Assembly (NCBI GenBank): GCA_937127125.1
Contig: CAKZLO010000048.1
Coordinates: forward strand, 1-64,000
From: an uncultured Ardenticatenia bacterium
GTDB lineage: Bacteria; Chloroflexota; Anaerolineae; 4572-78; NAK82
DNA: 64,000 bases
Direction: 5' to 3'
In this document: in pieces, positions 1-64,000 of the stretch
Numbering within the stretch: position 1 is the first letter of the stretch
How the letters are laid out: every line of letters starts with the position of its first letter
Made by a program: the position numbers and the translations under genes
Notes under the pieces: model-generated
Told to the model about the DNA's origin: nothing
Databases searched by the model: none
Seen by the model: the letters and a program-made list of their open reading frames with translations, nothing else

Positions 1-18
1 ACCTGACGCGTTACAGCG

Positions 19-55
19 GTCTTAATGCCCCGAAGGGCTTTCCTTCGATTCTGAC
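19..55 (-). CRISPR. candidate leader-proximal CRISPR repeat (array cut by window edge)
   Basis: A 37-base unit starts GTC and ends GAC on the plus strand, so its ends are inverted copies of each other, and it holds an internal stem CGAAGG/CCTTCG around a GCTTT loop. Read on the cas strand it ends in GCATTAAGAC, resembling the ATTGAAAC-type 3' end of many type III repeats. It lies 239 bases beyond the stop of cas2, where cas1-cas2-leader-array loci place the first repeat. Only one copy is inside the window, so periodicity cannot be shown. Bases 1-18 would be part of the first spacer. Confidence 0.5.
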
Positions 56-294
56 CTTCCAAGCCACCATGGGAAACAACCCCATTTTCACTATCCCAGT
101 GGATCGTAAAGGCCATTTCATGCACCATTTTGCCACCCCAGTGGGGCAATATTCCCCACCCGGCATGGCACTTGACATTTTTATCGAGCACCCCCTCAGA
201 AAGTTTAAAAAACGGCCTCAATAATCGAGGTAACTCAGAGGGTGCTCGATAACATGGGTAACTTTTTAACAATTCGCCATATACGACACCCGGT
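56..294 (-). promoter_or_regulatory. putative CRISPR leader, no gene
   Basis: This 239-base stretch between cas2 and the candidate repeat has no credible coding sequence. Its position, downstream of cas2 and directly before the repeat on the same strand, fits a CRISPR leader, the region that drives array transcription and guides new spacer insertion. It contains a large imperfect inverted repeat (181-252) and a small hairpin near 133-148 (CCCC-AGT-GGGG). I could not pick out a convincing promoter. Confidence 0.4.
181..252. repeat. large imperfect inverted repeat in leader region
   Basis: The left arm TTATCGAGCACCC (181-193) is matched perfectly by the reverse complement of the right arm GGGTGCTCGATAA (240-252). 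Weaker pairing continues inward. The loop contains a second small stem CCTC/GAGG (216-230). No run of T follows directly on either strand, so it is not a classical terminator. It could be a protein-binding or integration-related structure in the leader, or the remains of a small mobile element. Confidence 0.65.
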
Positions 295-591
295 CTACAC
301 AATGTACACCTCCGGTTCGTCTGCCAGCAGCTTCGCCTGACCCAGCGCCAGAATCTGCCTGGCACAGGTCGCACACAGACGGTACACCCGCACGCTGTCC
401 TTATCCTCTTCCATAATGCTCCGAATCTCCCGCAAAAGACGGGTGATCTGCGCCTGGCTCAATGTGCACTCAAACACGCTATACTGTACGCGCTCCCCAT
501 AATCGCACAAGGCCTTCGCCAGGCGGACGCGCCGCCGGTCATCCGGTATATCGTAACTGACCAGGATGAACGTGGCATCTTTCCGAACCAT
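295..591 (-). CDS. cas2: CRISPR-associated endonuclease Cas2
   Basis: Cas2 is the small dimeric partner of Cas1 in the spacer-acquisition complex, where its main role is structural. The 98-residue protein has the usual length and the ferredoxin-like opening, with the first beta strand followed by an acidic residue (FILVSYDIPDD, about residues 8-18) and the YSVFE segment near residue 37. The start is ATG. It is the last protein-coding gene of the minus-strand cas operon, 24 bases after cas1, with the candidate leader and repeat immediately downstream. Confidence 0.95.
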   Translation of the reverse strand: MVRKDATFILVSYDIPDDRRRVRLAKALCDYGERVQYSVFECTLSQAQITRLLREIRSIMEEDKDSVRVYRLCATCARQILALGQAKLLADEPEVYIV

Positions 592-615
592 CGAGCGACC
601 AACACACCCACTCCC

Positions 616-1635
616 TCAACGCACGGTGAACGGGCGATAGACATCACCCGTGCGCATTGCCCGCGCCATCTCCTGCGCTTGCAGCTCGAAACAGCGTCGA
701 TAGGTGGTCTGCTCACCCGTCAAAGGGTGAGTAAACGGCACCCCCAGGCGCGCCTCAAACTCCCGCACAAAAGCATTACGCCCCGCCTCGCTCAACAAGA
801 CAGGTCTTTCGGGATCTTCCTGGCGACTGAAGTCTCCCATCCGCACCTGTCCACCATTCAGACAGCGCAACGTAACGCTGTCTACAACGATACAACGAAA
901 CTCCTCAGCAATGTCAAGCGCCAAACTAGGACGGTTGTGGGCATCGCTGTGCAGGCAGCCCAGATAGGGATCCAACCCAACCGCTTCGAGTGCACTTTCG
1001 AGATAGCGTAACAGCAATGTGTAGCCGAAGCTGAGCAGCACGTTGACCGGATCGCCGGGGGGCCGGCGCACTCGCCCCACAAAGTTCCACTGTGGGTCGC
1101 GCAGCAGCCAGCGGAAGACACCGAAATAGGCCGCCGTGCCGGCGCCCTCCACTCCACGCAGGCTGTTGAGGCTACGCACGCGCTCCACGTGATGCATCAG
1201 ATCGAGCAGTCGATCGATGGCTGCCTGCAGCTCGGGACGTGCCCGCTCGCGCTGGTAACGTTGCAGCAGGATGCGCATATTGTGCAGCTTGGCGCGCACA
1301 ATGGCACGCCCTGTCTGCAGTACAAATGCTGCATCGTCCACACGTCGATATTGCCAGCGTCGCAGCGTGCTGTAGCCATTTGTTGCGCCCACCACACGCC
1401 CACGGTAGTGACCGTATTGATCGCAGAATATCACGTCGATGCCCTGACCCATCAGACTGGTCAGCGCCGGCGTGGTGATCGAGACATTGCCGAAGATGAG
1501 CACACGCTCTACCTTGATAAGTGGCACACTCTGCAACACCTCATCCTCTTTAGTCACCACCAAGCGCCGGCTCTCCTTGTGGATTTTCGCACCCTGCTCA
1601 ACGACATACAAAGGGGGCATCGGTTGCATCTCCAC
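616..1635 (-). CDS. cas1: CRISPR-associated endonuclease/integrase Cas1
   Basis: Cas1 is the metal-dependent integrase that inserts new spacers at the leader end of the array. At 339 residues it has normal length. The N-terminal beta domain (about 8-95) is followed by the alpha-helical catalytic domain with the expected signatures: a glutamate in GVEGAGTAAYF, a histidine in CLHSDAHN, and acidic residues in LALDIAEEFR. The first possible start is GTG, with in-frame ATG codons two and five codons later. It lies 19 bases after cas6. Together with cas2 it shows that the locus encodes its own acquisition module. Confidence 0.96.
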   Translation of the reverse strand: MEMQPMPPLYVVEQGAKIHKESRRLVVTKEDEVLQSVPLIKVERVLIFGNVSITTPALTSLMGQGIDVIFCDQYGHYRGRVVGATNGYSTLRRWQYRRVDDAAFVLQTGRAIVRAKLHNMRILLQRYQRERARPELQAAIDRLLDLMHHVERVRSLNSLRGVEGAGTAAYFGVFRWLLRDPQWNFVGRVRRPPGDPVNVLLSFGYTLLLRYLESALEAVGLDPYLGCLHSDAHNRPSLALDIAEEFRCIVVDSVTLRCLNGGQVRMGDFSRQEDPERPVLLSEAGRNAFVREFEARLGVPFTHPLTGEQTTYRRCFELQAQEMARAMRTGDVYRPFTVR

Positions 1636-1654
1636 GCCAATGCATCGCAGCCCA

Positions 1655-2527
1655 TCATCCCACCTGCCGATCGAGTCGATCCGGCCAGGACGTGTCCTTT
1701 TCCTCAGCTCGAGGCATCGTTATATTTCGCACCTGCCCCAGGCCGGACGCCGTGCCATAGCCCACTCCGCTGTAGAAAGCATACGCCGCCAGCAAGTTCA
1801 ACGCGCTCAGCCAGTAGCGGTCGCGGTTGAGTGCAGTGAAGGCCACCCGGCCACAAAAGCCGATGAACAGCGCACCCTCTTTGCCCGGGAGCGAGTGGGT
1901 GCGCAAGGCATAGCGTGTCACCACGACCACTTCGGCAGCAAAGCGACGAACTTCGGGACTGAGGGCTACCGGAGCGAAAGTCTGCCAGCGCTCCAACAGG
2001 CTGCCAAACACCAGCTCGGGCAGTGGCAAAGGCACATAGCGTCCACTGCTACGGAAGGTGGTCGGCGAGACAAAGTCGAGCTCCACACGCGATGTCACCT
2101 GACGCGCCCCATCCAGCAGGTAACATATTGCCAGCGTCTGGTAGTCGCTTTGTGCGGCCCATGGATGCACCGATGCATCCAGCGTGGCGCCCAGCACGCG
2201 CAATGGCAAGCCGTCTATGTCCACTTCATCAGGTGGGCTGGCCGCCAGGCGCATCAGACAGGCACTTACCGGCTCCGTCAGGCCGGTAAAACGCAGCCAA
2301 CCGTGCTCACCCGGTCGCACAATCAGGCTGCCTGCGGCGCGACGCCCCAACATCAAATTCGAAGCCGTGTATGGGCGCGGCCCCTCATCGTCATGCAGTT
2401 GCGTTGCCAGCGCGGCGTCTTGTTCGCCAACCAGACGCAACAGCAACGCCTGCGTCGCACGCCCCAGACTGGCAGGCAGGTTACCACCTTCCCGTGCTTC
2501 CAACTGCATGACCAAACTGGTGAGCAT
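1655..2527 (-). CDS. cas6: CRISPR endoribonuclease Cas6
   Basis: Cas6 cuts the CRISPR precursor transcript inside each repeat. The 290-residue form starting at the ATG at 2527 is preferred over an upstream in-frame ATG at 2560 because a GAGAGA-containing purine-rich stretch precedes it and the family's conserved sequence starts there. The glycine-rich C-terminal loop typical of RAMP-fold Cas6 is clear (SGVGYGTASGLGQVR). A histidine at about residue 45, in LATQLHDDEG followed by PYTAS, is a reasonable catalytic candidate by family comparison. It sits between the accessory effector gene and cas1, 19 bases before the latter. Confidence 0.9.
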   Translation of the reverse strand: MLTSLVMQLEAREGGNLPASLGRATQALLLRLVGEQDAALATQLHDDEGPRPYTASNLMLGRRAAGSLIVRPGEHGWLRFTGLTEPVSACLMRLAASPPDEVDIDGLPLRVLGATLDASVHPWAAQSDYQTLAICYLLDGARQVTSRVELDFVSPTTFRSSGRYVPLPLPELVFGSLLERWQTFAPVALSPEVRRFAAEVVVVTRYALRTHSLPGKEGALFIGFCGRVAFTALNRDRYWLSALNLLAAYAFYSGVGYGTASGLGQVRNITMPRAEEKDTSWPDRLDRQVG

Positions 2528-2583
2528 CCCAATTCTCTCTGAATAAATGCAAAGGCACAAAGACGCTCAAACTTGCTTCTGTG

Positions 2584-4278
2584 CTAAGCTATGCGTCTCC
2601 CTCTTGCCTCTTCGCGCACTTGTTGCAGATTGATAATCTCAGCTGCCTCAAAGCGGGGCGGCAAGACGTCCTCTACCGGCCGCATGCGCACTACGGGTGC
2701 AAAGTAGCCCATACGTCCATGTAACTCGGCAAGCAGTGTCATTGCGATGGCGCTGAGCGTAGACGGATTCACAAAGATGGCCGCGTGTTGCCACTCCTCA
2801 GATGTCAGGCCGAGACTGTCGACGAGTTCGCGGACCTGCTCGGCAAAGGGCCTGGTGTGATCAAAATGCGTTGCTACTTCGATCAGCCGGTCGATTGGCC
2901 CGCCGATCAACTGCTCGATCTGCGTGCGTTGTTCCTGGGTCAATGGATGTCCGAAATTGAGCAGGATCATTTCCTTCTCCATTGTGTCCACAGATCGTTC
3001 CCTCTCTTCCAAAACCAGATTGCTTCCTTCTACGAGCTCTTCGGCCAGATCGTGCAGGTCGCAAACCACTTGCCGTGCTCTTCGCAACAGCGAGGACGAT
3101 CGGGATGCGTCAGGTCGCATGCCGGCGTGAGCCAAATCGTTACGCAGCCTGGAAAGTTTGTTCCACACATCGACGAGACTGTACCTCGACGCCAGATCGG
3201 CCACCTCATCGGTAAAAGGTGTGTCTTGAGGAGGTCTTTGCTTGCTCTGAGAACGCTGCCATTCCGCTACGTTGGTAATGGCTGCCTCGACTTGTTCACG
3301 GGCGTCCCGGTCGGTCAGCGCTTTATCGGTCAGATGATAGAGCAGGAGCGAGATGAACCACTCACGCGCTAAGGTGATTGCCTGGACAACCTGTTCCTTC
3401 TCCATGTACCAGCGCACAATTTCCCATTGGACGCGTAAATTGTCCAGGCGCCTGTCGAGATCCTGCGGGCTGGCCAGAGCCAGAGAGCGATAGGCCTGGA
3501 TGATGCGATCGGTCAACAGGGAGAAGGGACGCGCATGGGTCCTCACGATGTCACATTGCCTCTGTAATCTCTGCACCAGTCGTTGCGCTTGTTCCATTGA
3601 CTCCAGAGGACGGCTAAGGCGCAGCGCCAACGAGACTGCTTCCATAGCCTCGGCAGTCCACTTCAAGCTCTTGCCCAGCCGGCGTGCCTTCTCATTCTGC
3701 CCCATCTGCACACCGGTCGGCATGCCGGCACGGAGCAATTCAGCCAGGTCGCGCGCGTCGCCAAAGCGGGTAAAGCGGTCCGTTGCCACGATCCAATCCA
3801 GCAGGGTGACAAAGGGGGTCAAGTCGAACACTGGGCTTTCGTTCCGCTCATTGCGCGCTTCATAGGCTCCGTAGTAGACGCGCTGCACGTCCACTCCCTT
3901 GGCCTTCCTCAGATAAGCGACAGCCAGGAAGCTGAGGAAGGGCAATGAGCGGAAGCCGTTGGTGATGTCGACAACCAGCTCGCTGCCATCAGGTACGCGT
4001 TGGGTGAGTGTGTCGAAGATGTCCCACAGCTCCTCTTCCCGACAGCCGTCGGGGATGAGCACTTCGATGGGCTGGGTTACGGTGTGGATCTCGTCGGCGA
4101 GTGTCTCAAAATGCTTCTGACGTGCCGCCTCGGTGACCACAATCAGGGTGTATTCGGGCGTGGGTTCCAGGAAGCGTACCAGCGCAGCAGCGAAGTAGCG
4201 CGTCTCGTGGCGCTGCATACCCATCACGTAAGTGGTGACTTTGAGGTCAGCAGTACCCAAGAAAGTCAACAAGTACAT
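2584..4278 (-). CDS. CARF-HEPN ribonuclease (TIGR02221/Csx2 type) with C-terminal Csx15-like domain
   Basis: The N-terminal half is a CARF sensor of the TIGR02221 family: it opens YLLTFLGTADLKVTTYV and carries the ligand-loop motif DITNGFRSLP at 104-113. A HEPN ribonuclease domain follows, with catalytic RxxxxH as R379-N-D-L-A-H384. Such proteins are cOA-activated RNases of type III systems. Residues 433-564 form an extra domain beginning MILLNFGHPLT and ending with LLAELHGRMGYF and AEIINLQQVREEAR; I recognise this as the small protein Csx15, usually a separate gene. The total of 564 residues is too long for an ordinary member. An in-frame ATG at codon 437, preceded by GGAGAAGG, could release the Csx15 part separately. 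The gene lies between the Card1-like gene (62-base gap) and cas6. The CARF and HEPN calls are firm; the Csx15 call is from memory of the family. Confidence 0.85.
   Translation of the reverse strand: MYLLTFLGTADLKVTTYVMGMQRHETRYFAAALVRFLEPTPEYTLIVVTEAARQKHFETLADEIHTVTQPIEVLIPDGCREEELWDIFDTLTQRVPDGSELVVDITNGFRSLPFLSFLAVAYLRKAKGVDVQRVYYGAYEARNERNESPVFDLTPFVTLLDWIVATDRFTRFGDARDLAELLRAGMPTGVQMGQNEKARRLGKSLKWTAEAMEAVSLALRLSRPLESMEQAQRLVQRLQRQCDIVRTHARPFSLLTDRIIQAYRSLALASPQDLDRRLDNLRVQWEIVRWYMEKEQVVQAITLAREWFISLLLYHLTDKALTDRDAREQVEAAITNVAEWQRSQSKQRPPQDTPFTDEVADLASRYSLVDVWNKLSRLRNDLAHAGMRPDASRSSSLLRRARQVVCDLHDLAEELVEGSNLVLEERERSVDTMEKEMILLNFGHPLTQEQRTQIEQLIGGPIDRLIEVATHFDHTRPFAEQVRELVDSLGLTSEEWQHAAIFVNPSTLSAIAMTLLAELHGRMGYFAPVVRMRPVEDVLPPRFEAAEIINLQQVREEARGRRIA
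2971..2980 (-). promoter_or_regulatory. possible internal ribosome binding site for a separate Csx15-like product
   Basis: Within the CARF-HEPN-Csx15 gene the minus strand reads GGAGAAGGAA directly before an in-frame ATG (2970-2968). That ATG encodes the methionine where Csx15-like similarity begins. The spacing of the strongest GGAG core to ATG is 6 bases. It may be only the lysine/glutamate codons of the linker, but its position is suggestive of an ancestral start codon kept after a gene fusion. Confidence 0.35.
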
Positions 4279-4340
4279 TCTTGTCCTTGTCCTCTCCGTT
4301 GGCGACGGACGCTTGTTTCATCCGGATGCCTCACAAGGCG

Positions 4341-5252
4341 CTAGGAGCGACACGGCAGCCGCTCCGCGATGCGTTGGCGCAGGCGTTGCACGTCGCCGTC
4401 ACTGAGCTTCCTGAGTCCTCCGTGCCAGTCTACCAGCTCGATCACGCTGATGTTGAGCGCTCCGGCAATTGCTTTATACTGTTCGTCGCGTGTCTCGCCG
4501 GTAACTAAGAAGCGGGCGGCGTAGGTACCCGTGAGCTCACGCGCGGCAGCGGTGGTCAGCTGGTCCACAGCGTGCTTGCCGCTCCCACTGCCGCCACTTT
4601 TCACCTCGATGAAACCGACCTGATTGCCACAGCGGATGACCAGATCGATCTCAACCTGCTCCTTGAGACCGGCCGGGCGAACGCCACGCTTAATTTCATC
4701 TACACAACCGCGCAAGGCATCGTAGACCGCTTTTTCCAGCTCACCGCCTTTCTCTTTGCTGGAGCTATTCTCCTCGTAACCATCGAAGTGAGCCCAGAGA
4801 TAGTCATCCAGGCGGATGGGATCTTGATCCAGCACAATGCGATCCTCAAGCGTGGCTGTATCATCCTGCCAGTAGTAGCGGTAGAGCACGCTCTGTTGAT
4901 CGCGCCCGCGCCGACCCTCGGTCTGTAGATAAAGAAAGGGGCTGCGAAATTGCCGGGCCAGATCGTAGGCAGCCAGTACCATGGTCTTGGTACCGCCAGT
5001 GAGATTGAAGAGAAAATCTCCGCCCGAGGACATCATCTCTTGTTGGATCTTGTCGCGGATCGAGGCGATGTTGTAGGCGTCCTCTATCTTGAGCGGCTGG
5101 GTCTCGGTATCGGAGAGCAGATTCCGCAAGCGACGGGTCTGATCCTCGGTGTGCTTGGTATGCACCAAGACTACTCTCTCCGGCTTGAGGTAACGCGCCG
5201 GCAATAGATTGGGGATGGGCTGCTCGCCCACCAGGGCCACCATCGTGGTCAT
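4341..5252 (-). CDS. Card1/Can2-like CARF nuclease (CARF plus PD-(D/E)XK)
   Basis: This 303-residue protein combines an N-terminal CARF domain (about 4-125, with the loop FNLTGGTKTM at 92-101) and a C-terminal restriction-endonuclease fold. The nuclease residues are visible as E181 (GELEKAVYDAL), D203 (EIDLVI) and E216-V-K218 (FIEVKSG). Card1/Can2 enzymes are known to be switched on by cyclic tetraadenylate to nick DNA, some also cutting RNA. It is shorter than well-studied members, leaving little room for a linker domain. The ATG overlaps the csm5 stop as ATGA, and the ribosome binding site AGGAGG lies in the last codons of csm5, so translation is probably coupled to the Csm complex genes. 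Confidence 0.87.
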   Translation of the reverse strand: MTTMVALVGEQPIPNLLPARYLKPERVVLVHTKHTEDQTRRLRNLLSDTETQPLKIEDAYNIASIRDKIQQEMMSSGGDFLFNLTGGTKTMVLAAYDLARQFRSPFLYLQTEGRRGRDQQSVLYRYYWQDDTATLEDRIVLDQDPIRLDDYLWAHFDGYEENSSSKEKGGELEKAVYDALRGCVDEIKRGVRPAGLKEQVEIDLVIRCGNQVGFIEVKSGGSGSGKHAVDQLTTAAARELTGTYAARFLVTGETRDEQYKAIAGALNISVIELVDWHGGLRKLSDGDVQRLRQRIAERLPCRS

Positions 5253-6388
5253 TCCTTCACCTCCTTCATTTCCACCAGCACCCAGCCGAGGGGGACAATG
5301 GGCAGTTCGCGCGTCTGACCGCTGGTTGAGCGTTCCACTTTGACCAACACGCGTCGGCTTTTCGGAAAAGGATCACCGGGCTGCCGCCTGCCGCGGGTCA
5401 TCTTGTAATCTCGTAGTATCGTTTCCATAAAGCCTGGGTCGCTCTGGAGATGGCTACCAAGAGTTTTACTGTCCCAGCCAGTGCCCCAGCCCAGCTGCAT
5501 GAAGAACTCGTTGTCAGCAAGCGCTTCCTGCTGCCATTCTTTGTACAACTGCACTAGGCGTTGGCTGTTCGGAACGCTGCTCAATAAATTGAGCTCCTGT
5601 GTCAGCCGGTGAGTGTAATAAGCACGCATCACCTGCGCCAGCTGCATCACCATATTCTCCCAACGCAGTTTGAGTTCATGCTGCTCAGCCCACCGCGAGA
5701 AAAGCATAGTGTCCACCTTCAGTGTGAGCTGCAGCTCGGTTTCAGGTCTCAAGGCCTCCAGCTCAATCGGTGCACCCAACGAACCACCTCGATTGAGCAC
5801 GCGCGCGTTGACCAGCATCAGCTGTTCTGGCGAAACCGGCGCGCTGTCAGACACTTGCAGCGCGCGTAGGGTGTCCTTATTCGGTGCCTTACCACTGTGC
5901 TCGCTGAACATCTCCTGCTCATACCATTGGGCAGCGAAGCGACGATCGCGACCCAGCTGTGCCCGCTCGGGACGTAGCTTGAGCGCACGCCACGCTGTCC
6001 ACGCTAATGCTGTGCGCAACGCCCCCTTCACGGTCGTGCCGGGCAGGTAGGGGCGATCGTAGACGTCCTTGATTTGTTCGCGCAACACAGCGCCAGGCGC
6101 ATGTGAGCGTGGCGTTCCCTTGATGACATAACGAAAGAAAGGACTCCCCATCTGGTAATCACGCGGCTGCAACAACTGCTTCGGTGGCGTTTTGGCCAAT
6201 CGATCAGCCAGTGCCGGATCGTCGGCGAGTTGCGCTTCCAACAATGTATTCTCGTTGATCCGCCATGTGTGCCCATTCTGAATGGCATAGTCATACTCAT
6301 TGAGCAGCTCGCGTCCATTACCGATATGCAATGGTGTGAGCGTGCGCACAATTACCCGATACATACGATAGCCATCCCGCTCGCTCAT
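5249..6388 (-). CDS. csm5: type III-A CRISPR RAMP protein Csm5
   Basis: Csm5 caps the 3' end of the crRNA in the Csm complex and helps recruit crRNA-trimming nucleases. Starting at ATG 6388 the product has 379 residues. This start is chosen over an upstream one at 6436 because AGGAGGG precedes it and it overlaps the csm4 stop by four bases (ATGA). RAMP features include the first strand with LTPLHIGNG and the glycine-rich PGTTVKGALRTALAW near residues 118-133. The stop overlaps the next gene by four bases, so csm4, csm5 and the CARF nuclease are translationally chained. Confidence 0.9.
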   Translation of the reverse strand: MSERDGYRMYRVIVRTLTPLHIGNGRELLNEYDYAIQNGHTWRINENTLLEAQLADDPALADRLAKTPPKQLLQPRDYQMGSPFFRYVIKGTPRSHAPGAVLREQIKDVYDRPYLPGTTVKGALRTALAWTAWRALKLRPERAQLGRDRRFAAQWYEQEMFSEHSGKAPNKDTLRALQVSDSAPVSPEQLMLVNARVLNRGGSLGAPIELEALRPETELQLTLKVDTMLFSRWAEQHELKLRWENMVMQLAQVMRAYYTHRLTQELNLLSSVPNSQRLVQLYKEWQQEALADNEFFMQLGWGTGWDSKTLGSHLQSDPGFMETILRDYKMTRGRRQPGDPFPKSRRVLVKVERSTSGQTRELPIVPLGWVLVEMKEVKE

Positions 6389-7578
6389 TGAGATCCCTCC
6401 TGTATGCCAATCGCCAGAGCCAGTCCGTAGCGCCACACGGGATGTTCAAGCCAGCTGGTGGAGCTGCGATACACGGGTCGCACATCGACCACATCGCCCC
6501 AAGGGAGTTCGCCCACTGCGTGAACAATGCTGCCCTCGCTCACGAGCCACACGCGGCGGCGGCGCTGTGCTGGAGAGCCCCATGTGCGCAGCCAACCGCC
6601 CACCGGTATCAGGCTATATCCCCACGCCCGCGTGAGCGCATTGGGCAGCTCTTTTGCGCGCGGATGGTAACGGCTGAGCAGCAGAGCTGGTGTGCCCTGT
6701 TGTGGGTCGGGCAGCTTAAGCCGCCGATCAGCACGCTCCCAGCGAAACGCACCGTAGCCGGTAGTGCGTTCGCCCCCTACTCCGTCATCACCCAGCAACG
6801 TCAACAGGCGCTCCATAGTAACGCGGTAGCTCGACTGTCCTAGTGGCGCATCGGGATCACGCCACTGAATTCCAAACCACAGTCCACAGTTCGACGCAAA
6901 GCAGACACGGCCGGCGTGGAAAATCTGTGATGCCGAAGTAATGCGACTAATTGTGACGCGCGGCACCTGCACATTGGCGAACACGCGTCGTTGCCGCAAT
7001 GTACGTCGCGGCAACGTGCGATGGCATTTTTCATCGCGCGTCCAGTGTACTGGTAGCTGGTCGCACTCGTCGACGGTCAGCCAGAACGCTCCTCCCTGCA
7101 GTGCGACTCCTTTGGTTGGTTCTGCCTTTGCGTCAGCCGGGAAGAGCCACCCCTCCATCTGCTCACCCTTTAGTATCCTCTCTAGAATGCCCGGCGATAC
7201 GTAACGGATGCGGCTGATGTCTTTGCGCCGTTCCTTGAGCACCTCGGATCCAAACAGGTGCTGTAATGCCACCGGCATTGGGAAAAACAGCACCGCACCA
7301 GCATAGGGAAAGGCACTTGTGAGTACAAAGGGTGCATTGGCCTCACTGTGTTCCCAAAGGTCATTCTCAGGTGCTGCGCCAGCTTGCCTCAGCTGTGCAC
7401 GGGGGAAAGATTCCATCCACTGTGCCGGCTCGCCTCCGTCGCGCCGGTAGGTATCCACTAACGCGGCGAAAAGCGAGTCCGATGGGATGCAGACGCCACT
7501 TTCCTCCAGCGTAACGGCATGTGTGCCGATATGGAGTCCGCCCGGAAACGAGAGACGGATGACGTCAAGCGTTGGCAT
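6385..7578 (-). CDS. csm4: type III-A CRISPR RAMP protein Csm4
   Basis: Csm4 binds the 5' handle of the crRNA and contacts Cas10. The 397-residue protein starts with a typical Csm4 opening (RLSFPGGLHIGT, with IPSDSLFAALVD following) and has the glycine-rich loop GDDGVGGERTTGYGAF in its C-terminal half. It is somewhat longer than the roughly 300-residue members best known from Streptococcus. The ATG is preceded by GGAGG at good spacing, 24 bases after csm3. Confidence 0.92.
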   Translation of the reverse strand: MPTLDVIRLSFPGGLHIGTHAVTLEESGVCIPSDSLFAALVDTYRRDGGEPAQWMESFPRAQLRQAGAAPENDLWEHSEANAPFVLTSAFPYAGAVLFFPMPVALQHLFGSEVLKERRKDISRIRYVSPGILERILKGEQMEGWLFPADAKAEPTKGVALQGGAFWLTVDECDQLPVHWTRDEKCHRTLPRRTLRQRRVFANVQVPRVTISRITSASQIFHAGRVCFASNCGLWFGIQWRDPDAPLGQSSYRVTMERLLTLLGDDGVGGERTTGYGAFRWERADRRLKLPDPQQGTPALLLSRYHPRAKELPNALTRAWGYSLIPVGGWLRTWGSPAQRRRRVWLVSEGSIVHAVGELPWGDVVDVRPVYRSSTSWLEHPVWRYGLALAIGIQEGSQ

Positions 7579-7602
7579 AATTGCCTCCTTTCCGCAGCTC
7601 GG

Positions 7603-8439
7603 CTACGCCGGGAGGCCAAGGGCTCGCTTGACCTCTTTGATAATGGTAGCGCGCTCCTGCAAAAGATTGCTTAGGCTCGGGTATTCTCCAATTTGCTGTG
7701 GCTGATCCAGATAGCTGCCGTTGGCGCGCACACCCAGCTGGATGTTTGCAAAACGCACCTTGCCAGAGCCACGCGAACCCAACCCACCCAGGTAGTCGTC
7801 TTCCAGCAACTGCATCGCGGTGAAGAGCGCTTCCAGGCGTTCTACATCGCGCTCAGCGTTGCAACCGTCGCCTTCGTAGACGCTGTAAACGAACACGTCT
7901 CCGCCCGCGCTGCCAAATATACTGCCTGCCGGCACGCGCTCCATCTGGCGTGGATTGGCTGCCGAGGTGACACGGTCGATCGAGACCTCAACCTTCACCT
8001 CAGTATAGGGTAGGTCGGTGCGTGCCGTCTCTTCCAAACGCTTAGCGCTCTCGTCGCTCAGGTGCATATCGCGTACCACCAGACGAGTAGGCGTGGCAAA
8101 GTCGCGCTCACCGGGCACTCCGAATACCTGGCAGACATCACACCTTGCGTAATCCTGTCTGCCCTTTTCCTTGTTATCCGCGCCACAGGAATGAATATAG
8201 CCCTGTCCGATGCGCTGGTTTTGGGGCAATCCGCGATACTTCTCTAACAGGCTGCGCATCTTGCCCTTGAGCGAGGAACCAGGGATATAGGGTCGGTTGG
8301 TGAGTGGATCGCGGATGACCGTTTTGTCCACGCCACCGATCTCGATGCCGGTCTCGGATCCACCGATGTGCAGTCCTGTCACCGCCTCAATTTCAAAACT
8401 GAGAAACACGCGTCCTTTCAGCTGGATTTGTTTAGCCAT
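7603..8439 (-). CDS. csm3: type III-A CRISPR backbone RNase Csm3
   Basis: Csm3 forms the multi-copy backbone of the Csm complex and cuts the target RNA at six-base intervals. The 278-residue protein contains TGLHIGGSE at 21-29 and the catalytic aspartate segment GVDKTVIRDP; D38 lines up with the known active-site aspartate of the family (D33 in the streptococcal protein), so RNA cleavage should be intact. PGSSLKGKMRSLLE follows, and a cysteine cluster (HSCG and CDVCQVFG) suggests a zinc site. The start is supported by GAGGAGG. It follows csm2 by 17 bases. Confidence 0.96.
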   Translation of the reverse strand: MAKQIQLKGRVFLSFEIEAVTGLHIGGSETGIEIGGVDKTVIRDPLTNRPYIPGSSLKGKMRSLLEKYRGLPQNQRIGQGYIHSCGADNKEKGRQDYARCDVCQVFGVPGERDFATPTRLVVRDMHLSDESAKRLEETARTDLPYTEVKVEVSIDRVTSAANPRQMERVPAGSIFGSAGGDVFVYSVYEGDGCNAERDVERLEALFTAMQLLEDDYLGGLGSRGSGKVRFANIQLGVRANGSYLDQPQQIGEYPSLSNLLQERATIIKEVKRALGLPA

Positions 8440-8456
8440 AGGTTGTCCTCCTCTTC

Positions 8457-8921
8457 TCAGTCACCGCCATACGCCTTGTGATAGGCCAGGATTGCCTCAA
8501 AGAACTCCACAAAGCGCTGGTAATTCTCATCCTGATTATCGCGGCTACCCCCAGCCTGTTCTTTGGGTTTCGCTTTCACCACCAGATCAAGCGCTGGCTG
8601 TAACACATTCACAAGATCGCGTACCGCGCTGCCGCGCTCCTTGCGCGCTCGATAAGCCATCTTCGGCTTAAGCAGGATAAGCCGTCGCAAGGCCTGCTGA
8701 CGCCGTCGCTCGATTGCCCACTCCGCCTGGATCTGGCGCACCTCACCGAAGAGCGCTCGAATCTGGCTGGTGGTCAAGCCGCTATCCTTGAGATTCTTTC
8801 CCAACTGATCGGCCCAGTGCACCAGCGTCTCCGCCCCATTGGGATCGGTGATAATGGTGCGCAGGTCCTTTTCCGAAGGACGAGGCACAGCCTGTTGTGG
8901 ATTGCCTCTTGACTGATTCAT
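8457..8921 (-). CDS. csm2: type III-A CRISPR small subunit Csm2
   Basis: Csm2 is the small helical subunit that lines the belly of the Csm complex along the target RNA. The 154-residue protein is slightly longer than usual but carries the family pattern LTTSQIRALFGEV followed by LKPKMAYRARKE and a C-terminal helix with FVEFFEAILAYHK. The first 20 residues look disordered. The start codon ATG has GGAGG eight bases upstream. It lies between cas10 (105-base gap holding a hairpin) and csm3. Confidence 0.92.
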   Translation of the reverse strand: MNQSRGNPQQAVPRPSEKDLRTIITDPNGAETLVHWADQLGKNLKDSGLTTSQIRALFGEVRQIQAEWAIERRRQQALRRLILLKPKMAYRARKERGSAVRDLVNVLQPALDLVVKAKPKEQAGGSRDNQDENYQRFVEFFEAILAYHKAYGGD

Positions 8922-8953
8922 AGTTCACCTCCGTCAAACAATATATGCAGGTC

Positions 8954-8974
8954 CTGAGTGACCAATGGTCTCAG
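8954..8974. repeat. small hairpin between cas10 and csm2
   Basis: CTGAG and CTCAG arms enclose ACC-AAT-GGT, giving an eight-pair stem with a two-base bulge and a three-base loop in the 105-base gap between cas10 and csm2. Every other gap between the csm genes and their Card1-like neighbour is 24 bases or less, or an overlap. It may mark an mRNA processing or stability element that sets the ratio of Cas10 to the backbone subunits. No T run follows. Confidence 0.45.
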
Positions 8975-9026
8975 TGAAACGTTATTCATCTGATAACCAC
9001 AAGATCGCACGAAGCCTTTCTAAATC

Positions 9027-11636
9027 TCACCGTTGTACTGCACGGCGCAACAGCAGGTCCACCCAGCGTGCTGCCAGGCCTATCCATTCGATGGCACGGA
9101 AGTTGTCCGCCTTCAGCTGATCAGCCAGCTGGTCGATTTCTCTATCGCCACGATTCTTCTGGCGTTTCGCCATCCGTTTGAGCATGTAATGAGTGCGCCA
9201 CATCCATGGGCCCCACAACGTCTGCTCCTCACCCTGACGGTTGAGTTCTTCACCACACGCACACCGCTTCCGCGCGGCCTCATCGTGCTGTTCCTGAGCA
9301 CGCATCAGAATGCGTAACAATGCCTCCGGCACACCCATACCGCCTTCCTCGGGGCGACTGGTAAGATGCAACAGCAGCTGGGCCAGGCTGCTGACCGTAT
9401 CCAACCCCTGCGGAATTGGCTGCGCCAACCCGAAACGCTCCCACGCCACCGTCTGCCCCAAGAAGGCAACGGCATCCTTGGTACGCTTGAACCCATTTAC
9501 GCTCCCTTCATAACCTTTGGCATCGCTCTCGGCCTTGCCAGCGTCGTGCGCTGCCTGATAGAGCGGATACTTGCCACCCACCAGAACGACACCCGCGCTG
9601 GCGTGGATGCCGGGATGACCCGCGGCGAATGGCGTCAGGTCAGCACGCACACGTCGCGCCAGCTCGATCACACGATCCCACGCTCCTACAAAGAACAGAT
9701 CATCGCCGCCTGAGTAGATTGAATAGAGTGTCTCGCCGCGCGGCACACCTTTTTTGATCTCTTCGGTTGCCGTCTCCCGGTTCATGCTCTGAGCTAAGTA
9801 TTCCACCCAGCCTTCGAAATAGAGGCTAATTGCAAAGCTGAGTGTCGCCACACGAGACAAGGTGGCGAAGCGACGCACAACGTTGCCATTCTTGTCATAC
9901 TCGGTGAAGCCGTCACTGAACAGCCTGCCACCATCATCAAGGTCCATGCGCAACACACCCAACCGCTGGATCCCCCTCGATTGTGCCTCCAGCAGTGAGA
10001 AGGGCTTTACATCACCCTCTTTCTGGTCCTTCTCCACTTTATCAGGGAAGTGTTTAAGGTCAGCATGCGTCACACAGGGTGTGACATTCACCAGGAAGCG
10101 TCGTCCTACCGCTGTGGTGCTTGTGGGGCCAAGTCTCCCAAGCGCTTCGTCATCCAGCGCCAACACCACTCCCGCGCAACCGCCAGGGGTCGGAGGTTTC
10201 TCGTGCACCGCAGCCTGCCAGCCGAAAGCGGCCAAGACCTCGTGCCACTGCCCAGGTTGCGTCTGCGCCAAACTTGGAGAGGTCTCGTTGCCTGAAACCA
10301 CACATTCACGCAGTTCCAAGTAACGCGCGCGGCGCAAATCCTTGCCCAGCTCCTCGTACGATGCACACGGCGGGCATTTGCGCACCCCTTCCTCCTCGCC
10401 CGGTCGCTTGGATTCAACGGTCCCCGGGTGTTCGCGCCCACACACGGCGCACTGCTTTTCCTCATTGCCGCCATCCTCTTGGGGTGCGAACACATCTGAC
10501 AGCACTTTTTCGGCCTCAGCGAAACGATGTTGCTTTGTGTTGCGCAATGCGCGAGCCAGCTCCTCCCATTTGCCAGAGATGCGCCCATCGAAGAAGTCGG
10601 CTGCAGCCAATGGTACGCCAGCCAGCGCCAAGTAGAGGTCACCGCGATGATGCTGCCATAGCCGTCCGCTGATCTGGCGCTGGATGCGCTGCAGGTTGCT
10701 ATGGTCTTCAGCCCGTGCCAACAGGTAGAAGCCGCCACCACCCTGATAGATCAGGTTGCATACCGGCAGCCCAAGCTCGCGCAGCACGTACCGCGCCAGC
10801 ACCTCAGTCAGCAGTTGTAGATAGAACGAACGCCCACGCAAAGCGCTCGCTGCACCCTGCGAAGTGATGGTGTAAATAAAATCCTGCACGCCGGAAATAT
10901 CACCGCCTACCAGTAAAGCTACCTCGGTCGGATTCGTTTCGGGCGACTGGAGTAGCTTATCCAATTGCTCTTCATCGAAGGCATGCACTATAGCGGCCAG
11001 CGCTGCAGTCATGCGGCTGTGGTCATACAGGCTGACATCCGGCTGAGAACGATAATAGGCCGACGGTACGCACCACGTGTATTGCTGCATCAACAACAGC
11101 AGGCTCTCCAGATAAACCGCCAGTTGCCCCTCCTGGCTGTGCACGTCACAAAGTTGCTTCGCCTTAGTCTGGAAGCCAGCCCACAGGTCGCCATAAGCTC
11201 CGGCGACATCCGGCAACGCTTGGCCTGGAAAGAGTGTATCGCGTTGCAGCGCCAGCGGCTTGAGCGGCCAATAGGCTTGGTTTTGGCAGCGCAGCACCCG
11301 AGACTCCCCCTGTTCGTTTTGCTGCTTGATCTGCAGTCGACAGAATATGGAAAGCAGCTGGCGTGGCTGTTCTGTATCCTCATCGGCGCGCTCGCCAGCG
11401 GAGAGCCGATCAGACAGCGCTACGACTTTGGTCAAACGGTCAATCAATGGTTTATCGTGGTGTCCCATCACTGGATACATAAAACTGCGCCAGGCAGGTG
11501 GCACGATTTCATTGACAATATTGCCACCTACCTCGGTGTGCTTACCTGGCCGTTTCGCCCGTTGTGCAAACTTGCCAATGTCGTGCAGCAGTCCAGCAAG
11601 AGCCGCCTGCAATGTCTCTTCTTTGATTTCAGCCAT
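9027..11636 (-). CDS. csm1: type III-A CRISPR large subunit Cas10/Csm1 (HD nuclease and cyclase)
   Basis: Cas10 is the catalytic large subunit: on target RNA binding it cuts single-stranded DNA with its HD domain and makes cyclic oligoadenylates with its Palm domain. Numbered from the ATG at 11636, HD residues H18-D19 (LLHDIGKFAQ) are intact and the cyclase signature GGDD is intact at 643-646 (IYSGGDDLFFVG). A first Palm with LLVGGDISGVQDFIY precedes it. Four cysteines at about 396, 399, 421 and 424 form the zinc-binding insert. The product has 869 residues. An upstream in-frame TTG is rejected because AAGGAGG, the ribosome binding site for the ATG, lies inside that extension. With both active sites intact, cOA signalling is expected. 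Confidence 0.97.
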   Translation of the reverse strand: MAEIKEETLQAALAGLLHDIGKFAQRAKRPGKHTEVGGNIVNEIVPPAWRSFMYPVMGHHDKPLIDRLTKVVALSDRLSAGERADEDTEQPRQLLSIFCRLQIKQQNEQGESRVLRCQNQAYWPLKPLALQRDTLFPGQALPDVAGAYGDLWAGFQTKAKQLCDVHSQEGQLAVYLESLLLLMQQYTWCVPSAYYRSQPDVSLYDHSRMTAALAAIVHAFDEEQLDKLLQSPETNPTEVALLVGGDISGVQDFIYTITSQGAASALRGRSFYLQLLTEVLARYVLRELGLPVCNLIYQGGGGFYLLARAEDHSNLQRIQRQISGRLWQHHRGDLYLALAGVPLAAADFFDGRISGKWEELARALRNTKQHRFAEAEKVLSDVFAPQEDGGNEEKQCAVCGREHPGTVESKRPGEEEGVRKCPPCASYEELGKDLRRARYLELRECVVSGNETSPSLAQTQPGQWHEVLAAFGWQAAVHEKPPTPGGCAGVVLALDDEALGRLGPTSTTAVGRRFLVNVTPCVTHADLKHFPDKVEKDQKEGDVKPFSLLEAQSRGIQRLGVLRMDLDDGGRLFSDGFTEYDKNGNVVRRFATLSRVATLSFAISLYFEGWVEYLAQSMNRETATEEIKKGVPRGETLYSIYSGGDDLFFVGAWDRVIELARRVRADLTPFAAGHPGIHASAGVVLVGGKYPLYQAAHDAGKAESDAKGYEGSVNGFKRTKDAVAFLGQTVAWERFGLAQPIPQGLDTVSSLAQLLLHLTSRPEEGGMGVPEALLRILMRAQEQHDEAARKRCACGEELNRQGEEQTLWGPWMWRTHYMLKRMAKRQKNRGDREIDQLADQLKADNFRAIEWIGLAARWVDLLLRRAVQR

Positions 11637-11684
11637 CCTCACCTCCTTCAACTTTGTCAGAGGGGCTGTACCGGGCCCAGGCCA

Positions 11685-11975
11685 TTACAGATCCATCCCG
11701 TCGTCCAATGGCCCACCGTCTCCAAAGAAGCCCTCGTTGTCTCCGAAAGGCCCTTCGTCACCAAAGAGCGTGTCTTCGCCGCCAAAGGGGTCTTCACTAT
11801 CGAAGAAGCCCGCGTCCTCACGCCCGGGCGGCCACCTGCCCCGCATAATGTCGATGGCAATCGGGAAAGGTATACCCATAATCGTGTCCGGCGCGAAAAT
11901 GTTGTCCTCCTCGTCCGCCCAATCCGGGTCATACTTGTCGTCATACTCGTCAAGATCATCTTGCTGGCGTGCCAC
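11685..11975 (-). CDS. small acidic protein with Phe-Gly-Asp repeats, unknown function
   Basis: I do not recognise this protein. The GTG start at 11975 is preferred because AAAGGAG lies six bases before it; the open frame continues upstream without a good site. The 96-residue product is about 30 percent Asp plus Glu with only five basic residues. Residues 5-24 are a very acidic run. A short hydrophobic stretch (IMGIPFPIAIDIM, 32-44) follows. Residues 57-96 repeat a phenylalanine plus glycine and acid unit about every 6-7 residues (F58, F64, F71, F77, F84, L90). It precedes cas10 by 48 bases on the same strand. Such charge and repetition suggest a disordered, binding or nucleic-acid-mimic protein; that is inference. 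Confidence 0.6.
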   Translation of the reverse strand: MARQQDDLDEYDDKYDPDWADEEDNIFAPDTIMGIPFPIAIDIMRGRWPPGREDAGFFDSEDPFGGEDTLFGDEGPFGDNEGFFGDGGPLDDGMDL

Positions 11976-12108
11976 AGTCCACTCCTTTTGCGATAGCCCT
12001 TTCATCAAACATATAGTACCCTGCACATTGCTCCAGCGCATTGGAGATTTATCGAATTGAGATTGTAGAAAGTAATGATGCTCCTCAATGCCTTTCGTGT
12101 TATAGCTA

Positions 12109-13011
12109 CTAGGGTGAGCGTTCATCCAGATAACGGAGAAAACGGGCGAAGTGATCGTGCACAAAGTGGTACGAGAGATAGGCATCCTCCGGCAGATTCC
12201 ATGCAATGCGACACTGATCAAGGATGGCTGTCTTGTGAGCGTTGACCGTCGCCAGGGTGACGTGCAAGCGTTCAGCAATATCCTGTGGTGTACATCCAGC
12301 AGCCAGCAGACGCAATACCTCGCGCTGTCGCTTCGTCAACTGTGCGAACACATTCTGACAACGCGCATACTCAGTGGCTTCCAGCTCGGCAGTCTGGGCA
12401 GCGATAACCTCTGCCGACGAATGCACCAGCTTACGCAATGCCGGGAAGTAGGTGCCCCAAGGTACAAAAGGCACCCGGATGAGGCGCACACCATCCGTCG
12501 ATTGTGCGTGCATAACGGCGCCGTCGCGAGCACGTTTCAGAAACCCAGTGGGCGTGTACATATGCCACACGTGATCCTGATGACCACACAACAACATAGC
12601 TGCGCTGAACGTCAACAGAGCCATAGTGCGTCGGCCACCAGCGATGCACAGATGCAACGGACGCCCCTGGGCTTTCAACGTCGTCAACAGCTGGTATACT
12701 GCACACCAGACCGCATCAGCATCTGCCTCATTGCGAATGTCAGGCAGACGGAGATCATCATTATGTCGGATAGGTACCAGCCGCAGACGGCACGGGTGTC
12801 CGCGGTACTGGTCACCACCGAACTCGCGATGCAGCTGTTCCAATGCACGCTGGGTACATCGATACTCATCAGGGAGATCGGTGGTGGGGGACAGATGCAG
12901 CACCACTACTTCGCGAATGATCTCGCCGCGTGCCAGCAGCCAGTCCAGGGCGAAGGTCACTACTTGGGGTTGACCGCCCACAGTTACCAGAAGGATACTC
13001 TCGGTCTCCAT
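12109..13011 (-). CDS. CARF-domain LuxR-type transcription regulator (NE0113-like sensor plus HTH)
   Basis: Residues 4 to about 180 resemble the NE0113 branch of CARF proteins (ILLVTVGGQPQVVTFAL at the start and the glycine-rich loop CIAGGRRTMA at 122-131). Residues 225-265 are a clear LuxR/FixJ helix-turn-helix (LTKRQREVLRLLAAG then DIAERLHVTLATVNAHKTAIL). It should bind a cyclic oligoadenylate or related nucleotide and DNA. No nuclease motif is visible. It lies at the head of the minus-strand CRISPR operon, 133 bases before the acidic protein gene, and is divergent from the Csx3-like gene with 245 bases between them. It may regulate both the cas operon and its divergent neighbour. The HTH is certain; the ligand is inferred. 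Confidence 0.85.
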   Translation of the reverse strand: METESILLVTVGGQPQVVTFALDWLLARGEIIREVVVLHLSPTTDLPDEYRCTQRALEQLHREFGGDQYRGHPCRLRLVPIRHNDDLRLPDIRNEADADAVWCAVYQLLTTLKAQGRPLHLCIAGGRRTMALLTFSAAMLLCGHQDHVWHMYTPTGFLKRARDGAVMHAQSTDGVRLIRVPFVPWGTYFPALRKLVHSSAEVIAAQTAELEATEYARCQNVFAQLTKRQREVLRLLAAGCTPQDIAERLHVTLATVNAHKTAILDQCRIAWNLPEDAYLSYHFVHDHFARFLRYLDERSP

Positions 13012-13061
13012 CGCTCCAAAGCAGATCGCTTAGTTGATATAAGAGAGACACACCTAGGAAT

Positions 13062-13104
13062 TGCCTGCATTGCCTCGACAAAAACAAGAAGACGTATGCA
13101 GGCA
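13062..13104. promoter_or_regulatory. inverted repeat in divergent region, candidate operator
   Basis: TGCCTGCAT (13062-13070) and ATGCAGGCA (13096-13104) are perfect 9-base inverted copies whose centres lie 34 bases apart, close to three helical turns. They lie in the 245-base region between the divergent CARF-HTH and Csx3-like genes. A dimeric LuxR-type HTH protein could bind them. On the minus strand a TTGACC at about 13139-13144 might be part of a promoter for the regulator. No other dyad of this length was noticed in the gap. Confidence 0.4.
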
Positions 13105-13256
13105 TCCTTGCAAAGGTTAACACAATCTCAGTTATCGGTCAAGAGAGAAACAAGTACCAGAAAAGACGAAAACTCTGCATAAAAGTCCCCGAGAACTGGT
13201 GAGTTGAGAGATGCTCTATGGACCATTAGGCACAGAGGGAAGCGAGTACTAGCTAT

Positions 13257-14444
13257 ATGGAACTGTTTCCGGCAGTTATGATTGGCGGGCCGCCGCACAG
13301 CGGCAAATCAGTGCTCGCTTACAACCTGACAAGAGCACTCCGAGCACGCAATGTAGCACACTACGTTCTGCGTGCCTTTCCCGACGGTGAAGGCGATTGG
13401 GCCAACGAGGCGGATCAGGCATTGGTACGGCGGATCCGCATCAAGAGCGTTGTCACGCCTGAGTGGATTCGGCATATCTCACGCGACATCGCACGTCGCC
13501 ACCTCCCACTAATTGTTGACATGGGCGGCAGCCCCACGGATTGGCAAGAGGCTGTATTAGACCGCTGCACACATGCCATCCTGCTAACATGCGACCGCGC
13601 CAGCCACGCCCGATGGAGTCAGATGGCACGACGGCATAATCTGCAGATTATTGCTGATTTGCGCTCGGTGCGCGAGGGCGAAGATGTGCTGGAAGAACAC
13701 AGCCCGATACTGCGCGGGCAGATCGCTGGATTGGAGCGCGGGCACATAGCTACAGGTCCTGTGACCATTGCCCTAGTCGATCTGCTGGCGAACCTCTTCG
13801 CTTATGACTCTGAGGAGCTGCGCAAGATACACCTGTCGATAGCGCCAGCCGACCTGGTGGTCGAGCTGGAACGATTAAGACGAATGCTGGTCATAGCAGA
13901 AGAACGCTTTCGGGAGCAATGGTCACCGGAGCAACTCCAAGCCGTGCTCACATATGCACCGCCGCATCTGCCACTGGCTATTTACGACCGCGGTCCTAAT
14001 TGGCTGTACGCCGCATTGGCGGTACATGCCTACCCTGCACCATTGCACCAGTTTGACGTTCGGCTGGGCTGGATTGCGCCACCTGCGCTTGAGCTGACGG
14101 ACGACACAACTGGTTCCCCACTGCAAGCGCATGTGACCGAGTACCCGACACACGTATGGGTGGACCTCCTGCCAGCAGGAGGCTATCTGGACTATGCCGA
14201 AATCGAGCGTGTACGTCTCCCGCGTATACCAGCCGACAAAGGGGTGATCCTGAGTGGTAAGATGCCTTTGTGGCTTTGGACGGCGACAGCACGTGCCTAT
14301 CGGACGGCACCATGGCTGGGCATCTACCAGCCACAACTAGGCCATCAAGCAGTGGTGATCTCCACATCTAAAGGGCGCTTGCGTCCTGGTATGCTGATAT
14401 CGTGCGAGATCCCAAGCCAGCAAGACACACGGCTCGAGTTATGA
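13257..14444 (+). CDS. P-loop protein fused to two Csx3-like (Crn3) units
   Basis: The N-terminus is a P-loop NTPase with Walker A GGPPHSGKS at 10-18 and a likely Walker B strand PLIVDMGG at 84-91. The C-terminal 296-385 region matches Csx3, a cOA ring nuclease: KGVILSGKMPLWLW, then APWLGIYQPQLG and LRPGMLI. A second, weaker Csx3-like unit precedes it at about 240-278 (YDRGPNWLYAALAVHAY, then FDVRLG). By remembered alignment to Archaeoglobus Csx3, the catalytic His and Asp fall on R349 and Q358 in the last unit, while D267 keeps the Asp in the first. Fusions of an AAA-type domain to Csx3 are known. Its place next to a CARF regulator supports a role in destroying or sensing cOA. Catalytic activity is uncertain. 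Confidence 0.82.
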   Translation: MELFPAVMIGGPPHSGKSVLAYNLTRALRARNVAHYVLRAFPDGEGDWANEADQALVRRIRIKSVVTPEWIRHISRDIARRHLPLIVDMGGSPTDWQEAVLDRCTHAILLTCDRASHARWSQMARRHNLQIIADLRSVREGEDVLEEHSPILRGQIAGLERGHIATGPVTIALVDLLANLFAYDSEELRKIHLSIAPADLVVELERLRRMLVIAEERFREQWSPEQLQAVLTYAPPHLPLAIYDRGPNWLYAALAVHAYPAPLHQFDVRLGWIAPPALELTDDTTGSPLQAHVTEYPTHVWVDLLPAGGYLDYAEIERVRLPRIPADKGVILSGKMPLWLWTATARAYRTAPWLGIYQPQLGHQAVVISTSKGRLRPGMLISCEIPSQQDTRLEL

Positions 14445-14554
14445 ATACAAAATACCAGGGAGCGACAATGAGGCTAGTTTGACATCCCTGCTCTTTGACT
14501 TTAGAAAGACCCTGGTGCATTCTCCCCGAGGACGCCACATCGGAGCCAGTACTG

Positions 14555-15865
14555 CTAGCTTCCCTCCTGGTTGGCACCACGTGCGCGTGTTGGGGACTCC
14601 TCAGGGTGTGAAGCGCGTTCGTCCGCAGTTGGCGAAATCTCGGGAACCTTTGCTCCTTCATCGCGTGCTGCCCCGGGACGGGCAGTGGAGGGAGCGGTTG
14701 TCTCTCCATGCGATGGCGGAGGGACCTTGCGTGGCTCACCGTTGCCGCCATTCTCACGGCTCTGCCAGCCCTCCACGCGTCGCCGCAACCGCGCTAGCCA
14801 CGAACGTAGCTGCGCCCAGCGGTAATAGATGGCGTTGTAGAGGCGCTGCCACCATTTGAGGGGTACTGTGGGGAAAGGTGTCTCCCACTGAAGGAGCAGC
14901 GCTCCCCAGGTAAGGCCAGCACCAAACCCGACCAGTACTACATGGTCGCGACGGTGTACCAGCCCTTTCTCTAATACTTCGCACAGCGCAATGGGGATGG
15001 AAGCAGCCGATGTGTTGCCGTAGCGGTCCAAGTTCACGTAGAAAGCGGAGTCAGGCAGGCCAAGCGACTTAGCAGCCGACTGAATGATGCGATCGTTGGC
15101 CTGATGAGGTACCACCAGCTCTACATCTTCTAGGGGGACGTTGGCACGCTCACACACCAAACGTGTCGCTCGGTCCATCGCACGCGTCGCGAACTTGAAA
15201 ACCTCACGGCCATTCATCTTGATATAATGCATGCGTTGCTCGACCGTCTCATGTGTGGTAGGATGGCGACTACCTCCCCCGAGCATAATCAGGTAGTCGG
15301 CACCGGAACCGTCAGCACCCAGCATATGGGACATCACGCCACCCGGCACCTGGCTGGCAGCTAACACGACAGCGCCGGCGCCATCACCAAAGAGGACACA
15401 AGTGGCACGATCTTGCCAATCCATGATGCGACTCAATGTTTCGGCACCGACCACCAGCGCATACTGATAGCTGCCTATGCGAATGGCGTCGCTGGCCAAC
15501 GAGACGCCATAGATAAAGCCGGAACAGCCCGCACTCAGGTCGAAGGCAGCAGCGCGGCTGGCACCCAAGCGATCCTGGAGCAAGCACGCCGTCGCAGGGA
15601 ACTGATATTCCGGTGTAACGGTGGCCACGATGATCAAATCCAGATAGGCAGGTGAGAGACGAGCCACCTCCAGCGCATTGCGCGCTGCTTCCAAGGCTAG
15701 TGTCAGGGTTGACTCGCCTTCGGAGACAATATGTCGCTCGCGCACACCAGTGCGCGAGCGGATCCACTCATCCGAGGTATCAACCAGCTTGGCCCAATCG
15801 TCATTGGTCATGACGCGGCGGGGAATAGCTTTGCCCCAGCCGATAATATGTGCGTAACGTGCCAT
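14555..15865 (-). CDS. fabH: 3-oxoacyl-ACP synthase III (FabH) with long C-terminal tail
   Basis: FabH starts fatty-acid synthesis by condensing an acyl-CoA with malonyl-ACP. The catalytic triad is visible: C114 (SAGCSGFIYG), H254 (VPHQAND) and N284 (RYGNTSAAS). The enzyme fold should end near residue 327. About 109 further residues follow: a basic, aromatic-rich helix-like piece (LKWWQRLYNAIYYRWAQLR and RLRRRVEGW) and then a disordered tail rich in Pro, Ser, Glu and Gly. The tail is not part of ordinary FabH. The gene follows fabF by three bases on the same strand and is convergent with the Csx3-like gene. Confidence 0.93.
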   Translation of the reverse strand: MARYAHIIGWGKAIPRRVMTNDDWAKLVDTSDEWIRSRTGVRERHIVSEGESTLTLALEAARNALEVARLSPAYLDLIIVATVTPEYQFPATACLLQDRLGASRAAAFDLSAGCSGFIYGVSLASDAIRIGSYQYALVVGAETLSRIMDWQDRATCVLFGDGAGAVVLAASQVPGGVMSHMLGADGSGADYLIMLGGGSRHPTTHETVEQRMHYIKMNGREVFKFATRAMDRATRLVCERANVPLEDVELVVPHQANDRIIQSAAKSLGLPDSAFYVNLDRYGNTSAASIPIALCEVLEKGLVHRRDHVVLVGFGAGLTWGALLLQWETPFPTVPLKWWQRLYNAIYYRWAQLRSWLARLRRRVEGWQSRENGGNGEPRKVPPPSHGETTAPSTARPGAARDEGAKVPEISPTADERASHPEESPTRARGANQEGS

Positions 15866-15868
15866 AAC

Positions 15869-17110
15869 TTATGCTTCGTAGCGTTTGATGATCACTGTTG
15901 CATTGTGACCGCCAAATCCAAATGAGTTGGACATAGCGACACGCACATCCGCCCGGCGCGCGACATTGGGCACATAGTCCAGATCACACTCCGGATCAGG
16001 ATGTTCCAGATTGATTGTCGGCGCAATGATACCCTCTTCGATGGTTTTTACGCAAACGAGCGCCTCCAATGCACCAGCGCCCGCCAGCAAGTGACCCGTC
16101 ATAGACTTGGTAGAGCTAATGGGTACGCGATAAGCAGTCTCGCCAAAGACCAGCTTAATAGCATTTGTCTCAGCTACATCGTTGAGCTTAGTGCTAGTCC
16201 CATGGGCATTGATATAATCGATGTCGGAAGGCTGCATGTCAGCGCGTGCCAGGGCTGCACGGATGGCCACGGCAGCACCTTCGCCACTGGCCAACGGCGC
16301 GGCCATGTGATCCGCATCTACTGAAGTGCCATAGCCAGCAAATTCGGCATAGATGCGCGCACCACGCGCCAGGGCGTGCTCTAAACTCTCCAGAACCATC
16401 ACTGCAGCCCCCTCACTGACCACAAAACCATCCCGGTCTATGTCGAAGGGACGACAAGCTTTCTCCGGCGCGTCATTGCGCAATGACATAGCGCCCATTA
16501 CATCGAAACCGGCGATGACAATAGGCAGCAAAGCAGCTTCGGCCCCGCCTGCTACGATGGCATCCGCGGCACCACGCGCTACCATCTCAAATGCTTCGCC
16601 CACCGCATTGCTACCAGTAGCACAGGCAGTGACGATTGCCATATTGGGACCGCGAAAGCCATACCGGATGCCCAGCTGAGCAGAAGGCGTATCCACCAAC
16701 ATCATAGGAATGAACCAGGGGTTCAGTTTGTTCGGCCCCCGAGTGCGCAAGATCTCCTGATTTTCCAGCAGGGTTATAATGCCACCCACCGCACTGCTGA
16801 CCACAACACCGATACGGTCTCTATTGATGGGTGCTTCCAGCAAACCAGAGTCGTTCAGTGCCTCAGCAGCAGCCACCATAGCGAACTGGGTGACACGATC
16901 CATACGACGCGCCTCTCGCCGGTCGAAGTACTTCAGAGGGTCGAAATCAACCACTTCTCCAGCGAACTGGGTGGCTAACCCTGAAGGATCAAAACAGGTG
17001 ATGCGTCGAATGCCAGAACGGCCAGCTTTCAGCGCCTCCCAAGTAGTAGGAACATCATGACCTAACGGAGTGATGGCGCCCAAGCCAGTGATGACAACGC
17101 GTTTGAACAC
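15869..17110 (-). CDS. fabF: 3-oxoacyl-ACP synthase II (FabF)
   Basis: FabF elongates fatty acyl-ACP with malonyl-ACP. The 413-residue length is canonical. The nucleophile is C163 in VTACATGSN, with the two histidines in NAHGTSTKLND and SMTGHLLAGAGA, and the C-terminal NSFGFGGHNA. The start is GTG with GAGGAGG upstream. It forms a two-gene unit with fabH, but no acyl carrier protein or fabD/fabG gene is present nearby. Transcription probably starts at the extended -10 element at 17287-17295, giving a leader of about 170 bases. Confidence 0.96.
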   Translation of the reverse strand: MFKRVVITGLGAITPLGHDVPTTWEALKAGRSGIRRITCFDPSGLATQFAGEVVDFDPLKYFDRREARRMDRVTQFAMVAAAEALNDSGLLEAPINRDRIGVVVSSAVGGIITLLENQEILRTRGPNKLNPWFIPMMLVDTPSAQLGIRYGFRGPNMAIVTACATGSNAVGEAFEMVARGAADAIVAGGAEAALLPIVIAGFDVMGAMSLRNDAPEKACRPFDIDRDGFVVSEGAAVMVLESLEHALARGARIYAEFAGYGTSVDADHMAAPLASGEGAAVAIRAALARADMQPSDIDYINAHGTSTKLNDVAETNAIKLVFGETAYRVPISSTKSMTGHLLAGAGALEALVCVKTIEEGIIAPTINLEHPDPECDLDYVPNVARRADVRVAMSNSFGFGGHNATVIIKRYEA

Positions 17111-17286
17111 AGATGTCCCTCCTCAGGCATAGTTAAGAAGTTCAGGATGATGTGGTTGCGGAGGCACAGAGGCTCGCAGGAACAGGACAATAGCGCAGAT
17201 TACCGAAGCAGACTGGATGAACATTCCATGTCAATGCTCCGGCATAACCGCGTTGCCCGACTCCTTAACAACCTCCGACCACCTAA

Positions 17287-17295
17287 ATTATAACA
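17287..17295 (-). promoter_or_regulatory. extended -10 promoter element for fabF-fabH
   Basis: On the minus strand the sequence reads TGTTATAAT, a perfect -10 hexamer with the TG extension. No good -35 hexamer lies at the right distance, as is usual for extended -10 promoters. The predicted start is near 17280, about 170 bases before the fabF start codon, with no credible gene in the leader. Confidence 0.45.
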
Positions 17296-17337
17296 CCATC
17301 GCTACACTGTGATGCGCGGACAGGTGCGTTCCACCCC

Positions 17338-18888
17338 TCACTCAGCAGGCGATTCACCACCCAGTTTGTCGCTCATCATCTTTCTTGGGTTTCTTGGGAA
17401 AATCGGCTGATATTGAGTTGTGTTTAATCCCAGAATTTTTCTGGTCTTGTCCAATGTCTCGGCCCCAGCAGCAATCAACACCTGATCACCCGCTTCCAAT
17501 GCGACACTGCCGCGTGGGATGATGAACTCACCATGGCGCTTAATGAGCACCACCAGCGTCTCCGGCGGAAGGTCAAGATCAACAATGCGGCGACCAACCG
17601 CTGGCGATTCCTCGTGCAGTGTGATCTCAACCAGCTCACCACCACAGCGATCCACAAATTCCTCGTGGATGGGTGCTGCAGATCTCGCTAACTGTGGCTC
17701 GTGCACACCCAGCCAGCGCGCCACGCGTGGAATGCTGGTGCCTTGGATCAGCACAGAAGTTAACACAACAAAGAACACTACATCAAAAAGGACATTGGCT
17801 TGCGGTACGTCAGCCAGCAAAGGGAAGGTGGCTAGTACAATGGGCACGGCACCGCGCAACCCCACCCATGAGAGTATCGCCTTCTCGGCCAACGGTATGC
17901 GAAAGGGCACCAGCGTGAGCATCACGCTGAGCGGGCGTGCCACGAGCATCAAGAAGACAGCGACTACCAACCCTATACCAGCAATTGTCACAAGTCGCGA
18001 CGGGAAGACCAGCAGCCCAAGCATCAGGAACATGACAATCTGCATCAACCAGGCTAACCCATCGTGAAAACGTGCCAAGCTGCGTCGATGAAGAAAGCTG
18101 TGGTTGCCCATCGTGATGCCAGCGAGGTAGACAGCCAGAAAACCATTACCTTGCAGGGCACTGCTGACACCAAAGACAAACAACACTAGCGCGAAGGTCA
18201 ATACTGGGTAGAGGCCCTCGGCATGCAGTCGCAGGTTGTTGATCAGCCAAACAACCAGCTTGCCGAAAATGAATCCCAATACCCCGCCTACGCCAAATTG
18301 AATCAAGAACTGGGGGAGCAAATCCACTAATGAGACTTCTGGATCGCTCAGCATGCGAGTGAGCCCGACGGTCAGAAACACAGCCATAGGATCATTGCTA
18401 CCAGACTCGAGCTCAAGCAAAGGCTCCAAGTGGCCACGCAGGCGTACGTCATGAGAGCGCAGGATCGAGAAGACTGCCGCGGCATCGGTTGAGGAGACAA
18501 TAGCGCCCAATAGCAGGCTGACGGTTAGATCAATCTTCAACACCAGATGAGCAAAAGCACCCAGCAGGACAGCAGTCAGCACCACACCAAGGGTAGAGAG
18601 CATTGCACTTGGCAGCAAGACCGGTCGTACCACGATCCAGCTAGTGTTTAAGCCGCCGGCGAACAGGATGTAAGCCAGTGCCACTGAACCCAGAAACTGT
18701 GCCAGCCAGTGATCATCGAAATAGACACCACCGGGCCCATCCGAGCCAGCCAGCATACCAAGTGCGAGGAACATCAGCAAGGCAGGGATACCCAAACGAT
18801 GCGATGCCTTGCTTGCCAGCACCCCAAGCAACAATAACACGGCCCCAACGAGTATGATGAACTCGGGCGGCAGCGCGCGTAACGTCAT
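17338..18888 (-). CDS. CPA1-type K+(Na+)/H+ antiporter with TrkA-C domain (NhaP2-like)
   Basis: This 516-residue membrane protein has about 12 hydrophobic segments in residues 1-390 and the ion-binding signatures SSTDAAAVFSIL and ELESGSNDPMAVFL. Residues from about 410 to 490 form a soluble TrkA-C (RCK_C) domain (VEITLHEESPAVGRRIVDLDL, LEAGDQVLIAAG), which gates transport in response to a cytoplasmic ligand. That architecture matches the NhaP2/CvrA family of potassium/proton antiporters. The start codon overlaps the stop of the upstream membrane-protein gene by four bases, so the two are likely co-translated. Confidence 0.9.
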   Translation of the reverse strand: MTLRALPPEFIILVGAVLLLLGVLASKASHRLGIPALLMFLALGMLAGSDGPGGVYFDDHWLAQFLGSVALAYILFAGGLNTSWIVVRPVLLPSAMLSTLGVVLTAVLLGAFAHLVLKIDLTVSLLLGAIVSSTDAAAVFSILRSHDVRLRGHLEPLLELESGSNDPMAVFLTVGLTRMLSDPEVSLVDLLPQFLIQFGVGGVLGFIFGKLVVWLINNLRLHAEGLYPVLTFALVLFVFGVSSALQGNGFLAVYLAGITMGNHSFLHRRSLARFHDGLAWLMQIVMFLMLGLLVFPSRLVTIAGIGLVVAVFLMLVARPLSVMLTLVPFRIPLAEKAILSWVGLRGAVPIVLATFPLLADVPQANVLFDVVFFVVLTSVLIQGTSIPRVARWLGVHEPQLARSAAPIHEEFVDRCGGELVEITLHEESPAVGRRIVDLDLPPETLVVLIKRHGEFIIPRGSVALEAGDQVLIAAGAETLDKTRKILGLNTTQYQPIFPRNPRKMMSDKLGGESPAE

Positions 18889-21788
18889 CGTCCGTCCGGC
18901 ACACTCAAAGTCATTAACAGGATAGCATTGTCCGGGAGAAGACTGCCTGTGGCGTCACGCACTGGCAGCCGCTCCAACGTGTCGCGCCAGTACATGCCTA
19001 CCAGCACAGTATAGTCGCCCACAGGTAGCTTCATCAGGTCAAGCGGGCGCGGATCGGTTACCAGCTCATCAACCTGCCATGCTTGTACCGGATACAATCC
19101 GCCCAGCGGTGGTGAGTCGGCACCCCACACCAGCTCACCACGCTCGTTCAACAAATGTACAAAAACGACTACCTCCCCTTGTGGCACTCGTTCCGCCTGC
19201 CAGTAGAGCGTCAGCGTGTGCCCGGACGCATCCCAGGCATAGCCACGCAGGCGCAGCACATCACCCAAAAGGTAGTCGCTACGGTTGGGCAGATCCTCCG
19301 GACGCAAGCCATTGCCACGCACGATGCGCAGTGGTTGTAAAGTGATAGTATCGCCACCGTCGCGCAACGGAACACGGATCCCAGTAGACGGATCATATAA
19401 GCCGGCACGCAGACTAAAGGTGACCGGAGGCACGTTTCGCGGGACAAGCAGATGATGCTCATCGCGCACATAATGTTGTGTATCCCACGTGCTGGTGGGC
19501 AACTCGATTTGAGCGGTCACATCGCCCGGGTGGAAGTTGTCACTGATTGCCCATGTGCGTTGATCGTGGGGTGCATCCAAGTGTACAAAGGAACGATAGT
19601 TCACCGAGATGGCCTTCTGGGCTTGCCAGTAAAGCACCACGCGCACCGCACTTCCCTGTGCTACCTGCTCGCGTTCCAGATCATATCCCAGCAGCCAGAA
19701 GTGACCGTTTAAGTCCACTCGCATAGGGTGTTGCACGCCCAGCACCTGACCGGGTGGCGAGTGACGGCGGAACCAGGTGGTCTGCGGGTCAATCACCACC
19801 ACTTTCAGCAGGAACGTGGCCAGCAGTATAATGGATAGACCCCATGCTGCGATGGGACTCGACCTCCCACTAAGGGGAGGATGATCTGCTTCCAGGGTAC
19901 CAGAGCACGTCCAAGCAACTCGGATACGCCAGATGCTCACCAGCAGTAGCGCCACCGCTGTCACAATAGATGTGAGATTGGCACCAGTGCGCAACGGGGT
20001 ATCACCGAACGTAAGGTGGAGTGTGTGCTTGCCGGCCGGTATCTCTATAGTGATCAGACCACTACCCGGTTCAATGGAAAGCGGTATCGGTTGTCCATCC
20101 AAATATGCTTCCCATCCGGGGAAGTAGAAGGTAAGAAAGCGCGCCCGGAAGGGGTGTGGACTCTCTGTCTGATAAGTCTCACTGACTGCCGAATGTGCGA
20201 GGCGTATCACAGCCGCGCCCTCCGGTAGCTGGGTGCGATCCAGCTTCTCCAGAGATTCCGGCGGCACGCCGCGTACCAAAGCTTCAGCCAGCGATGAAGA
20301 CGTAGGCATATGCTCCACCCAACGTGGCACATACTCACCCAGCGTGGTCAGTCCGATGGTGCGCATTTGCAACTCGAAAGCAGCTAGGTCAGCCAAACGC
20401 TCGCCGTAATGTGCAAACGGGCGCAAGGGGTACAGGTAGACCGTCGAACCTAGCAACACTGCCAGCACAGCTGGAATGGCAAGCAGGTCGAGTGTCTTGT
20501 GCATAGTATGCCGCCGAACCGAGCCATGAGCTGTCATAGGGGGTGCTAATGCCATCGCAGCCAGAAAGGCCAAGCACAGGTTGACTAGGCCAAGCATACG
20601 CCAGGGGAACTCTGCCACCGCCAGGAAAGGGAGGTTTAACCACAGCCACAATGACTGTGGCAACGTCATAAAGATACCCAAAGATACCAATACTAAGAAG
20701 AACAACCCCAATATGCTTTCAGGGCCACGTAGTCGGCGACGCAACAACCTGCCCACACCAGCCGCTGCGAGCAACAGGACAACGGGCCCGAGTGCGAATG
20801 GCACCCAAGGGTTAGCGCATGCTCTGTCCAGCGCTTGCGGCAATGCTAACAGCTCATTAACGTCCAAAAAACGCAACGAAATGGGGCTGACATCCAGATA
20901 ACGCTCTTCCACCGCGTGCGTCCACTCGCGTTCGATGAGCGCAGGTACCCAGAAGAAGGCGCTCCACGACAATCCAGCACCAAACGCAAGGAGGATGGCG
21001 GCAAGCTGGCGCCATGCTCGGGTACGTCGAAAAGACGAGAACACGTGAAGCGGGGATAGGTTACTAAACTCATGAGTACGCGCTCGCGCCGTTTCGCCCA
21101 GGAACCAGCTCAGCAAGGCATAGAGGCCTGCTATTGGGATCATAATCAAGGCATGGAAAAGGTGGCTCAAGATCAACGCACCCAATAGAGCGGCAGTAAG
21201 CACGACATAAAGCCACCCACCGCGCCTGGCTAGACGTCCTGTCGCCCAGAGCACCCAAGGGAAAAGACCGATGGCCAAATATTGTGGATAGTTGCCCCCA
21301 TACAAGAGCAGCTCCCGCAAAGCAAAGGGCGCAAAAAGATAGACCGCTGCCGCCACTATACCCGCCGAGGTACCTAACCAATCACGTACAAACAAATAGG
21401 CACCTAACGCGTAAGCCAGCGCGATCAGCGCTATGACAACCTTCCAACTGACCTCGAGCGATAAACCCATTGCCCAAAATGGCAGCGGCAGAATGTAAGG
21501 TAACGGGGGGACAAAGCTCCAAAACGGCACACCATAACCATACGCCAGATGAGGCGCCCAACGAGGATAAACAATGCCAGGGACATAAGAGGCCACAAAT
21601 TCCACCGTACGATAGTAGTGGATGGGTGCGTCTGCGGTGCCCGGCAGACCTGGTTGCCATAGAGGCTCGATTACGAACAAGGTCATCAACACCACAGGCA
21701 ACCAGCGGAATCCGGTTCGCCGCCAGAAGCTGGCCTTCAGTGCGGCAGCAGTATCAGGAGGTGCACAGTTCTCCAGTGATAGGGTCAA
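18885..21788 (-). CDS. large membrane protein, 6-pyruvoyl-tetrahydropterin-synthase-related type
   Basis: The 967-residue protein resembles the PTPS-related membrane proteins common in Chloroflexota, which look like GT-C-type glycosyltransferases with many membrane spans. The first 450 residues hold about ten hydrophobic helices, and the first loop has acidic and aromatic residues (GLPGTADAPIHYYRT) as in GT-C catalytic loops. An extracellular beta-rich region follows (residues about 480-610), then one more membrane helix near 610-660, then two repeated beta-domain units with YWQAQ motifs (near residues 725 and 870). The function is not established; transfer of sugars to lipid or protein at the cell surface is a guess. 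A GT2 enzyme that makes polyprenol-phosphate sugars is encoded divergently next to it, which fits. Confidence 0.75.
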   Translation of the reverse strand: MTLSLENCAPPDTAAALKASFWRRTGFRWLPVVLMTLFVIEPLWQPGLPGTADAPIHYYRTVEFVASYVPGIVYPRWAPHLAYGYGVPFWSFVPPLPYILPLPFWAMGLSLEVSWKVVIALIALAYALGAYLFVRDWLGTSAGIVAAAVYLFAPFALRELLLYGGNYPQYLAIGLFPWVLWATGRLARRGGWLYVVLTAALLGALILSHLFHALIMIPIAGLYALLSWFLGETARARTHEFSNLSPLHVFSSFRRTRAWRQLAAILLAFGAGLSWSAFFWVPALIEREWTHAVEERYLDVSPISLRFLDVNELLALPQALDRACANPWVPFALGPVVLLLAAAGVGRLLRRRLRGPESILGLFFLVLVSLGIFMTLPQSLWLWLNLPFLAVAEFPWRMLGLVNLCLAFLAAMALAPPMTAHGSVRRHTMHKTLDLLAIPAVLAVLLGSTVYLYPLRPFAHYGERLADLAAFELQMRTIGLTTLGEYVPRWVEHMPTSSSLAEALVRGVPPESLEKLDRTQLPEGAAVIRLAHSAVSETYQTESPHPFRARFLTFYFPGWEAYLDGQPIPLSIEPGSGLITIEIPAGKHTLHLTFGDTPLRTGANLTSIVTAVALLLVSIWRIRVAWTCSGTLEADHPPLSGRSSPIAAWGLSIILLATFLLKVVVIDPQTTWFRRHSPPGQVLGVQHPMRVDLNGHFWLLGYDLEREQVAQGSAVRVVLYWQAQKAISVNYRSFVHLDAPHDQRTWAISDNFHPGDVTAQIELPTSTWDTQHYVRDEHHLLVPRNVPPVTFSLRAGLYDPSTGIRVPLRDGGDTITLQPLRIVRGNGLRPEDLPNRSDYLLGDVLRLRGYAWDASGHTLTLYWQAERVPQGEVVVFVHLLNERGELVWGADSPPLGGLYPVQAWQVDELVTDPRPLDLMKLPVGDYTVLVGMYWRDTLERLPVRDATGSLLPDNAILLMTLSVPDGR

Positions 21789-21918
21789 TTGAGCATCTTA
21801 CTCGCAAGATGTGAGCATGTTTCATTATAATAAGATAATAAGCAGTGAGCCAGTCAGCAACAGCCACTGTGCATGCGTGAGAGATCAAGAGAAAAGCACA
21901 CAAGAGGGTGACATTTCT

Positions 21919-22629
21919 ATGGTGGACATCAGCGTGATCCTGCCTACTTACAACGAACGCGAGAATATTGTGCCGCTCATTCAGAGAGTGTTAGAAGCAC
22001 TCTCCCCCTATCAGGTGGAGGTGATCGTAGTGGACGATGACTCACCTGATGGCACGTGGCACGAAGTGATCAAACTGGCGGAGGCTGATGCACGGGTACA
22101 CCTCATCCGTCGCATACAGGAGCGAGGGCTGACCACAGCAATCGCCACTGGCATTGCTCACGCGCGCGGTGACTGGGTGGCATGGATGGATTGTGACCTT
22201 TCGATGCCACCGGAGGATTTGCCACGCCTGGCGCAAGCGCTTCAGGCAGGGGCGGACATGGCGGTCGGCTCGCGTTATCTGCCGGGCGGAGGGGACGTTG
22301 GTCATTCGCAGATGGCGCTGGCCTTTAGCCGCCTTATCAACTGGGGTGCATCAGTGTTGCTCGACCGTCGCCTGACCGATTACACCAGTGGTTTCATTAT
22401 GGCGCGACGTCAAGTGTTCGAACGCATCCCGCTGCGTGGAGATTATGGGGAGTATTGCATTGATTTGCTCTACCGCGCTATACGCATGGGATTCCGTGTG
22501 GTAGAGGTGCCCTATGTATGCGTGCCCCGTCAGGCGGGTGAGTCCAAGACTGCAACACACCTCTTAGGCTTTCTCAAGCGCGGCTGGAAGTATGTTGTCA
22601 CCGTGCTGCGACTGAGATTGGGATTATAG
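21919..22629 (+). CDS. family 2 glycosyltransferase, polyprenol-phosphate mannose synthase-like
   Basis: The 236-residue protein resembles dolichol/polyprenol-phosphate mannose synthase, which loads a sugar from its nucleotide form onto a lipid phosphate. It opens ISVILPTYNERENI, has VDDDSPDGTW at 38-47 and the metal-binding DCD at 91-93, then GSRYLPGGG and LTDYTSGFIMARR. It lacks the C-terminal membrane helices seen in some relatives. The start at 21919 is chosen because AGAGGGTG precedes it and similarity begins at that methionine; 36 upstream codons look non-coding. A perfect TATAAT lies at 21826-21831 but without a clear -35. Confidence 0.92.
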   Translation: MVDISVILPTYNERENIVPLIQRVLEALSPYQVEVIVVDDDSPDGTWHEVIKLAEADARVHLIRRIQERGLTTAIATGIAHARGDWVAWMDCDLSMPPEDLPRLAQALQAGADMAVGSRYLPGGGDVGHSQMALAFSRLINWGASVLLDRRLTDYTSGFIMARRQVFERIPLRGDYGEYCIDLLYRAIRMGFRVVEVPYVCVPRQAGESKTATHLLGFLKRGWKYVVTVLRLRLGL

Positions 22630-22713
22630 GAGCTGCGTTACACGCATGCACAGAGAGATACCTGGAGAGATTTTTTCCATAGCGCAGCACACAAACTTTG
22701 CTTGGGTAAGCAT

Positions 22714-22748
22714 CCCCAGAAACCCCACATCTTGTTTCACTGCTGGGG
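22714..22748. terminator. hairpin between convergent genes, possible terminator
   Basis: CCCCAG (22714-22719) pairs with CTGGGG (22743-22748), and GAAAC (22719-22723) with GTTTC (22734-22738), making a two-part stem in the 178-base gap between the ends of the convergent GT2 and M20 peptidase genes. No T run follows on either strand, so rho-independent action is uncertain. Confidence 0.35.
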
Positions 22749-22807
22749 CTTGAGGCCGTGTCAACCCACTCTCACAACATAGCCATATATGCCTTAGCCC
22801 ATACAGG

Positions 22808-24097
22808 CTATGCCACACCACACCAGTCCAATGCTAATAGTGCTAACGCTTGGGTGGCAGTCACCAGATCGTCGACAATGATGTATTCATCAGCGGCATG
22901 GGCTCCTCCGCCCCGCACACCATAGTGTACAGTCGGTATACCAAAATCGCGCTGGACTACATAGAGGTCAGACGGACCACCAATAGGCTGTATTATGGGT
23001 GGTTCGCCCACGACCTCCGCCACACAGCGACTCAGCATCCGTACAATGGGAGCATCAGCCGATATCTCGGACGCCGGCATAAAGCGGATTGGAAATTCGA
23101 TCTGTGGTCGCCCTGTAAAATCGTCAGGGTTCTCAGCGACCATCTCATCTAGAAGGGCCAGAAGCTCACCCTCTACCTGAGACTGCTCCTCACCGGGCAC
23201 TAGCTGCCAGTAGAGCTCGACTTTGACTTCCGATGGCACTGTGATAGGTACATTGGTGCCCCATCCGCCGGCTGAAACCTTGGTAATCCACACCGGTACT
23301 GGATCAAGTGGGCCTGGCTGCCAGCCAACTACTTTGGCACGCCGTCGCTGGCGAAAGATGTCCACCCATCGTAGCAAATGTCCGAGCTGGCGGATCGCCA
23401 CTCCTGACTCTTTATCCTCATCGAACATAATACCTTCTGAGCCGATAAGTGTAATATGAGCTACCCGACCACCACGGTTGCCATTGTTGACCACTTTGAG
23501 GCCGGAAGGCTCAGTGATGATCATCGCATCACCATTATCACCACGTACTCGGCCCGCCAGCGTACCGTTTACACCGCCAAACTCTTCATCCACCACAGTC
23601 TCAGCGATCAAAGTATCCCTCAAAGTAATGTTCAGCTCCTGCAATGTGCGCATCACGCCCAAGATTAGCGCGCAGCCGCTCTTCATGTCATAGGCACCAA
23701 GCCCGTACAGTCGGCCGTCTTCGATCTCTCCGCCAAATGGGTTATGACGCCAGGGCTGCACACCTAGTGGCACGGTGTCGATATGACCACTGAGCACCAG
23801 AGATCGGCCACCGCCTACACCAACACGCCGGGCCACAACATTTGGCCTGTCGTTGTAGAAACGTCCCGGCCAGTAGGAAGGATGATCCTTCAGACCAGGC
23901 ACCTGATCCAGATAATACACATCAGGCGTGAGCCCTATTTCATATAAGTGCCGCGCCACAACCATTTGGCAGCTGAATTCCTCACCTGTTGGCGGATGGT
24001 TGATGGAAGGAATGCGTACCAACTCCTGAGTTGTCTCGATCAGATATTCACGCAGTGACTCGACCTTAGCCATCACAGCGTGCCGCAGATCTAGCAT
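22808..24097 (-). CDS. M20 family metallopeptidase/deacylase (ArgE/DapE-like)
   Basis: M20 enzymes are zinc-dependent amidohydrolases that cut N-acyl amino acids or small peptides. Zinc-site motifs are visible: SGHIDTVPLG (His, Asp), YGLGAYDMKSG (second Asp), then VVDEEFGG (catalytic Glu and zinc Glu), and a C-terminal histidine segment HYGVRGGGAHAADEY. The ATG at 24097 is used because GGGAGG precedes it; an upstream TTG at 24121 includes that site. The gene follows the sugar-type ABC permease by 76 bases on the same strand and may belong to its operon. The natural substrate cannot be told. Confidence 0.88.
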   Translation of the reverse strand: MLDLRHAVMAKVESLREYLIETTQELVRIPSINHPPTGEEFSCQMVVARHLYEIGLTPDVYYLDQVPGLKDHPSYWPGRFYNDRPNVVARRVGVGGGRSLVLSGHIDTVPLGVQPWRHNPFGGEIEDGRLYGLGAYDMKSGCALILGVMRTLQELNITLRDTLIAETVVDEEFGGVNGTLAGRVRGDNGDAMIITEPSGLKVVNNGNRGGRVAHITLIGSEGIMFDEDKESGVAIRQLGHLLRWVDIFRQRRRAKVVGWQPGPLDPVPVWITKVSAGGWGTNVPITVPSEVKVELYWQLVPGEEQSQVEGELLALLDEMVAENPDDFTGRPQIEFPIRFMPASEISADAPIVRMLSRCVAEVVGEPPIIQPIGGPSDLYVVQRDFGIPTVHYGVRGGGAHAADEYIIVDDLVTATQALALLALDWCGVA

Positions 24098-24173
24098 AAG
24101 GACCAACCTCCCATCGTACAATCAATAATACTATTTCTCCTAAGAGCATAGGCCACAGGCAACAGGGATGTCT

Positions 24174-25070
24174 CTAACCCTTTGTAGCTCCCAAGGTGAT
24201 ACCTGCTATCACGCGTTCGGACATAACGATGAATAAGATGAAAGTCGGCACCATTACAATTACTACACCGGCAAACAACCCGACCCAATCCGAGGTGTAC
24301 TGCATCGAGCCCTGTAGACCATACAATGCCAACGACAGAGTACGCTTGTTCTGGTCATTAATCATCACCAGCGCAAGCATATACTCGTTCCACAACCCGA
24401 TGAAGTTGAAGATAGCCGCCGTGATGATGCCAGGTGACGCCAGCGGCAGCATCACCCGGTAGAACACCTGATACTCATTGGCACCGTCAATAGCTGCTGC
24501 GTCCTCCAACTCAGAGGGCAACGAGCGGAAGAATCCTGTCAACAGGAATATCGTGAAAGGCAACGACAACGCAATGTACACCACCATCAAGCCTGGTAAT
24601 GTATCCACCAAATAGAGGTTAGTCAGCAGGACAAATAGGGGCACTAATAGCACCTGGTATGGAACGCCCATGCCAGCGATAATACCGTTAGTGATTAACT
24701 CACGCCCCCGGAATGGAATACGGCTTAGCACGTAGGCCGCTGGTGCAGAGACGCCCACGATCACAGCAGTGGAGATACTAACCACGACGACACTGTTCAG
24801 GAAATAGTTACCCATCCGCGCGAGGCGCCATGCTTTCTCATAATTCTCGAAATGCAAGGCAGATGGAAGAGCCCATGCGCTGGCGAACAACTCGCGGTTA
24901 TCTTTGAAGGACGATACTACGATCCAGACAAAAGCAAAAATCGTGAACCCGGTCCAGAAAAGAAGGAACGAAGTCGCCGGCACACGCGGAAGGACACGGC
25001 GCAGTCGGTCCCAAGTGGTCTGGCCGGAGACTGCACGACGCGTGGGCAACATCACCTGTATCTGGCCCAT
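24174..25070 (-). CDS. carbohydrate-type ABC transporter permease (MalG family)
   Basis: An inner-membrane subunit of a binding-protein-dependent importer. Six hydrophobic segments and the EAA loop that contacts the ATPase are present (EDAAAIDGANEYQVFYRVMLPLASPG), and the C-terminus RVIAGITLGATKG is typical of MalG-like permeases. The start at 25070 has GAGGAGGG upstream and avoids overlap with the preceding permease; the upstream in-frame start at 25112 does not. It is the third gene of the importer operon. Confidence 0.93.
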   Translation of the reverse strand: MGQIQVMLPTRRAVSGQTTWDRLRRVLPRVPATSFLLFWTGFTIFAFVWIVVSSFKDNRELFASAWALPSALHFENYEKAWRLARMGNYFLNSVVVVSISTAVIVGVSAPAAYVLSRIPFRGRELITNGIIAGMGVPYQVLLVPLFVLLTNLYLVDTLPGLMVVYIALSLPFTIFLLTGFFRSLPSELEDAAAIDGANEYQVFYRVMLPLASPGIITAAIFNFIGLWNEYMLALVMINDQNKRTLSLALYGLQGSMQYTSDWVGLFAGVVIVMVPTFILFIVMSERVIAGITLGATKG

Positions 25071-25092
25071 TTTAGAGACCCTCCTCACAAGC

Positions 25093-25983
25093 CTAATACT
25101 CAATTGCCTCACGACGCATCAGGCGCCGCGCAATCAACACAAAAATAATAACCAGAATAAGCAGGGTAACCGCAACAGCAGTGCCATAACCCATTCGGAA
25201 GACGGCGTCGCGCTTGCCGAAAGCAAGAACGTACATGTAAACGGCTGTAGTCCATATGTCGCGCGGGGGCCTGATACCCGCAAAAGCGTACATAAACTCA
25301 AACTGCTTGATGGCACCAATGCCCCACAGGACTACGGCTACTGTAAGGACATCCCACAACAGAGGTATAGTGATTCGTACAAAAATCTGGAGCTGATTCG
25401 CCCCTTCCACCTTGGCAGCGTCAAATAACTCTGGCGAGATCTTATCCACTCCAGCCAGTAGCAGCACGACATAGAAACCCACATAGATCCAGACCATCGC
25501 CACCAAAACAGCCCAGGTGATCAGGCCCGGTCCGGTCCACGTTATGCTGCCCAATTGCTTCAGGCCGATCATCTTGAAAAAGCCATTCAGCAGCCCAAAG
25601 TTATAATTGTAGATAAACGCCCAAAGCGTCGCGAGTGCCACCGTAGCGACCACATTGGGAAAGAATAGCACAGCACGGAAGAACTTTTTGCCCCGTATCC
25701 CAGAACTAAGAATAGCGGTGAACACGAAAGCAATGCCAAACACCAGCATGCCACCCACTACAAGGATCATCATAGTGAAGCCTAGCGTGCCCCAGTACAC
25801 CCGATCGCGCAATAATTCTCGGAAATTGTCCAGTCCGATGAAGGTCCATGTAGGGGTGAACCCTGACCAGTCGTAGAGGCTAACGACCAACGCCTGCAGA
25901 GCCGGGTAAACAAAGAAGATCAAATACAACAATCCGGCAGGCAGCAAGAAAGGAATAATGATGTGCTTTCTCTCCTTGCGCAT
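25093..25983 (-). CDS. carbohydrate-type ABC transporter permease (MalF/UgpA family)
   Basis: This 296-residue permease has about six membrane helices (first at 10-30) and the EAA loop PELFDAAKVEGANQLQIFVRITIP. It pairs with the MalG-like subunit encoded 22 bases downstream and follows the binding-protein gene by 87 bases. The start has GGGAGAGG upstream. No ATPase subunit gene lies in the operon, so a shared multi-client ATPase encoded elsewhere is likely, as with MsmX-type systems. Confidence 0.93.
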   Translation of the reverse strand: MRKERKHIIIPFLLPAGLLYLIFFVYPALQALVVSLYDWSGFTPTWTFIGLDNFRELLRDRVYWGTLGFTMMILVVGGMLVFGIAFVFTAILSSGIRGKKFFRAVLFFPNVVATVALATLWAFIYNYNFGLLNGFFKMIGLKQLGSITWTGPGLITWAVLVAMVWIYVGFYVVLLLAGVDKISPELFDAAKVEGANQLQIFVRITIPLLWDVLTVAVVLWGIGAIKQFEFMYAFAGIRPPRDIWTTAVYMYVLAFGKRDAVFRMGYGTAVAVTLLILVIIFVLIARRLMRREAIEY

Positions 25984-26070
25984 TTTGGCCCTCTCCCAAG
26001 CTGTGCATAGGGAAGGGGCACGACAATGCCGTGCCCCTCCCTCTCACAACCTCCCCTATATACCCCGCCT

Positions 26071-27411
26071 CTAACGTAGCGCTGCAGGTGTAGGTGTAGG
26101 CTTTGCCCAGTACTCAATGGTGCGCTGCTTGATTGTGGCAATGAAGTCTTCTGGCGTAATCTGGAGTTTGATCAGCTGATCGTCCAGAGGCAGGAAAATG
26201 GTGGCCCACCATCCCGGATGATCCGCCTGGACACCATCATACGGCTTGTGTAGAGCAGTGGCTGTATCGAACCAGGCCTTCATATCAGGCAGTACATCAG
26301 GCAATGGCACATCCTTACGTGCCACCATGTTCTGACCGACATCCACGATCTTTTGTTGCCACTCCCGTTGCATCGCGAACTTGATAAAGGCCTTAGCTGC
26401 GGCTGGGTTCTTGGCAGACGAGGGCACCAACCAGCCCAACAAATAGGACTCCACCTCAGTGGCCTTGCCCTTACCGCCCGTGACCTCAGGGAATACAAAA
26501 CCGCGATATTTGAAGCCAGGCTTGGCAGTCTTGCCAGTTTCATTGGGGATCCAGCTCCCGCAGAGTAAGACTGCCGCCTCACCCTGCGACCAAGCCACCT
26601 GTGCAGCAGGCCAGACGCTGCCATCCCAACCACTCATAAAGTAACCTTTTTGAGCCGGCTCCTGGACTTTTCTGGCTACTTCCAACCAACCCGGATCATC
26701 CCATGCAGCACCCGTGGGATCGCTGACAGCCGCGTACCAAGCGCCAGGGCCCATAATGCGGGCCGACAGCCAATACCAGTAATAGGCGTTGTATATGTCT
26801 GCCGTGCCGTCCTGGGCGATACAGGCCTTGCCTTGCGCCTTGAGTGTCTCACACATTTGCATCATCTCGTCCCAGGTCTTTGGCACTGTGAGATTGTATT
26901 CCTTGAAGAGGTTCTCGTCGTACCAGTAGGCCGAGGTAATGATCTCGTATGGGATGAACACCACCTGCTCTTTCCACTTGTATGGCTCTAGAACACCAGG
27001 AACAAAGATGTCCTTGAAAGCTACTTCCTCACCTAGAGCATTCTCAGCCAGCAGATCGTCCAACGGCATCGCCAAGTCATTCTTAATGAAGGCTGCATTC
27101 AGCTCGTCGGCGGCCTGATCCACTAGGTCCAGCTGAGCTCCAGCCATCAAAGCGGAGCGCGCTTTGGTCAGGACCTCGCGCCCGGCCCATGTAACCTGAA
27201 TATTGACATTAGGATATTTCTCCTGAAAAGCTGCAATCATTTCGGCGAATACCTGTTGTTGAGGTTCGCCTTCATTCCACAGCGCCCAATACACGAAGTC
27301 ACCAGAAATATCTTCTTCTGAGAAAGGGCTTGCAGCAATCGCAGGAACACTGGCTGCCAACACCAATGCCAGAACAGCGATGATCATAATAAGGGGTCTT
27401 ATGTGTTTCAT
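26071..27411 (-). CDS. ABC transporter extracellular solute-binding protein (family 1, sugar type)
   Basis: This 446-residue protein captures the substrate outside the membrane and hands it to the permeases. It has a signal peptide (residues 1-27: a basic start, a hydrophobic core, and an AIA-A type cleavage site) and the family pattern ITVWAGR-like NVNIQVTWAGREVLTKARSALMAG, with WDEMMQMCETLKAQG and a C-terminal helical part. There is no lipobox cysteine. AAAGGAGAG precedes the ATG. The substrate is probably an oligosaccharide or polyol by family, not proven. Confidence 0.93.
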   Translation of the reverse strand: MKHIRPLIMIIAVLALVLAASVPAIAASPFSEEDISGDFVYWALWNEGEPQQQVFAEMIAAFQEKYPNVNIQVTWAGREVLTKARSALMAGAQLDLVDQAADELNAAFIKNDLAMPLDDLLAENALGEEVAFKDIFVPGVLEPYKWKEQVVFIPYEIITSAYWYDENLFKEYNLTVPKTWDEMMQMCETLKAQGKACIAQDGTADIYNAYYWYWLSARIMGPGAWYAAVSDPTGAAWDDPGWLEVARKVQEPAQKGYFMSGWDGSVWPAAQVAWSQGEAAVLLCGSWIPNETGKTAKPGFKYRGFVFPEVTGGKGKATEVESYLLGWLVPSSAKNPAAAKAFIKFAMQREWQQKIVDVGQNMVARKDVPLPDVLPDMKAWFDTATALHKPYDGVQADHPGWWATIFLPLDDQLIKLQITPEDFIATIKQRTIEYWAKPTPTPAALR

Positions 27412-27709
27412 CTTTCTCTCCTTTCCTTCAACGTTGAGGTAAGGTTAGTAGAGGAAGTATAGAAGGATCTCCTCGTTGTAGTGCGACCACCCCCCTTCAC
27501 TTTCTCTTGTGCCCAAGATACTTCCTGGCACACAGTATTGAGATTCCAATCTGGCCAAAGAGCACCGCAAACGACATATTCGCGAGACATCCTGCACAAC
27601 CATCGCTTTATGCTTCGCAGAAATGGGCTTGGCGGTTGGAAGAAACGGAGGTGTAACACACACCCTGCTCGTGAACATCACCTCGTATTAAATTTTACCA
27701 TATGCTGCT

Positions 27710-27772
27710 AAGATTCCCCAAGAACACCCTAGCAAACGGTATCCCCAATTAACCATCACCTTGGGAAGTCTT
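27710..27772. terminator. imperfect inverted repeat in the valS / binding-protein gap
   Basis: AAGATTCCCCAAG (27710-27722) and CTTGGGAAGTCTT (27760-27772) match as inverted copies at 11 of 13 positions. They lie in the 391-base gap (27412-27802) between the end of valS and the start of the binding-protein gene, about 30 bases past the valS stop codon, so they may form the end structure of its mRNA. On the minus strand the inner arm overlaps a possible weak promoter TTGGGG-18-TAAAAT (27692-27721) for the importer operon. Nothing coding is credible in the rest of the gap. Confidence 0.3.
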
Positions 27773-27802
27773 GGGTAAGCTGACCCGCGTTCTACGCAAA
27801 CG

Positions 27803-30499
27803 TTATCCCTCTCCCGCCAATACACCTAGCCGTTGGCGCAACTTGCCCGCTTGCTCTTGCAGTGCTGCCATCTTGGAACGTTCCCTTTCCACAACGTCGG
27901 GCGGTGCTTTATTGACAAAGCTGGGATTGTTCAGCGTTTTCTCACTGCGCACCAATTGCTCATCAACCTTCTCCAATTCTTTGCTCAGGCGTGCACGCTC
28001 CGCCTCTAAGTCTATCATCCCAGCCAGGGGCAAGTACACTTCAATCCCGCTCACTACCAGCGCCAGCGCCTGCCGCGGCTTGTCCTCCAAATCAGCAATA
28101 ATTTCCAGGCGCGCTGCATCCAGGTGTGCCAGCTGAGTCAGAATGCTCATATGGGACTGGAAAACGTCCACTTCTTCTCCTGCTACAATCGTCGCAGGGA
28201 TGCGCCGGCCCACTTCCACGCCATACTCAGTGCGTGCATTGCGGATCGCCCGAATCACGTCCATCACGAGCTGCATTGTCACCTCTGACTCTTCGTCACG
28301 CGCGCCAGGGGTTGGCCAGCGGGCGATGATCAGGGCATCGCCAGTATGAGGCAAGTATTGCCAAATTGCTTCGGTCACAAACGGCATATAGGGATGTAAC
28401 AAGCGCAGACAACGCTCCAACACGTACACCAACACGCGCACAGTTGTGTCGCGCACCTGTTCATCCTGGCTGGACAATTGCACTTTGGCTATTTCAATGT
28501 ACCAGTCGGCCAGCTCACCCCACATGAATTCATACAGCTGTCGTCCTGCTTCGCCGAACTGATAGGCATCTATTAGACGCGTGACAGCGGCGATGATCTC
28601 ATTGTGGCGGCTGAGAATCCAACGGTCGGCCAACGTCAGCCGCAACTGTGACACGTCTACAGGAATATCAACAGGACGTTCGCGCAAGTGGCCGACGACA
28701 AAGCGCGCCATATTCCAGATCTTATTGGCGAAGTTGCGGCCGGCTACAATGCGTTCCTCGGAGAGGTTAATATCATTGCCCGGTGTGCTCCCGGTCAGGA
28801 GGCTGAAGCGCAGCGCGTCTGTGCCGTAGCGTTCAATCATCTCCAGCGGGTCGATCACATTGCCCGCCGTCTTGCTCATCTTGCGTCCCTGTGCATCACG
28901 CACCAGACCATGTAGATAGACGATGCGGAAGGGTACCTGACCGGTCATCTCCAACCCTTGCATGATCATCCGTGCCACCCAGAAGAAGAGGATGTCGTAG
29001 CCAGTCTCCATCACATCGGTGGGGTAGAAGCGGCGCAGATCAGGTGTATCGTCCGGCCAGCCCAGAGTAGAGAAGGGCCACAGTCCCGAGCTGAACCATG
29101 TGTCAAGCACATCGGGATCCTGCTCCAGATGTGTACTACCACACCGAGTACATGCGGTAGGATCTATGCGTACCACGATCATATGGCCACATTCCTGGCA
29201 GTACCACACTGGAATGCGATGTCCCCACCATAGCTGGCGGCTGATGCACCAGTCGCGGATGTTCTCCAGCCAGTTATAATAAATTTTGGTGAAACGCTCT
29301 GGAATGATCACAATGCGTCCGTCGCGCACTGCAGCCAGACCTGCTTCCGCCAGCGGTCTCATCCGCACGAACCATTGCGTGCTCAGCATTGGTTCCACCA
29401 CTTCGCCGCCTCGCTGCGAGTGCGGCACCTGGGTGACATACTTTTCGGTCTTGATGGCTAGCCCAGCAGCCTCCATATCTGCCCACAGTCGACGGCGACA
29501 TTCGTAACGGTCCAGACCAGCATACGGCCCGGCATGCTCGTTCATAGTCACATCGGGATTCAACACGTTGATAATGGGCAAACCATGCCGTTGGCCGATT
29601 TCAAAGTCGTTGGGATCGTGGCCAGGTGTGATTTTTAGTGCGCCGGTACCAAACTCCATCGACACGTAAGTGTCCTGGATCACTGGAATGGGCCGGTTGA
29701 GAATAGGCACTAAACAGGTCTTACCAATGAGATGCCGATAACGTTCGTCATCCGGATGTACTGCAACAGCGGTGTCGCCTAGGATGGTCTCTGGGCGCAC
29801 TGTGGCAACCGGGATATACCCCACGCCAGGGCCATCCTCCAAACGGGCACCGGCGATAGGGTACTTGAAATAGTAAAGCGTTGTCTCTTCTTCGCGATAT
29901 TCGACCTCGAGATCGCTTACAGCGGTCTGCAAGCCAGGCGACCAGTTGACCAGATACTCACCCCGATAAATGAGACCCTTTTCATAGAGACGCACAAAAC
30001 ACTCACGCACGGCGCGTGACAGGCCCTCGTCAAGCGTGAAGCGCTCACGGTCCCAATCGCAGCTGGCACCCATACGACGCAGCTGAAGCTGAATGCGCCC
30101 GCCATACTTGTTCTTCCATTCCCATGTGCGCCGCAGGAACTCTTCGCGCCCGATTTGCTGGCGGCTAAGCCCTTCACGTGCCAACATGCGTTCAACCTGG
30201 AGCTGGGTCGCGATGCCGGCATGGTCAGTACCCGGCACCCACAATGCTGCACGCCCCTGCATCCGATGATAGCGAATCATCAAGTCTTCGATAAAAGTAG
30301 TAATGGCATGACCCATATGTAACTCACCGGTTACATTGGGCGGCGGCATAGAGATAACAAAAGGACGTGCATCGGGTGGCGCGACCTCTGGCTTGAAATA
30401 TCCCTGTTTCTCCCACCACTCGTAGAGCACTGTCTCCACGGCGTGGGGATCGTAGACCTTTGCCATTTGGGTGGTATTAATCGGACATGGTTGGCTCAT
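27803..30499 (-). CDS. valS: valine--tRNA ligase
   Basis: Class I synthetase that charges tRNA-Val and edits mischarged threonine. At 898 residues it is of normal length. The HIGH signature appears as HMGH at 61-64 (PPPNVTGELHMGHAI) and the KMSKS loop as GRKMSKTAGNVIDP. A zinc-finger-like CQECGHM plus CTRCGSTH lies in the catalytic domain. The last 65 residues form the valyl-specific coiled coil (LEAERARLSKELEKVDEQL). It stands alone between the importer operon and the VTT gene, 10 bases after the latter, so the two may share a transcript. Confidence 0.98.
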   Translation of the reverse strand: MSQPCPINTTQMAKVYDPHAVETVLYEWWEKQGYFKPEVAPPDARPFVISMPPPNVTGELHMGHAITTFIEDLMIRYHRMQGRAALWVPGTDHAGIATQLQVERMLAREGLSRQQIGREEFLRRTWEWKNKYGGRIQLQLRRMGASCDWDRERFTLDEGLSRAVRECFVRLYEKGLIYRGEYLVNWSPGLQTAVSDLEVEYREEETTLYYFKYPIAGARLEDGPGVGYIPVATVRPETILGDTAVAVHPDDERYRHLIGKTCLVPILNRPIPVIQDTYVSMEFGTGALKITPGHDPNDFEIGQRHGLPIINVLNPDVTMNEHAGPYAGLDRYECRRRLWADMEAAGLAIKTEKYVTQVPHSQRGGEVVEPMLSTQWFVRMRPLAEAGLAAVRDGRIVIIPERFTKIYYNWLENIRDWCISRQLWWGHRIPVWYCQECGHMIVVRIDPTACTRCGSTHLEQDPDVLDTWFSSGLWPFSTLGWPDDTPDLRRFYPTDVMETGYDILFFWVARMIMQGLEMTGQVPFRIVYLHGLVRDAQGRKMSKTAGNVIDPLEMIERYGTDALRFSLLTGSTPGNDINLSEERIVAGRNFANKIWNMARFVVGHLRERPVDIPVDVSQLRLTLADRWILSRHNEIIAAVTRLIDAYQFGEAGRQLYEFMWGELADWYIEIAKVQLSSQDEQVRDTTVRVLVYVLERCLRLLHPYMPFVTEAIWQYLPHTGDALIIARWPTPGARDEESEVTMQLVMDVIRAIRNARTEYGVEVGRRIPATIVAGEEVDVFQSHMSILTQLAHLDAARLEIIADLEDKPRQALALVVSGIEVYLPLAGMIDLEAERARLSKELEKVDEQLVRSEKTLNNPSFVNKAPPDVVERERSKMAALQEQAGKLRQRLGVLAGEG

Positions 30500-30509
30500 A
30501 GTGTCGTCG

Positions 30510-31112
30510 TCAGGAACCTAGGAAGAACTCGCCAGTAAAACCGAGCACGATGAAACGTACAGTCTTGCCCGCCCAACAGGCAAGCAGGAAACGATGTATC
30601 GGCATGCGCAGTGCTCCTGCTACCATGCCTCCAACATCAAAGAACGGATTGGGGAGCACAGCAAGGGCCAGGATCACCAGCCAGCCAGCACGGCGCATCC
30701 AGTACTCGAGCTGGGCATATATGGCGCGGTTCTCCACTGCGCCGCGACCGCCGACGCCAGCCAGATAACCGGTCATTTCACCCAATGCTGCTCCCAGGCC
30801 CGCTACAATGCCCACCAAAATGGGGTTCATAACCCCCCCTACGGCGAAGACAATCGCATAGGTAGGTGCCGGCAACAGCAAGGTAGCATTACCGATTAAG
30901 CTGACCAGGAAGATACCCGGATAGCCATAAACAGCGAAGCCTCGGATGTGTTGCCGCAGTAAAATAATCCCTGCGGTGATCGCGATAGAGAACACTACCG
31001 CAGCAATGCGCCCCACCAGCTGTGCCTTCTCTGAGCGACGCCAATCAACGATCTTCTCAAGTGACAGGCACAGTGAGGGAATCTTAATGACGGGTGCTTG
31101 GGGTTCTTGCAT
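30510..31112 (-). CDS. VTT-domain membrane protein (YqaA/SNARE-associated type)
   Basis: The 200-residue protein has about five hydrophobic segments and the VTT/DedA-like pattern GNATLLLPAPTYAIVFAVGG, then GLGAALGEMTGYLAG and ALAVLPNPFFDVGGMVAGA. DedA-superfamily proteins are thought to move lipids such as polyprenyl phosphate or phosphatidylethanolamine across membranes. The ATG at 31112 is preferred over the upstream start at 31247 because GGGAGAC precedes it and a promoter (31153-31181) lies inside the longer frame. It is divergent from the L25 gene. Confidence 0.85.
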   Translation of the reverse strand: MQEPQAPVIKIPSLCLSLEKIVDWRRSEKAQLVGRIAAVVFSIAITAGIILLRQHIRGFAVYGYPGIFLVSLIGNATLLLPAPTYAIVFAVGGVMNPILVGIVAGLGAALGEMTGYLAGVGGRGAVENRAIYAQLEYWMRRAGWLVILALAVLPNPFFDVGGMVAGALRMPIHRFLLACWAGKTVRFIVLGFTGEFFLGS

Positions 31113-31152
31113 AGAGGTCTCCCTGTTTCTCGTCGCACCGTATAGAACTATG

Positions 31153-31181
31153 ATTTTACCCCAGGTAATAGGGAATAGCAA
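31153..31181 (-). promoter_or_regulatory. promoter for VTT gene (and possibly valS)
   Basis: The minus strand reads TTGCTA, 17 bases, TAAAAT: two near-consensus hexamers at ideal spacing. The predicted start near 31146 gives a leader of about 34 bases before the ATG at 31112. Confidence 0.5.
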
Positions 31182-31225
31182 GCAATGAACCAATGAATTC
31201 AGGGTAAAGGACAGCAACGCTCCAG

Positions 31226-31254
31226 TTGACGAAATATACTGTTTCAATTATTAT
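31226..31254 (+). promoter_or_regulatory. strong promoter for ribosomal protein L25 gene
   Basis: TTGACG, 17 bases, TATTAT: each hexamer matches the consensus at five of six positions with ideal spacing. The predicted start near 31261 leaves a leader of about 31 bases with AGGAG before the ATG. This is the best promoter in the window and fits a ribosomal protein gene. Confidence 0.7.
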
Positions 31255-31291
31255 CCAACCTTTGGACTTCTCATTTAGGAGCATAGATGCA

Positions 31292-31948
31292 ATGGAACAG
31301 ATTGATTTGAACGCAGACTTGCGCACACAGATCGGCAAGCAAGTGCAACAACTCAGAGCACAAGGCTTCGTGCCAGCAGTCGTGTATGGCAGTCATTACG
31401 CCGCCACGCCGATCCAGATTGAAGCGAAGACACTGCAAAAGGCACTCGCTCGTGCGGGTGGTAGCAAGCTGATTAGATTACAGATTGCTGGCCGCGAGCC
31501 CATCTCGGTGTTGGCGCGCGAGGTACAACGCGATTTGCTGCACCATCACATTATCCACGTTGACTTTCAGCAGGTGGTGATGACCGAGAAGATAACCGCT
31601 GAGGTGCCACTGCGTCTGATTGGCGAGGCACCAGCGGTGAAGGACTTGGGGGGCATTCTGGTGCACGGAGTTGACCATATCGAGGTGCATTGCTTCCCAG
31701 CTGATTTGCCTGCTGCAATTGAGGTGGATCTGAGTGCGCTATCGCGTATCCACGACACGATCACTGTGGGTGACCTCAAGCTGCCGGAATCAATCACAGT
31801 GCTAACAGAACCGGAGACCATGATCGCACACATTGAGGCACCACGAGTTGCTGAGGCAGTGGAAGAGGTGGTCCCCGAGGAAGCTCCGGCTATAGAACCT
31901 GAACTTGTCAAGCGGCGCGCTGAACGCGAAGAAGAGGAAGAGGCTTAA
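31292..31948 (+). CDS. rplY: 50S ribosomal protein L25/general stress protein Ctc
   Basis: L25 binds 5S rRNA. The 218-residue form is the long Ctc/TL5 type: an N-terminal 5S-binding domain (about 1-92, GFVPAVVYGSH, VLAREVQRDLLHHHIIHVDF) and a C-terminal beta domain, ending in a very acidic tail (residues about 185-218). The ATG at 31292 has AGGAG upstream and lies just behind the strong promoter; the open frame extends further upstream only through the promoter. Its stop is seven bases from that of the convergent Clp gene. Confidence 0.95.
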   Translation: MEQIDLNADLRTQIGKQVQQLRAQGFVPAVVYGSHYAATPIQIEAKTLQKALARAGGSKLIRLQIAGREPISVLAREVQRDLLHHHIIHVDFQQVVMTEKITAEVPLRLIGEAPAVKDLGGILVHGVDHIEVHCFPADLPAAIEVDLSALSRIHDTITVGDLKLPESITVLTEPETMIAHIEAPRVAEAVEEVVPEEAPAIEPELVKRRAEREEEEEA

Positions 31949-31955
31949 AGCAAGC

Positions 31956-34208
31956 TTAGGAGGTCTGCTTGGCAGCTTCGCCTTGCCCTGCGAGAAACAC
32001 GAGCTGATCCAGCTGCACATCGACCCGCACGATAGCGCTCGAAGCAGGGCCCTCACGCAGCATCCAATCTGCTAACCGTTCGCGGATATAGCGCTCGATA
32101 ATGCGACGTAACGGCCGAGCACCCCACTCGGGACGATCATTCTGTTTCAGCAGCCACACACGTGCTGCCTCGCTGATTTCCAGGGTGATGGCATGCTCGG
32201 CCGCCAGGACGATCTCCTTCTCGAGCAGCAAGTCTAGAACTTTGCGCAAGGCAACTTCGTCCAGACGGTTGAAGAACACGATTTCGCTGAGGCGATTGAG
32301 AAACTCTGCCCGAAAGTGGCGTTTGAGCTCCTCTTGGGCAGCTTCGCGCGCGACCGCGACAGGAAGTTGTGGGTCGGACAAATACTGGCCGCCAATGTTG
32401 CTGGTCAGTATGATCACCGTTTCGGCGAAGCTGACAACGCGCCCCCTGCCATCGGTCAGCCGACCTTCTTCCATCACTTGCAACAACACATCCAGAACGC
32501 GAGGATGTGCCTTCTCCGCCTCGTCGAACAGCACCACCGCATAGGGCATTCTGGCCACTTTGTCCGTCAGCTGGCCACCCTCCTCATAGCCAACATAGCC
32601 GGGAGGCGCACCGATCAGCCGGCTTACCGCGTTTTCATCCTGGAACTCGGTCATGTCCAGCACAATCATCGCCCCCTCGCTGCCGAATAAGAACTCGGCC
32701 AGTGCTTTGGTCAGTTCGGTCTTGCCCACTCCAGTGGGGCCCAAGAACAAGAAGGAACCGATAGGACGACGGGGGTCCTTCAGGCCGGCACGTGCCATCT
32801 TCACCGCGCGACTCACTGCCAATACAGCTTCATCCTGACCAACGATACGCTGTCGCAAGTGTTCCACCATATTGGCATAGCGTGCCCGTTCGTCGGCGCC
32901 AAGTCGCTTGACCGGTATACCTGTCAGCTGGCTGACAGTGAGCATCACATCCTCCGCGTCCACTGTCTCGTTACCGGCCGCATCTCTTCGCTGCGCGACA
33001 CCAGAGTGAAGTCCTAAGTGCAAGGTAGCACAGGTGCGATGCAACAGGTGCACTGCGCTGACCGGCAGCGGGGTATCGGTCAGATAGCGGCTGGCCAGCT
33101 TGGCAGCTTCTCTCAGACCTTCGTCGGCGATGCGCACTCCGTAATCTGCCGCGATGCGTGGTCTGATGACATCCAAGATAGCAATGGTCTCCTCCAACGT
33201 AGTTGGCTCGACGCGCAAGACGTGTGCACGTTCGCTGATCACTGCATTGGGCTGCAGACGCTCAGTGTATTCAGACTCCGTAGCAGTGCCAATCACCACC
33301 ACTTCGTCGTCGAGAAAAGCTTTCTGCAACTCCTTACCCACTGCTTCAGGGAAATCGGCGCGCAAGCCACCAAAGAAACGAGCAATGTGGGGCACAAACA
33401 AGATGCCCCCCTTTGCTCGACGCAAACCACTTTGCAGAGCAGTCAAAGCATTGTCAAGCAATGCTTGCTCATTAATCACCACCAGGCTTTTCAGTCCGGA
33501 CGGACCCTTGCCCTCCGCCATCAGAAGCGCCAAGCTATAAACAAGCGTTCGTTTGCCCACCCCTGCTGCACCCACAAGTATTATGTGACGATTGGTTTTC
33601 AGCGTGAGCAAACTGATCAGGTCGTGCAGCAGAGATTCTCGGAAGTACACTGGTGTGATCTCACCCTGCTTTGCTAAGGCAACGTAGTCTGTGGTGGTGG
33701 TATCGCGCGCGACGCTGAATACAGCGAGCGTATCCTGCGCTGCATGGGAGGTGATACCATATTGCTCAAGCAGGCGGGCCACCGCAACACGCCGATCGGT
33801 CATGCCGACCAACACGTGCTCTGTGCCGATGTATACTTCCTCACGGGCACGTGCCAAAGTGAGTGCTTCATCTAACACGATCAGCAGTTCGTCCGACAAG
33901 GGCACGCGACGATTGTTATCAGCAATCCAATCGAACTCCACATCGGGCACCGTACGCTCGCGAGCCAGCGAGACAACCTCTCTCGCAAAGCGTTCCCATT
34001 GGTGGCCACGTCCAACAACCAGCTGCCGGAGAATGTGGTGGGCGTTGGCATGTGGACTTTCAACAAAGGTGAGAAGCAGGATTTCCGGCGTTAGCACAGT
34101 GTGACCGAACCCATGCATCCGTGCCGCGGCTGCATTTAGCACAGAGACTAACTCCTTGCCCACCAGCTTAGGATTGAGTGTACCACGCGATCGCACTGTG
34201 GTTGTCAT
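31956..34208 (-). CDS. Clp-family AAA+ ATPase with degenerate first ATPase module
   Basis: Clp/Hsp100 proteins unfold or disaggregate proteins with two AAA modules. The order is an N-terminal Clp repeat domain (about 10-165), module D1 with Walker A GAAGVGKRT at 213-221, and module D2 with Walker A GPTGVGKT at 490-497 and Walker B VVLFDE at 558-563. In D1 the Walker B position reads ILFVPH (269-274) instead of ILFIDE, so the metal-binding acid and the catalytic glutamate are replaced by Pro and His. The middle coiled-coil domain of ClpB and ClpC is missing and I see no ClpP-binding tripeptide. At 750 residues it is shorter than ClpC. It probably works with D2 hydrolysis alone. Confidence 0.9.
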   Translation of the reverse strand: MTTTVRSRGTLNPKLVGKELVSVLNAAAARMHGFGHTVLTPEILLLTFVESPHANAHHILRQLVVGRGHQWERFAREVVSLARERTVPDVEFDWIADNNRRVPLSDELLIVLDEALTLARAREEVYIGTEHVLVGMTDRRVAVARLLEQYGITSHAAQDTLAVFSVARDTTTTDYVALAKQGEITPVYFRESLLHDLISLLTLKTNRHIILVGAAGVGKRTLVYSLALLMAEGKGPSGLKSLVVINEQALLDNALTALQSGLRRAKGGILFVPHIARFFGGLRADFPEAVGKELQKAFLDDEVVVIGTATESEYTERLQPNAVISERAHVLRVEPTTLEETIAILDVIRPRIAADYGVRIADEGLREAAKLASRYLTDTPLPVSAVHLLHRTCATLHLGLHSGVAQRRDAAGNETVDAEDVMLTVSQLTGIPVKRLGADERARYANMVEHLRQRIVGQDEAVLAVSRAVKMARAGLKDPRRPIGSFLFLGPTGVGKTELTKALAEFLFGSEGAMIVLDMTEFQDENAVSRLIGAPPGYVGYEEGGQLTDKVARMPYAVVLFDEAEKAHPRVLDVLLQVMEEGRLTDGRGRVVSFAETVIILTSNIGGQYLSDPQLPVAVAREAAQEELKRHFRAEFLNRLSEIVFFNRLDEVALRKVLDLLLEKEIVLAAEHAITLEISEAARVWLLKQNDRPEWGARPLRRIIERYIRERLADWMLREGPASSAIVRVDVQLDQLVFLAGQGEAAKQTS

Positions 34209-34276
34209 AGTCCGATCATACCCCTATAAATTAGAGCAAGTGGGTACTGGTCATCCTTAATACTTCTCCCTTGAGC

Positions 34277-34747
34277 TTATCCCTTCAGAAAAAGAGGCTG
34301 CGCATTGCAATGTTCAAGGACACGCGGCAGGAGGTCGTGAAGATCGGGTACTACCTCCAGCTCGTGCAGCTGATCTAATGCCACCCAGCGCAGTTCTTCA
34401 GCTTCCTTGGGCATGGTTTCGCCTTGGGGCAGATGACCAACAAAAACGAATACCAGTGCCCCCGGTTCGCCTTCACGCGCATCTCCTTGACCATCTGGAC
34501 TCAGCTGAGAATGTGCGACAGTAAGAATAGCACGCAACTGCAACGACTCAATGCACAAACCTGCTTCCTCTTCCACCTCACGTATGGCAGCGGAAAGAAT
34601 ATCCTCGCCGCGTTCTACATGTCCACCAACCCCATTAAAGAGGCCAGGAAACGGGTACACGTGCGGCGACCGTCGGATAAGGAGCACTTCATTCCCTCTT
34701 ATTAGGAATACCAGCGTGCGTGGATATACTGTGTAACGAGAAGCCAT
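34277..34747 (-). CDS. Nudix hydrolase (MutT-like)
   Basis: Nudix enzymes hydrolyse nucleoside diphosphates linked to another group; MutT-like members clean oxidised nucleotides. The 156-residue protein has a complete Nudix box, GGHVERGEDILSAAIREV followed by EEEAGL. Substrate choice cannot be read. It is divergent from the UvrD-like gene pair. An alternative long form of that neighbour would overlap its 5' end. Confidence 0.92.
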   Translation of the reverse strand: MASRYTVYPRTLVFLIRGNEVLLIRRSPHVYPFPGLFNGVGGHVERGEDILSAAIREVEEEAGLCIESLQLRAILTVAHSQLSPDGQGDAREGEPGALVFVFVGHLPQGETMPKEAEELRWVALDQLHELEVVPDLHDLLPRVLEHCNAQPLFLKG

Positions 34748-34759
34748 CGCCCAGCTTGC

Positions 34760-34787
34760 TTTGGTTCTACTCTCACTTTGTATATAC
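34760..34787 (+). promoter_or_regulatory. promoter for the UvrD-like gene pair
   Basis: TTGGTT, 16 bases, TATACT. The -10 hexamer is good, the -35 moderate. The predicted start near 34794 lies inside the longest open frame of the following gene, which argues that translation starts downstream rather than at the ATG at 34720. Confidence 0.4.
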
Positions 34788-34839
34788 TATTAACAGGCTA
34801 ATTTGTAATTCTAACACAGCGCCCTCTGAAGCGACAGAA

Positions 34840-37014
34840 TTGGAGACTCTTAACTCGGAGCAGCAGTCGATCCTCGCGAGCCCTCGTGTCAGGGTGTTCG
34901 TCAAGGGACCTCCAGGTAGTGGTAAGACCACGCTGGCAGTTGAGCGATTGCGTTACCTCGTGCGCCACGGTATGCCGACAACAGCCATCATGGTGTTGTT
35001 GCCGCAGCGCCTGCTTGCTACACCTTACTACAATGCCCTGCGTGACCCAGCTCTGGGCCCAGTTGGCATGGTGGACATCCTGACGTTCGACGGCCTTGCC
35101 CGCCGCGTCATCCGTCTGTTCTGGCCATTGATCGGCGAACACGCAGGGTTTGCTCACCCCACACGTCCACCCATCTTTCTGACCGTAGAAACAGCCCAAT
35201 ATTTTATGGATTACATCGTCACACCGCTGATTGAGCAGCAACGTTACTTTGAGGCCATCACCATTGAGCGCAGCCGTCTGCTGAGTCAGCTGCTTGACAA
35301 TCTGAACAAAGCAGCACTGACTGGCATCCCGCTTTCTGAAGTGGCTGAGCGGCTGAAGGGAGCATGGACAGGAGAACCAACATACCGTCGCGTCTTCGAT
35401 CAGGTTAACGACTGCATACAGCGATTCCGTCAGTACTGTTTAGCACATAACTTGCTTGACTTCTCACTCCAAATAGACACATTTGTGCAATATTTATATC
35501 CCCAGCCGGCGGTGAGAGCTTACCTATTCGAACGCTATCGCCACCTAATCGCAGACAATTTGGAAGAGGACACACCAGTGGTACACGACCTGCTGACCGA
35601 ATGGGTGCACCACTGCGAGTCCGCCTTTATCGTGTACGACGAGCATGGAGGCCATCGCATTTTCCTGGGTGCCGACCCTGTGAGCGCCACACGTCTCGCT
35701 GAAGCCTGCGAACAACTCTGGCAATTCCACCATTCGTGGGTCGCCTCGCCGGACGTATTGCAGCTGGCCTACCACATTGGACTGAGTCTGAGACGGGAAA
35801 CTGCTCGCACATTGCTGGAGGAGATAAAAGGGCAGTCAAGTGTCCCAGACTTTCGGCGCATTCTCCACGTTCCAGACGGCCAAGGGCATCGCTTCCACCC
35901 TCAGATGCTTGACTGGGTAGCGGATCAAATCGAACACTTGGTGAAGGAAGAAAACATTCCACCCGGCGAGATCGCCGTGCTAGCACCCTTCGTGAATGAT
36001 GCCTTGCGTTTCTCGCTGCTGGAGAGATTAGCCGCGCGCAGAATTCCTGCTCGTTCCCATCGTCCTTCACGCGCTCTGAGGGACGAGCCAGCAGCACGTT
36101 GTATGTTGACACTGACCCAGCTGGCACACCGTCACTGGCAGCTGCAACCATCTAAGTTCGACGTGATGTTAGCACTGAAACAAGCGATCACCGGAATGGA
36201 CCTAGTACGCGCCTACCTCTTGACCGAGGTGGTCTATCGGCCCAGCCAGAATCCGTGGCTAAGTTCCTTCCGTAACATTCAAGGTGACATGCACGAGCGC
36301 ATCACTTCGGTCATCGGTGAACGATACGAGATGTTGCGTGAATGGTTGCTGCGTTACCAGGAAGCTTGCCCCGAGAACGAAGAAGCAGTAGACCACTTTT
36401 TGGGACGCCTTTTTACTGAGGTGCTCTCACGTTACGGCTTCGGTTTTCATCACCAAGGGGCCATCTTACCCTCCACCTCAGGGGCTTCGCTTGCGTTGGA
36501 TAACGCGCGCGTTGCCGCCCAGCTCATCGAATCAGCACACAAGTTTCGCCAGGCGCTCGAGGTGGTGCCCGGCCTGTCCGATGATCTCCCGTTGGGAGTG
36601 CGCTTCATCCAGATGGTCCAACGTAGATTGCTGGCGGCTACCTATTTGCCAAATGAACCAGATGTCCCACAGGATGCTGTTTTACTGTCACCAGCATATA
36701 GCTTCCTCATGACCAACCGGTTTGTAGACTACCAGTTCTGGCTAGATATTGGTAGCACAGGCTGGTGGGAGCGCATTTATCAGCCGCTTACCCATCCCTA
36801 TGTCCTGCGGCGTGAATGGGTGGCAGGCCGTCCGTGGAATGATGAAGACGAGTTCAACGCACGACAGGAAGCGCTATACCGTCTGGTGGTAGGGTTGGTC
36901 TACCGTTGTCGTCGAGGCGTTTATGTGGGCATTAGCGATCTCAGCGAGCAGGGTTACGAGCAGCGTGGCCCCCTGCTACAAGCTATCCAATCGGCGCTGC
37001 GGAGGGTGCATTAG
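34840..37014 (+). CDS. UvrD/AddB-like P-loop protein, first of a helicase pair
   Basis: The frame carries one clear Walker A (KGPPGSGKTT, residues 22-31 from the start used here) and general resemblance to the first RecA-like domain of superfamily I helicases (MVLLPQRLLATPYYNAL, then VDILTFDGLARRVI). A Walker-B-like HLIADNLEED is imperfect. The later motifs are not recognisable, and there is no cysteine cluster or nuclease motif as in AddB. The frame is open back to an ATG at 34720, but that would overlap the Nudix gene and the promoter; TTG at 34840 is my choice, with weak evidence. It abuts the true helicase gene with no gap, so the products probably act as a heterodimer in recombination or repair. 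Confidence 0.75.
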   Translation: METLNSEQQSILASPRVRVFVKGPPGSGKTTLAVERLRYLVRHGMPTTAIMVLLPQRLLATPYYNALRDPALGPVGMVDILTFDGLARRVIRLFWPLIGEHAGFAHPTRPPIFLTVETAQYFMDYIVTPLIEQQRYFEAITIERSRLLSQLLDNLNKAALTGIPLSEVAERLKGAWTGEPTYRRVFDQVNDCIQRFRQYCLAHNLLDFSLQIDTFVQYLYPQPAVRAYLFERYRHLIADNLEEDTPVVHDLLTEWVHHCESAFIVYDEHGGHRIFLGADPVSATRLAEACEQLWQFHHSWVASPDVLQLAYHIGLSLRRETARTLLEEIKGQSSVPDFRRILHVPDGQGHRFHPQMLDWVADQIEHLVKEENIPPGEIAVLAPFVNDALRFSLLERLAARRIPARSHRPSRALRDEPAARCMLTLTQLAHRHWQLQPSKFDVMLALKQAITGMDLVRAYLLTEVVYRPSQNPWLSSFRNIQGDMHERITSVIGERYEMLREWLLRYQEACPENEEAVDHFLGRLFTEVLSRYGFGFHHQGAILPSTSGASLALDNARVAAQLIESAHKFRQALEVVPGLSDDLPLGVRFIQMVQRRLLAATYLPNEPDVPQDAVLLSPAYSFLMTNRFVDYQFWLDIGSTGWWERIYQPLTHPYVLRREWVAGRPWNDEDEFNARQEALYRLVVGLVYRCRRGVYVGISDLSEQGYEQRGPLLQAIQSALRRVH

Positions 37015-39291
37015 ATGACCTTTACTCCTCGACCACGCCAGCAGGAGCTGGTGGAGGACTATCTGATCCACGGTGGCAAGATGGCCGTTAGCGCTGTACC
37101 GGGCAGCGGCAAAACCCACACCCTCTCCTACCTCGCTGCCCAGCTAGTGGCCAATAAGATCACCGAGGATCAAGAAGTCTTGGTCGTCACATTGGTCAAC
37201 TCCGCGGTGGAAAACTTTCGGGTACGCATCGCTAGCTTCATCAAACAAATGGGACTATTGCCCGGCATGGGTTACCGCGTGCGCACGCTGCATGGCCTGG
37301 CGCATGACATCGTACGACAGCGCCCCGGCCTAGCTGGATTATCAGAGGATTTCGTCATCGTGGACGAGAGCGAGGCAGAGCGCATCCTGGACGCCACAGT
37401 GAGGGATTGGTGCCGTGCCAATCCTGATTTTGCAGAGCTCTACGTAAAGCGCGAGGGCATGAGCGCGAGAGATCTAAGCAAGATCTCAAAGGACAGGTGG
37501 CCGGAGATCATGCGTGACGTGGCACGCGCCTTTGTCAAACGTGCTAAGGACTGGCGAATCACAGTTGGCCAGCTGCAAGAATATCTGGCTGCTGCGCCTG
37601 TAGCACTCCCGCTAGCTCAGATGGGTCTCGCTATCTACACCGAGTACCAACGTCGCCTGGCCGCGCGCGGTGGAGTAGATTTCGATGACCTGATCCGCCT
37701 AGCCTACCACATCCTCACCATCGACAAGGAATTCTTGGAACGTTTGCGCTATCAGTGGCCCTATATTCTGGAAGACGAGGCACAAGACAGCAGCCGCTCC
37801 CAGGAGGACATCCTACGGCTGCTGGCCGATCATCCTGGCGGCGGATGGGTACGCGTGGGCGATCCCAATCAATCCATCTATTACACCTTTACCAATGCCA
37901 GTCCGCAGTATCTGCGCGATTTCATGCGGGAGCCAGGTGTGCGTTGTTGGGAGCTACCCCATTCTGGCCGATCGCAGCCTTCCATTATCCGTCTGGCCAA
38001 CCAGCTGATTGAATGGACGAGGCAAGCACACCCGATTACAGCGCTGCGCGAGGCATTGAGCCCACCACTTATCGAGCTGTCACCACCAGGTGATCCACAG
38101 CCTAATCCACCCAATGCGCCAGAGTGCATATACCTCGTCAGAAAAGTCTTCACACCAGACCAAGAGTTACAGGCGATCGTCAAATCAGTGTGTCAATGGA
38201 TGGCGCAGTCCGAGGCGCATCCCAACGCGACCGTGGCAGTTTTAGTACCCAGCAATCGACGCGGGGCATGTGTGGCGAACGCTCTGCAGCAGGCAGGCAT
38301 TAAGACGACCGAGCTGTTGGATAATCCACCTGCTGCGCGTTCCACTGCTGAGATGCTGGGGCACGTGCTGCGCCATCTCAGCGAGCCCGCCGACAGTCGT
38401 CATCTTGCAGCGATGTTCGACGACTGGCAACACTTGTATCCCGATGTTCTCCTCCCTCCCAAGCACTTGCGCGTCATAACCTCTTGGCTGGAACGCCTAC
38501 GTTACACCGAGAGGTACCTTTGGCCGGCAGATGGTGGGATGGATGAGGACAACTTGCCAGAGGAGATAAGAAACGATTTCCAAGTGATGCGCTTGCTGAC
38601 AGACTTTGGCGAACGAGTGCGACATTGGCAATCAGCAGCGGCATTGCCAGTCGATCAGCTGGTGCTGACAGTGGCACAGGACTTGTTCACCAAGCCGGCT
38701 GAGCTGGCACTGGTACACAAGCTGGCGATCGAGCTGCATACACGGCAATCGCTGAATCCGGATTGGCGTATGGATGAGATGGCGAAAGAGCTAGAGGCCA
38801 TTGCGCGCAACGAACGCCGCTTTATGGGTTTCAGCGAAGCAGCCTATGAACCGCGCCCGGGCGAAGTCACGGTTGCCACTATGCACCGCGCCAAAGGCTT
38901 GGAGTGGGATCGCGTCTACTTGACTTCAGTGAACGACTACGACTTTCCCTCGGCACAGACACAAGACATCTATATGGCGGAACCCTGGTTCATACGTGAC
39001 AGTCTCAACCTGCAGGCCGAGGCATTGGAACAATTGCGCGTTTTGCATGAGGGCGTACCCTCGGCGTATGCGGAGGGCGCAGCCACTCAACAGGTACGGC
39101 TTGACTACGCTGCCGAGCGACTACGTCTGTTCTATGTTGGTATCACTCGCGCGCGCCGCGAGCTGATCGTCACATGGAACACGGGGCGCACGGTTGGGAA
39201 CGCGGCCGACCGTCAGCTCAGAGGACAAGCGCTGCCTCTTGCCTCTCTGATGCGCTGGTGGGAGGAACACGCGTGCGAAAGTGAGTCCTAA
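37015..39291 (+). CDS. UvrD/PcrA-type superfamily I DNA helicase
   Basis: A 3'-5' DNA helicase by family. The motifs are complete: Q-motif FTPRPRQQELVEDY, Walker A AVPGSGKTHT at 28-37, Walker B ILEDEAQDSS, motif III GDPNQSIYYTF, motif V ATMHRAKGLEWDRVYL and motif VI RLFYVGITRARREL. At 758 residues it has the length of UvrD but carries no C-terminal nuclease. The ATG follows the stop of the upstream P-loop gene directly, so the pair is translationally coupled. An AddAB-like role without the nuclease is an inference. Confidence 0.93.
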   Translation: MTFTPRPRQQELVEDYLIHGGKMAVSAVPGSGKTHTLSYLAAQLVANKITEDQEVLVVTLVNSAVENFRVRIASFIKQMGLLPGMGYRVRTLHGLAHDIVRQRPGLAGLSEDFVIVDESEAERILDATVRDWCRANPDFAELYVKREGMSARDLSKISKDRWPEIMRDVARAFVKRAKDWRITVGQLQEYLAAAPVALPLAQMGLAIYTEYQRRLAARGGVDFDDLIRLAYHILTIDKEFLERLRYQWPYILEDEAQDSSRSQEDILRLLADHPGGGWVRVGDPNQSIYYTFTNASPQYLRDFMREPGVRCWELPHSGRSQPSIIRLANQLIEWTRQAHPITALREALSPPLIELSPPGDPQPNPPNAPECIYLVRKVFTPDQELQAIVKSVCQWMAQSEAHPNATVAVLVPSNRRGACVANALQQAGIKTTELLDNPPAARSTAEMLGHVLRHLSEPADSRHLAAMFDDWQHLYPDVLLPPKHLRVITSWLERLRYTERYLWPADGGMDEDNLPEEIRNDFQVMRLLTDFGERVRHWQSAAALPVDQLVLTVAQDLFTKPAELALVHKLAIELHTRQSLNPDWRMDEMAKELEAIARNERRFMGFSEAAYEPRPGEVTVATMHRAKGLEWDRVYLTSVNDYDFPSAQTQDIYMAEPWFIRDSLNLQAEALEQLRVLHEGVPSAYAEGAATQQVRLDYAAERLRLFYVGITRARRELIVTWNTGRTVGNAADRQLRGQALPLASLMRWWEEHACESES

Positions 39292-39360
39292 GAGTAGGAC
39301 CTTGAATTGGCTGAGCTAAACGTTAACGTTATGGATGAAACAGAACTGGTCTGATAGGCA

Positions 39361-40020
39361 ATGAACATGGACAGAACCCTGCAACACCATCCTGAAGAAG
39401 ATATAGATAGCCTGTTTGCCTGCCTGAACAGTCCGACGACGATCCAGGCATTCTTGGACGATATACCCTATAGTACAGATGACTTCTACCGTTGTCCGCT
39501 GCGTGTGTGGCGTGACCGAACAGCACACTGCTTCGACGGCGCTTTGTTCGGCGCTGCAGCCTTGCGGCGATTGGGCTATCCGCCGCTGATCCTCGATCTG
39601 ATCGCCGAACGGGACGACGAGCACATGCTGGCGCTATATCGGATAGACGGTCACTGGGGAGCTGTGGCCAAATCTAACTTTGTCGGTCTCCGCTATCGCG
39701 AACCAGTGTATCGCACTCTGCGTGAGCTAGTAATGTCCTATTTCGAATCCTACTTCAACGTTGCGGGCGAAAAGACACTGCGTGGGTACACCGTACCACT
39801 TAACCTGGCACGTTTTGATCATCTCAATTGGATGATCAGCGATGAACATCTTGAGTACATTGCAGCCCGCACTGACCGGCTACGTCGTTTCAGTCTGCTT
39901 ACGCCAGCCATGATAGCGCGTCTGTCGTCGGTGGATCGGCGCTCCTATCAGGCCGGCATGCTCGGCGTGGACGCCGCCGGACTGTATAAGCTCCCGGAAA
40001 ATATCGACGAAGAACGCTAA
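39361..40020 (+). CDS. transglutaminase-like (papain fold) protein, unknown role
   Basis: The 219-residue protein shows the pattern of a transglutaminase-like papain-fold domain: a cysteine at the start of a helix (RTAHCFDGALFGAAALRRLG, C57), a histidine in DEHMLALYRIDGHWG (H88), and a third polar residue in AVAKSN (near N106). No signal peptide or membrane segment is seen, so it is cytoplasmic. It follows the helicase pair by 69 bases on the same strand and precedes gyrA. Its partner and substrate are unknown. Confidence 0.7.
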   Translation: MNMDRTLQHHPEEDIDSLFACLNSPTTIQAFLDDIPYSTDDFYRCPLRVWRDRTAHCFDGALFGAAALRRLGYPPLILDLIAERDDEHMLALYRIDGHWGAVAKSNFVGLRYREPVYRTLRELVMSYFESYFNVAGEKTLRGYTVPLNLARFDHLNWMISDEHLEYIAARTDRLRRFSLLTPAMIARLSSVDRRSYQAGMLGVDAAGLYKLPENIDEER

Positions 40021-40046
40021 GAGTAAGAGCCTGTGTGGCTCGAGAT

Positions 40047-40075
40047 TTGGCCTCGGACTGGCACTCTGGTACAGT
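40047..40075 (+). promoter_or_regulatory. candidate promoter for gyrA
   Basis: TTGGCC, 17 bases, TACAGT, in the 110-base gap before gyrA. Hexamers are moderate and spacing is ideal. Confidence 0.35.
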
Positions 40076-40130
40076 ATTGTTTCAGAGTGTAACTTCTTTT
40101 CGTCATTCTAACTGGATCAGGTAAATCCCT

Positions 40131-42587
40131 ATGGACATCGGATTGGTTCGTCAGGTTGATATCGAAAGCGAAATGCGCGCAGCCTATTTGGACTACGCGA
40201 TGAGCGTCATTGTAGCGCGCGCACTACCCGACGCGCGCGACGGGCTCAAACCAGTACATCGGCGTGTATTGTACGCTATGTATGATATGGGCCTGCGTCC
40301 CACATCTCCCTACAAAAAGAGCGCGCGCATCGTCGGCGAAGTACTGGGTAAATATCATCCACACGGCGATGCGGCCGTCTACGAGACCATGGCGCGTATG
40401 GCCCAAGATTTCTCGATGCGTTACCCACTGGTAGACGGACAGGGCAACTTCGGATCAATCGATGGCGACAGCCCTGCCGCTATGCGTTACACTGAGGCAA
40501 GGCTTGCGCGCATCGCTGAGGAAATGCTGGTAGACATCGACAAGGACACTGTGGACTGGGTGGAAAACTTCGATGCATCCCTGCAAGAGCCTCAGGTGCT
40601 TCCGGCGCGTCTGCCTAACCTGCTGCTAAATGGCAGCTCCGGGATCGCCGTCGGTATGGCGACCAACATCCCACCCCATAATTTGGGCGAAATCTGCGAT
40701 GCAATTGCCTACTTGGTGGACCATTATCAAGACTATGAGAACATCGCTGTCGCTGACCTGATGCAATTCGTGAAAGGACCCGATTTCCCCACAGGCGGTC
40801 TGATCCTCGGCCGTGAAGGGATCGAACAAGCTTACGGCACGGGCAAGGGACGCATCGTGATGCGCGCTATAGCGCGAATCGAGGAAGCAAGCGGTGGCCG
40901 GTATCGTATTGTTGTCACTGAGATCCCCTACCAGGTGAACAAGGCGTTGTTGGTGGAACGCATCGCTGAGCTGGTGCGCGAGGACAAAATCAAGGACATC
41001 GCCGACTTACGCGATGAGAGCGACCGACACGGGTTGTCCATTGTCATCGAGCTCAAACGCGGAGCACAACCCAACGCTGTGCTCAACCAGCTCTACAAAT
41101 ACACCTCTCTTCAGACCACCTTCGGCGTTAATATGCTGGCGCTGGTGGACGGTGAGCCACGTGTTCTGTCGCTCAAACGTGCTTTGCAGGTCTACGTCGA
41201 GCATAGGCGCCAGGTGGTCACGCGCCGTTCCCAGTTCGAGCTGAACCGCGCGCGCCAACGGGCACACATACTCGAGGGGCTCCTAATCGCACTGGACAAC
41301 TTGGACCAAGTCATTGAGACGATACGCCAGTCCCCTGATGCCAACACGGCGCGCGACCGGCTGATGGCGCAGTTTACACTCAGCGAGGTACAGGCACAGG
41401 CAATCCTTGATATGCAGCTCAGACGGTTGGCTGCACTGGAACGCCAGAAGCTCGAGGAGGAGTATGCGCTCATGCAACAGACGATCACCTCTTTGCAGGG
41501 GCTGTTGAGCGATGCAAGCAAGATATTGAGTGTGATCCGGCAGGAAGTGCTTGAGCTCAAGGAGAGACATGGAGACGCTCGACGCACGCAGATCGTCGTA
41601 GACGCAGCAGAGGAGCTCGCGGAGGAGGATCTGGTCGCACATGAAGAAGTGCTTATTTCGATCACTCGACGCGGCTATGTGAAGCGGGTGCCAGTGAACA
41701 CGTACCGAGCGCAGTCACGTGGCGGTCGTGGCGTGACCGGGATGGCGACACGAGAGGAAGACGCAGTGCAGCTCCTGTTCACTGCTAGTACACTGGAGAC
41801 CATCCTCTATTTCACCAACCGAGGCAAAGTCTTTGCCGAGAAAGCGTATCGCGTACCTGATTCCAGCCGTGTTGGCAAGGGCATCCCGCTGGTCAACCTG
41901 ATCAACATCGCACCGGACGAGCGGGTGACCGCTGTCGTAGCCCTGCCGACGCTCAATCTATCCGGCTATCTCACTATGCTCACTCGGCGTGGCCGTATCA
42001 AGCGCACGTCTCTTGCAGAATTTGCCTCAGTGCGCTCCGGCGGTCTGATTGCCATCAGCTTGGACGAAGGTGATGAGCTGGGTTGGGTGCAGCGCACATA
42101 TGAGAATGATAAGCTCATCATGGTCACTCAGCGTGGCATGGCATCACGCCTTGCTGTATCTGACGTACGCCCGATGGGACGACAGGCAGCCGGCGTCCTC
42201 GCGATGCGGCTTGATGAAGATGATGTTATTGCTGGTGTTGATTTGGCAAGAGATGGTTGTGATGTGTTGGTGGTAACAGCATATGGCTATGCCAAGCGCA
42301 CGCCAGTGATCGAGTACCCATTGCAGCGACGCCCCAGTCGTGGCGTCCTGACTATAGGCCGCAACGCGCTCGTGAGGACAGGACCCATTGTCAACTTGTG
42401 CGCCGTGAACGAACAAGACGAAGTCGCGCTCATCTCAGCAGAAGGCATGGTACTGCGCCTGCCAGTCGCCCAGATAGCGCGACAGAGACGTTACACACAG
42501 GGCACCATTGCGATGCGTTTGCGCGAAGGAGATACAGTCGCCGCAGTGGCCCTGATAAAATCACCCGAGGAAGCGAACACCTGCTAG
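40131..42587 (+). CDS. gyrA: DNA gyrase subunit A
   Basis: The breakage-reunion subunit of gyrase, which introduces negative supercoils with GyrB. At 818 residues the length is normal. The catalytic tyrosine is Y120 ([12 protein letters not shown]), and the quinolone-region segment [14 protein letters not shown] is present at 74-87. The C-terminal beta-pinwheel has a GyrA box at 528-534 reading QSRGGRG instead of QRRGGKG. The presence of the box favours GyrA over ParC. No gyrB is in the window. Confidence 0.95.
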
Positions 42588-42620
42588 CTTCCTAAGGCGC
42601 CGTGCGGAACGTTGAATTCG

Positions 42621-43421
42621 TCAAACTGGTGGAAACGGCACACAGTACCCACTGCCAGGTGAGGGGAAGTGCCCTGTCTGTACTAACTGGGTCACGCGGC
42701 GCCGGAACGCTGCAATCTCGGATGGTCTGATCAGATTTGCCAGCTGGTTCACCAAAGTGTGGTTGGGGTCGTGCAGCACTTCCAGCAACCGTCGCAAGTC
42801 TTCTAGAATGTCAGAGGGCAACGGTTGGCCAGCAAAATCCCACAACACTGTACGCAACTTCGGCTGCACGTGGAAAGTAAGCCCGTGGTCCACCACCCAG
42901 ATACGTCCTGCCCGGTCTCTGAGGATGTGACCTGCTTTGCGGTCGGCATTGTTGGTGATTACGTCGAAGGCGACCACACGGGCAATGACAGCGGGCGGTC
43001 GCTCGCGCATAGTAAAATAATGTTCCTCAAAATCGTGGTCAATGAACAGCTGGACAGCACCCGGCCCGTAGATTCCTTCGCGCAAAACCGTAGGCGGCAC
43101 GAGATGCCATTCCAATGTCGTGCTAACTAAAAAGGCAGCCACCTCGCGTTGTGCCAGGCTGCCATGAGGAAAGTCCCAAAGGGGACGCTCGCCCTGAATC
43201 GGTTTGTAGACTGCGAGCAGCTCCCTCCCGTCATGATCAACCGACACCAAGAAGGTATAGTTAGAGCTCCATGGCATCAGGCCGTGTACCTCGCGCATGT
43301 CACCGTACTGTAGGATTTCCAGAACTTGGTGCATGCTCAACACAAGCGAGCTGCCCCGCTGTCCGACTTGCAGCTGAGACAGTGCCTCAGACTCGCGCTC
43401 AGTGGATGCGCTCGCGGCCAT
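42621..43421 (-). CDS. SCO1664-family protein (PI3/4-kinase-like fold)
   Basis: The SCO1664/TIGR03843 family is related to phosphatidylinositol 3/4-kinases but its substrate is unknown. Kinase-like pieces are visible: a lysine in AVYKPIQGERPLWDFP, then VAFDVITNNADRKAGHIL and WVVDHGLTFH, resembling the catalytic and metal-binding loops. The ATG at 43421 is chosen because AGGAGC precedes it; it overlaps the DUF3090 gene by 23 bases. A longer frame starts at 43466. The pairing with DUF3090 is conserved in actinobacteria and Chloroflexota. Confidence 0.85.
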   Translation of the reverse strand: MAASASTERESEALSQLQVGQRGSSLVLSMHQVLEILQYGDMREVHGLMPWSSNYTFLVSVDHDGRELLAVYKPIQGERPLWDFPHGSLAQREVAAFLVSTTLEWHLVPPTVLREGIYGPGAVQLFIDHDFEEHYFTMRERPPAVIARVVAFDVITNNADRKAGHILRDRAGRIWVVDHGLTFHVQPKLRTVLWDFAGQPLPSDILEDLRRLLEVLHDPNHTLVNQLANLIRPSEIAAFRRRVTQLVQTGHFPSPGSGYCVPFPPV

Positions 43422-43932
43422 TGCTCCTGGGACAGAAGTGACCATCGGGGTCAATCGGCTCACCACATAGCGAACAGATGGGACGACCTCTGCTGATAAC
43501 CTCCTTGATCTGATGGCTGAGCGCCTTCATTTGCGCGCGCGATGCCCAAATGCGCACTACACGTGCTTCTTCCTCTTCGCCCTCCGTCCTCAGCTCCTGC
43601 AGGATGAGCACCAAAGCATCTTCGGATTGATCGTATCCCATCCCCATCTGCCCGACCACAAACAGCACCTCGAAGGGCTCACGCAACATAAGGTCAGAGC
43701 TAAGCGGTTCCTCCAGCTTGGATATCTCACGCGGAAAGCGCTTGGCAAGTTCTTCCAGGACACGGTCAATGCTAACAGCCAGGACTGCTGCCTGCTGCTT
43801 TTCGATTTTGAACGTAAACGTGGAGTCACCTTCACTGGCCTGCAACAGGAAAACGCGCTTGCCCGGTCTGCCGAGTGCATCCACCGTGATGCGCGAAGAA
43901 CGTATGTCTGTCAATCTGTCTGTGTCTGCCAT
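43399..43932 (-). CDS. DUF3090 family protein (SCO1663-like)
   Basis: The 177-residue protein begins, after the preferred ATG at 43932 (AAGGGG upstream), with a DUF3090 pattern: GRPGKRVFLLQASEGDSTFTFKIEKQQ, a central FEVLFVVGQMGMGYD, and a C-terminal cysteine pair site CSLCGEPIDPDGHFCPRSNG that looks like a zinc knuckle. No function is established. It overlaps the SCO1664-like kinase gene, so the two are probably made together. Confidence 0.87.
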   Translation of the reverse strand: MADTDRLTDIRSSRITVDALGRPGKRVFLLQASEGDSTFTFKIEKQQAAVLAVSIDRVLEELAKRFPREISKLEEPLSSDLMLREPFEVLFVVGQMGMGYDQSEDALVLILQELRTEGEEEEARVVRIWASRAQMKALSHQIKEVISRGRPICSLCGEPIDPDGHFCPRSNGRERIH

Positions 43933-44000
43933 TCCCAAACCCCTTCTCACGACACCTGACCCAACCTGCTTCCCCGCACTGTCATCTGCCTATCCATCCA

Positions 44001-46832
44001 TCATAGCACGGAACGCGGCGCGATGCCAGAGGTGGCACGGCGTGACCACCACTTTTTGGCCTCTACCGCCCAGAAGACAACCGTGCTCAGAACCAGGCTG
44101 ATCAACAGATCTTCCACGGGCAGTGCTACTGTGTGGAAGATCTCCTGCAGAAACGGCACGTACACTACAGCCAGTTGCAAGACGAAGGTGAGTAGCACGG
44201 CAGCCAACATAAACTTATTCGAAAGCAAGCCAATAGAGAAAAGTGAATCGCGCTCAGATCGGATGGCTAGTGCATTGCCCATCTGCGACAAGGTCAGTGT
44301 GGTAAATACCATCGTTCGCCATGTTGCATGGCCGGTACGCCATGCCCAGAAACCCATCGCCAGAGAAACAAAGCCCATCAACAACCCTATCCAGATGATG
44401 TCGCGGCCCAGCCCGCGTCCGAAAATACTCATCTGAGGCGGATAAGGGGGGCGACGCATCACATTCCGCTCAGGTGGTTCAACCGTCATCGCCAGCCCGG
44501 GCAACCCATCCGTGACCAAGTTGATCCACAAAATTTGAAGAGGTAATAACGGCAACGGCATGCCCAGGAAAGGAGCCAACAACATTGCCCATATCTCACC
44601 TGTATTAGAGGTCATGGTGTACTTGATGAACTTGCGGATGTTGTCAAATATGGTACGACCCTCTTCAACGGCGGCTACGATAGTGGCGAAATTGTCATCT
44701 AGGAGCACCATGTCGGCAGCTTCTTTAGAGACATCGGTGCCAGTGATTCCCATAGCGACCCCGATGTCTGCCTTCTTGAGCGCGGGAGCGTCGTTGACCC
44801 CATCTCCGGTCATCGCCACAATATGGTTCCTGCTCTGCAGCGCCTCTACGATCTTGAGCTTGTGCTCTGGCGAAACACGTGCGTAAACCGCCACCTCCTC
44901 GACAATGGTGCTCAGCTCCTCGGCAGAGGTGCGGTCAAGTTCCTGACCTGTGAGCACACGACCGTCGGAGGCGATGTCTAACGCACGGGCGATGTGCTGC
45001 GCAGTCAGAGGGTGATCACCAGTGATCATCACCGGCCGAATGCCTGCCGTCTTGCATGTATAGACTGCTTCCTTCACTTCAGGGCGTGGCGGGTCGATCA
45101 TACCCACCATTCCCAAGAATATAAGATCACGCTCCAAGGTATCTGCTGCGCCATTATCCGGGAGGGAATGTAGAGGCCGGAAGGCAACTCCCAGAACACG
45201 CATACCGTCCTGAGCCAGCCGATCGTTTGCTACAATAATGCGCTGCCGCCATTCCTCGTCCAGAGGTTGCGCTCTGCCCTCTGCCCACACCCACTTAGAC
45301 ACTTCCAGAAGACTATCCACAGCACCTTTGCTAAAGACAGTCCAAGGAACGTTTTCCAATCCATAAAGGCGCAAGTCCAGCAGCTCAGCACGCTCTGGGT
45401 GCCTAGCCCCATCGCCCGCAATAGGGTTTTGTACTGCCACGCTCATGCGCTTCCGCTCTGAAGTGAAGGGCATTTCGGCGACGCGGGGCATGGCGCTCTC
45501 CAGCTGCGGTTTCAGCAGCCCAAATTGGGCCGCTGCGATCAATAATGCACCCTCCGTGGGATCGCCCACTGCCCGTAGCTTTCCATCCTCACCACCTGCG
45601 CTTTCCAGAACAGCATCATTGCAGAGCGCAGCACCAGTTAGAACAAGCCGCAAGGCGGCACCCGGCTCCACACTGGAAGCGTACCCATCTGTCAAGGCGT
45701 CGATCTTTGATCGCGTCACCTGGCTGGGGGTGCTGTCATAGTCTGTCCATACAGTGCCATAGCGTCCGACCAGCTCTGTCAGTTTCACCGTGTGTCCGGC
45801 AACGTCCAGCACAGTGACTGTCATACGATTCTCGGTCAGGGTGCCAGTTTTGTCCGAACAGACCACGGTGACCGAACCGAGTGTCTCCACCGCTGGCAGC
45901 TTGCGAATGAGAGCCCGGCGCCTGAGCATCCGCTGAGCACCTAGCGCCAAGGCAATTGTCACCACGGCTGGCAATCCTTCCGGCACCGCTGCCACCGCCA
46001 TGCTGATAGCAGTGAGAAACATTAGGCGCAGCTCCTCGCCACGCAACACGCCCAGGAGAAACACCAGGGCCACGATCCCTAATGCAGCGATGGCCAGTCC
46101 ACGCCCGAGCTGATCCATCCGCCGCTGCAGAGGTGTCTGCTCCTGTGTCACCATCTGGATCATGTCGGCAATGCGTCCCAGCTCGGTGCGCATGCCCGTT
46201 TCGGTGGCCACTAGTACACCACGTCCGTAGGTGACCACTGTGCCCATGTAGACCATGTTATGGCGCTCGGCCAAGGGCAATGGTGCATCCACTAGTGTTT
46301 CTGCTGTCTTCTCAACCGGCACCGACTCACCGGTTAAGGCTGCTTCCTGCACCTGCAGATTAACACTCTCGATCAGTCGCCCATCAACTGGCACCAATGC
46401 TCCTGCTTCGAGCAATACGATGTCACCCGGCACCACATCACGTGCAGAGATCTCATGCACGTGGCCGCCACGGCGCACTCGCACCTGTGGCACTGCCATC
46501 TTCTTCAAGGCGAGAATTGCCTTTTCAGCGCGATATTCTTGGACGAACCCCAGCGCTGCGTTGAGTACAATAATCGCCCCAATGGCTGCAGCATCTTTGT
46601 AATCACCCAGCACAGCGGAGATCACGGTCGCGACAATCAGGATGAGCACCATTAGGGCGGTCAGCTGTTCCCACAGAATCAGCCATGGACTTTTCAGCCC
46701 ACGCTCGATGAGCTCGTTGGGGCCGTATTCAAGCAGCCGTCTTTCCGCCTCGGTTTGACTCAACCCTTGACTGGGGTCAGTTTGAAGGCGGGTTAGCACT
46801 TCAGATATGTCTAAACGGTACCAGTCGCTCAT
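44001..46832 (-). CDS. P-type cation-transporting ATPase (Ca2+ pump, PMR1/SERCA-like)
   Basis: The 943-residue pump has all the P-type landmarks: TGES at 167-170 (actuator), PEGL at 284-287 in helix M4 (typical of Ca2+ pumps), the phosphorylated D327 in [10 protein letters not shown], and the hinge [16 protein letters not shown]. About ten membrane helices are expected. An N-terminal cation-ATPase domain (1-75) fits the P2 class. Export of calcium, perhaps manganese, from the cell is likely. A promoter lies 55 bases upstream. Confidence 0.93.
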
Positions 46833-46893
46833 CCTGTTCCCTTTCTACGTCTATACAGGTACCTTCGTGTTTCTTGCTACCAAGCTTACAAAG

Positions 46894-46921
46894 ATTGTAT
46901 CCAAACTATTGCACCGGTCAA
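46894..46921 (-). promoter_or_regulatory. promoter for P-type ATPase gene
   Basis: The minus strand reads TTGACC, 16 bases, TACAAT: two hexamers each matching consensus at five of six positions. The predicted start near 46887 gives a leader of about 55 bases. Confidence 0.6.
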
Positions 46922-47018
46922 AGTCCTTGGCCGAGTCCGCTGGTTTGAGATTATGTCACGAGAGACTATAAGAGCCCTTGTCCGTCTCGACAGATTTTGT
47001 GGGGAGACTCACTTTCCC

Positions 47019-47047
47019 TTGTGATTGCATGCCTAGCAGCATAGAAT
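47019..47047 (+). promoter_or_regulatory. promoter for Yip1 gene and perhaps the export operon
   Basis: TTGTGA, 17 bases, TAGAAT, ending 45 bases before the Yip1 ATG. It lies in the 260-base divergent gap with the P-type ATPase gene, in which nothing else stands out. Confidence 0.5.
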
Positions 47048-47092
47048 GTAGAAATGGAAGTGTAAGGGTGGAACGGAAAGAGAGCAAAGAAT

Positions 47093-47827
47093 ATGAATAG
47101 TGTGGTTGTAACCCCTCAGCCTTCGCTCATTGCGCTAATGATAGCGATTATCGACCGTCCGAGATCAACACTGCAGACAATACGGTTGTGGCACGGCACA
47201 GCAGTCTGGCTAGTGCCACTCGCGTTGCTATTGCTTTCCTCTGTGCCTATGACCATAGTTCAGGTTCCCTACAATAAGACATTGGCACAGCAGCAAGTCC
47301 AGAGACAGATGCAACAGTTACCCGAGGAACAACGTAAGGAAGCTGCTGCCCGGATGGAGATCTTCACCACTACGCCCATCTTGGTGGCAGGTGGGTTGCT
47401 CGGAGGATTCTTCTCCTTGCTGGCCAGTTTGGCAAGTCAGGCAGTATGGCTATATCTGGGAGCGTCCGTTATTGGAGGTGACGTTAGTTTCGGGATGATG
47501 TGGCGTCTCAGCGTGTGGAGCCGTTTCCCTTACGCCATCAGCTGGTTAGCGCAGACTGGGTTCACACTGGTGGCCAGCCGCGCTGTGCGCTATCCGGGTC
47601 TCTCTGCCCTAATAGCGACCGGTAACCTGTTGCAAGATAGTCGCAATCCGCTCTTTGCTCTGCTGGGCAGTATCGATCCGTTTTGGTTCTGGCACGTGAT
47701 GCTAGTAGCAGTCAGCCTTTCCGTCGCACAGCTGCGCCGTGGTGCAGTCATATCATTGACACTAAGCTACATTGTTCTCAGCTTGGCAATACAAACAGTG
47801 CCGACACTGTTTTTCGGTGGCGGATAA
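47093..47827 (+). CDS. Yip1-domain membrane protein
   Basis: The 244-residue protein has about five hydrophobic segments and the Yip1 layout: an N-terminal IDRPRSTLQTIR, a first helix, a hydrophilic coiled loop (QQQVQRQMQQLPEEQRKEAAARM), then helices with GASVIGGDVSFGMMWRLSVWSRFPYAI. Bacterial Yip1 proteins are often near export systems; no precise role is known. It precedes the MacAB-like operon by 118 bases on the same strand. Confidence 0.8.
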   Translation: MNSVVVTPQPSLIALMIAIIDRPRSTLQTIRLWHGTAVWLVPLALLLLSSVPMTIVQVPYNKTLAQQQVQRQMQQLPEEQRKEAAARMEIFTTTPILVAGGLLGGFFSLLASLASQAVWLYLGASVIGGDVSFGMMWRLSVWSRFPYAISWLAQTGFTLVASRAVRYPGLSALIATGNLLQDSRNPLFALLGSIDPFWFWHVMLVAVSLSVAQLRRGAVISLTLSYIVLSLAIQTVPTLFFGGG

Positions 47828-47945
47828 TCGGCCTCGCCGCAGTGACAAGCATAGAATCGAAGTAGTCGTAGTATGCAGGCTACCTTGTATCTTTCCCTGA
47901 CGTGCAACAGTTTTCCGCACGAGCGTTACGGATGGCGAAGAAGAT

Positions 47946-49511
47946 ATGGTACGTCTTGTTAAAATAATTGGGATTCTGATTGTAGTGGTTGGTATCAGCG
48001 TGGTGCTTTGGTCCTTTCTCAATCCCACGCCGTATGACGTCGCGCGCGACCCGGAGGTGGAAGAGATCATCACGATCGGCCGTGGCACCATCCTCAGCAC
48101 GATCAATGCCTCTGGTCGTATTGAGCCACAGAACGAAGTGCGCGTGGAATTCGGCATCAGCGGTGTAGTGGCCGAGGTGTTTGTAGTACGCGGTCAGCGT
48201 GTGACCAAGGGAACGCTGATGGCGCGCCTGCGTACGGATGATTTGGAGTTGGCAGTCAAGCGTGCAGAGGTTGAGCTGGCACGCGCACGAGCACAATTGA
48301 AACAGCTGTACGAACCACCCGATGAGACAGAGGTAGCAGCAGCACAAGCAGCGGTGGCACAAGCGAGAGCTCGTCTGGAGGAACTCCAGTCCCCACCCAA
48401 CCAGAAAGACCTCGAATCGGCACAAGCAGCGGTGAGTAGCGCACGTGCCAACCTGCGACGTGTCCTTAAGGGGCTGGACGAAAATGAGATTACTGTGCGG
48501 GCTGCCCAGTTGCGGCGCGCTGAGATTGCACTCAAGCAGGCCCAGTGGGCCTACGATCAGATCTCCTATCGTGGCGACGCAGGGGCGACACCTCAAGCTG
48601 CCCAACTGGAACAAGCGACCATTGATTACGAAGCGGCAAAAGCCAATTATCTGCTGGCGACAAAGGGTGCTGACGAAGCAGATATCGCTGCTGCGGAAGC
48701 ACAAGTAGCGCAAGCGGAGGCTGCTCTGGACAAACTGGTGCGCGGACCGTCGCAGGCGGAACAGAAAGCGGCTGAGGCGCAGCTGGCGCAAGCAGAGGCG
48801 ACGTTGAATCGTTTGCTGCGAGGGCCCTCCCCGATCGAAGTTGCGATTGCACAAAGCACAGTGGATGCTGCCCAGATTGCTCTCGAGCAAGCACAGGTGA
48901 ACTTGGCGAGCGCTCTGTTGGTGGCACCGATAGACGGCATCGTGACCGAAAGCAACTTGAGAGTGGGCGAGAATACCATCGTTGGTCGCGCGCAAGGTGT
49001 CGTGCTCAGCGATCTTTCCTCTTACCGCCTCACCGTGGAAGTGGACGAAGTGGACATCGGGCGTGTTCAGCTTGGTCAGAAAGCTTCCATCGCGACAGAG
49101 GCCTTCCCCGACACCCGGTTTGAAGGGCACGTCGCTGAAATTGCTATGCGCCCGACATCTGACAGCGCCGGTGGTGTGATTTCATATAGAGTGACCATCG
49201 CGTTGGGCAACCCGAACGCTAAATTACTGCCCGGGCTGAGTGCTGACGCCACCATCGAGACCGAGCGACTGGAAAACGTGCTTATTGTCCCCAACCGGGC
49301 TATTAGTATTGACCGCAGCCGCGGAGACCCCAGATATTTTGTCGAGAAAGTAGGAACAGATGGATTGCCCACTCCGGTGGAGGTCAAACTGGGACTACGT
49401 AATGAGACGACCAGCCAGGTGTTAGAGGGTCTGGTAGAAGGCGACCAGGTCGTCACCCGCAGAATCTCACGCCGCGAACAACTGCAGCGCATCTTCGCCG
49501 CAGGTGACTGA
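47946..49511 (+). CDS. HlyD/MacA-type efflux adaptor
   Basis: The 521-residue protein has one N-terminal membrane helix (residues 3-25), a barrel/lipoyl half starting GRIEPQNEVRVEFGISGVVAEVFV, and a very long alpha-hairpin (about 95-330) built of Ala/Gln-rich repeats such as AAEAQVAQAEAALDKLVRGPSQAEQ. It then has the second lipoyl half (APIDGIVTESNLRVGE) and barrel. Such adaptors link an inner-membrane exporter to the outside. It is followed by an ATPase and a MacB-type permease, so it forms a MacAB-like export system. Confidence 0.9.
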   Translation: MVRLVKIIGILIVVVGISVVLWSFLNPTPYDVARDPEVEEIITIGRGTILSTINASGRIEPQNEVRVEFGISGVVAEVFVVRGQRVTKGTLMARLRTDDLELAVKRAEVELARARAQLKQLYEPPDETEVAAAQAAVAQARARLEELQSPPNQKDLESAQAAVSSARANLRRVLKGLDENEITVRAAQLRRAEIALKQAQWAYDQISYRGDAGATPQAAQLEQATIDYEAAKANYLLATKGADEADIAAAEAQVAQAEAALDKLVRGPSQAEQKAAEAQLAQAEATLNRLLRGPSPIEVAIAQSTVDAAQIALEQAQVNLASALLVAPIDGIVTESNLRVGENTIVGRAQGVVLSDLSSYRLTVEVDEVDIGRVQLGQKASIATEAFPDTRFEGHVAEIAMRPTSDSAGGVISYRVTIALGNPNAKLLPGLSADATIETERLENVLIVPNRAISIDRSRGDPRYFVEKVGTDGLPTPVEVKLGLRNETTSQVLEGLVEGDQVVTRRISRREQLQRIFAAGD

Positions 49512-49520
49512 GGTACCCTG

Positions 49521-50249
49521 ATGCAGGAAGCTTCGCATTTGGTAATCGATGCACGTGACTTGGTGAAAATCTACCAGATGGGAACAGTGCAAGTGTGCGC
49601 GCTGTGCGGCGTCTCGCTGCAGGTGGAACGTGGGGAGATGTTAGCGATCATGGGCGCATCTGGCTCTGGCAAGTCCACCCTGCTGAACATACTGGGCTGC
49701 CTGGACACTCCAACCAGCGGTCAGTATTACTTGGAGGGTCTCGCCGTCGCAGATATGGATGACGACCAGCTGGCCTATATCAGAAGGTGCAAGATCGGCT
49801 TTGTCTTTCAGAATTTCAACCTGTTGCCGCGCATAGATGCATTGGGCAACGTTGAGCTCCCTCTCATTTATAGTGGATTATCAGCACGCAAACGGCGTGA
49901 GCTTGCGTTGGCCGCTTTGGAGGCAGTGGGACTGGCCGACCGTATGCATCACCGTCCCAGCGAGCTCTCCGGTGGGCAACAACAGCGCGTGGCCATCGCG
50001 CGTGCCATTGTCAACCAACCTGCTATCATCCTGGCTGATGAACCTACCGGCAACCTGGACTCGCATTCAGGTGAGGAGATTATGAACATCTTTCGACAAT
50101 TGAACGCGGAACGTGGTATTACTATCATCTTGGTCACCCACGAGCACCATATTGCGCGCTACGCCAGACGCATTGTACGCATTGCCGACGGACGTATCGT
50201 GGATGACCAGCCAGTTTCAGAGACTTCATATGTGATTGCTGCAACCTAG
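49521..50249 (+). CDS. ABC transporter ATPase (MacB/LolD type)
   Basis: The 242-residue ATPase has Walker [10 protein letters not shown] at 45-53, the Q-loop [11 protein letters not shown], the signature [14 protein letters not shown], Walker [12 protein letters not shown] and the H-loop LVTHEHH. The first strand and the LYNILG-like [12 protein letters not shown] segment match the LolD/MacB group. It starts 9 bases after the adaptor stop and is followed directly by the permease. Confidence 0.95.
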
Positions 50250-50255
50250 GTGTGT

Positions 50256-51503
50256 ATGCCACTCCTCGAAAGTGTGCGCATCGCACTAAATGCCTTGGCA
50301 GTCAATAAATTGCGCGCTGCTCTTACGATGTTGGGCATTATTATCGGTGTAGGAGCAGTGATTGCGCTGCTTTCCGTGGGCTATGGGTTTGAGGCATACA
50401 TTGCTCAGCAATTCGCTGGGTTGGGCTCGAATCTCCTGTTTGTCCTTCCTGGCCAGCTGGAGCCAGGCGCCTCTCCCATACGACGGACGGGGCAACGTGT
50501 CCAGCCACTTACTATGGGAGATGCGGCTGCCATCGCTGATCCGTTCGAGGTGCCCAATGTGGTCGCTGTGGCATCAGAGTACTCGCGCAACGGCACGATT
50601 GTGCGCGGCAACCGCGAGCTCTCCACCTACATTGTCGGGGCGCCACCTCAGTATGCATCAGTGCGCAATTTTATCGTGACGCTAGGAGAATTTATCAACG
50701 AGGAACACATTAACGCGCGCTCACGTGTAGCGGTTTTAGGCGCGCAGCCAGCCAAACAACTTTTCAGCGACGACGAGTATCCCATCGGCCAAACAGTAAA
50801 ACTGAATGACGTACCATTTCGTGTCATCGGAGTGCTGGAAGAGAAAGGAGGAGGCGCGTTTGGCAACCAAGACAACATTGTGATTATCCCTATCAGCACA
50901 GCTCAGACGAGGCTTTTCCGAGCCCCGGTGGTACGTGGTGAGCTGGCTGTCTCACTCATCTTCATTCAGGTGACCAGCCAGGAGGTTATGGACGCCGTAG
51001 CCGACCGAGTGACGGAGATTTTGCGGGAACGCCACCGCATCAGCTTTCGTGACGACGATGATTTCTCAGTCATTAGCCAGGCAGACCTGATCAAAGTGTT
51101 TGGCGACTTTACCGCTGTGTTTACCATTGTCCTCGGAGCGATTGCCGGTATCTCATTGGTGGTCGGCGGTATCGGTATCATGAACATTATGCTTGTCTCA
51201 GTCACAGAACGTACACGAGAGATCGGCATCCGCAAGGCTGTGGGTGCCCGACGGCGCGACATTCTGTTACAGTTCCTGGTTGAGGCAGTCGTGCTTGCGC
51301 TGATCGGTGGAACACTGGGGATCGCCTTTGGTTACGCTTGTTCGCTGCTGGTAGCCCAGCTGGCTGGGTTGAATACTATAGTGCGCCTGGAAGCAATTTT
51401 GCTGGCAACTATCTTCTCAGGAGCGGTGGGCCTGTTTTTCGGCATTTACCCAGCTACCCGCGCGGCGCGCCTAAACCCGATCGAGGCTTTGCGGTACGAA
51501 TGA
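50256..51503 (+). CDS. MacB-type ABC transporter permease (FtsX family)
   Basis: The 415-residue protein has the MacB layout: helix 1 at about 20-45 (ALTMLGIIIGVGAVIALLSVG), a large extracellular MacB_PCD domain (about 50-265), and three C-terminal helices with the FtsX pattern GGIGIMNIMLVSVTERTREIGIRKAVGARRRDI. ATG at 50256 is chosen because AGGTG precedes it; a GTG two codons earlier abuts the ATPase stop. Such systems export lipoproteins, peptides or antibiotics. Confidence 0.94.
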   Translation: MPLLESVRIALNALAVNKLRAALTMLGIIIGVGAVIALLSVGYGFEAYIAQQFAGLGSNLLFVLPGQLEPGASPIRRTGQRVQPLTMGDAAAIADPFEVPNVVAVASEYSRNGTIVRGNRELSTYIVGAPPQYASVRNFIVTLGEFINEEHINARSRVAVLGAQPAKQLFSDDEYPIGQTVKLNDVPFRVIGVLEEKGGGAFGNQDNIVIIPISTAQTRLFRAPVVRGELAVSLIFIQVTSQEVMDAVADRVTEILRERHRISFRDDDDFSVISQADLIKVFGDFTAVFTIVLGAIAGISLVVGGIGIMNIMLVSVTERTREIGIRKAVGARRRDILLQFLVEAVVLALIGGTLGIAFGYACSLLVAQLAGLNTIVRLEAILLATIFSGAVGLFFGIYPATRAARLNPIEALRYE

Positions 51504-51627
51504 GCTCAATTCAGCTCATCCCCAAAGATGGGTCACCCACGCAGGGGCATAATGTGCCCTAGAAGTTACCTACCTGCCACTGCATATACTTCATAGCAAG
51601 AACATATTCTGTAAAGAGCACAAACGA

Positions 51628-51657
51628 TTGTGAGCCAGGCACGCTGTGTGCTATAAT
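51628..51657 (+). promoter_or_regulatory. promoter for the FHA-ftsW cluster, probably leaderless
   Basis: TTGTGA, 18 bases, TATAAT. The perfect -10 ends nine bases before the ATG at 51667, so transcription would begin two or three bases before the start codon. No ribosome binding site is present in front of that ATG, which agrees with leaderless translation. Confidence 0.6.
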
Positions 51658-51666
51658 CTTGGCGCA

Positions 51667-52110
51667 ATGGGCATCGAAAACTTTGAAATGTTGGTAGAAC
51701 AACTCATAGAACGTGCATTTGGGAAGATCTTTTCCTCCCCTGTGCATTGGAGTGATCTAATTCGTGACTTCGCCCGAGCCATGGAAAGTCACTGCATCAC
51801 GGCAGATGGACAAACACTTTTCCCAGATCGGTACCGAGTGCTACTCCATCCTACTGATTGGGAAGCTCTCAAAGACACTCAAGAAGAGCTCCTGAACGGA
51901 GTGTACCAGTGCCTGCGTCAGCTAGCTCAGGAGGCAGGTGGAAGCTTTGCCACTACACCTTCGATCCTACTGCAGGTCGAGCCCCGAGTGAAACCTGGTC
52001 GTGCCGAGGTGCACGTTACTTGGACAGATAGCGACGACGCTCTTAAACTTACAACCCGAGCGGCGAAAACATGTACTGACGATACGCGGCCAGCTGACCC
52101 AATGAGGTGA
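51667..52110 (+). CDS. DUF3662 protein (N-terminal domain of FhaA)
   Basis: The 147-residue protein matches the DUF3662 (FhaA N-terminal) domain: FEMLVEQLIERAFGKIFSSPVHWSDLIRDFARAME, then RYRVLLHPTDWEALKD and GSFATTPSILLQVEP. In actinobacterial FhaA this is followed by an FHA domain in the same protein; here the FHA domain is a separate gene six bases downstream. FhaA helps regulate cell-wall synthesis by binding phosphothreonine partners. The start codon choice rests on the promoter position; an upstream in-frame ATG at 51646 lies before the -10 element. Confidence 0.88.
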   Translation: MGIENFEMLVEQLIERAFGKIFSSPVHWSDLIRDFARAMESHCITADGQTLFPDRYRVLLHPTDWEALKDTQEELLNGVYQCLRQLAQEAGGSFATTPSILLQVEPRVKPGRAEVHVTWTDSDDALKLTTRAAKTCTDDTRPADPMR

Positions 52111-52116
52111 GGAGCT

Positions 52117-52614
52117 GTGGATATAGAGTGGATGCTGTTGGGTCTGCGTCTGCTGGCGGTTGTCGTTTTATACGCTTTTCTTTTGGTGATTGCCTATGTA
52201 ATTTGGCGAGATTTGCGTTCAGTTGCCAGAGGTCACCACTCGGAAAACGTTGCAGCCGCGAGAGAGGAAACTCCATTGGCATGGTTACAGGTGGTTAATG
52301 ACACGGACGCCACCGACTGGCCTAAGACAGTTTTCACAGTTGTTCCCCCTGCCACTTTGGGACGTGCCAGTGATAACCAAGTCGTGCTCCAGGATGAGTG
52401 GGTATCGGCATACCATGCGCGTATCGAGATTCAGGCAGGCAAGTGGTGGTTGACCGATCTGGGCAGTCGCAACGGTACACGCCTAAACGACATGCTCATT
52501 GTAGAAACAACCCCTTTAACAAAAGGGGATATCATCTCTGTCGGCCGATTGAAGTTGCGGTTCGAAACTGGCGATGGGATGTCCCTTGCCGACCCCAATA
52601 AAACAAAAGCATAG
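52117..52614 (+). CDS. membrane-anchored FHA-domain protein (FhaB-like)
   Basis: The GTG start has GAGGAG upstream. The 165-residue protein has one membrane helix (about 7-29), a linker, and an FHA domain at about 73-152 with the phosphopeptide-binding residues GRASDNQ (82-88), VSAYHARI (96-103) and DLGSRNGT (114-121). FHA domains bind phosphothreonine, so a Ser/Thr kinase should exist elsewhere; none is in this window. The cluster resembles fhaAB-ftsW/rodA-pbpA of actinobacteria. Confidence 0.9.
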   Translation: MDIEWMLLGLRLLAVVVLYAFLLVIAYVIWRDLRSVARGHHSENVAAAREETPLAWLQVVNDTDATDWPKTVFTVVPPATLGRASDNQVVLQDEWVSAYHARIEIQAGKWWLTDLGSRNGTRLNDMLIVETTPLTKGDIISVGRLKLRFETGDGMSLADPNKTKA

Positions 52615-52623
52615 GAGATGATT

Positions 52624-53496
52624 ATGGAACCAGTCACGCTTGCAGTCATTGGTGGTTCAGGCGTCTATGAAATGGAGGAACTGACCAACATTGAAGAAGT
52701 GAAGCTGCAGACCCCTTTCGGTGATCCCTCTGATGTCATTGTCATCGGCAGCTTGTGTGGACATCGGGTTGCCTTTCTGCCTCGCCACGGGCGCGGTCAC
52801 CGCATCAGTCCCAGTGAATTGAACAGCCGGGCTAACATATATGCCCTGAAGCAGCTGGGTGCTGCTCAAATTGTATCGGTAAGCGCCTGTGGAAGCTTGC
52901 GTGAGGACTTCGCCCCACGTGATATTGTCATACCGGATCAGCTGTTCGACCGCACACGGGGTCGCCCCCTTAGCTTTTTTGGAAACGGACTGGTGGTCCA
53001 TATCAGCTTTGCCGAGCCATTCTGTAGCCGGCTTTCTGACCTGTTGTACAAAGCAGTTGCAGCAACCGGCGCCAAGGTGCACAAGGGAGGTGCCTTCCTC
53101 ACTATCGAAGGACCACGTTTCAGCACTAAGGCGGAGAGTCGAATCTATCGCCAGTGGGGGATGGACATCATCGGGATGACAGCAACACCCGAAGCCCAGC
53201 TAGCGCGCGAAGCGGAGATGTGTTACGCCACAATGGCTCACGTAACGGACTACGATGTGTGGCACGAGTCAGAAGAACCTGTGACTGTCGAAGCCATTGT
53301 GCAAAACTTGATGGCTAACGCTGCAATCGCCAGGCAAGCGATCAAGAATCTGGTTGAGATGCTTCCGCCCACTTTCGATTGTCCTTGTCATCATGCTCTG
53401 CGCGACGCCATCATCACCCGCCCCGAGTTCATACCTGAGCACACCAAAAGGAACCTGGACCTCCTTATCGGCAAGTATCTAAAAGAGCGATCATAG
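52624..53496 (+). CDS. mtnP: S-methyl-5'-thioadenosine phosphorylase
   Basis: MtnP splits methylthioadenosine with phosphate in the methionine salvage pathway. The 290-residue protein has the MTAP/PNP landmarks: VIGGSGVYEM near the start, FLPRHGRGHRISPSELNSRANIYAL, SVSACGSLRED, EGPRFSTKAESRIYR and MTATPEAQLAREAEM. TAGGAG precedes the ATG at 52624; another ATG two codons earlier overlaps that site. It lies inside the FHA-ftsW cluster with short spacing on both sides, which is unexpected for a salvage enzyme. Confidence 0.95.
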   Translation: MEPVTLAVIGGSGVYEMEELTNIEEVKLQTPFGDPSDVIVIGSLCGHRVAFLPRHGRGHRISPSELNSRANIYALKQLGAAQIVSVSACGSLREDFAPRDIVIPDQLFDRTRGRPLSFFGNGLVVHISFAEPFCSRLSDLLYKAVAATGAKVHKGGAFLTIEGPRFSTKAESRIYRQWGMDIIGMTATPEAQLAREAEMCYATMAHVTDYDVWHESEEPVTVEAIVQNLMANAAIARQAIKNLVEMLPPTFDCPCHHALRDAIITRPEFIPEHTKRNLDLLIGKYLKERS

Positions 53497-53525
53497 GTGT
53501 CGACAGGCGTATCCGAGTTGTTCGT

Positions 53526-54914
53526 GTGGCTCAGGCAAAACGGCACTTTATGAAAAGTTCAGGCGCGAGCATCTATCCCTCAACGTTAGGCCCAATGAAG
53601 CCGTTGCTCTCCCAAAGGCACCCATGGTGTATGGCACTGATCGTGGGGCTTCCCTTGATATTCACCTTCCTGGCCTTTGCCCAGCTCTCTCTGGTAGAAG
53701 ATGCTCGATTGACGCCCACGCGCTTTATCGCTCCTGCAGCGTTGGCAGTGTGTATGCTTGCCACCACCTGGTTGTTGCAGCAGGCACTGCCCCTTCACGA
53801 TCAATTGTTGCTGCCCCTAATCACCCTGCTAATAGGCTGGGGAATGGCCGAGGTAGGACGCTTGGCGCCGCCTGTGTTTCTTCAGCGTCAGACCACCTGG
53901 ATGGTGTTGGGAAGTGGTGCTCTGCTGGTAGTTGCCCTTGTACCACAAGGGCTACAGTGGTTAGAGCGTTTTCGCTACACTTGGTTGCTGTTGGGTCTGT
54001 CGTTGCTAGGGATGACATTCTTCCTAGGGGTAAACCCCAGCGGTACGGGAGCTCGTCTCTGGCTAGGTGTTGCTGGACTTTACTTTCAGCCTTCTGAGCT
54101 GCTCAAGCTACTGATGATCGTGTTTCTAGCCACCTACTTGGCGGAGAGACGGGCCGCATTGCTTGAGGTCAGCTTACGGGTACACCGTTGGCGCATACCT
54201 CATCCAGCTTACCTAGGCCCTCTGCTACTGATGTGGGGATTCAGCATAATACTCTTGCTCTGGCAGCGTGATCTGGGGGCCGGATTGCTGTTCTTTGCGG
54301 TATTCCTAGCCATGTTCTATGTCGCGACAGGGCAAGGGCGTTATGTGCTGGTCAGCCTAGTTCTGCTGGCCGGAGCAGGAGCGATAGGTTACCACGTGTT
54401 TGACGTGGTAGCATTGCGTGTAGACGCTTGGTGGGATCCATGGCGAGAAGCATCGGGGCGCTCGTTTCAGATCGTGCAAGCATTGCTGGCCTTTGCCAGC
54501 GGTGGCGTTCTTGGCCAAGGACTGGGGCAGGGATTACCCAGTGCTATACCGGTGGTACATACTGATTTTGTCTTCGCCGCAGTGGGCGAGGAGTACGGAC
54601 TAATTGGCACACTGGGTCTGGTGATAAGTTTCATGCTACTGGTCTCACGTGCTTTTCGTATTGCATTATGCTGTGAGCGAATGTTCGAACGCCTGCTGGC
54701 GGCCGGCATTGGTTCGCTTTTCGGCCTGCAGTCGTTAGTGATTATGGCAGGCACGCTGAAGCTGATACCTCTAACAGGGGTGACGCTCCCGTTCGTGAGC
54801 TATGGAGGCAGCTCGCTGTTGGTCAGCATGGTAATGGTAGGATTGCTGGTGCGCCTTTCCTCCCGCCCTACCTCTCCATACCAGAGTTCACCGGCGTTCA
54901 TCCAAGGGGGGTGA
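53526..54914 (+). CDS. FtsW/RodA/SpoVE-family peptidoglycan glycosyltransferase
   Basis: SEDS-family enzymes polymerise lipid II into glycan strands together with a cognate PBP. The 462-residue protein has about ten to twelve hydrophobic helices and the SEDS signatures: NPSGTGARLWLGVAGLYFQPSELLKLLMIVF, then LWQRDLGAGLLFF and the C-terminal TGVTLPFVSYGGSSLL. The start taken is GTG at 53526; an ATG at 53550 is possible. FtsW and RodA cannot be told apart here. The partner PBP gene follows after six bases but is degenerate. Confidence 0.92.
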   Translation: MAQAKRHFMKSSGASIYPSTLGPMKPLLSQRHPWCMALIVGLPLIFTFLAFAQLSLVEDARLTPTRFIAPAALAVCMLATTWLLQQALPLHDQLLLPLITLLIGWGMAEVGRLAPPVFLQRQTTWMVLGSGALLVVALVPQGLQWLERFRYTWLLLGLSLLGMTFFLGVNPSGTGARLWLGVAGLYFQPSELLKLLMIVFLATYLAERRAALLEVSLRVHRWRIPHPAYLGPLLLMWGFSIILLLWQRDLGAGLLFFAVFLAMFYVATGQGRYVLVSLVLLAGAGAIGYHVFDVVALRVDAWWDPWREASGRSFQIVQALLAFASGGVLGQGLGQGLPSAIPVVHTDFVFAAVGEEYGLIGTLGLVISFMLLVSRAFRIALCCERMFERLLAAGIGSLFGLQSLVIMAGTLKLIPLTGVTLPFVSYGGSSLLVSMVMVGLLVRLSSRPTSPYQSSPAFIQGG

Positions 54915-54920
54915 TAGGCG

Positions 54921-56111
54921 ATGACGACCAGCATTATGCGCCTCACGGGCGCACTACTAGTGGGCTTCATAACTGTAGCAGTGGCGCTTGTTTACTGGCA
55001 AGTCTTCCGCGCGCCAGAGCTGGTGGCACGTGCCGACAATCCACGACTTATCCAGGCCGAGTTACGCGTAAAACGAGGAAGCCTTTTGGATCGCACCGGA
55101 ATGGTACTCGCTTTCTCGGCTCCAGCACACCTTTCGGATAGCGACCAGGTTGTGTTCCGTCGTCACTACCCAGAGCTAGCAGCAGCACATTTGGTCGGCT
55201 ATTACAGCCTACGCCACGGCACAGGTGGCTGCGAAGCCGTGTTTGACGCCACGCTCCGCGGCAAACGTACCCAGATAGAAGAACTGCTGCATCGCCCCCA
55301 GCTGGGCGAGGATGTTACATTAAGTGTCAGCTTAGCGGCAACGCGCGCAGCGGACGTCGCGCTGGGTGACCACATTGGGGCGTTGGTGGCGCTTGACATT
55401 GTAAGCGGCGAGATACTGGCTATAGTAAGCCATCCCTCTTACGATCCCAACCGACTAGATAACGAGTGGGAAAGGCTCGCCACTGATCCTGCTGCCCCAT
55501 TGTTGAATCGCGCCACACAGGGAGTCTATCCAGTTGGTGACTTGGCCCGCTGGATTGGATTAGCTGGACTGCTCAGTGCCGGTATCACGACACCACCTAA
55601 TCCACTAGAAGTTCCCCTTGAAGTGTTGCTCGCGCCGCTTAGCCGGATGGGGTATCTGGCTACAGCGCATCAACTTGGCTTCACCAAGACACCTCTGACT
55701 GTGTTACCGGCCAGTCCAGGGCGGTTGCCCAATTTCAAGGGCAAAACCACAGAGCGTGATCTGGCGGTCACCCCGTTGCATATGGCACGTTTTATCGCAG
55801 CGGTGGCAGGAGATGGCCGAATGCCAGCCGTCAGGCTTGAGCGCACAACCACACCAGCTACAATGGAACGCATCTTTTCAGAATACGTTGCGCGCACTCT
55901 CCGTAATATTACCCCGAAACATGACGAGATAGCTGGTTGGTTAGGAATAGCGTCGCCGGTAGAGACAGGTCGTGAGTCTCTCACTTGGTTTGTGGGGTAC
56001 GCTCCCACCACTTATCCCAAGGTGGCTGTTGCCGTGGTCATCGAAGATGAAGACGACCGCCTGGTGGCATCGTCGATAGCTCACCGCACTCTGGCTACAT
56101 TGTTGCAATGA
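54921..56111 (+). CDS. PBP2/FtsI-like protein lacking transpeptidase catalytic motifs
   Basis: The protein follows the FtsI/PbpA pattern: N-terminal membrane helix (7-28), RVKRGSLLDRTGMVLA, and a transpeptidase-like region with GALVALDIVSGEILAIVSHPSYDPN and NRATQGVYPVG. The catalytic SxxK motif, normally GSTFK after YPPG, is GDLAR here: the serine is D207 and the lysine R210. The KTG motif is ETG at 348-350. At 396 residues it is about 80-100 shorter than PbpA. It cannot be an ordinary transpeptidase or penicillin target and is more likely a structural or regulatory partner of the adjacent FtsW-like enzyme. The frame is intact, so it is not a decayed gene. Confidence 0.85.
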   Translation: MTTSIMRLTGALLVGFITVAVALVYWQVFRAPELVARADNPRLIQAELRVKRGSLLDRTGMVLAFSAPAHLSDSDQVVFRRHYPELAAAHLVGYYSLRHGTGGCEAVFDATLRGKRTQIEELLHRPQLGEDVTLSVSLAATRAADVALGDHIGALVALDIVSGEILAIVSHPSYDPNRLDNEWERLATDPAAPLLNRATQGVYPVGDLARWIGLAGLLSAGITTPPNPLEVPLEVLLAPLSRMGYLATAHQLGFTKTPLTVLPASPGRLPNFKGKTTERDLAVTPLHMARFIAAVAGDGRMPAVRLERTTTPATMERIFSEYVARTLRNITPKHDEIAGWLGIASPVETGRESLTWFVGYAPTTYPKVAVAVVIEDEDDRLVASSIAHRTLATLLQ

Positions 56112-56121
56112 TCGAGGGGCC

Positions 56122-56607
56122 TCAAGGGGCTGTCGCTTCGACCACGCGGGCATGGGTAATGCGCACCAAATCGCTCACAGCCAGTTGCACGTTCATCCCG
56201 CGCTTCCCCGCACTCACCACAATCTGTTCGAGGGCCAGCGCCGGACGATCGATAAAAACATCAAAAGGACGACCGAGCAGCGCCAGAGCAGAGATGCCAC
56301 CCACTTGGAGACCGGTCAGAGTCTCCGCTTCACGTTGGCTTGCCATACGCACTTTCTTGTCGCCTACGGCAGCAGCAACACGCTTGAGGTCAAGCTCGCG
56401 ATCGCCCGCTATCATCACCAACAACGGTCGGCCTTGAGAGCGCAGAACAACGAGTGTTTTATATACCTGCTGCGGCGGCAGACCAAGAATCTGAGCTACC
56501 CCTGTGGCAGAGTGGATCTCGGGGGGAAAAGTGAAAAGCTGGTACGCGATGCCATGTGCCTCGAGTAGACGTAGTGCGTTGGTCTTATCCTTTAATGAGG
56601 AGCTCAC
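56122..56607 (-). CDS. YbaK/EbsC-family Cys-tRNA(Pro) deacylase
   Basis: YbaK proteins hydrolyse Cys wrongly attached to tRNA-Pro by prolyl-tRNA synthetase. The 161-residue protein has normal length and the pattern YKTLVVLRSQGRPLLVMIAGDRELDLKRVAAAVGDKKVRMAS, including the conserved lysine of the active site (YKTLV), and SALALLGRPFDVFIDRP. The start is GTG at 56607. It is divergent from the ProRS-like gene with 56 bases between the preferred starts, and convergent with the PBP-like gene. Confidence 0.93.
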   Translation of the reverse strand: MSSSLKDKTNALRLLEAHGIAYQLFTFPPEIHSATGVAQILGLPPQQVYKTLVVLRSQGRPLLVMIAGDRELDLKRVAAAVGDKKVRMASQREAETLTGLQVGGISALALLGRPFDVFIDRPALALEQIVVSAGKRGMNVQLAVSDLVRITHARVVEATAP

Positions 56608-56663
56608 AAGACCTTTATAAGTCGGTTTCCGTCACCTGTCAAAGACACCTATGGAGGATGGTA

Positions 56664-58385
56664 ATGCGAGTGAGCAAGCTACTTGTCCAGACACTGCGCC
56701 AAGCTCCAACTGATATTCCGATGCCAGGCCACCAGTTCTTGTTGCGTGGCAGCTTTATGCGTCCTCTCGCAGCGAGTGTTTACGTTTTCCTACCCTTGGG
56801 GACTCGGGTGCGCCGCCGAGTCCAAGCCGAGCTGGCGCGTGCACTGGAGGACGCAGGCGGACAGGAGATAGGCCTGCCTATACTGCAGCCTCTGGAAGTT
56901 GCAGAACAGCGGAACAGCACGCTATTCCCCGAGTGGGTTGCTTCACTACAAAGCACAGCACTCTTCGCTTCCGAGGGATACCGCGCTTGGGGACTCCAAT
57001 CGGGTCACGAACGAACTGTGTTAGCTCTGATGAGAAACGTGGTACAGTCCTATCGTCAACTGCCCGTCTTACTGTATCTATTCTGGCAGGCTCCCGAGTG
57101 GGAAGTACATGCTTCGCGGGGACTGTTCGGCAGCCGTGAGTCAATGGTCTTGGACGCCTACAGCTTGCACCAAAACGAAGAGGAAAGAGGCACCCTCTAT
57201 CAACTTATCCTGGAAGAGTTTGCGCGTCTAGCTGAACGTAGTGGTATACCCACCTGTCGCATAATAATGGACATAGACGAGAGAGGATGCCCCAGCGGAC
57301 ACCGACTGATCTGGCCGTGGAGAGAGGGCGAGCGAACGTTCCTTGTCTGCAGCAAATGTAACTGGGCCTGTGAGCAGACAATTGCACCAGTTAGAAAGGA
57401 AACATTGCCTGCTGAACCTCCGCAACCATTACAGGAGGTGGCTACACCGGAGTGCAAGACAATCGCAGCGCTATGCGCATGGTTGCAGATTCCGCCATCT
57501 CGCACGGCGAAATCTCTCTTCCTGGTGACTGAAGGAGATGAAACGACTGCTCGCAACGTGATCGCGGTCGTGCGTGGCGATACAGAGCTCAGCATGAGCA
57601 AACTGAGACGACTGCTCGGCACAGCTAATTTGCGACCAGCCAGCGAGGAAGAGATCAGGATGATTGGCGCAGAGCCTGGATACGGTTCGCCAATTGGGAT
57701 CCGCGGTGCAGAAGTGGTCGTGGATAACCTGGTTGCGTCTTCTCGTAATTTGGTCGCCGGCGCCAACCGACCGGAATATCACCTGTTGAATGTTAACTAT
57801 GGCCGCGACTATGAGGCAACACGCATCGCTGACATAGCTCTAGCACAGGAAGGCGATCTGTGTCCTTCGTGTGCCGCAACACTGCGACTCGAGCATGGTA
57901 TCGAGCTAGCCCTAGCCGGCAATTTGGGAGCTCACACCACCCAGGCCCACAATCTGTGTTATCTTGACCAATCGGGTGCTCCGCAGCCCGTGCTATTGGG
58001 ACGTTATCGCTTTCATATAGATCGTTTGATCGCCTCCGTTGCTGAGACGCACCATGATGAGCAAGGGCTGATTTGGCCCGCCTCTCTGGCGCCCTATGAT
58101 GTTTATCTTATGACGCTTGGCCGGCGCAACCCCCTCGTGGATGAAATGGCCGACAGGCTGTACGATCAACTGCATGCAGCTAACGTGCGCGTGTTGTATG
58201 ACGACCGGGATGAAAGGGCAGGGGTGAAATTCTACGACGCAGACTTGATAGGACTGCCACTGCGCATTGCCATCGGGGAACGCAGTGCGGCAGAGGGCAG
58301 CGTCGAGGTGAAGCAACGAGGCACCAGTGAAGTAACAAAAGTGGTCATCACAGACGTTGTGGCCTATGTCAAAAGCCTACTATAG
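56664..58385 (+). CDS. prolyl-tRNA synthetase-like protein with eroded active-site motifs
   Basis: The 573-residue protein matches bacterial ProRS in length and order: N-terminal FLLRGSFMRPLAASVYVFLPLG, catalytic halves, an inserted YbaK-like editing domain (about 260-395), and a C-terminal anticodon-binding domain. Compared with the family, several key motifs differ: the TxE proline site GPTHEE reads QSGHER (112-117), motif 2 FRDE reads PEWE (144-147), and motif 3 GIGVSR reads RFHIDR (449-454). GHIF before motif 3 is also changed. It has cysteine pairs CSKC (229-232) and CPSC (400-403). The start at 56664 has GGAGG upstream; the frame extends 36 codons further through the YbaK gene. It may be an editing paralogue rather than the charging enzyme. 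Confidence 0.8.
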   Translation: MRVSKLLVQTLRQAPTDIPMPGHQFLLRGSFMRPLAASVYVFLPLGTRVRRRVQAELARALEDAGGQEIGLPILQPLEVAEQRNSTLFPEWVASLQSTALFASEGYRAWGLQSGHERTVLALMRNVVQSYRQLPVLLYLFWQAPEWEVHASRGLFGSRESMVLDAYSLHQNEEERGTLYQLILEEFARLAERSGIPTCRIIMDIDERGCPSGHRLIWPWREGERTFLVCSKCNWACEQTIAPVRKETLPAEPPQPLQEVATPECKTIAALCAWLQIPPSRTAKSLFLVTEGDETTARNVIAVVRGDTELSMSKLRRLLGTANLRPASEEEIRMIGAEPGYGSPIGIRGAEVVVDNLVASSRNLVAGANRPEYHLLNVNYGRDYEATRIADIALAQEGDLCPSCAATLRLEHGIELALAGNLGAHTTQAHNLCYLDQSGAPQPVLLGRYRFHIDRLIASVAETHHDEQGLIWPASLAPYDVYLMTLGRRNPLVDEMADRLYDQLHAANVRVLYDDRDERAGVKFYDADLIGLPLRIAIGERSAAEGSVEVKQRGTSEVTKVVITDVVAYVKSLL

Positions 58386-58425
58386 GCATAGGTGATTCCG
58401 TTTATTCACATATCGTGGAGCTGCT

Positions 58426-59355
58426 ATGTCGTTCTCGTTTATCCTGGGTGTAGTTTTGATCGTGCTGGCTACGACATGTTGGAGTACTTCCGGGACGCTC
58501 ATCCATTTTATCCTGCGTCACGCTAATGTGACGCCTTGGGGATTGGCATTCTGGCGTGACCTGACGACGTTCTTATGTCTGGCTGCAAGTTTGATTCTCG
58601 TGCAACCTAAGTTGCTACGCATAGACCGGCGTGATCTCCTTTGGCTGGCAATAATGGGCTCGGTAGGTATTGGGCTGATGCACATTGCGTGGAACACCTC
58701 GGTTATTGTCAATGGTGTGGCGGTCTCGACAACCCTGCAGGCTAATGCGCCGATATTTGTAGCAGTGATGGCATATCTGTTGTGGGGCGAGCCCATTACA
58801 AAGCGTAAAGGACTTGCCATCGCCCTTTCAACTGTTGGCACAGTGCTCATTGGACGATTGGACAATTGGAACGGCGTCCATATCACCCCGTGGGGATTGC
58901 TGCTTGGTCTCGTTGCTGCCTTGACTTACGGCATCCTGGCACTGCTAGCTAAAAAACTGGTAGGGCACTATCACCCAATAACGGTTTTGACGTATACCTT
59001 CGGTTTTGCTGCCATTGCGTTGCTCTTCACGCAGCCTGATGGGGCCCTTTTTGTCGCACCAGCGTGGCCAACGCTCGGGTATTTCGGCGCGTTGGTGTTC
59101 TTGCCCACCATTGCCGGTTTCCTGCTATACACTTCCGGGATGCGACGCCTTCCGGTGAGCGTCGCTTCCATCGTAGCGATGACCGAGGTACCCTTTGCTG
59201 CCATTCTCTCATTCTTTACATTGGGCGAGCGACTGGACATCTGGCAGGTATCAGGCGCTGTAGCGATTGTAGCAGCCGTGATTCTGTTGACATGGCCACA
59301 AAGCAAACCAAAATCCTTCCCCGAGAAGGAGGCGCTGACTGTGCCCACACCCTAG
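58426..59355 (+). CDS. EamA/DMT-superfamily transporter
   Basis: The 309-residue protein has ten hydrophobic helices in two EamA repeats. Repeat one shows TTCWSTSGTLIHFIL and ANAPIFVAVMAYLLWGEPITKRKGLAI; repeat two shows GALVFLPTIAGFLLYTSGMRRLPVSVASIVAMTEVPFAAILSFFTLGERLDIWQ. Members export metabolites or amino acids. It follows the ProRS-like gene by 40 bases. Its stop overlaps the end of the convergent ttcA-like gene by four bases. Confidence 0.9.
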   Translation: MSFSFILGVVLIVLATTCWSTSGTLIHFILRHANVTPWGLAFWRDLTTFLCLAASLILVQPKLLRIDRRDLLWLAIMGSVGIGLMHIAWNTSVIVNGVAVSTTLQANAPIFVAVMAYLLWGEPITKRKGLAIALSTVGTVLIGRLDNWNGVHITPWGLLLGLVAALTYGILALLAKKLVGHYHPITVLTYTFGFAAIALLFTQPDGALFVAPAWPTLGYFGALVFLPTIAGFLLYTSGMRRLPVSVASIVAMTEVPFAAILSFFTLGERLDIWQVSGAVAIVAAVILLTWPQSKPKSFPEKEALTVPTP

Positions 59356-60146
59356 AGTCTTGTTTCATCGGGTAGGGCAAACCGTTGCGTGGTTAGGTGC
59401 TGAGAAGCTTTCCATCCAGCGCGCCACAGGTTGGCCCGGATCTGTCGTCGACTGCGGCCAGCTTCAATCAACCACCGACGGACCAAGGCGCGCTGCGATG
59501 TTTCAGCATTTGGACAGGTTGATTCGTGGTGGGGCAACCCCAATGCCCGAGCCAGCTGCTCCAGGCGACGCTCTTCAAGATAAATCAGCGGGCGAATAAG
59601 CGTAATCGTATTGCCGAAAAACTCTAGCCGTGGCATCAGCGTTTGTAGGCGTCCGGAGAATAGCAGATTAAGCAAGGTCGTTTCGGCTGCGTCATCGGCG
59701 TGATGCGCCAACGCCACCTTGTTACAACCCAATGCATGGGCAGTCGTGAAGAGAGCCTTGCGGCGGTTCCACGCACAACGCTGGCAGTTAAGGGGTATCG
59801 CCTCGCGGTTGCCTAACTCTAAAGGTACAAAGGCATATTCCACACCCAACTGGACAAACCATGGTTCCAAAACAGGGCGCAAATCAGGCAGGCCAGCGGG
59901 ATGCATTTGCACGTGGAGGGCTATGAGCTGATGACGCTCAGCAACCGTTGCCTGTCGCGCGAGCAGGAGATACAAAAGTGCACAGCTGTCCTTACCGCCC
60001 GAGACAGCTACTGCCACGCGATCGCCATCGGCGATCATATTAAACTCGCGTATCGCGCGATTGACCGGCTTAAGTGCGAAGAAGGTGAGCTTGTCCAATT
60101 TAGAGTGGATGCCAAATAGGGTATGAGTCTCTGAAACTTTCTTCAA
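59352..60146 (-). CDS. TtcA-like tRNA 2-thiolation protein (PP-loop ATPase)
   Basis: TtcA-family enzymes activate a tRNA base with ATP and replace oxygen with sulphur, using an iron-sulphur cluster. The PP-loop is SGGKDS at 49-54. Cluster cysteines are C121 and C124 (NCQRCAW) and C211 (STCPN), matching the CxxC plus one pattern of TtcA. Whether the target is cytidine 32 cannot be read. The 264-residue length is normal. Confidence 0.9.
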   Translation of the reverse strand: MKKVSETHTLFGIHSKLDKLTFFALKPVNRAIREFNMIADGDRVAVAVSGGKDSCALLYLLLARQATVAERHQLIALHVQMHPAGLPDLRPVLEPWFVQLGVEYAFVPLELGNREAIPLNCQRCAWNRRKALFTTAHALGCNKVALAHHADDAAETTLLNLLFSGRLQTLMPRLEFFGNTITLIRPLIYLEERRLEQLARALGLPHHESTCPNAETSQRALVRRWLIEAGRSRRQIRANLWRAGWKASQHLTTQRFALPDETRL

Positions 60147-60226
60147 GCAGGTTTTGCATACTGCGCCAACAGCCTACGGCAAAGGCGAGCGTATGCTCCC
60201 TTCGCATCCCTGTTCCTAAATCTCTA

Positions 60227-62596
60227 CTACATACACCCTTCCTCAACCCCAGCACGTGGAGAAGCGGTTAAATAAGCCAATGCCTCTTCTCGTTCCCCAT
60301 CCATCACCACCTCTAGATAACGACCGCCCGAAGCTCTCGGCACATCGATCACTTTGACGTACGCGGCATACGCTGCAGCCTCGGGCAGCAACTCTGCCAG
60401 TACGTTCGGGGAGCCATCAAGGAAGGCGCGGTTGAAGATCACTCCGGGCTCATCCGGGTAAAGCGCAAGCGGATAAATCTGGGATTCGACCAAATCCTGG
60501 AAGAAATGTGTACCATAGGAAACTTCAGGGGCCTGACCCCCTTTAGCTGTGGCAATTTCGACCAACATCCGGGTATTGTAGATGTCAGCATAGCTCACTT
60601 TGACGCCCAGGTCGATGTTAGAACTTCCCCAACGTCCCGGTCCCATCAGGATAAAGCGCTCACCTTGCAGCTGCTTGTTCAGTCGACCGATGATGCGTGC
60701 CACCTCTAACTTTTCAGCGTAGTTCGGAATGCCACTGTAGACCTCAGGGTCGACATAGACAATGTAGCGGATATTGGAGACCACTCCTTGTGGCACCATC
60801 TTGTTAGCTGAGAAGATCTTATCCTCGTCTGGCACCTCGCGCGGAATGTGCCCTCCACCTGTCCACGCTTGATCGGTAAGCGGCCGACATTGCAACAGAA
60901 TAACCTTGAATTGAGTTTTACCCCGTTCGCTAACAATATCCGCGGCAAACTCGATGTCCACAGGATACTGGTAATAGCGCTCCAGGGTTTTCATAACCGC
61001 TTTCATCGTTTGCGTAAAAGCCTTATTGCTCACCAGCCCATCAAAAGTGAGCACCAGATTCCGAACATCTAAATCCATCCCCAGCGCGATGATAGGCTGC
61101 ATATAATCGCCCTGATCAAGTGCAAAGAGCAAACGCAGGGCCGGGTAATCAGTGGTAAGCACCTCTTCCACTGGGAAAGGACGAAAGAGGTTCTCCTGCA
61201 GATCTACGGCATCGATGTAATGCTGAGAATACCTTCGGATTTCGGCTGCATTGCGCTCAGGTCGCAGCTGGGGATGACTGAGCGCTACCATGCGTGGATA
61301 GTCATCTGCCACGCGGTCGACAGCACGCGTGCCCATACCCCACACGATGCGCAGGAAACCGTCTTCGCGCCGGATGCTCCGATTCCAACGGAAAGGATTA
61401 CGGCTGAAACCCACTCCTGCCACGTCGGGGAAGAAATAACGTCCATGCGCATAGCCAGCTACCTTCTGGATAAGGATAGCCATACGTTCGTCATAGTCCA
61501 CCAACCCTTTTTGACGACGGTAGAGCAAGGCATTGGGGTTGTAGACACTGGCGTAGACACGTTTAATTGCCAGCTCAAGTGCATCCAGATTCTCGTCTAA
61601 GCTACCCTGATTGGGGCAAAAATAGCTGTCGTATTTGCCCGCAAAGGCACTACCCAAGTTGTCCTCGAGCAAGCTCGACGAGCGCACGATGATGGGATGG
61701 GGACCAATTTCTTGAAGCATTTCGCGCAGGCGTATAGTCACATGTTCAGGGAAGCGCGCGCTGGTCATTGCCTCTATCACCTTAGGATATTCGGCAACAA
61801 TCTGTTCGCTGCTCTTGTACTTCTGGTTGTGGAAATCATGCAGCTGGTTTAGATCGTGGACCTCGTAAAAGACATCGGCACCGATGAAGTAAGAATCAGG
61901 AATGAGCAGCGGCGCCGGCAGGTCCAGTTCACCTGTCGCCTGGGCATGCTGCAACACCTTACAGGCAAGCAGCAGACCAGCTGCTTTGCCACCAATGCGT
62001 CCGCGCCCAATGCGCCGTCGGCGAATCTCCTTGAGATCGCTAATGGTGAAAAAACGCTTGGCAATGCCAACAAAGTGCAGCTGATCGCTAATCATCCCTT
62101 TGATCAACACAACGATGATCTCCTCCAAGTGGTGCTGCACTTTGGCCTTTTCTTCCGGCGGGTAGCTCTCGTACTCCTCTCCCTTAGCGAACAGCAAATC
62201 CCACGGTGCCAGCTCGGGATTGAAGGTCAACACCACATCTCGCTGCGGCGCACGCTGACGCAGCAACGGTTGCACCAGCTCGACGAAGTCAGAATGAGGG
62301 AAATGATAGGCAAAGTAGAAATCGGTCAGGTAGTCACGGATGATTTGCAACCGCTCCTGCCACACCTCTGGTGGTTCCTGTTCGTAAGGATACTGAATGC
62401 CCTCCAAGACTTGGGATTGGAGAGCCTTTTCCATCACCTCCTTCTCGAACACCTCGGGTTCGATGACGTGATGCGCGAAGAGCTTCTCGCGCATCTTGGC
62501 TCGGATGGTCTTAGCCAAGATGGGATAACGGCTGATCTCCAGGTAGAGCTGGAGAACTTTCGGTGGTTGCATAGTCGGGTTATGCTGATTACTCAT
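60227..62596 (-). CDS. PEP/pyruvate-binding ATP-grasp domain protein (PPDK N-terminal-like)
   Basis: The 789-residue protein contains the ATP-grasp fold of PEP synthase and pyruvate phosphate dikinase, with IGRGRIGGKAAGLLLACKVL, HPIIVRSSSLLEDNLGSAFAGKYDSY and QCRPLTDQAW. The swivelling phosphohistidine domain and the PEP-binding barrel of those enzymes are not present. Instead there is a 190-residue N-terminal region and a C-terminal part with GPGRWGSSNIDLGVKVSYADI. Family members occur widely in Chloroflexota and cyanobacteria without a known function. The promoter suggests a leaderless mRNA. Confidence 0.82.
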   Translation of the reverse strand: MSNQHNPTMQPPKVLQLYLEISRYPILAKTIRAKMREKLFAHHVIEPEVFEKEVMEKALQSQVLEGIQYPYEQEPPEVWQERLQIIRDYLTDFYFAYHFPHSDFVELVQPLLRQRAPQRDVVLTFNPELAPWDLLFAKGEEYESYPPEEKAKVQHHLEEIIVVLIKGMISDQLHFVGIAKRFFTISDLKEIRRRRIGRGRIGGKAAGLLLACKVLQHAQATGELDLPAPLLIPDSYFIGADVFYEVHDLNQLHDFHNQKYKSSEQIVAEYPKVIEAMTSARFPEHVTIRLREMLQEIGPHPIIVRSSSLLEDNLGSAFAGKYDSYFCPNQGSLDENLDALELAIKRVYASVYNPNALLYRRQKGLVDYDERMAILIQKVAGYAHGRYFFPDVAGVGFSRNPFRWNRSIRREDGFLRIVWGMGTRAVDRVADDYPRMVALSHPQLRPERNAAEIRRYSQHYIDAVDLQENLFRPFPVEEVLTTDYPALRLLFALDQGDYMQPIIALGMDLDVRNLVLTFDGLVSNKAFTQTMKAVMKTLERYYQYPVDIEFAADIVSERGKTQFKVILLQCRPLTDQAWTGGGHIPREVPDEDKIFSANKMVPQGVVSNIRYIVYVDPEVYSGIPNYAEKLEVARIIGRLNKQLQGERFILMGPGRWGSSNIDLGVKVSYADIYNTRMLVEIATAKGGQAPEVSYGTHFFQDLVESQIYPLALYPDEPGVIFNRAFLDGSPNVLAELLPEAAAYAAYVKVIDVPRASGGRYLEVVMDGEREEALAYLTASPRAGVEEGCM

Positions 62597-62604
62597 AACA
62601 CCCC

Positions 62605-62633
62605 ATTATATACACCTCACGGAGTCGCAGCAA
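62605..62633 (-). promoter_or_regulatory. promoter of the ATP-grasp gene, probably leaderless
   Basis: The minus strand reads TTGCTG, 17 bases, TATAAT. The -10 ends eight bases before the ATG at 62596, so transcription should begin within one to three bases of the start codon, as for the FHA cluster. Confidence 0.55.
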
Positions 62634-62923
62634 CCTTTCATTAAGAATAGGGTTGAGGAACATCATCCTATGTCCTGCAGACTTCGACAAGAAAATAGAC
62701 CCGAAGGAAATGAACGCCTTTAATATCTTTTCCAGAGATCCCTTATCCTTTGATGCTCGCCCCACAGGGCCCATTACCTGCTGCAACATTACAGAGGTAA
62801 CAGCTATCGTAAGGGAGGAATCTGCTTTTGGCTCAATACACCCTGCACCTTCCTACATCGGCTGCACCACTTCCTGCCGTGCCACAACCGTGTTACAATC
62901 AGGCTATGCAAGGAGATGCCCCT

Positions 62924-63388
62924 GTGCGGTTCGTGGTGGACGTGATGCTAGGCAGCTTGGCGCGTTGGCTGCGCCGACTGGGCTATGACACGGACTATGC
63001 CAACGATCGAGATGACCGGGAGCTAGTACGCATCGCCCGAGCCGATGGACGTGTGTTGCTCACACGCGACAACGCCCTAGCAGCCCGGCGGGGCATCTCT
63101 GTACTGCTGATTGAAAGCCAAGCGCTCGATGAACAGCTGGCACAGGTAGTCCGCGCTTTTCCTCTCCCACCCGGTGCACAATTGCCACGCTGTTCAGAGT
63201 GCAACACTCTGCTACAAATTGCTTCCCCTGATGAAGTAGCAGAGAATGTGCCGGTCTACGTGCGCCGCACTCACGACCACTTCCGACGCTGTCCGGGCTG
63301 TGGACGCGTTTACTGGCCAGGCAGTCACTGGGAACGTATTCGGCACCGGCTGTGCTCGCTGGACCCGACGGCTCACGACCCCAAGTAG
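62924..63388 (+). CDS. Mut7-C RNase-domain protein (PIN-like, with zinc ribbon)
   Basis: The product begins VRFVVDVMLGSLARWLRRLGYDTDYANDRDDREL, the standard opening of the Mut7-C (DUF82) domain, a PIN-related fold with acidic active-site residues (the first D, and D in LLTRDNALAARR). The C-terminal half has a zinc ribbon with CSECNTL and CPGCGRVYWPGSHW. The 154-residue form starting at GTG 62924 is chosen because AAGGAG lies eight bases upstream and similarity begins there. An alternative ATG at 62906 lies six bases behind a TACAAT -10 element and could be used from a leaderless transcript. Confidence 0.9.
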   Translation: MRFVVDVMLGSLARWLRRLGYDTDYANDRDDRELVRIARADGRVLLTRDNALAARRGISVLLIESQALDEQLAQVVRAFPLPPGAQLPRCSECNTLLQIASPDEVAENVPVYVRRTHDHFRRCPGCGRVYWPGSHWERIRHRLCSLDPTAHDPK

Positions 63389-63456
63389 CGAAATGCTAAA
63401 CGAGCCCCGGGCGTGAAAAGCCTGAATGCTTGCTCCATATCCCATTAGAGCGTACT

Positions 63457-63661
63457 GAAAACGGATTCATCCTTGCCTTGGTCTTAACCGGTACCAACGC
63501 CAGAACCATGCCTGCGGCGGTGCAGTTGTTTATGCGGGAAACGGTATTTTGTGGGGCACATGACGGCAGCCGCGGTCATCATAATGCTTCCGACAGTAGT
63601 AGTTACTTTCTTAATCCAACGCTATTTGGTGCGCGGGCTGACGTTTGGCGCCATCAAATGA
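63457..63661 (+). pseudogene. remnant of a carbohydrate ABC permease (MalG type), truncated and frameshifted
   Basis: The plus strand holds the C-terminal part of a MalG-like permease in two frames. Frame one reads FILALVLTGTNARTMPAAVQ followed by LFMRETVF; after about 63551 the continuation HMTAAAVIIMLPTVVVTFLI, then QRYLVRGLTFGAIK and a stop, lies in another frame. One extra base in TTTTGTGGGG explains the break. Nothing recognisable precedes the fragment, so the 5' end of the gene is gone. It faces the intact permease end at the right edge. Confidence 0.7.
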
Positions 63662-63788
63662 GCCCGATAACCGCGCTCTACACCGTGTCTCGAGCTGGAC
63701 GACCATCCCAGCACGCAGACGCAGTTGTCGCAGTTGTCACGCAGAATGATCGCCAAACCACCTTGCCCATAGAAACATCCCAGATGAG

Positions 63789-64000
63789 CTACTTGACAGC
63801 CCCACTGACCAGCCCTCGGATGAAGTACTTCTGCCCAAACACATAGAGCACCACAATGGGCAACGTTGCGATGAACAATCCTGCCATCGTAACCGGGATA
63901 TCCACGTAGTGCTTGGAACGCAACGCTGCAATGCCCACCATAAGGGTCTTGAGCTCATCCTTCTGCATAAACACTAGCGCGATCAGCAGTTCGTTCCACA
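63789..64000 (-). CDS. carbohydrate ABC transporter permease, C-terminal part (runs off right edge)
   Basis: The last 70 codons of a MalG-type permease: WNELLIALVFMQ, then ELKTLMVGIAALRSKHYVDIPVTMAG, a last membrane helix (LFIATLPIVVLYVFG) and QKYFIRGLVSGAVK as the terminus. The 5' part lies beyond the window, so the gene is partial. It is distinct from the MalG at 24174-25070. The 127 bases between its stop and the pseudogene end show nothing. Confidence 0.88.
   Translation of the reverse strand, partial: WNELLIALVFMQKDELKTLMVGIAALRSKHYVDIPVTMAGLFIATLPIVVLYVFGQKYFIRGLVSGAVK

Follow-up and report, generated by a model that had tools for sequence, protein, structure and literature searches.

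The described system nearest in design to the gene analyzed here is Csx1-Crn2 (2020, PMC7293037), in which a CARF-HEPN RNase activated by cA4 carries at its C-terminus a ring nuclease that renders the effector self-limiting: when the ring nuclease is killed, the RNase runs on, and the H495A mutation lengthens the RNA cleavage triggered by cA4. The second relevant protein is Csx15, the dimers of which stack head to tail around cA4, some members of the family only sequestering this ligand and others cleaving it slowly (Chi et al. 2026, PMC13148439). According to the same study, PfCsx15 binds cA4 without cleaving it, residues H11 and R123 of PfCsx15 as well as H13 and H90 of CliCsx15 matter for function, turnover by Csx15 is slow, and CliCsx15 abolishes Csx1-based immunity in vivo. 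Csx15 also occurs as a part of larger proteins. Its fusion to CARF proteins "on several occasions" was mentioned by Makarova et al. (2014, PMC4012209), and these are fusions of the same architectural kind as the one described below. In the text of that paper that concerns them the function is only guessed (as a nuclease) and the proteins are left unnamed; the present lineage may be among them. Finally, CbCash (PDB 9ylu, 9ylv, 9ylx; 28 chains) is a fused effector with a C-terminal Csx15, as here, and differs from the present protein in having a Schlafen AlbA_2 N-terminus and in the replacement of both catalytic His residues of Csx15 by Gln.

The architecture of an effector fused to Csx15 is thus already known. 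The literature searched contained no functional study of a Csx15-effector fusion, no account of how such a fusion originated and no report of an internal Csx15 start; the possible dual product of the gene (see below) is the main novelty of the present case.

A CARF-HEPN-Csx15 fusion gene in a type III-A operon

The window analyzed is a 64,000-nt stretch of a contig from an uncultured Ardenticatenia bacterium, whose genome (3.73 Mb, 95% complete) has a single Csx15, the fused copy. The fusion gene (positions 2584-4278, minus strand) is an open reading frame of 564 codons without an internal stop that joins a CARF-HEPN protein of the TIGR02221/csx2 family to Csx15, and the same fusion is found in two congeners. 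Pfam returned nothing useful for either part, nor any Schlafen domain, so that the NCBIfam models with their curated cut-offs were needed. TIGR02221 scored 114.3 bits (E 7.7e-33; cut-off 76.25), with a match to residues 54-182, the score of the DxTHG domain model likewise exceeded its own cut-off, and the Csx15 model NF040560 matched residues 438-562 over its entire length (positions 1-125 of 125) with 160.4 bits (E 2.1e-47; cut-off 35). These results bear out the TIGR02221 CARF-HEPN assignment made in the initial annotation, including the intact RNDLAH motif; the HMM search against Csx15 that it proposed likewise gave a strong match, albeit with a corrected boundary, as Csx15 proper starts at M437 rather than at residue 433, and residues 433-436 belong to the linker.

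Along the chain, the CARF sensor domain takes up approximately residues 1-180 (3739-4278, minus strand) and carries a DITNGFRSLPF motif. In addition to the TIGR02221 match, it gave a profile match to the PDB entries 8y75, 8y7g and 8y6z (E 1.7e-15). Its nearest solved relative is the cA4-binding Csx1 part of Csx1-Crn2, which suggests, by extension, cA4 as the probable activator of the RNase. The HEPN motif R379-NDLA-H384 (3127-3144, minus strand) is intact; R379, N380, D381 and H384 are invariant among the six homologues aligned, and the motif was found in 9/9 relatives checked. The linker, residues 416-436 (2971-3033, minus strand), drifts fast: residues 401-436 share only 29-50% identity between the three fused species, and the pLDDT at residues 419-435 is below 50 in a low-confidence model. 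The remainder, residues 437-564 (2587-2970, minus strand), is the Csx15 domain with a predicted cA4 sponge/ring nuclease fold, identified by NF040560 and by a match to CliCsx15 (9teu, E 1.5e-20); profile searches gave no match of the C-terminus to the Crn2 model. Compared with Csx1-Crn2 of Marinitoga piezophila (PMC7293037; PDB 8y6z, 8y7g), the general plan is the same, an N-terminal CARF-HEPN RNase followed by a C-terminal ring-nuclease domain in a chain of nearly the same length (563 vs 564 aa). The brake itself is different, being in Csx1-Crn2 the fast Crn2 (AcrIII-1/DUF1874, ∼9 per min) and here, as proposed, Csx15, which is unrelated to Crn2 and would act as a slow enzyme or sponge forming stacks. 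Compared with the stand-alone CliCsx15 (9teu) and PfCsx15 (9tet; PMC13148439), the full-length domain and its key His and Arg residues are the same, and the difference lies in its being the C-terminal part of an effector instead of the product of its own gene.

The structure prediction called for in the initial annotation was of limited help. AlphaFold2 modeling of the whole chain from four sequences was poor (pLDDT 61, with most of the Csx15 part below 50), and the Foldseek matches of this model to Csx1-Crn2, although in line with the sequence, had low TM-scores and carry little weight. Modeled alone, Csx15 reached a pLDDT of 77, and a fold search with this model gave no significant match, so that the domain assignment rests on sequence. 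Neither model is good enough to inform on how the domains dock.

The gene lies in a minus-strand operon with the order cas10, csm2, csm3, csm4, csm5, a Card1/Can2-type CARF nuclease, the fusion gene, cas6, cas1 and cas2. The cas10/csm1 gene (9027-11651, minus strand) retains, by inspection of its translation, both the HD (LLHD) and the GGDD motifs, and cOA synthesis by its product is therefore expected. The type III-A backbone of csm5, csm4, csm3 and csm2 (5249-8921, minus strand) was recognized by Csm2 and RAMP matches and by comparison with the operon of a congener (G001) typed gene by gene, in which the csm-to-cas1 order is the same except for one additional gene between csm2 and cas10. That additional gene (L078, 8705-10843, minus strand) encodes a 712-aa protein with SLFN_AlbA_2 and a NACHT ATPase. 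A second cOA effector, the Card1/Can2-type nuclease (4341-5252, minus strand; Pfam CARF_Card1, E 3.5e-12), directly precedes the fusion gene, and cas6 (TIGR01877), cas1 (by synteny with the congener) and cas2 (PF09827) follow it (295-2560, minus strand). Neither the contig end beside the locus nor the stretch at 11.6-20 kb yielded a CRISPR array. Just upstream of cas10, the gene at 12109-13011 (minus strand) combines an NE0113/Csx14-type CARF (PF09623, E 1.6e-37) with a LuxR/GerE-type DNA-binding domain (E 4.3e-11), and its product is a candidate cOA-controlled transcription factor. Between this gene and cas10 lies an acidic, Gly/Phe-repetitive frame (DPFGGEDTLFGDEGPFGDNEG...; 11685-12110, minus strand) without a family match.

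Distribution and origin of the fusion

The fusion is present in 3/3 sequenced species of the genus. The two congeners (contigs JANXAX010000035.1 and QEXY01000129.1; Anaerolineae bacterium SKYB15 and Ardenticatenia bacterium Nak82, Chloroflexota) match it end to end at 69% identity without an internal stop, and an assembly error as the source of the fusion was rejected, since it is common to three species. In a survey of 396 genomes of the class, full-length matches without a stop came from the three genomes of this genus only. The C-terminal region is not a usual feature of TIGR02221 proteins, a point that the initial annotation had singled out as decisive: among plasmid-borne relatives 0/20 had the Csx15 region and none extended past residue 421, and the unfused members in the class also lack it.

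Csx15 itself is frequent in the phylum, with a match in 67/400 evenly drawn genomes (65 above the cut-off). In ∼21 other genomes of the class a separate csx15 directly follows the CARF-HEPN gene at a distance of -4 to +81 nt, and in nine of these the two genes share a 4-nt ATGA overlap. Such a pair occurs in a genome of the same order (G021) that retains the operon arrangement, with the gene order csm1-csm2-csm3-csm4-csm5, one 328-aa gene, CARF-HEPN, csx15 and cas1. At the junction of its CARF-HEPN and csx15 genes (...GAGGAGGCGGTGCAATGATCC...), an AGGAGG is followed by an ATG overlapping the TGA stop, and the ATGATCC of this junction is retained in the fused genes. In the tree of CARF-HEPN parts this genome is the sister lineage of the three fusions (99/98); the Csx15 parts of the latter group together in a single clade (97/99). 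The csm5 of the same genome (L075, 3525-5084, plus strand) has a C-terminal cold-shock domain.

Comparison of the two arrangements suggests that a net one-base shift in the linker joined both frames and left the old TGA out of frame; a single frameshift would explain the fusion, and one fusion event would be enough. The fusion would accordingly have arisen once, in the ancestor of the genus, from an adjacent, translationally coupled CARF-HEPN/csx15 pair.

Other candidates for a fusion were examined and rejected. The CARF-HEPN and csx15 genes of G560, listed with an open frame of 645, are separated by several stops. In G469, G644, G670, G530 and G624, listed with one or two stops, the two genes are neighbors rather than a readthrough fusion, and the sequence upstream of the other long csx15 frames (G054, G031, G373, G053 and G005) is noncoding or unrelated. 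Some further arrangements of csx15 were observed in the survey. In G019 (L081/L017) it comes right after a Card1-type effector, in frame past one TAA, and is followed by a second, very divergent csx15; a similarly divergent second copy is present in G022. In G390 (L070, 542-1273, minus strand) transposase-like sequence and the C-terminal half of Csx15 share one reading frame, passing from the former into the latter, and this csx15 was probably broken by insertion.

Conservation of the Csx15 part and its proposed role in the effector

Alignment with the characterized proteins places H444 (2947-2949, minus strand) at the position of CliCsx15 H13 and PfCsx15 H11, implicated in catalysis and cA4 binding, respectively, and H520 (2719-2721, minus strand) at that of CliCsx15 H90 and PfCsx15 H82 (functions from PMC13148439). 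R555, R559 and R562 (2593-2616, minus strand) repeat the 4/3 spacing of PfCsx15 R116, R120 and R123, and F543 is also kept. Both key His residues are retained in 3/3 fused proteins. On the other hand, the fused proteins lack the serine found two residues before the key His in PfCsx15 and CliCsx15; Gly precedes their His, with one residue fewer than in CliCsx15. Between species, the three fused proteins share 87-95% identity in the Csx15 part and 65-76% in the CARF-HEPN part, at a similar change of four-fold sites (26-54% and ∼30-45%, respectively), which indicates strong purifying selection on the Csx15 part as the most conserved. The fused Csx15 domain looks competent.

The same divergence bears on the question whether the fusion matters at all. 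A frameshift could have joined two co-translated partners in a nearly neutral manner, with a fixed stoichiometry as the only gain at most; one indel at an ATGA overlap suffices for this, and pairs of separate genes are common and evidently functional. We nevertheless regard such a history as improbable, as each of the three species of the genus still has the fused form in spite of the extent of four-fold-site change given above.

The best reading, which we consider moderately probable, is that the fusion is a self-limiting type III-A effector with a built-in timer or dampener, by analogy with Csx1-Crn2, the nearest protein in design, whose structures also match the CARF part best in sequence and fold. 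Upon target recognition Cas10 would make cA4, which would bind the CARF dimer and thereby activate the HEPN RNase. Csx15, at the C-terminus of the same polypeptide, would bind cA4 between stacked dimers and cleave it slowly, and small or stray amounts of cA4 would be mopped up, with the RNase response being delayed and time-limited. The analysis itself establishes the domain identities, the residues kept, the gene order, the distribution and the history of the junction as read from the sequences; the ligand, its cleavage, the timing role and the use of the internal start are what we infer. As some Csx15 proteins (PfCsx15) bind cA4 without cleavage, the domain could be a sponge only and, given the slow turnover of Csx15, a copy tethered 1:1 may be a weak timer. 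The initial annotation had also proposed a brake or ligand-buffering module, and this idea agrees with the 2026 biochemistry of Csx15 (PMC13148439) and with the residues kept; the novelty claimed for it is lost, considering the Csx15-CARF fusions reported in 2014 (PMC4012209), the self-limiting Csx1-Crn2 reported in 2020 (PMC7293037) and the structures in the PDB.

A brake is not the sole possible role, because CbCash uses Csx15 inside an effector. The domain might act as a second sensor and assembly module, with cA4 stacking the dimers into filaments, which would bring the HEPN domains together and help to activate them, and with cleavage being secondary or serving disassembly. In CbCash, a Schlafen-Csx15 effector, Csx15 is the only recognized ligand-binding domain (9ylu/9ylv/9ylx), the phylum has a comparable SLFN-Csx15 gene (L069), Csx15 oligomerizes on cA4, and filament-activated effectors such as Cat1 and CalpL are known (PMC13148439). 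We consider this role unlikely here, as the present effector already has its own CARF sensor, and in relatives the same partners work as separate proteins, so that they need not be physically joined to be active. Moreover, CbCash has Gln at both positions at which all three fused proteins have His, which argues for cleavage in the latter, although the rule is not strict, both His residues being kept in L069. The gene in question (G224, L069 574-1455, minus strand) encodes an SLFN_AlbA_2-Csx15 fusion related to CbCash (E 6.5e-51) and departs from it in having retained these residues.

A candidate internal start codon at the fusion junction

The self-limiting effector may have an additional layer. 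An internal ATG (M437; 2968-2970, minus strand), which corresponds to the codon at which the stand-alone csx15 of unfused relatives starts, is a candidate start of a free 128-aa Csx15, and a Shine-Dalgarno-like GGAG (2977-2980, minus strand), kept in all three fused genes, stands 6 nt before it. A ribosome-binding-like site ahead of an in-frame Met at the junction had already been pointed out in the initial annotation; it is indeed there, also in both congeners. The further suggestion that both a fused and a free Csx15 could be made from the one gene is at most supported suggestively: the conservation in 3/3 species is real, and its signal is weak when set against a synonymous-codon control (p ∼0.04-0.07).

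If ribosomes also start at M437, this gene within a gene would yield free Csx15 beside the fusion, and the brake could outnumber the effector, as may be the case in the ancestors with two genes. This is compatible with the self-limiting effector preferred above, and we hold it as a tentative possibility. Among nine conserved in-frame ATGs, M437 is the only one with a strong Shine-Dalgarno sequence in all three fused genes. With the sequences anchored at the ATG, invariant nucleotides make up only 11% of positions -75 to -13, and the sole 4-mer conserved among 72 windows is the GGAG at -10. The predicted strength (-5.8 to -6.6) matches the median of 31 stand-alone csx15 starts (-6.4). There are also precedents in the Rpn toxins with intragenic antitoxins and in Cas10d/Cas11d (PMC10327210), where a C-terminal regulatory part comes from an internal start; that case is experimental and the present one a hint from sequence. 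On the other side, the above p values are those with which the synonymous-codon null, given the amino acids, reaches such Shine-Dalgarno sequences in all three genes, 16/58 internal ATGs in the cas genes of the window score equally well, most of the true cas starts of this operon have a stronger signal (-7.2 to -14.3), no more than three species are known, and E434 and M437 could persist for protein reasons or as relics. The GGAG-N6-ATG at 2970 could be a still-working relic of the old start or a relic only. In the proposed history, the fused gene would still contain the former start codon of csx15 together with its ribosome-binding sequence, from which some free Csx15 may continue to be made. 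That one gene in fact encodes two opposing proteins, a cA4-activated RNase with its own sponge or ring nuclease and a free sponge from M437, we regard as rather doubtful.

Overall, the same two partners occur naturally both fused and separate in close relatives, with a readable path from a coupled pair to a fusion. The use of a slow, sponge-like Csx15 thereby becomes directly testable, in particular whether tethering sets a threshold or a timer and whether free copies are still needed. The comparison also sets apart two putative roles of Csx15, as a brake with intact His residues (here) and as a sensor that has lost them (CbCash). If the dual product proves true, free and tethered Csx15 could co-assemble on cA4, and both the threshold of the response and its duration would then depend on the relative amounts of the two products.

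Follow-up and report, generated by a model that had tools for sequence, protein, structure and literature searches.

The gene at 54921-56111 of the window (the whole 64,000-nucleotide stretch of DNA that was analysed) encodes a PBPA-type class B PBP that has lost all three transpeptidase motifs and lies directly behind a gene for a SEDS glycosyltransferase. The best explanation, to which we assign a probability of roughly three in four, is that this inactive PBP, whose ancestor was an active transpeptidase, serves as a membrane-anchored subunit, both structural and allosteric, of the third SEDS glycosyltransferase of the genome, with cross-linking provided in trans, most likely by a MecA_N-type PBP. 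The physical complex, the activation of the SEDS enzyme, the cross-linking in trans and the absence of acylation by beta-lactams are inferred. Judged from aligned orthologs, the observation on one gene extends to a class-wide, partly SEDS-fused family of degenerate PBPs.

The 396-amino-acid product is, in its sequence and its predicted fold, a class B PBP without the chemistry. In Pfam the protein matches Transpeptidase with E 1.2e-18 (PF00905) and PBPA dimerisation with E 1.5e-7 (PF21922), and an AlphaFold2 model that used 21 orthologs as input has a mean pLDDT of 88.8. Ranking for this model with Foldseek and VIA-align places PBPA and other class B PBPs first, and M. tuberculosis PBPA (3upn) matches it with a Z of 42.4 and an rmsd of 2.4 over 345 residues. 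The traits of class B PBPs (a single N-terminal membrane helix, a pedestal/dimerisation domain and a transpeptidase fold) are all present according to Pfam and the model. The frame opens with ATG after a gap of 6 bases that follows the SEDS stop at 54914. An earlier note on this DNA had described the frame and the fold signatures as intact, and this description is backed both by purifying selection and by the fold match to PBPA.

Table 1. Coordinates of the SEDS and PBP genes, their upstream neighbours and the PBP features within the window
Feature	Position	Strand	Evidence
FhaA_N-domain protein, 154 aa	51646..52110	+	PF12401
Membrane-anchored FHA-domain protein (FhaB-like)	52117..52614	+	PF00498
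MTA phosphorylase-like gene	52618..53496	+	ORF; sequence pattern, no family search
SEDS (FtsW/RodA-type) glycosyltransferase, catalytic Asp347 (HTD) intact	53526..54914	+	FTSW_RODA_SPOVE PF01098, E 2.1e-74
PBPA-type class B PBP with degenerate transpeptidase domain, 396 aa	54921..56111	+	ORF, Pfam, PDB sequence match, AlphaFold2
N-terminal membrane-anchor helix, residues 2-29	54924..55007	+	Helix in model; hydrophobic sequence
PBPA dimerisation/pedestal domain, residues 52-117; rate not raised compared with the rest	55074..55271	+	PF21922, rate test
GDLAR in place of SxxK, residues 206-210, at the beginning of helix 206-219	55536..55550	+	PBPA alignment, model
WLG at the KTG position, residues W340-L341-G342, in strand 337-344	55938..55946	+	Alignment to intact homologues, model
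ETG of the earlier note, residues 348-350, in the turn after the KTG-position strand, eight residues past WLG	55962..55970	+	

Each of the three catalytic motifs is missing from the protein. YPVGDLAR aligns with YPPGSTFK of M. tuberculosis PBPA, so D207 sits where the nucleophilic Ser would be and R210 where its Lys would be; GDLAR had already been proposed to stand in place of GSTFK, and the alignment agrees. A scan of the whole protein revealed no SxxK motif at any place; the presence of one elsewhere, in the correct structural position, had been named beforehand as a result that would refute the claim of a dead PBP. The scan also found no SxN anywhere in the protein, where the corresponding region is shortened, a loss that the earlier note did not mention. 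No KTG is present in the transpeptidase domain, and the sole match to [KRH][ST]G in the protein, RTG, lies in the N-terminal part at residue 58. The earlier note was thus correct that KTG has been lost, but the ETG that it put forward as the replacement is not the equivalent of KTG, because the aligned triplet is WLG. The SxxK and KTG positions are 133 residues apart, compared with 200 to 235 in intact orthologs, and about 70-80 residues are missing between them, including the SxN region. GDLAR (or GDVSR/GDMVR) is kept in 15 of 18 orthologs from the same order, which argues against both sequencing error and chance. This conservation of the Asp and Arg, for which a check had been proposed, does not extend to the other order members or to other clades. 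Although the absence of penicillin binding and of catalysis is inferred only from the motifs, it is very likely that transpeptidase activity has been lost, as had been claimed before; no SxxK occurs elsewhere, and SxN and KTG are gone.

Relatives were collected by profile searches of two genome sets, one of 248 from the class and one of 251 from the phylum, and the motif positions were read from aligned orthologs. Two relatives bear names in their deposited records, which list them as Ardenticatenia and Anaerolineae bacteria; we take the phylum of both to be Chloroflexota, and the class sampled is inferred to be Anaerolineae in the broad sense. Most genomes in the sample are draft assemblies, although one (G004) is a single contig. 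The aligned orthologs number 147; all three motifs are gone from 98 and kept in 47, and 2 match only at the KTG position. The class sample includes 102 genomes with an ortholog, of which 92 are degenerate and 10 intact. By contrast, 37 of 38 orthologs from other classes of the phylum are intact. As read from these sequences, the ancestor of the family was most likely catalytically active, and the motifs would have been lost within the class. Residues at the lost sites vary by clade (GDLAR, PGAALE, PGMLLQ or IGTALx), as expected if the catalytic constraint is gone.

Parsimony indicates at least two catalytic losses. An AU test does not reject monophyly of the class members (p 0.525), and it is possible that one main loss and a separate loss in ortholog L026 occurred, or that losses were more numerous. 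L026 and L056 belong to one genus; L056 is intact, and L026 keeps KTG and its frame. In L026 the stretch from SxxK to SxN has been swapped in frame for a low-complexity segment rich in Glu, Leu and Gly that derives from repetitive DNA. Its catalytic loss appears from the sequence to be a separate event that is recently finished or in progress. The only degenerate, SEDS-fused ortholog outside the class is L158, which may represent a further independent case or assembly contamination, its genome (G266) being listed at 8% contamination.

Degenerate orthologs have open frames without internal stops throughout, in about 100 species. Their pairwise NG86 dN/dS values are about 0.09-0.2 for the N-terminal part and 0.1-0.3 for the transpeptidase part, and in close pairs dN/dS of the accompanying SEDS is also far below 1. 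Among 50 independent degenerate pairs, the segment that begins at SxxK outpaces the anchor and pedestal in 46 (median ratio 1.34), compared with 6 of 22 intact pairs (median ratio 0.90), a difference with a Mann-Whitney p of 1e-9. The portion of the transpeptidase domain before SxxK has no such rate shift (0.89 in degenerate and 0.86 in intact pairs). This pattern fits a lost catalytic constraint together with a putative retained function of the anchor and pedestal. With its catalytic motifs gone and purifying selection maintained, the gene satisfies the criterion for a pseudoenzyme. Because the transpeptidase-like half is relaxed yet still under purifying selection, it may have a further role, such as peptidoglycan binding.

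The adjacent SEDS protein has the residues expected of a working polymerase. Its Asp347 aligns with the HTD Asp of T. thermophilus RodA, which is Ala (HTA) in 6pl6, and its equivalent in E. coli FtsW is taken to be D297, a putative catalytic residue. Changes in the loops that bear the equivalents of this Asp and of W179, R298 and Y426 inactivate E. coli FtsW (PMC8765783). The SEDS protein in the window has all four residues as well as G427. In readable SEDS sequences beside degenerate PBPs, the catalytic Asp, W179 and R298 are each present in 95 of 95, and Y426 in 94 of 95.

Of 100 degenerate orthologs, 63 are fused to the SEDS protein in one stop-free frame and 33 are adjacent to its gene. 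Linkage was not seen in the other four, two of which are at contig ends, and in three assemblies (G005, G009 and G015) a SEDS ortholog is present elsewhere, apart from the degenerate PBP. No fusion was found among the 31 linked cases of intact orthologs in the sample. A dependence of fusion on degeneracy was not significant, because the 8 changes on the tree provide too few independent contrasts (about one that is informative). A structure model of one natural fusion (L018), based on 10 sequences, has a mean pLDDT of 58.5, with a poor SEDS part, and no SEDS-PBP interface is claimed from it. The 6-base gap, the recurrent fusion and the intact catalytic Asp of the SEDS protein support the earlier proposal that the SEDS association has been retained.

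Mycobacterial PBPA (PbpA) is the best match of the window protein in both sequence and structure, and the PBP_dimer_2 domain is common to both. The gene order FhaA-like, FHA, SEDS, PBP in the window is also that of the mycobacterial cluster. In mycobacteria the order is fhaA-fhaB-pstP-rodA-pbpA-pknA-pknB, and fha-rodA-pbpA clusters occur in actinobacteria. The 154-residue FhaA_N protein stops short of a C-terminal FHA domain; a relative in L146 (3682-4455, 257 aa) retains this domain. The single-contig genome G004 has the same order of FhaA_N, FHA, MTA phosphorylase-like and SEDS genes. The MTA phosphorylase-like gene, which lies between the FHA and SEDS genes both in the window and in L146 (5012-5875, G004), has no obvious link to wall synthesis. 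Far upstream, the minus strand at 616-13011 carries a type III-like CRISPR-Cas set with Cas1-like, Cas6-like and Csm/Cas10-like ORFs, recognised only by sequence patterns. One ORF there (12109-13011) appears, by sequence pattern, to have an unusual pairing of a CARF/ring-nuclease-type N-terminus with a LuxR-type helix-turn-helix C-terminus.

The genome encodes two other SEDS proteins, one near a PBP2-like gene (L002) and one near an FtsI-like gene (L001). The motifs of L001 and L002 are intact, and they lie near FtsW-type and RodA-type genes, respectively. In total, six further PBP genes with a transpeptidase domain accompany the window gene. L003 (G000:C65) comprises MecA_N, PBP_dimer and Transpeptidase domains with all motifs intact, and L004-L006 are three long PBPs with intact motifs, of which L004 has a transglycosylase domain that confirms it as class A. 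The genome also carries three YkuD L,D-transpeptidase candidates. The search for another class B PBP that the earlier note recommended thus yields PBP2-like, FtsI-like and MecA_N-type proteins with intact motifs. Of the 92 genomes that carry degenerate orthologs, 87 have a MecA_N match, as do 7 of 10 genomes of the class with an intact one, 61 of 146 class genomes without an ortholog, and 14 of 37 intact-ortholog genomes of other classes. No match was found in five degenerate-ortholog genomes (four of the class sample and G266). Such matches are common in the class overall (155 of 248 genomes). This distribution agrees with cross-linking in trans, but it is confounded by ancestry and is no proof. 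L003 has the domain architecture of B. subtilis PBP3 and S. aureus PBP2a. A close relationship between those two proteins is reported (PMC5656894).

Several known systems resemble parts of this arrangement. In E. coli RodA-PBP2 and FtsW-FtsI, the SEDS protein is switched on by its class B PBP partner through the anchor helix and pedestal of that partner (PMC8078798, PMC10449877), and pedestal contact with the SEDS loop ECL4 is responsible for activation (PMC8078798); unlike the window pair, however, these pairs keep a working transpeptidase. Beta-lactams acylate mycobacterial PBPA (3upn, 3upo, 3upp), whereas in the window protein the three motifs are absent and the stretch between them is about 70-80 residues shorter. 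SEDS-PBP proteins encoded by a single ORF are reported, and synthetic fusions are functional (PMC10449877). A penicillin-bound PBPA-type domain of Atopobium parvulum is numbered 522-946, which suggests by inference that it too is part of a fusion. That domain binds beta-lactams, whereas in the class the fused PBP domains have no catalytic motifs. In B. subtilis, division is sustained by a catalytically dead PBP2B provided that PBP3, the MecA_N-type enzyme there, is present to supply the cross-linking activity (PMC5656894), and a SpoVD S311A mutant of C. difficile indicates that SpoVD catalysis is partly dispensable while the SEDS partner is needed (PMC12713402). These are SEDS-paired class B PBPs that are needed as proteins although their catalysis can be dispensable, with a second PBP as helper, as is inferred for the window protein; in C. 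difficile, however, the catalysis of the helper is likewise dispensable (PMC12713402). Both are laboratory mutants, whereas the loss in the Chloroflexota family is natural, old and spread across many families. By analogy, the proteins of the class look like natural, fixed counterparts of the dead-PBP mutants. No naturally inactive SEDS-paired PBP and no account of Anaerolineae PBPs was found in the literature searched, which excluded most subscription papers and all preprints.

Absence of every catalytic motif in a genome with six other transpeptidase-domain PBP genes might also be the mark of a redundant PBP that is decaying and still open by chance. Such a pseudogene is largely refuted by dN/dS values far below 1 in both parts, by frames that are intact in about 100 species, by repeated SEDS fusion in which the frame was never lost, and by N-terminal positions that are invariant across orthologs, including DNPR 39-42, R81, G93, R98 and E105. 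It is scarcely more credible that the protein remains an active enzyme with Asp207 and Arg210 as a substituted active site. D and R are indeed retained in those 15 of 18 orthologs, but elsewhere in the order the two positions read K/K, E/A or E/S, and in other clades mostly xxLQ or xxLE; the pair is thus constant in just one section of a single order and does not amount to a new active site across the family. Moreover, the equivalents of SxN and KTG are lost, and an Asp at the former Ser position would suit a helix N-cap.

Perhaps the main job of the transpeptidase-like half is instead that of a non-catalytic module that binds a peptidoglycan strand, the lipid II peptide or another wall-synthesis protein, with SEDS activation secondary. 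We consider this unlikely, though not negligible. Purifying selection on the C-terminal half and the high-confidence model of a complete PBP fold are in its favour, yet this half evolves fastest, the interval between motif positions ranges from 95 to 216 residues, and the old active-site residues vary by clade, such that no shared pocket is visible. Also, because the third SEDS-PBP pair is extra to the RodA/PBP2-like and FtsW/FtsI-like sets, it might make a glycan other than peptidoglycan that needs no cross-linking. This is very improbable, given that the SEDS residues required for lipid II polymerisation are invariant and that orthologs outside the class retain an active transpeptidase.

An inactive subunit of the third SEDS enzyme remains the preferred reading. 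All catalytic motifs are lost, yet selection persists on a gene beside, or fused to, an intact SEDS gene, so only the helper role appears to have been kept, across a large bacterial group. The penicillin-insensitive activator suggested in the earlier note fits these data and has precedent in the literature, although activation and the failure to bind penicillin are inferred. The anchor helix and pedestal of the pseudo-PBP would hold the SEDS enzyme and switch it on, and the SEDS protein, with its catalytic residues, would polymerise strands. The new strands would then be cross-linked in trans by a separate transpeptidase, for which the MecA_N-type class B PBP encoded elsewhere in the genome is the most likely candidate.

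A broader and more speculative proposal, which we regard as possible but hold only tentatively, is that the whole lineage has a split synthase. Its polymerase would be coupled permanently, and often covalently, to a pseudo-transpeptidase activator, and cross-linking would be left to a MecA_N-type PBP, which is a back-up or resistance enzyme in Firmicutes. If true, the lineage-wide split would be a long-standing natural counterpart of the "dead PBP2B plus PBP3" experiment. SEDS-bPBP pairs and dead-PBP mutants were already known; the variant proposed here is a SEDS-bPBP synthase with a pseudo-transpeptidase subunit. The literature evidence that was found on how separable the activator role of class B PBPs is from catalysis comes from engineered mutants. 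Here the separation occurs by evolution in dozens of species, in stages that are intact, partly lost in one congener of two, fully lost, or lost and fused. The family offers minimal activators for structural work, in which conserved pedestal positions may mark the activating surface, and its fused polymerases, inferred to lack transpeptidase activity, offer assays that are free of that confounder. A SEDS machine without its own penicillin target also bears on the action of beta-lactams.
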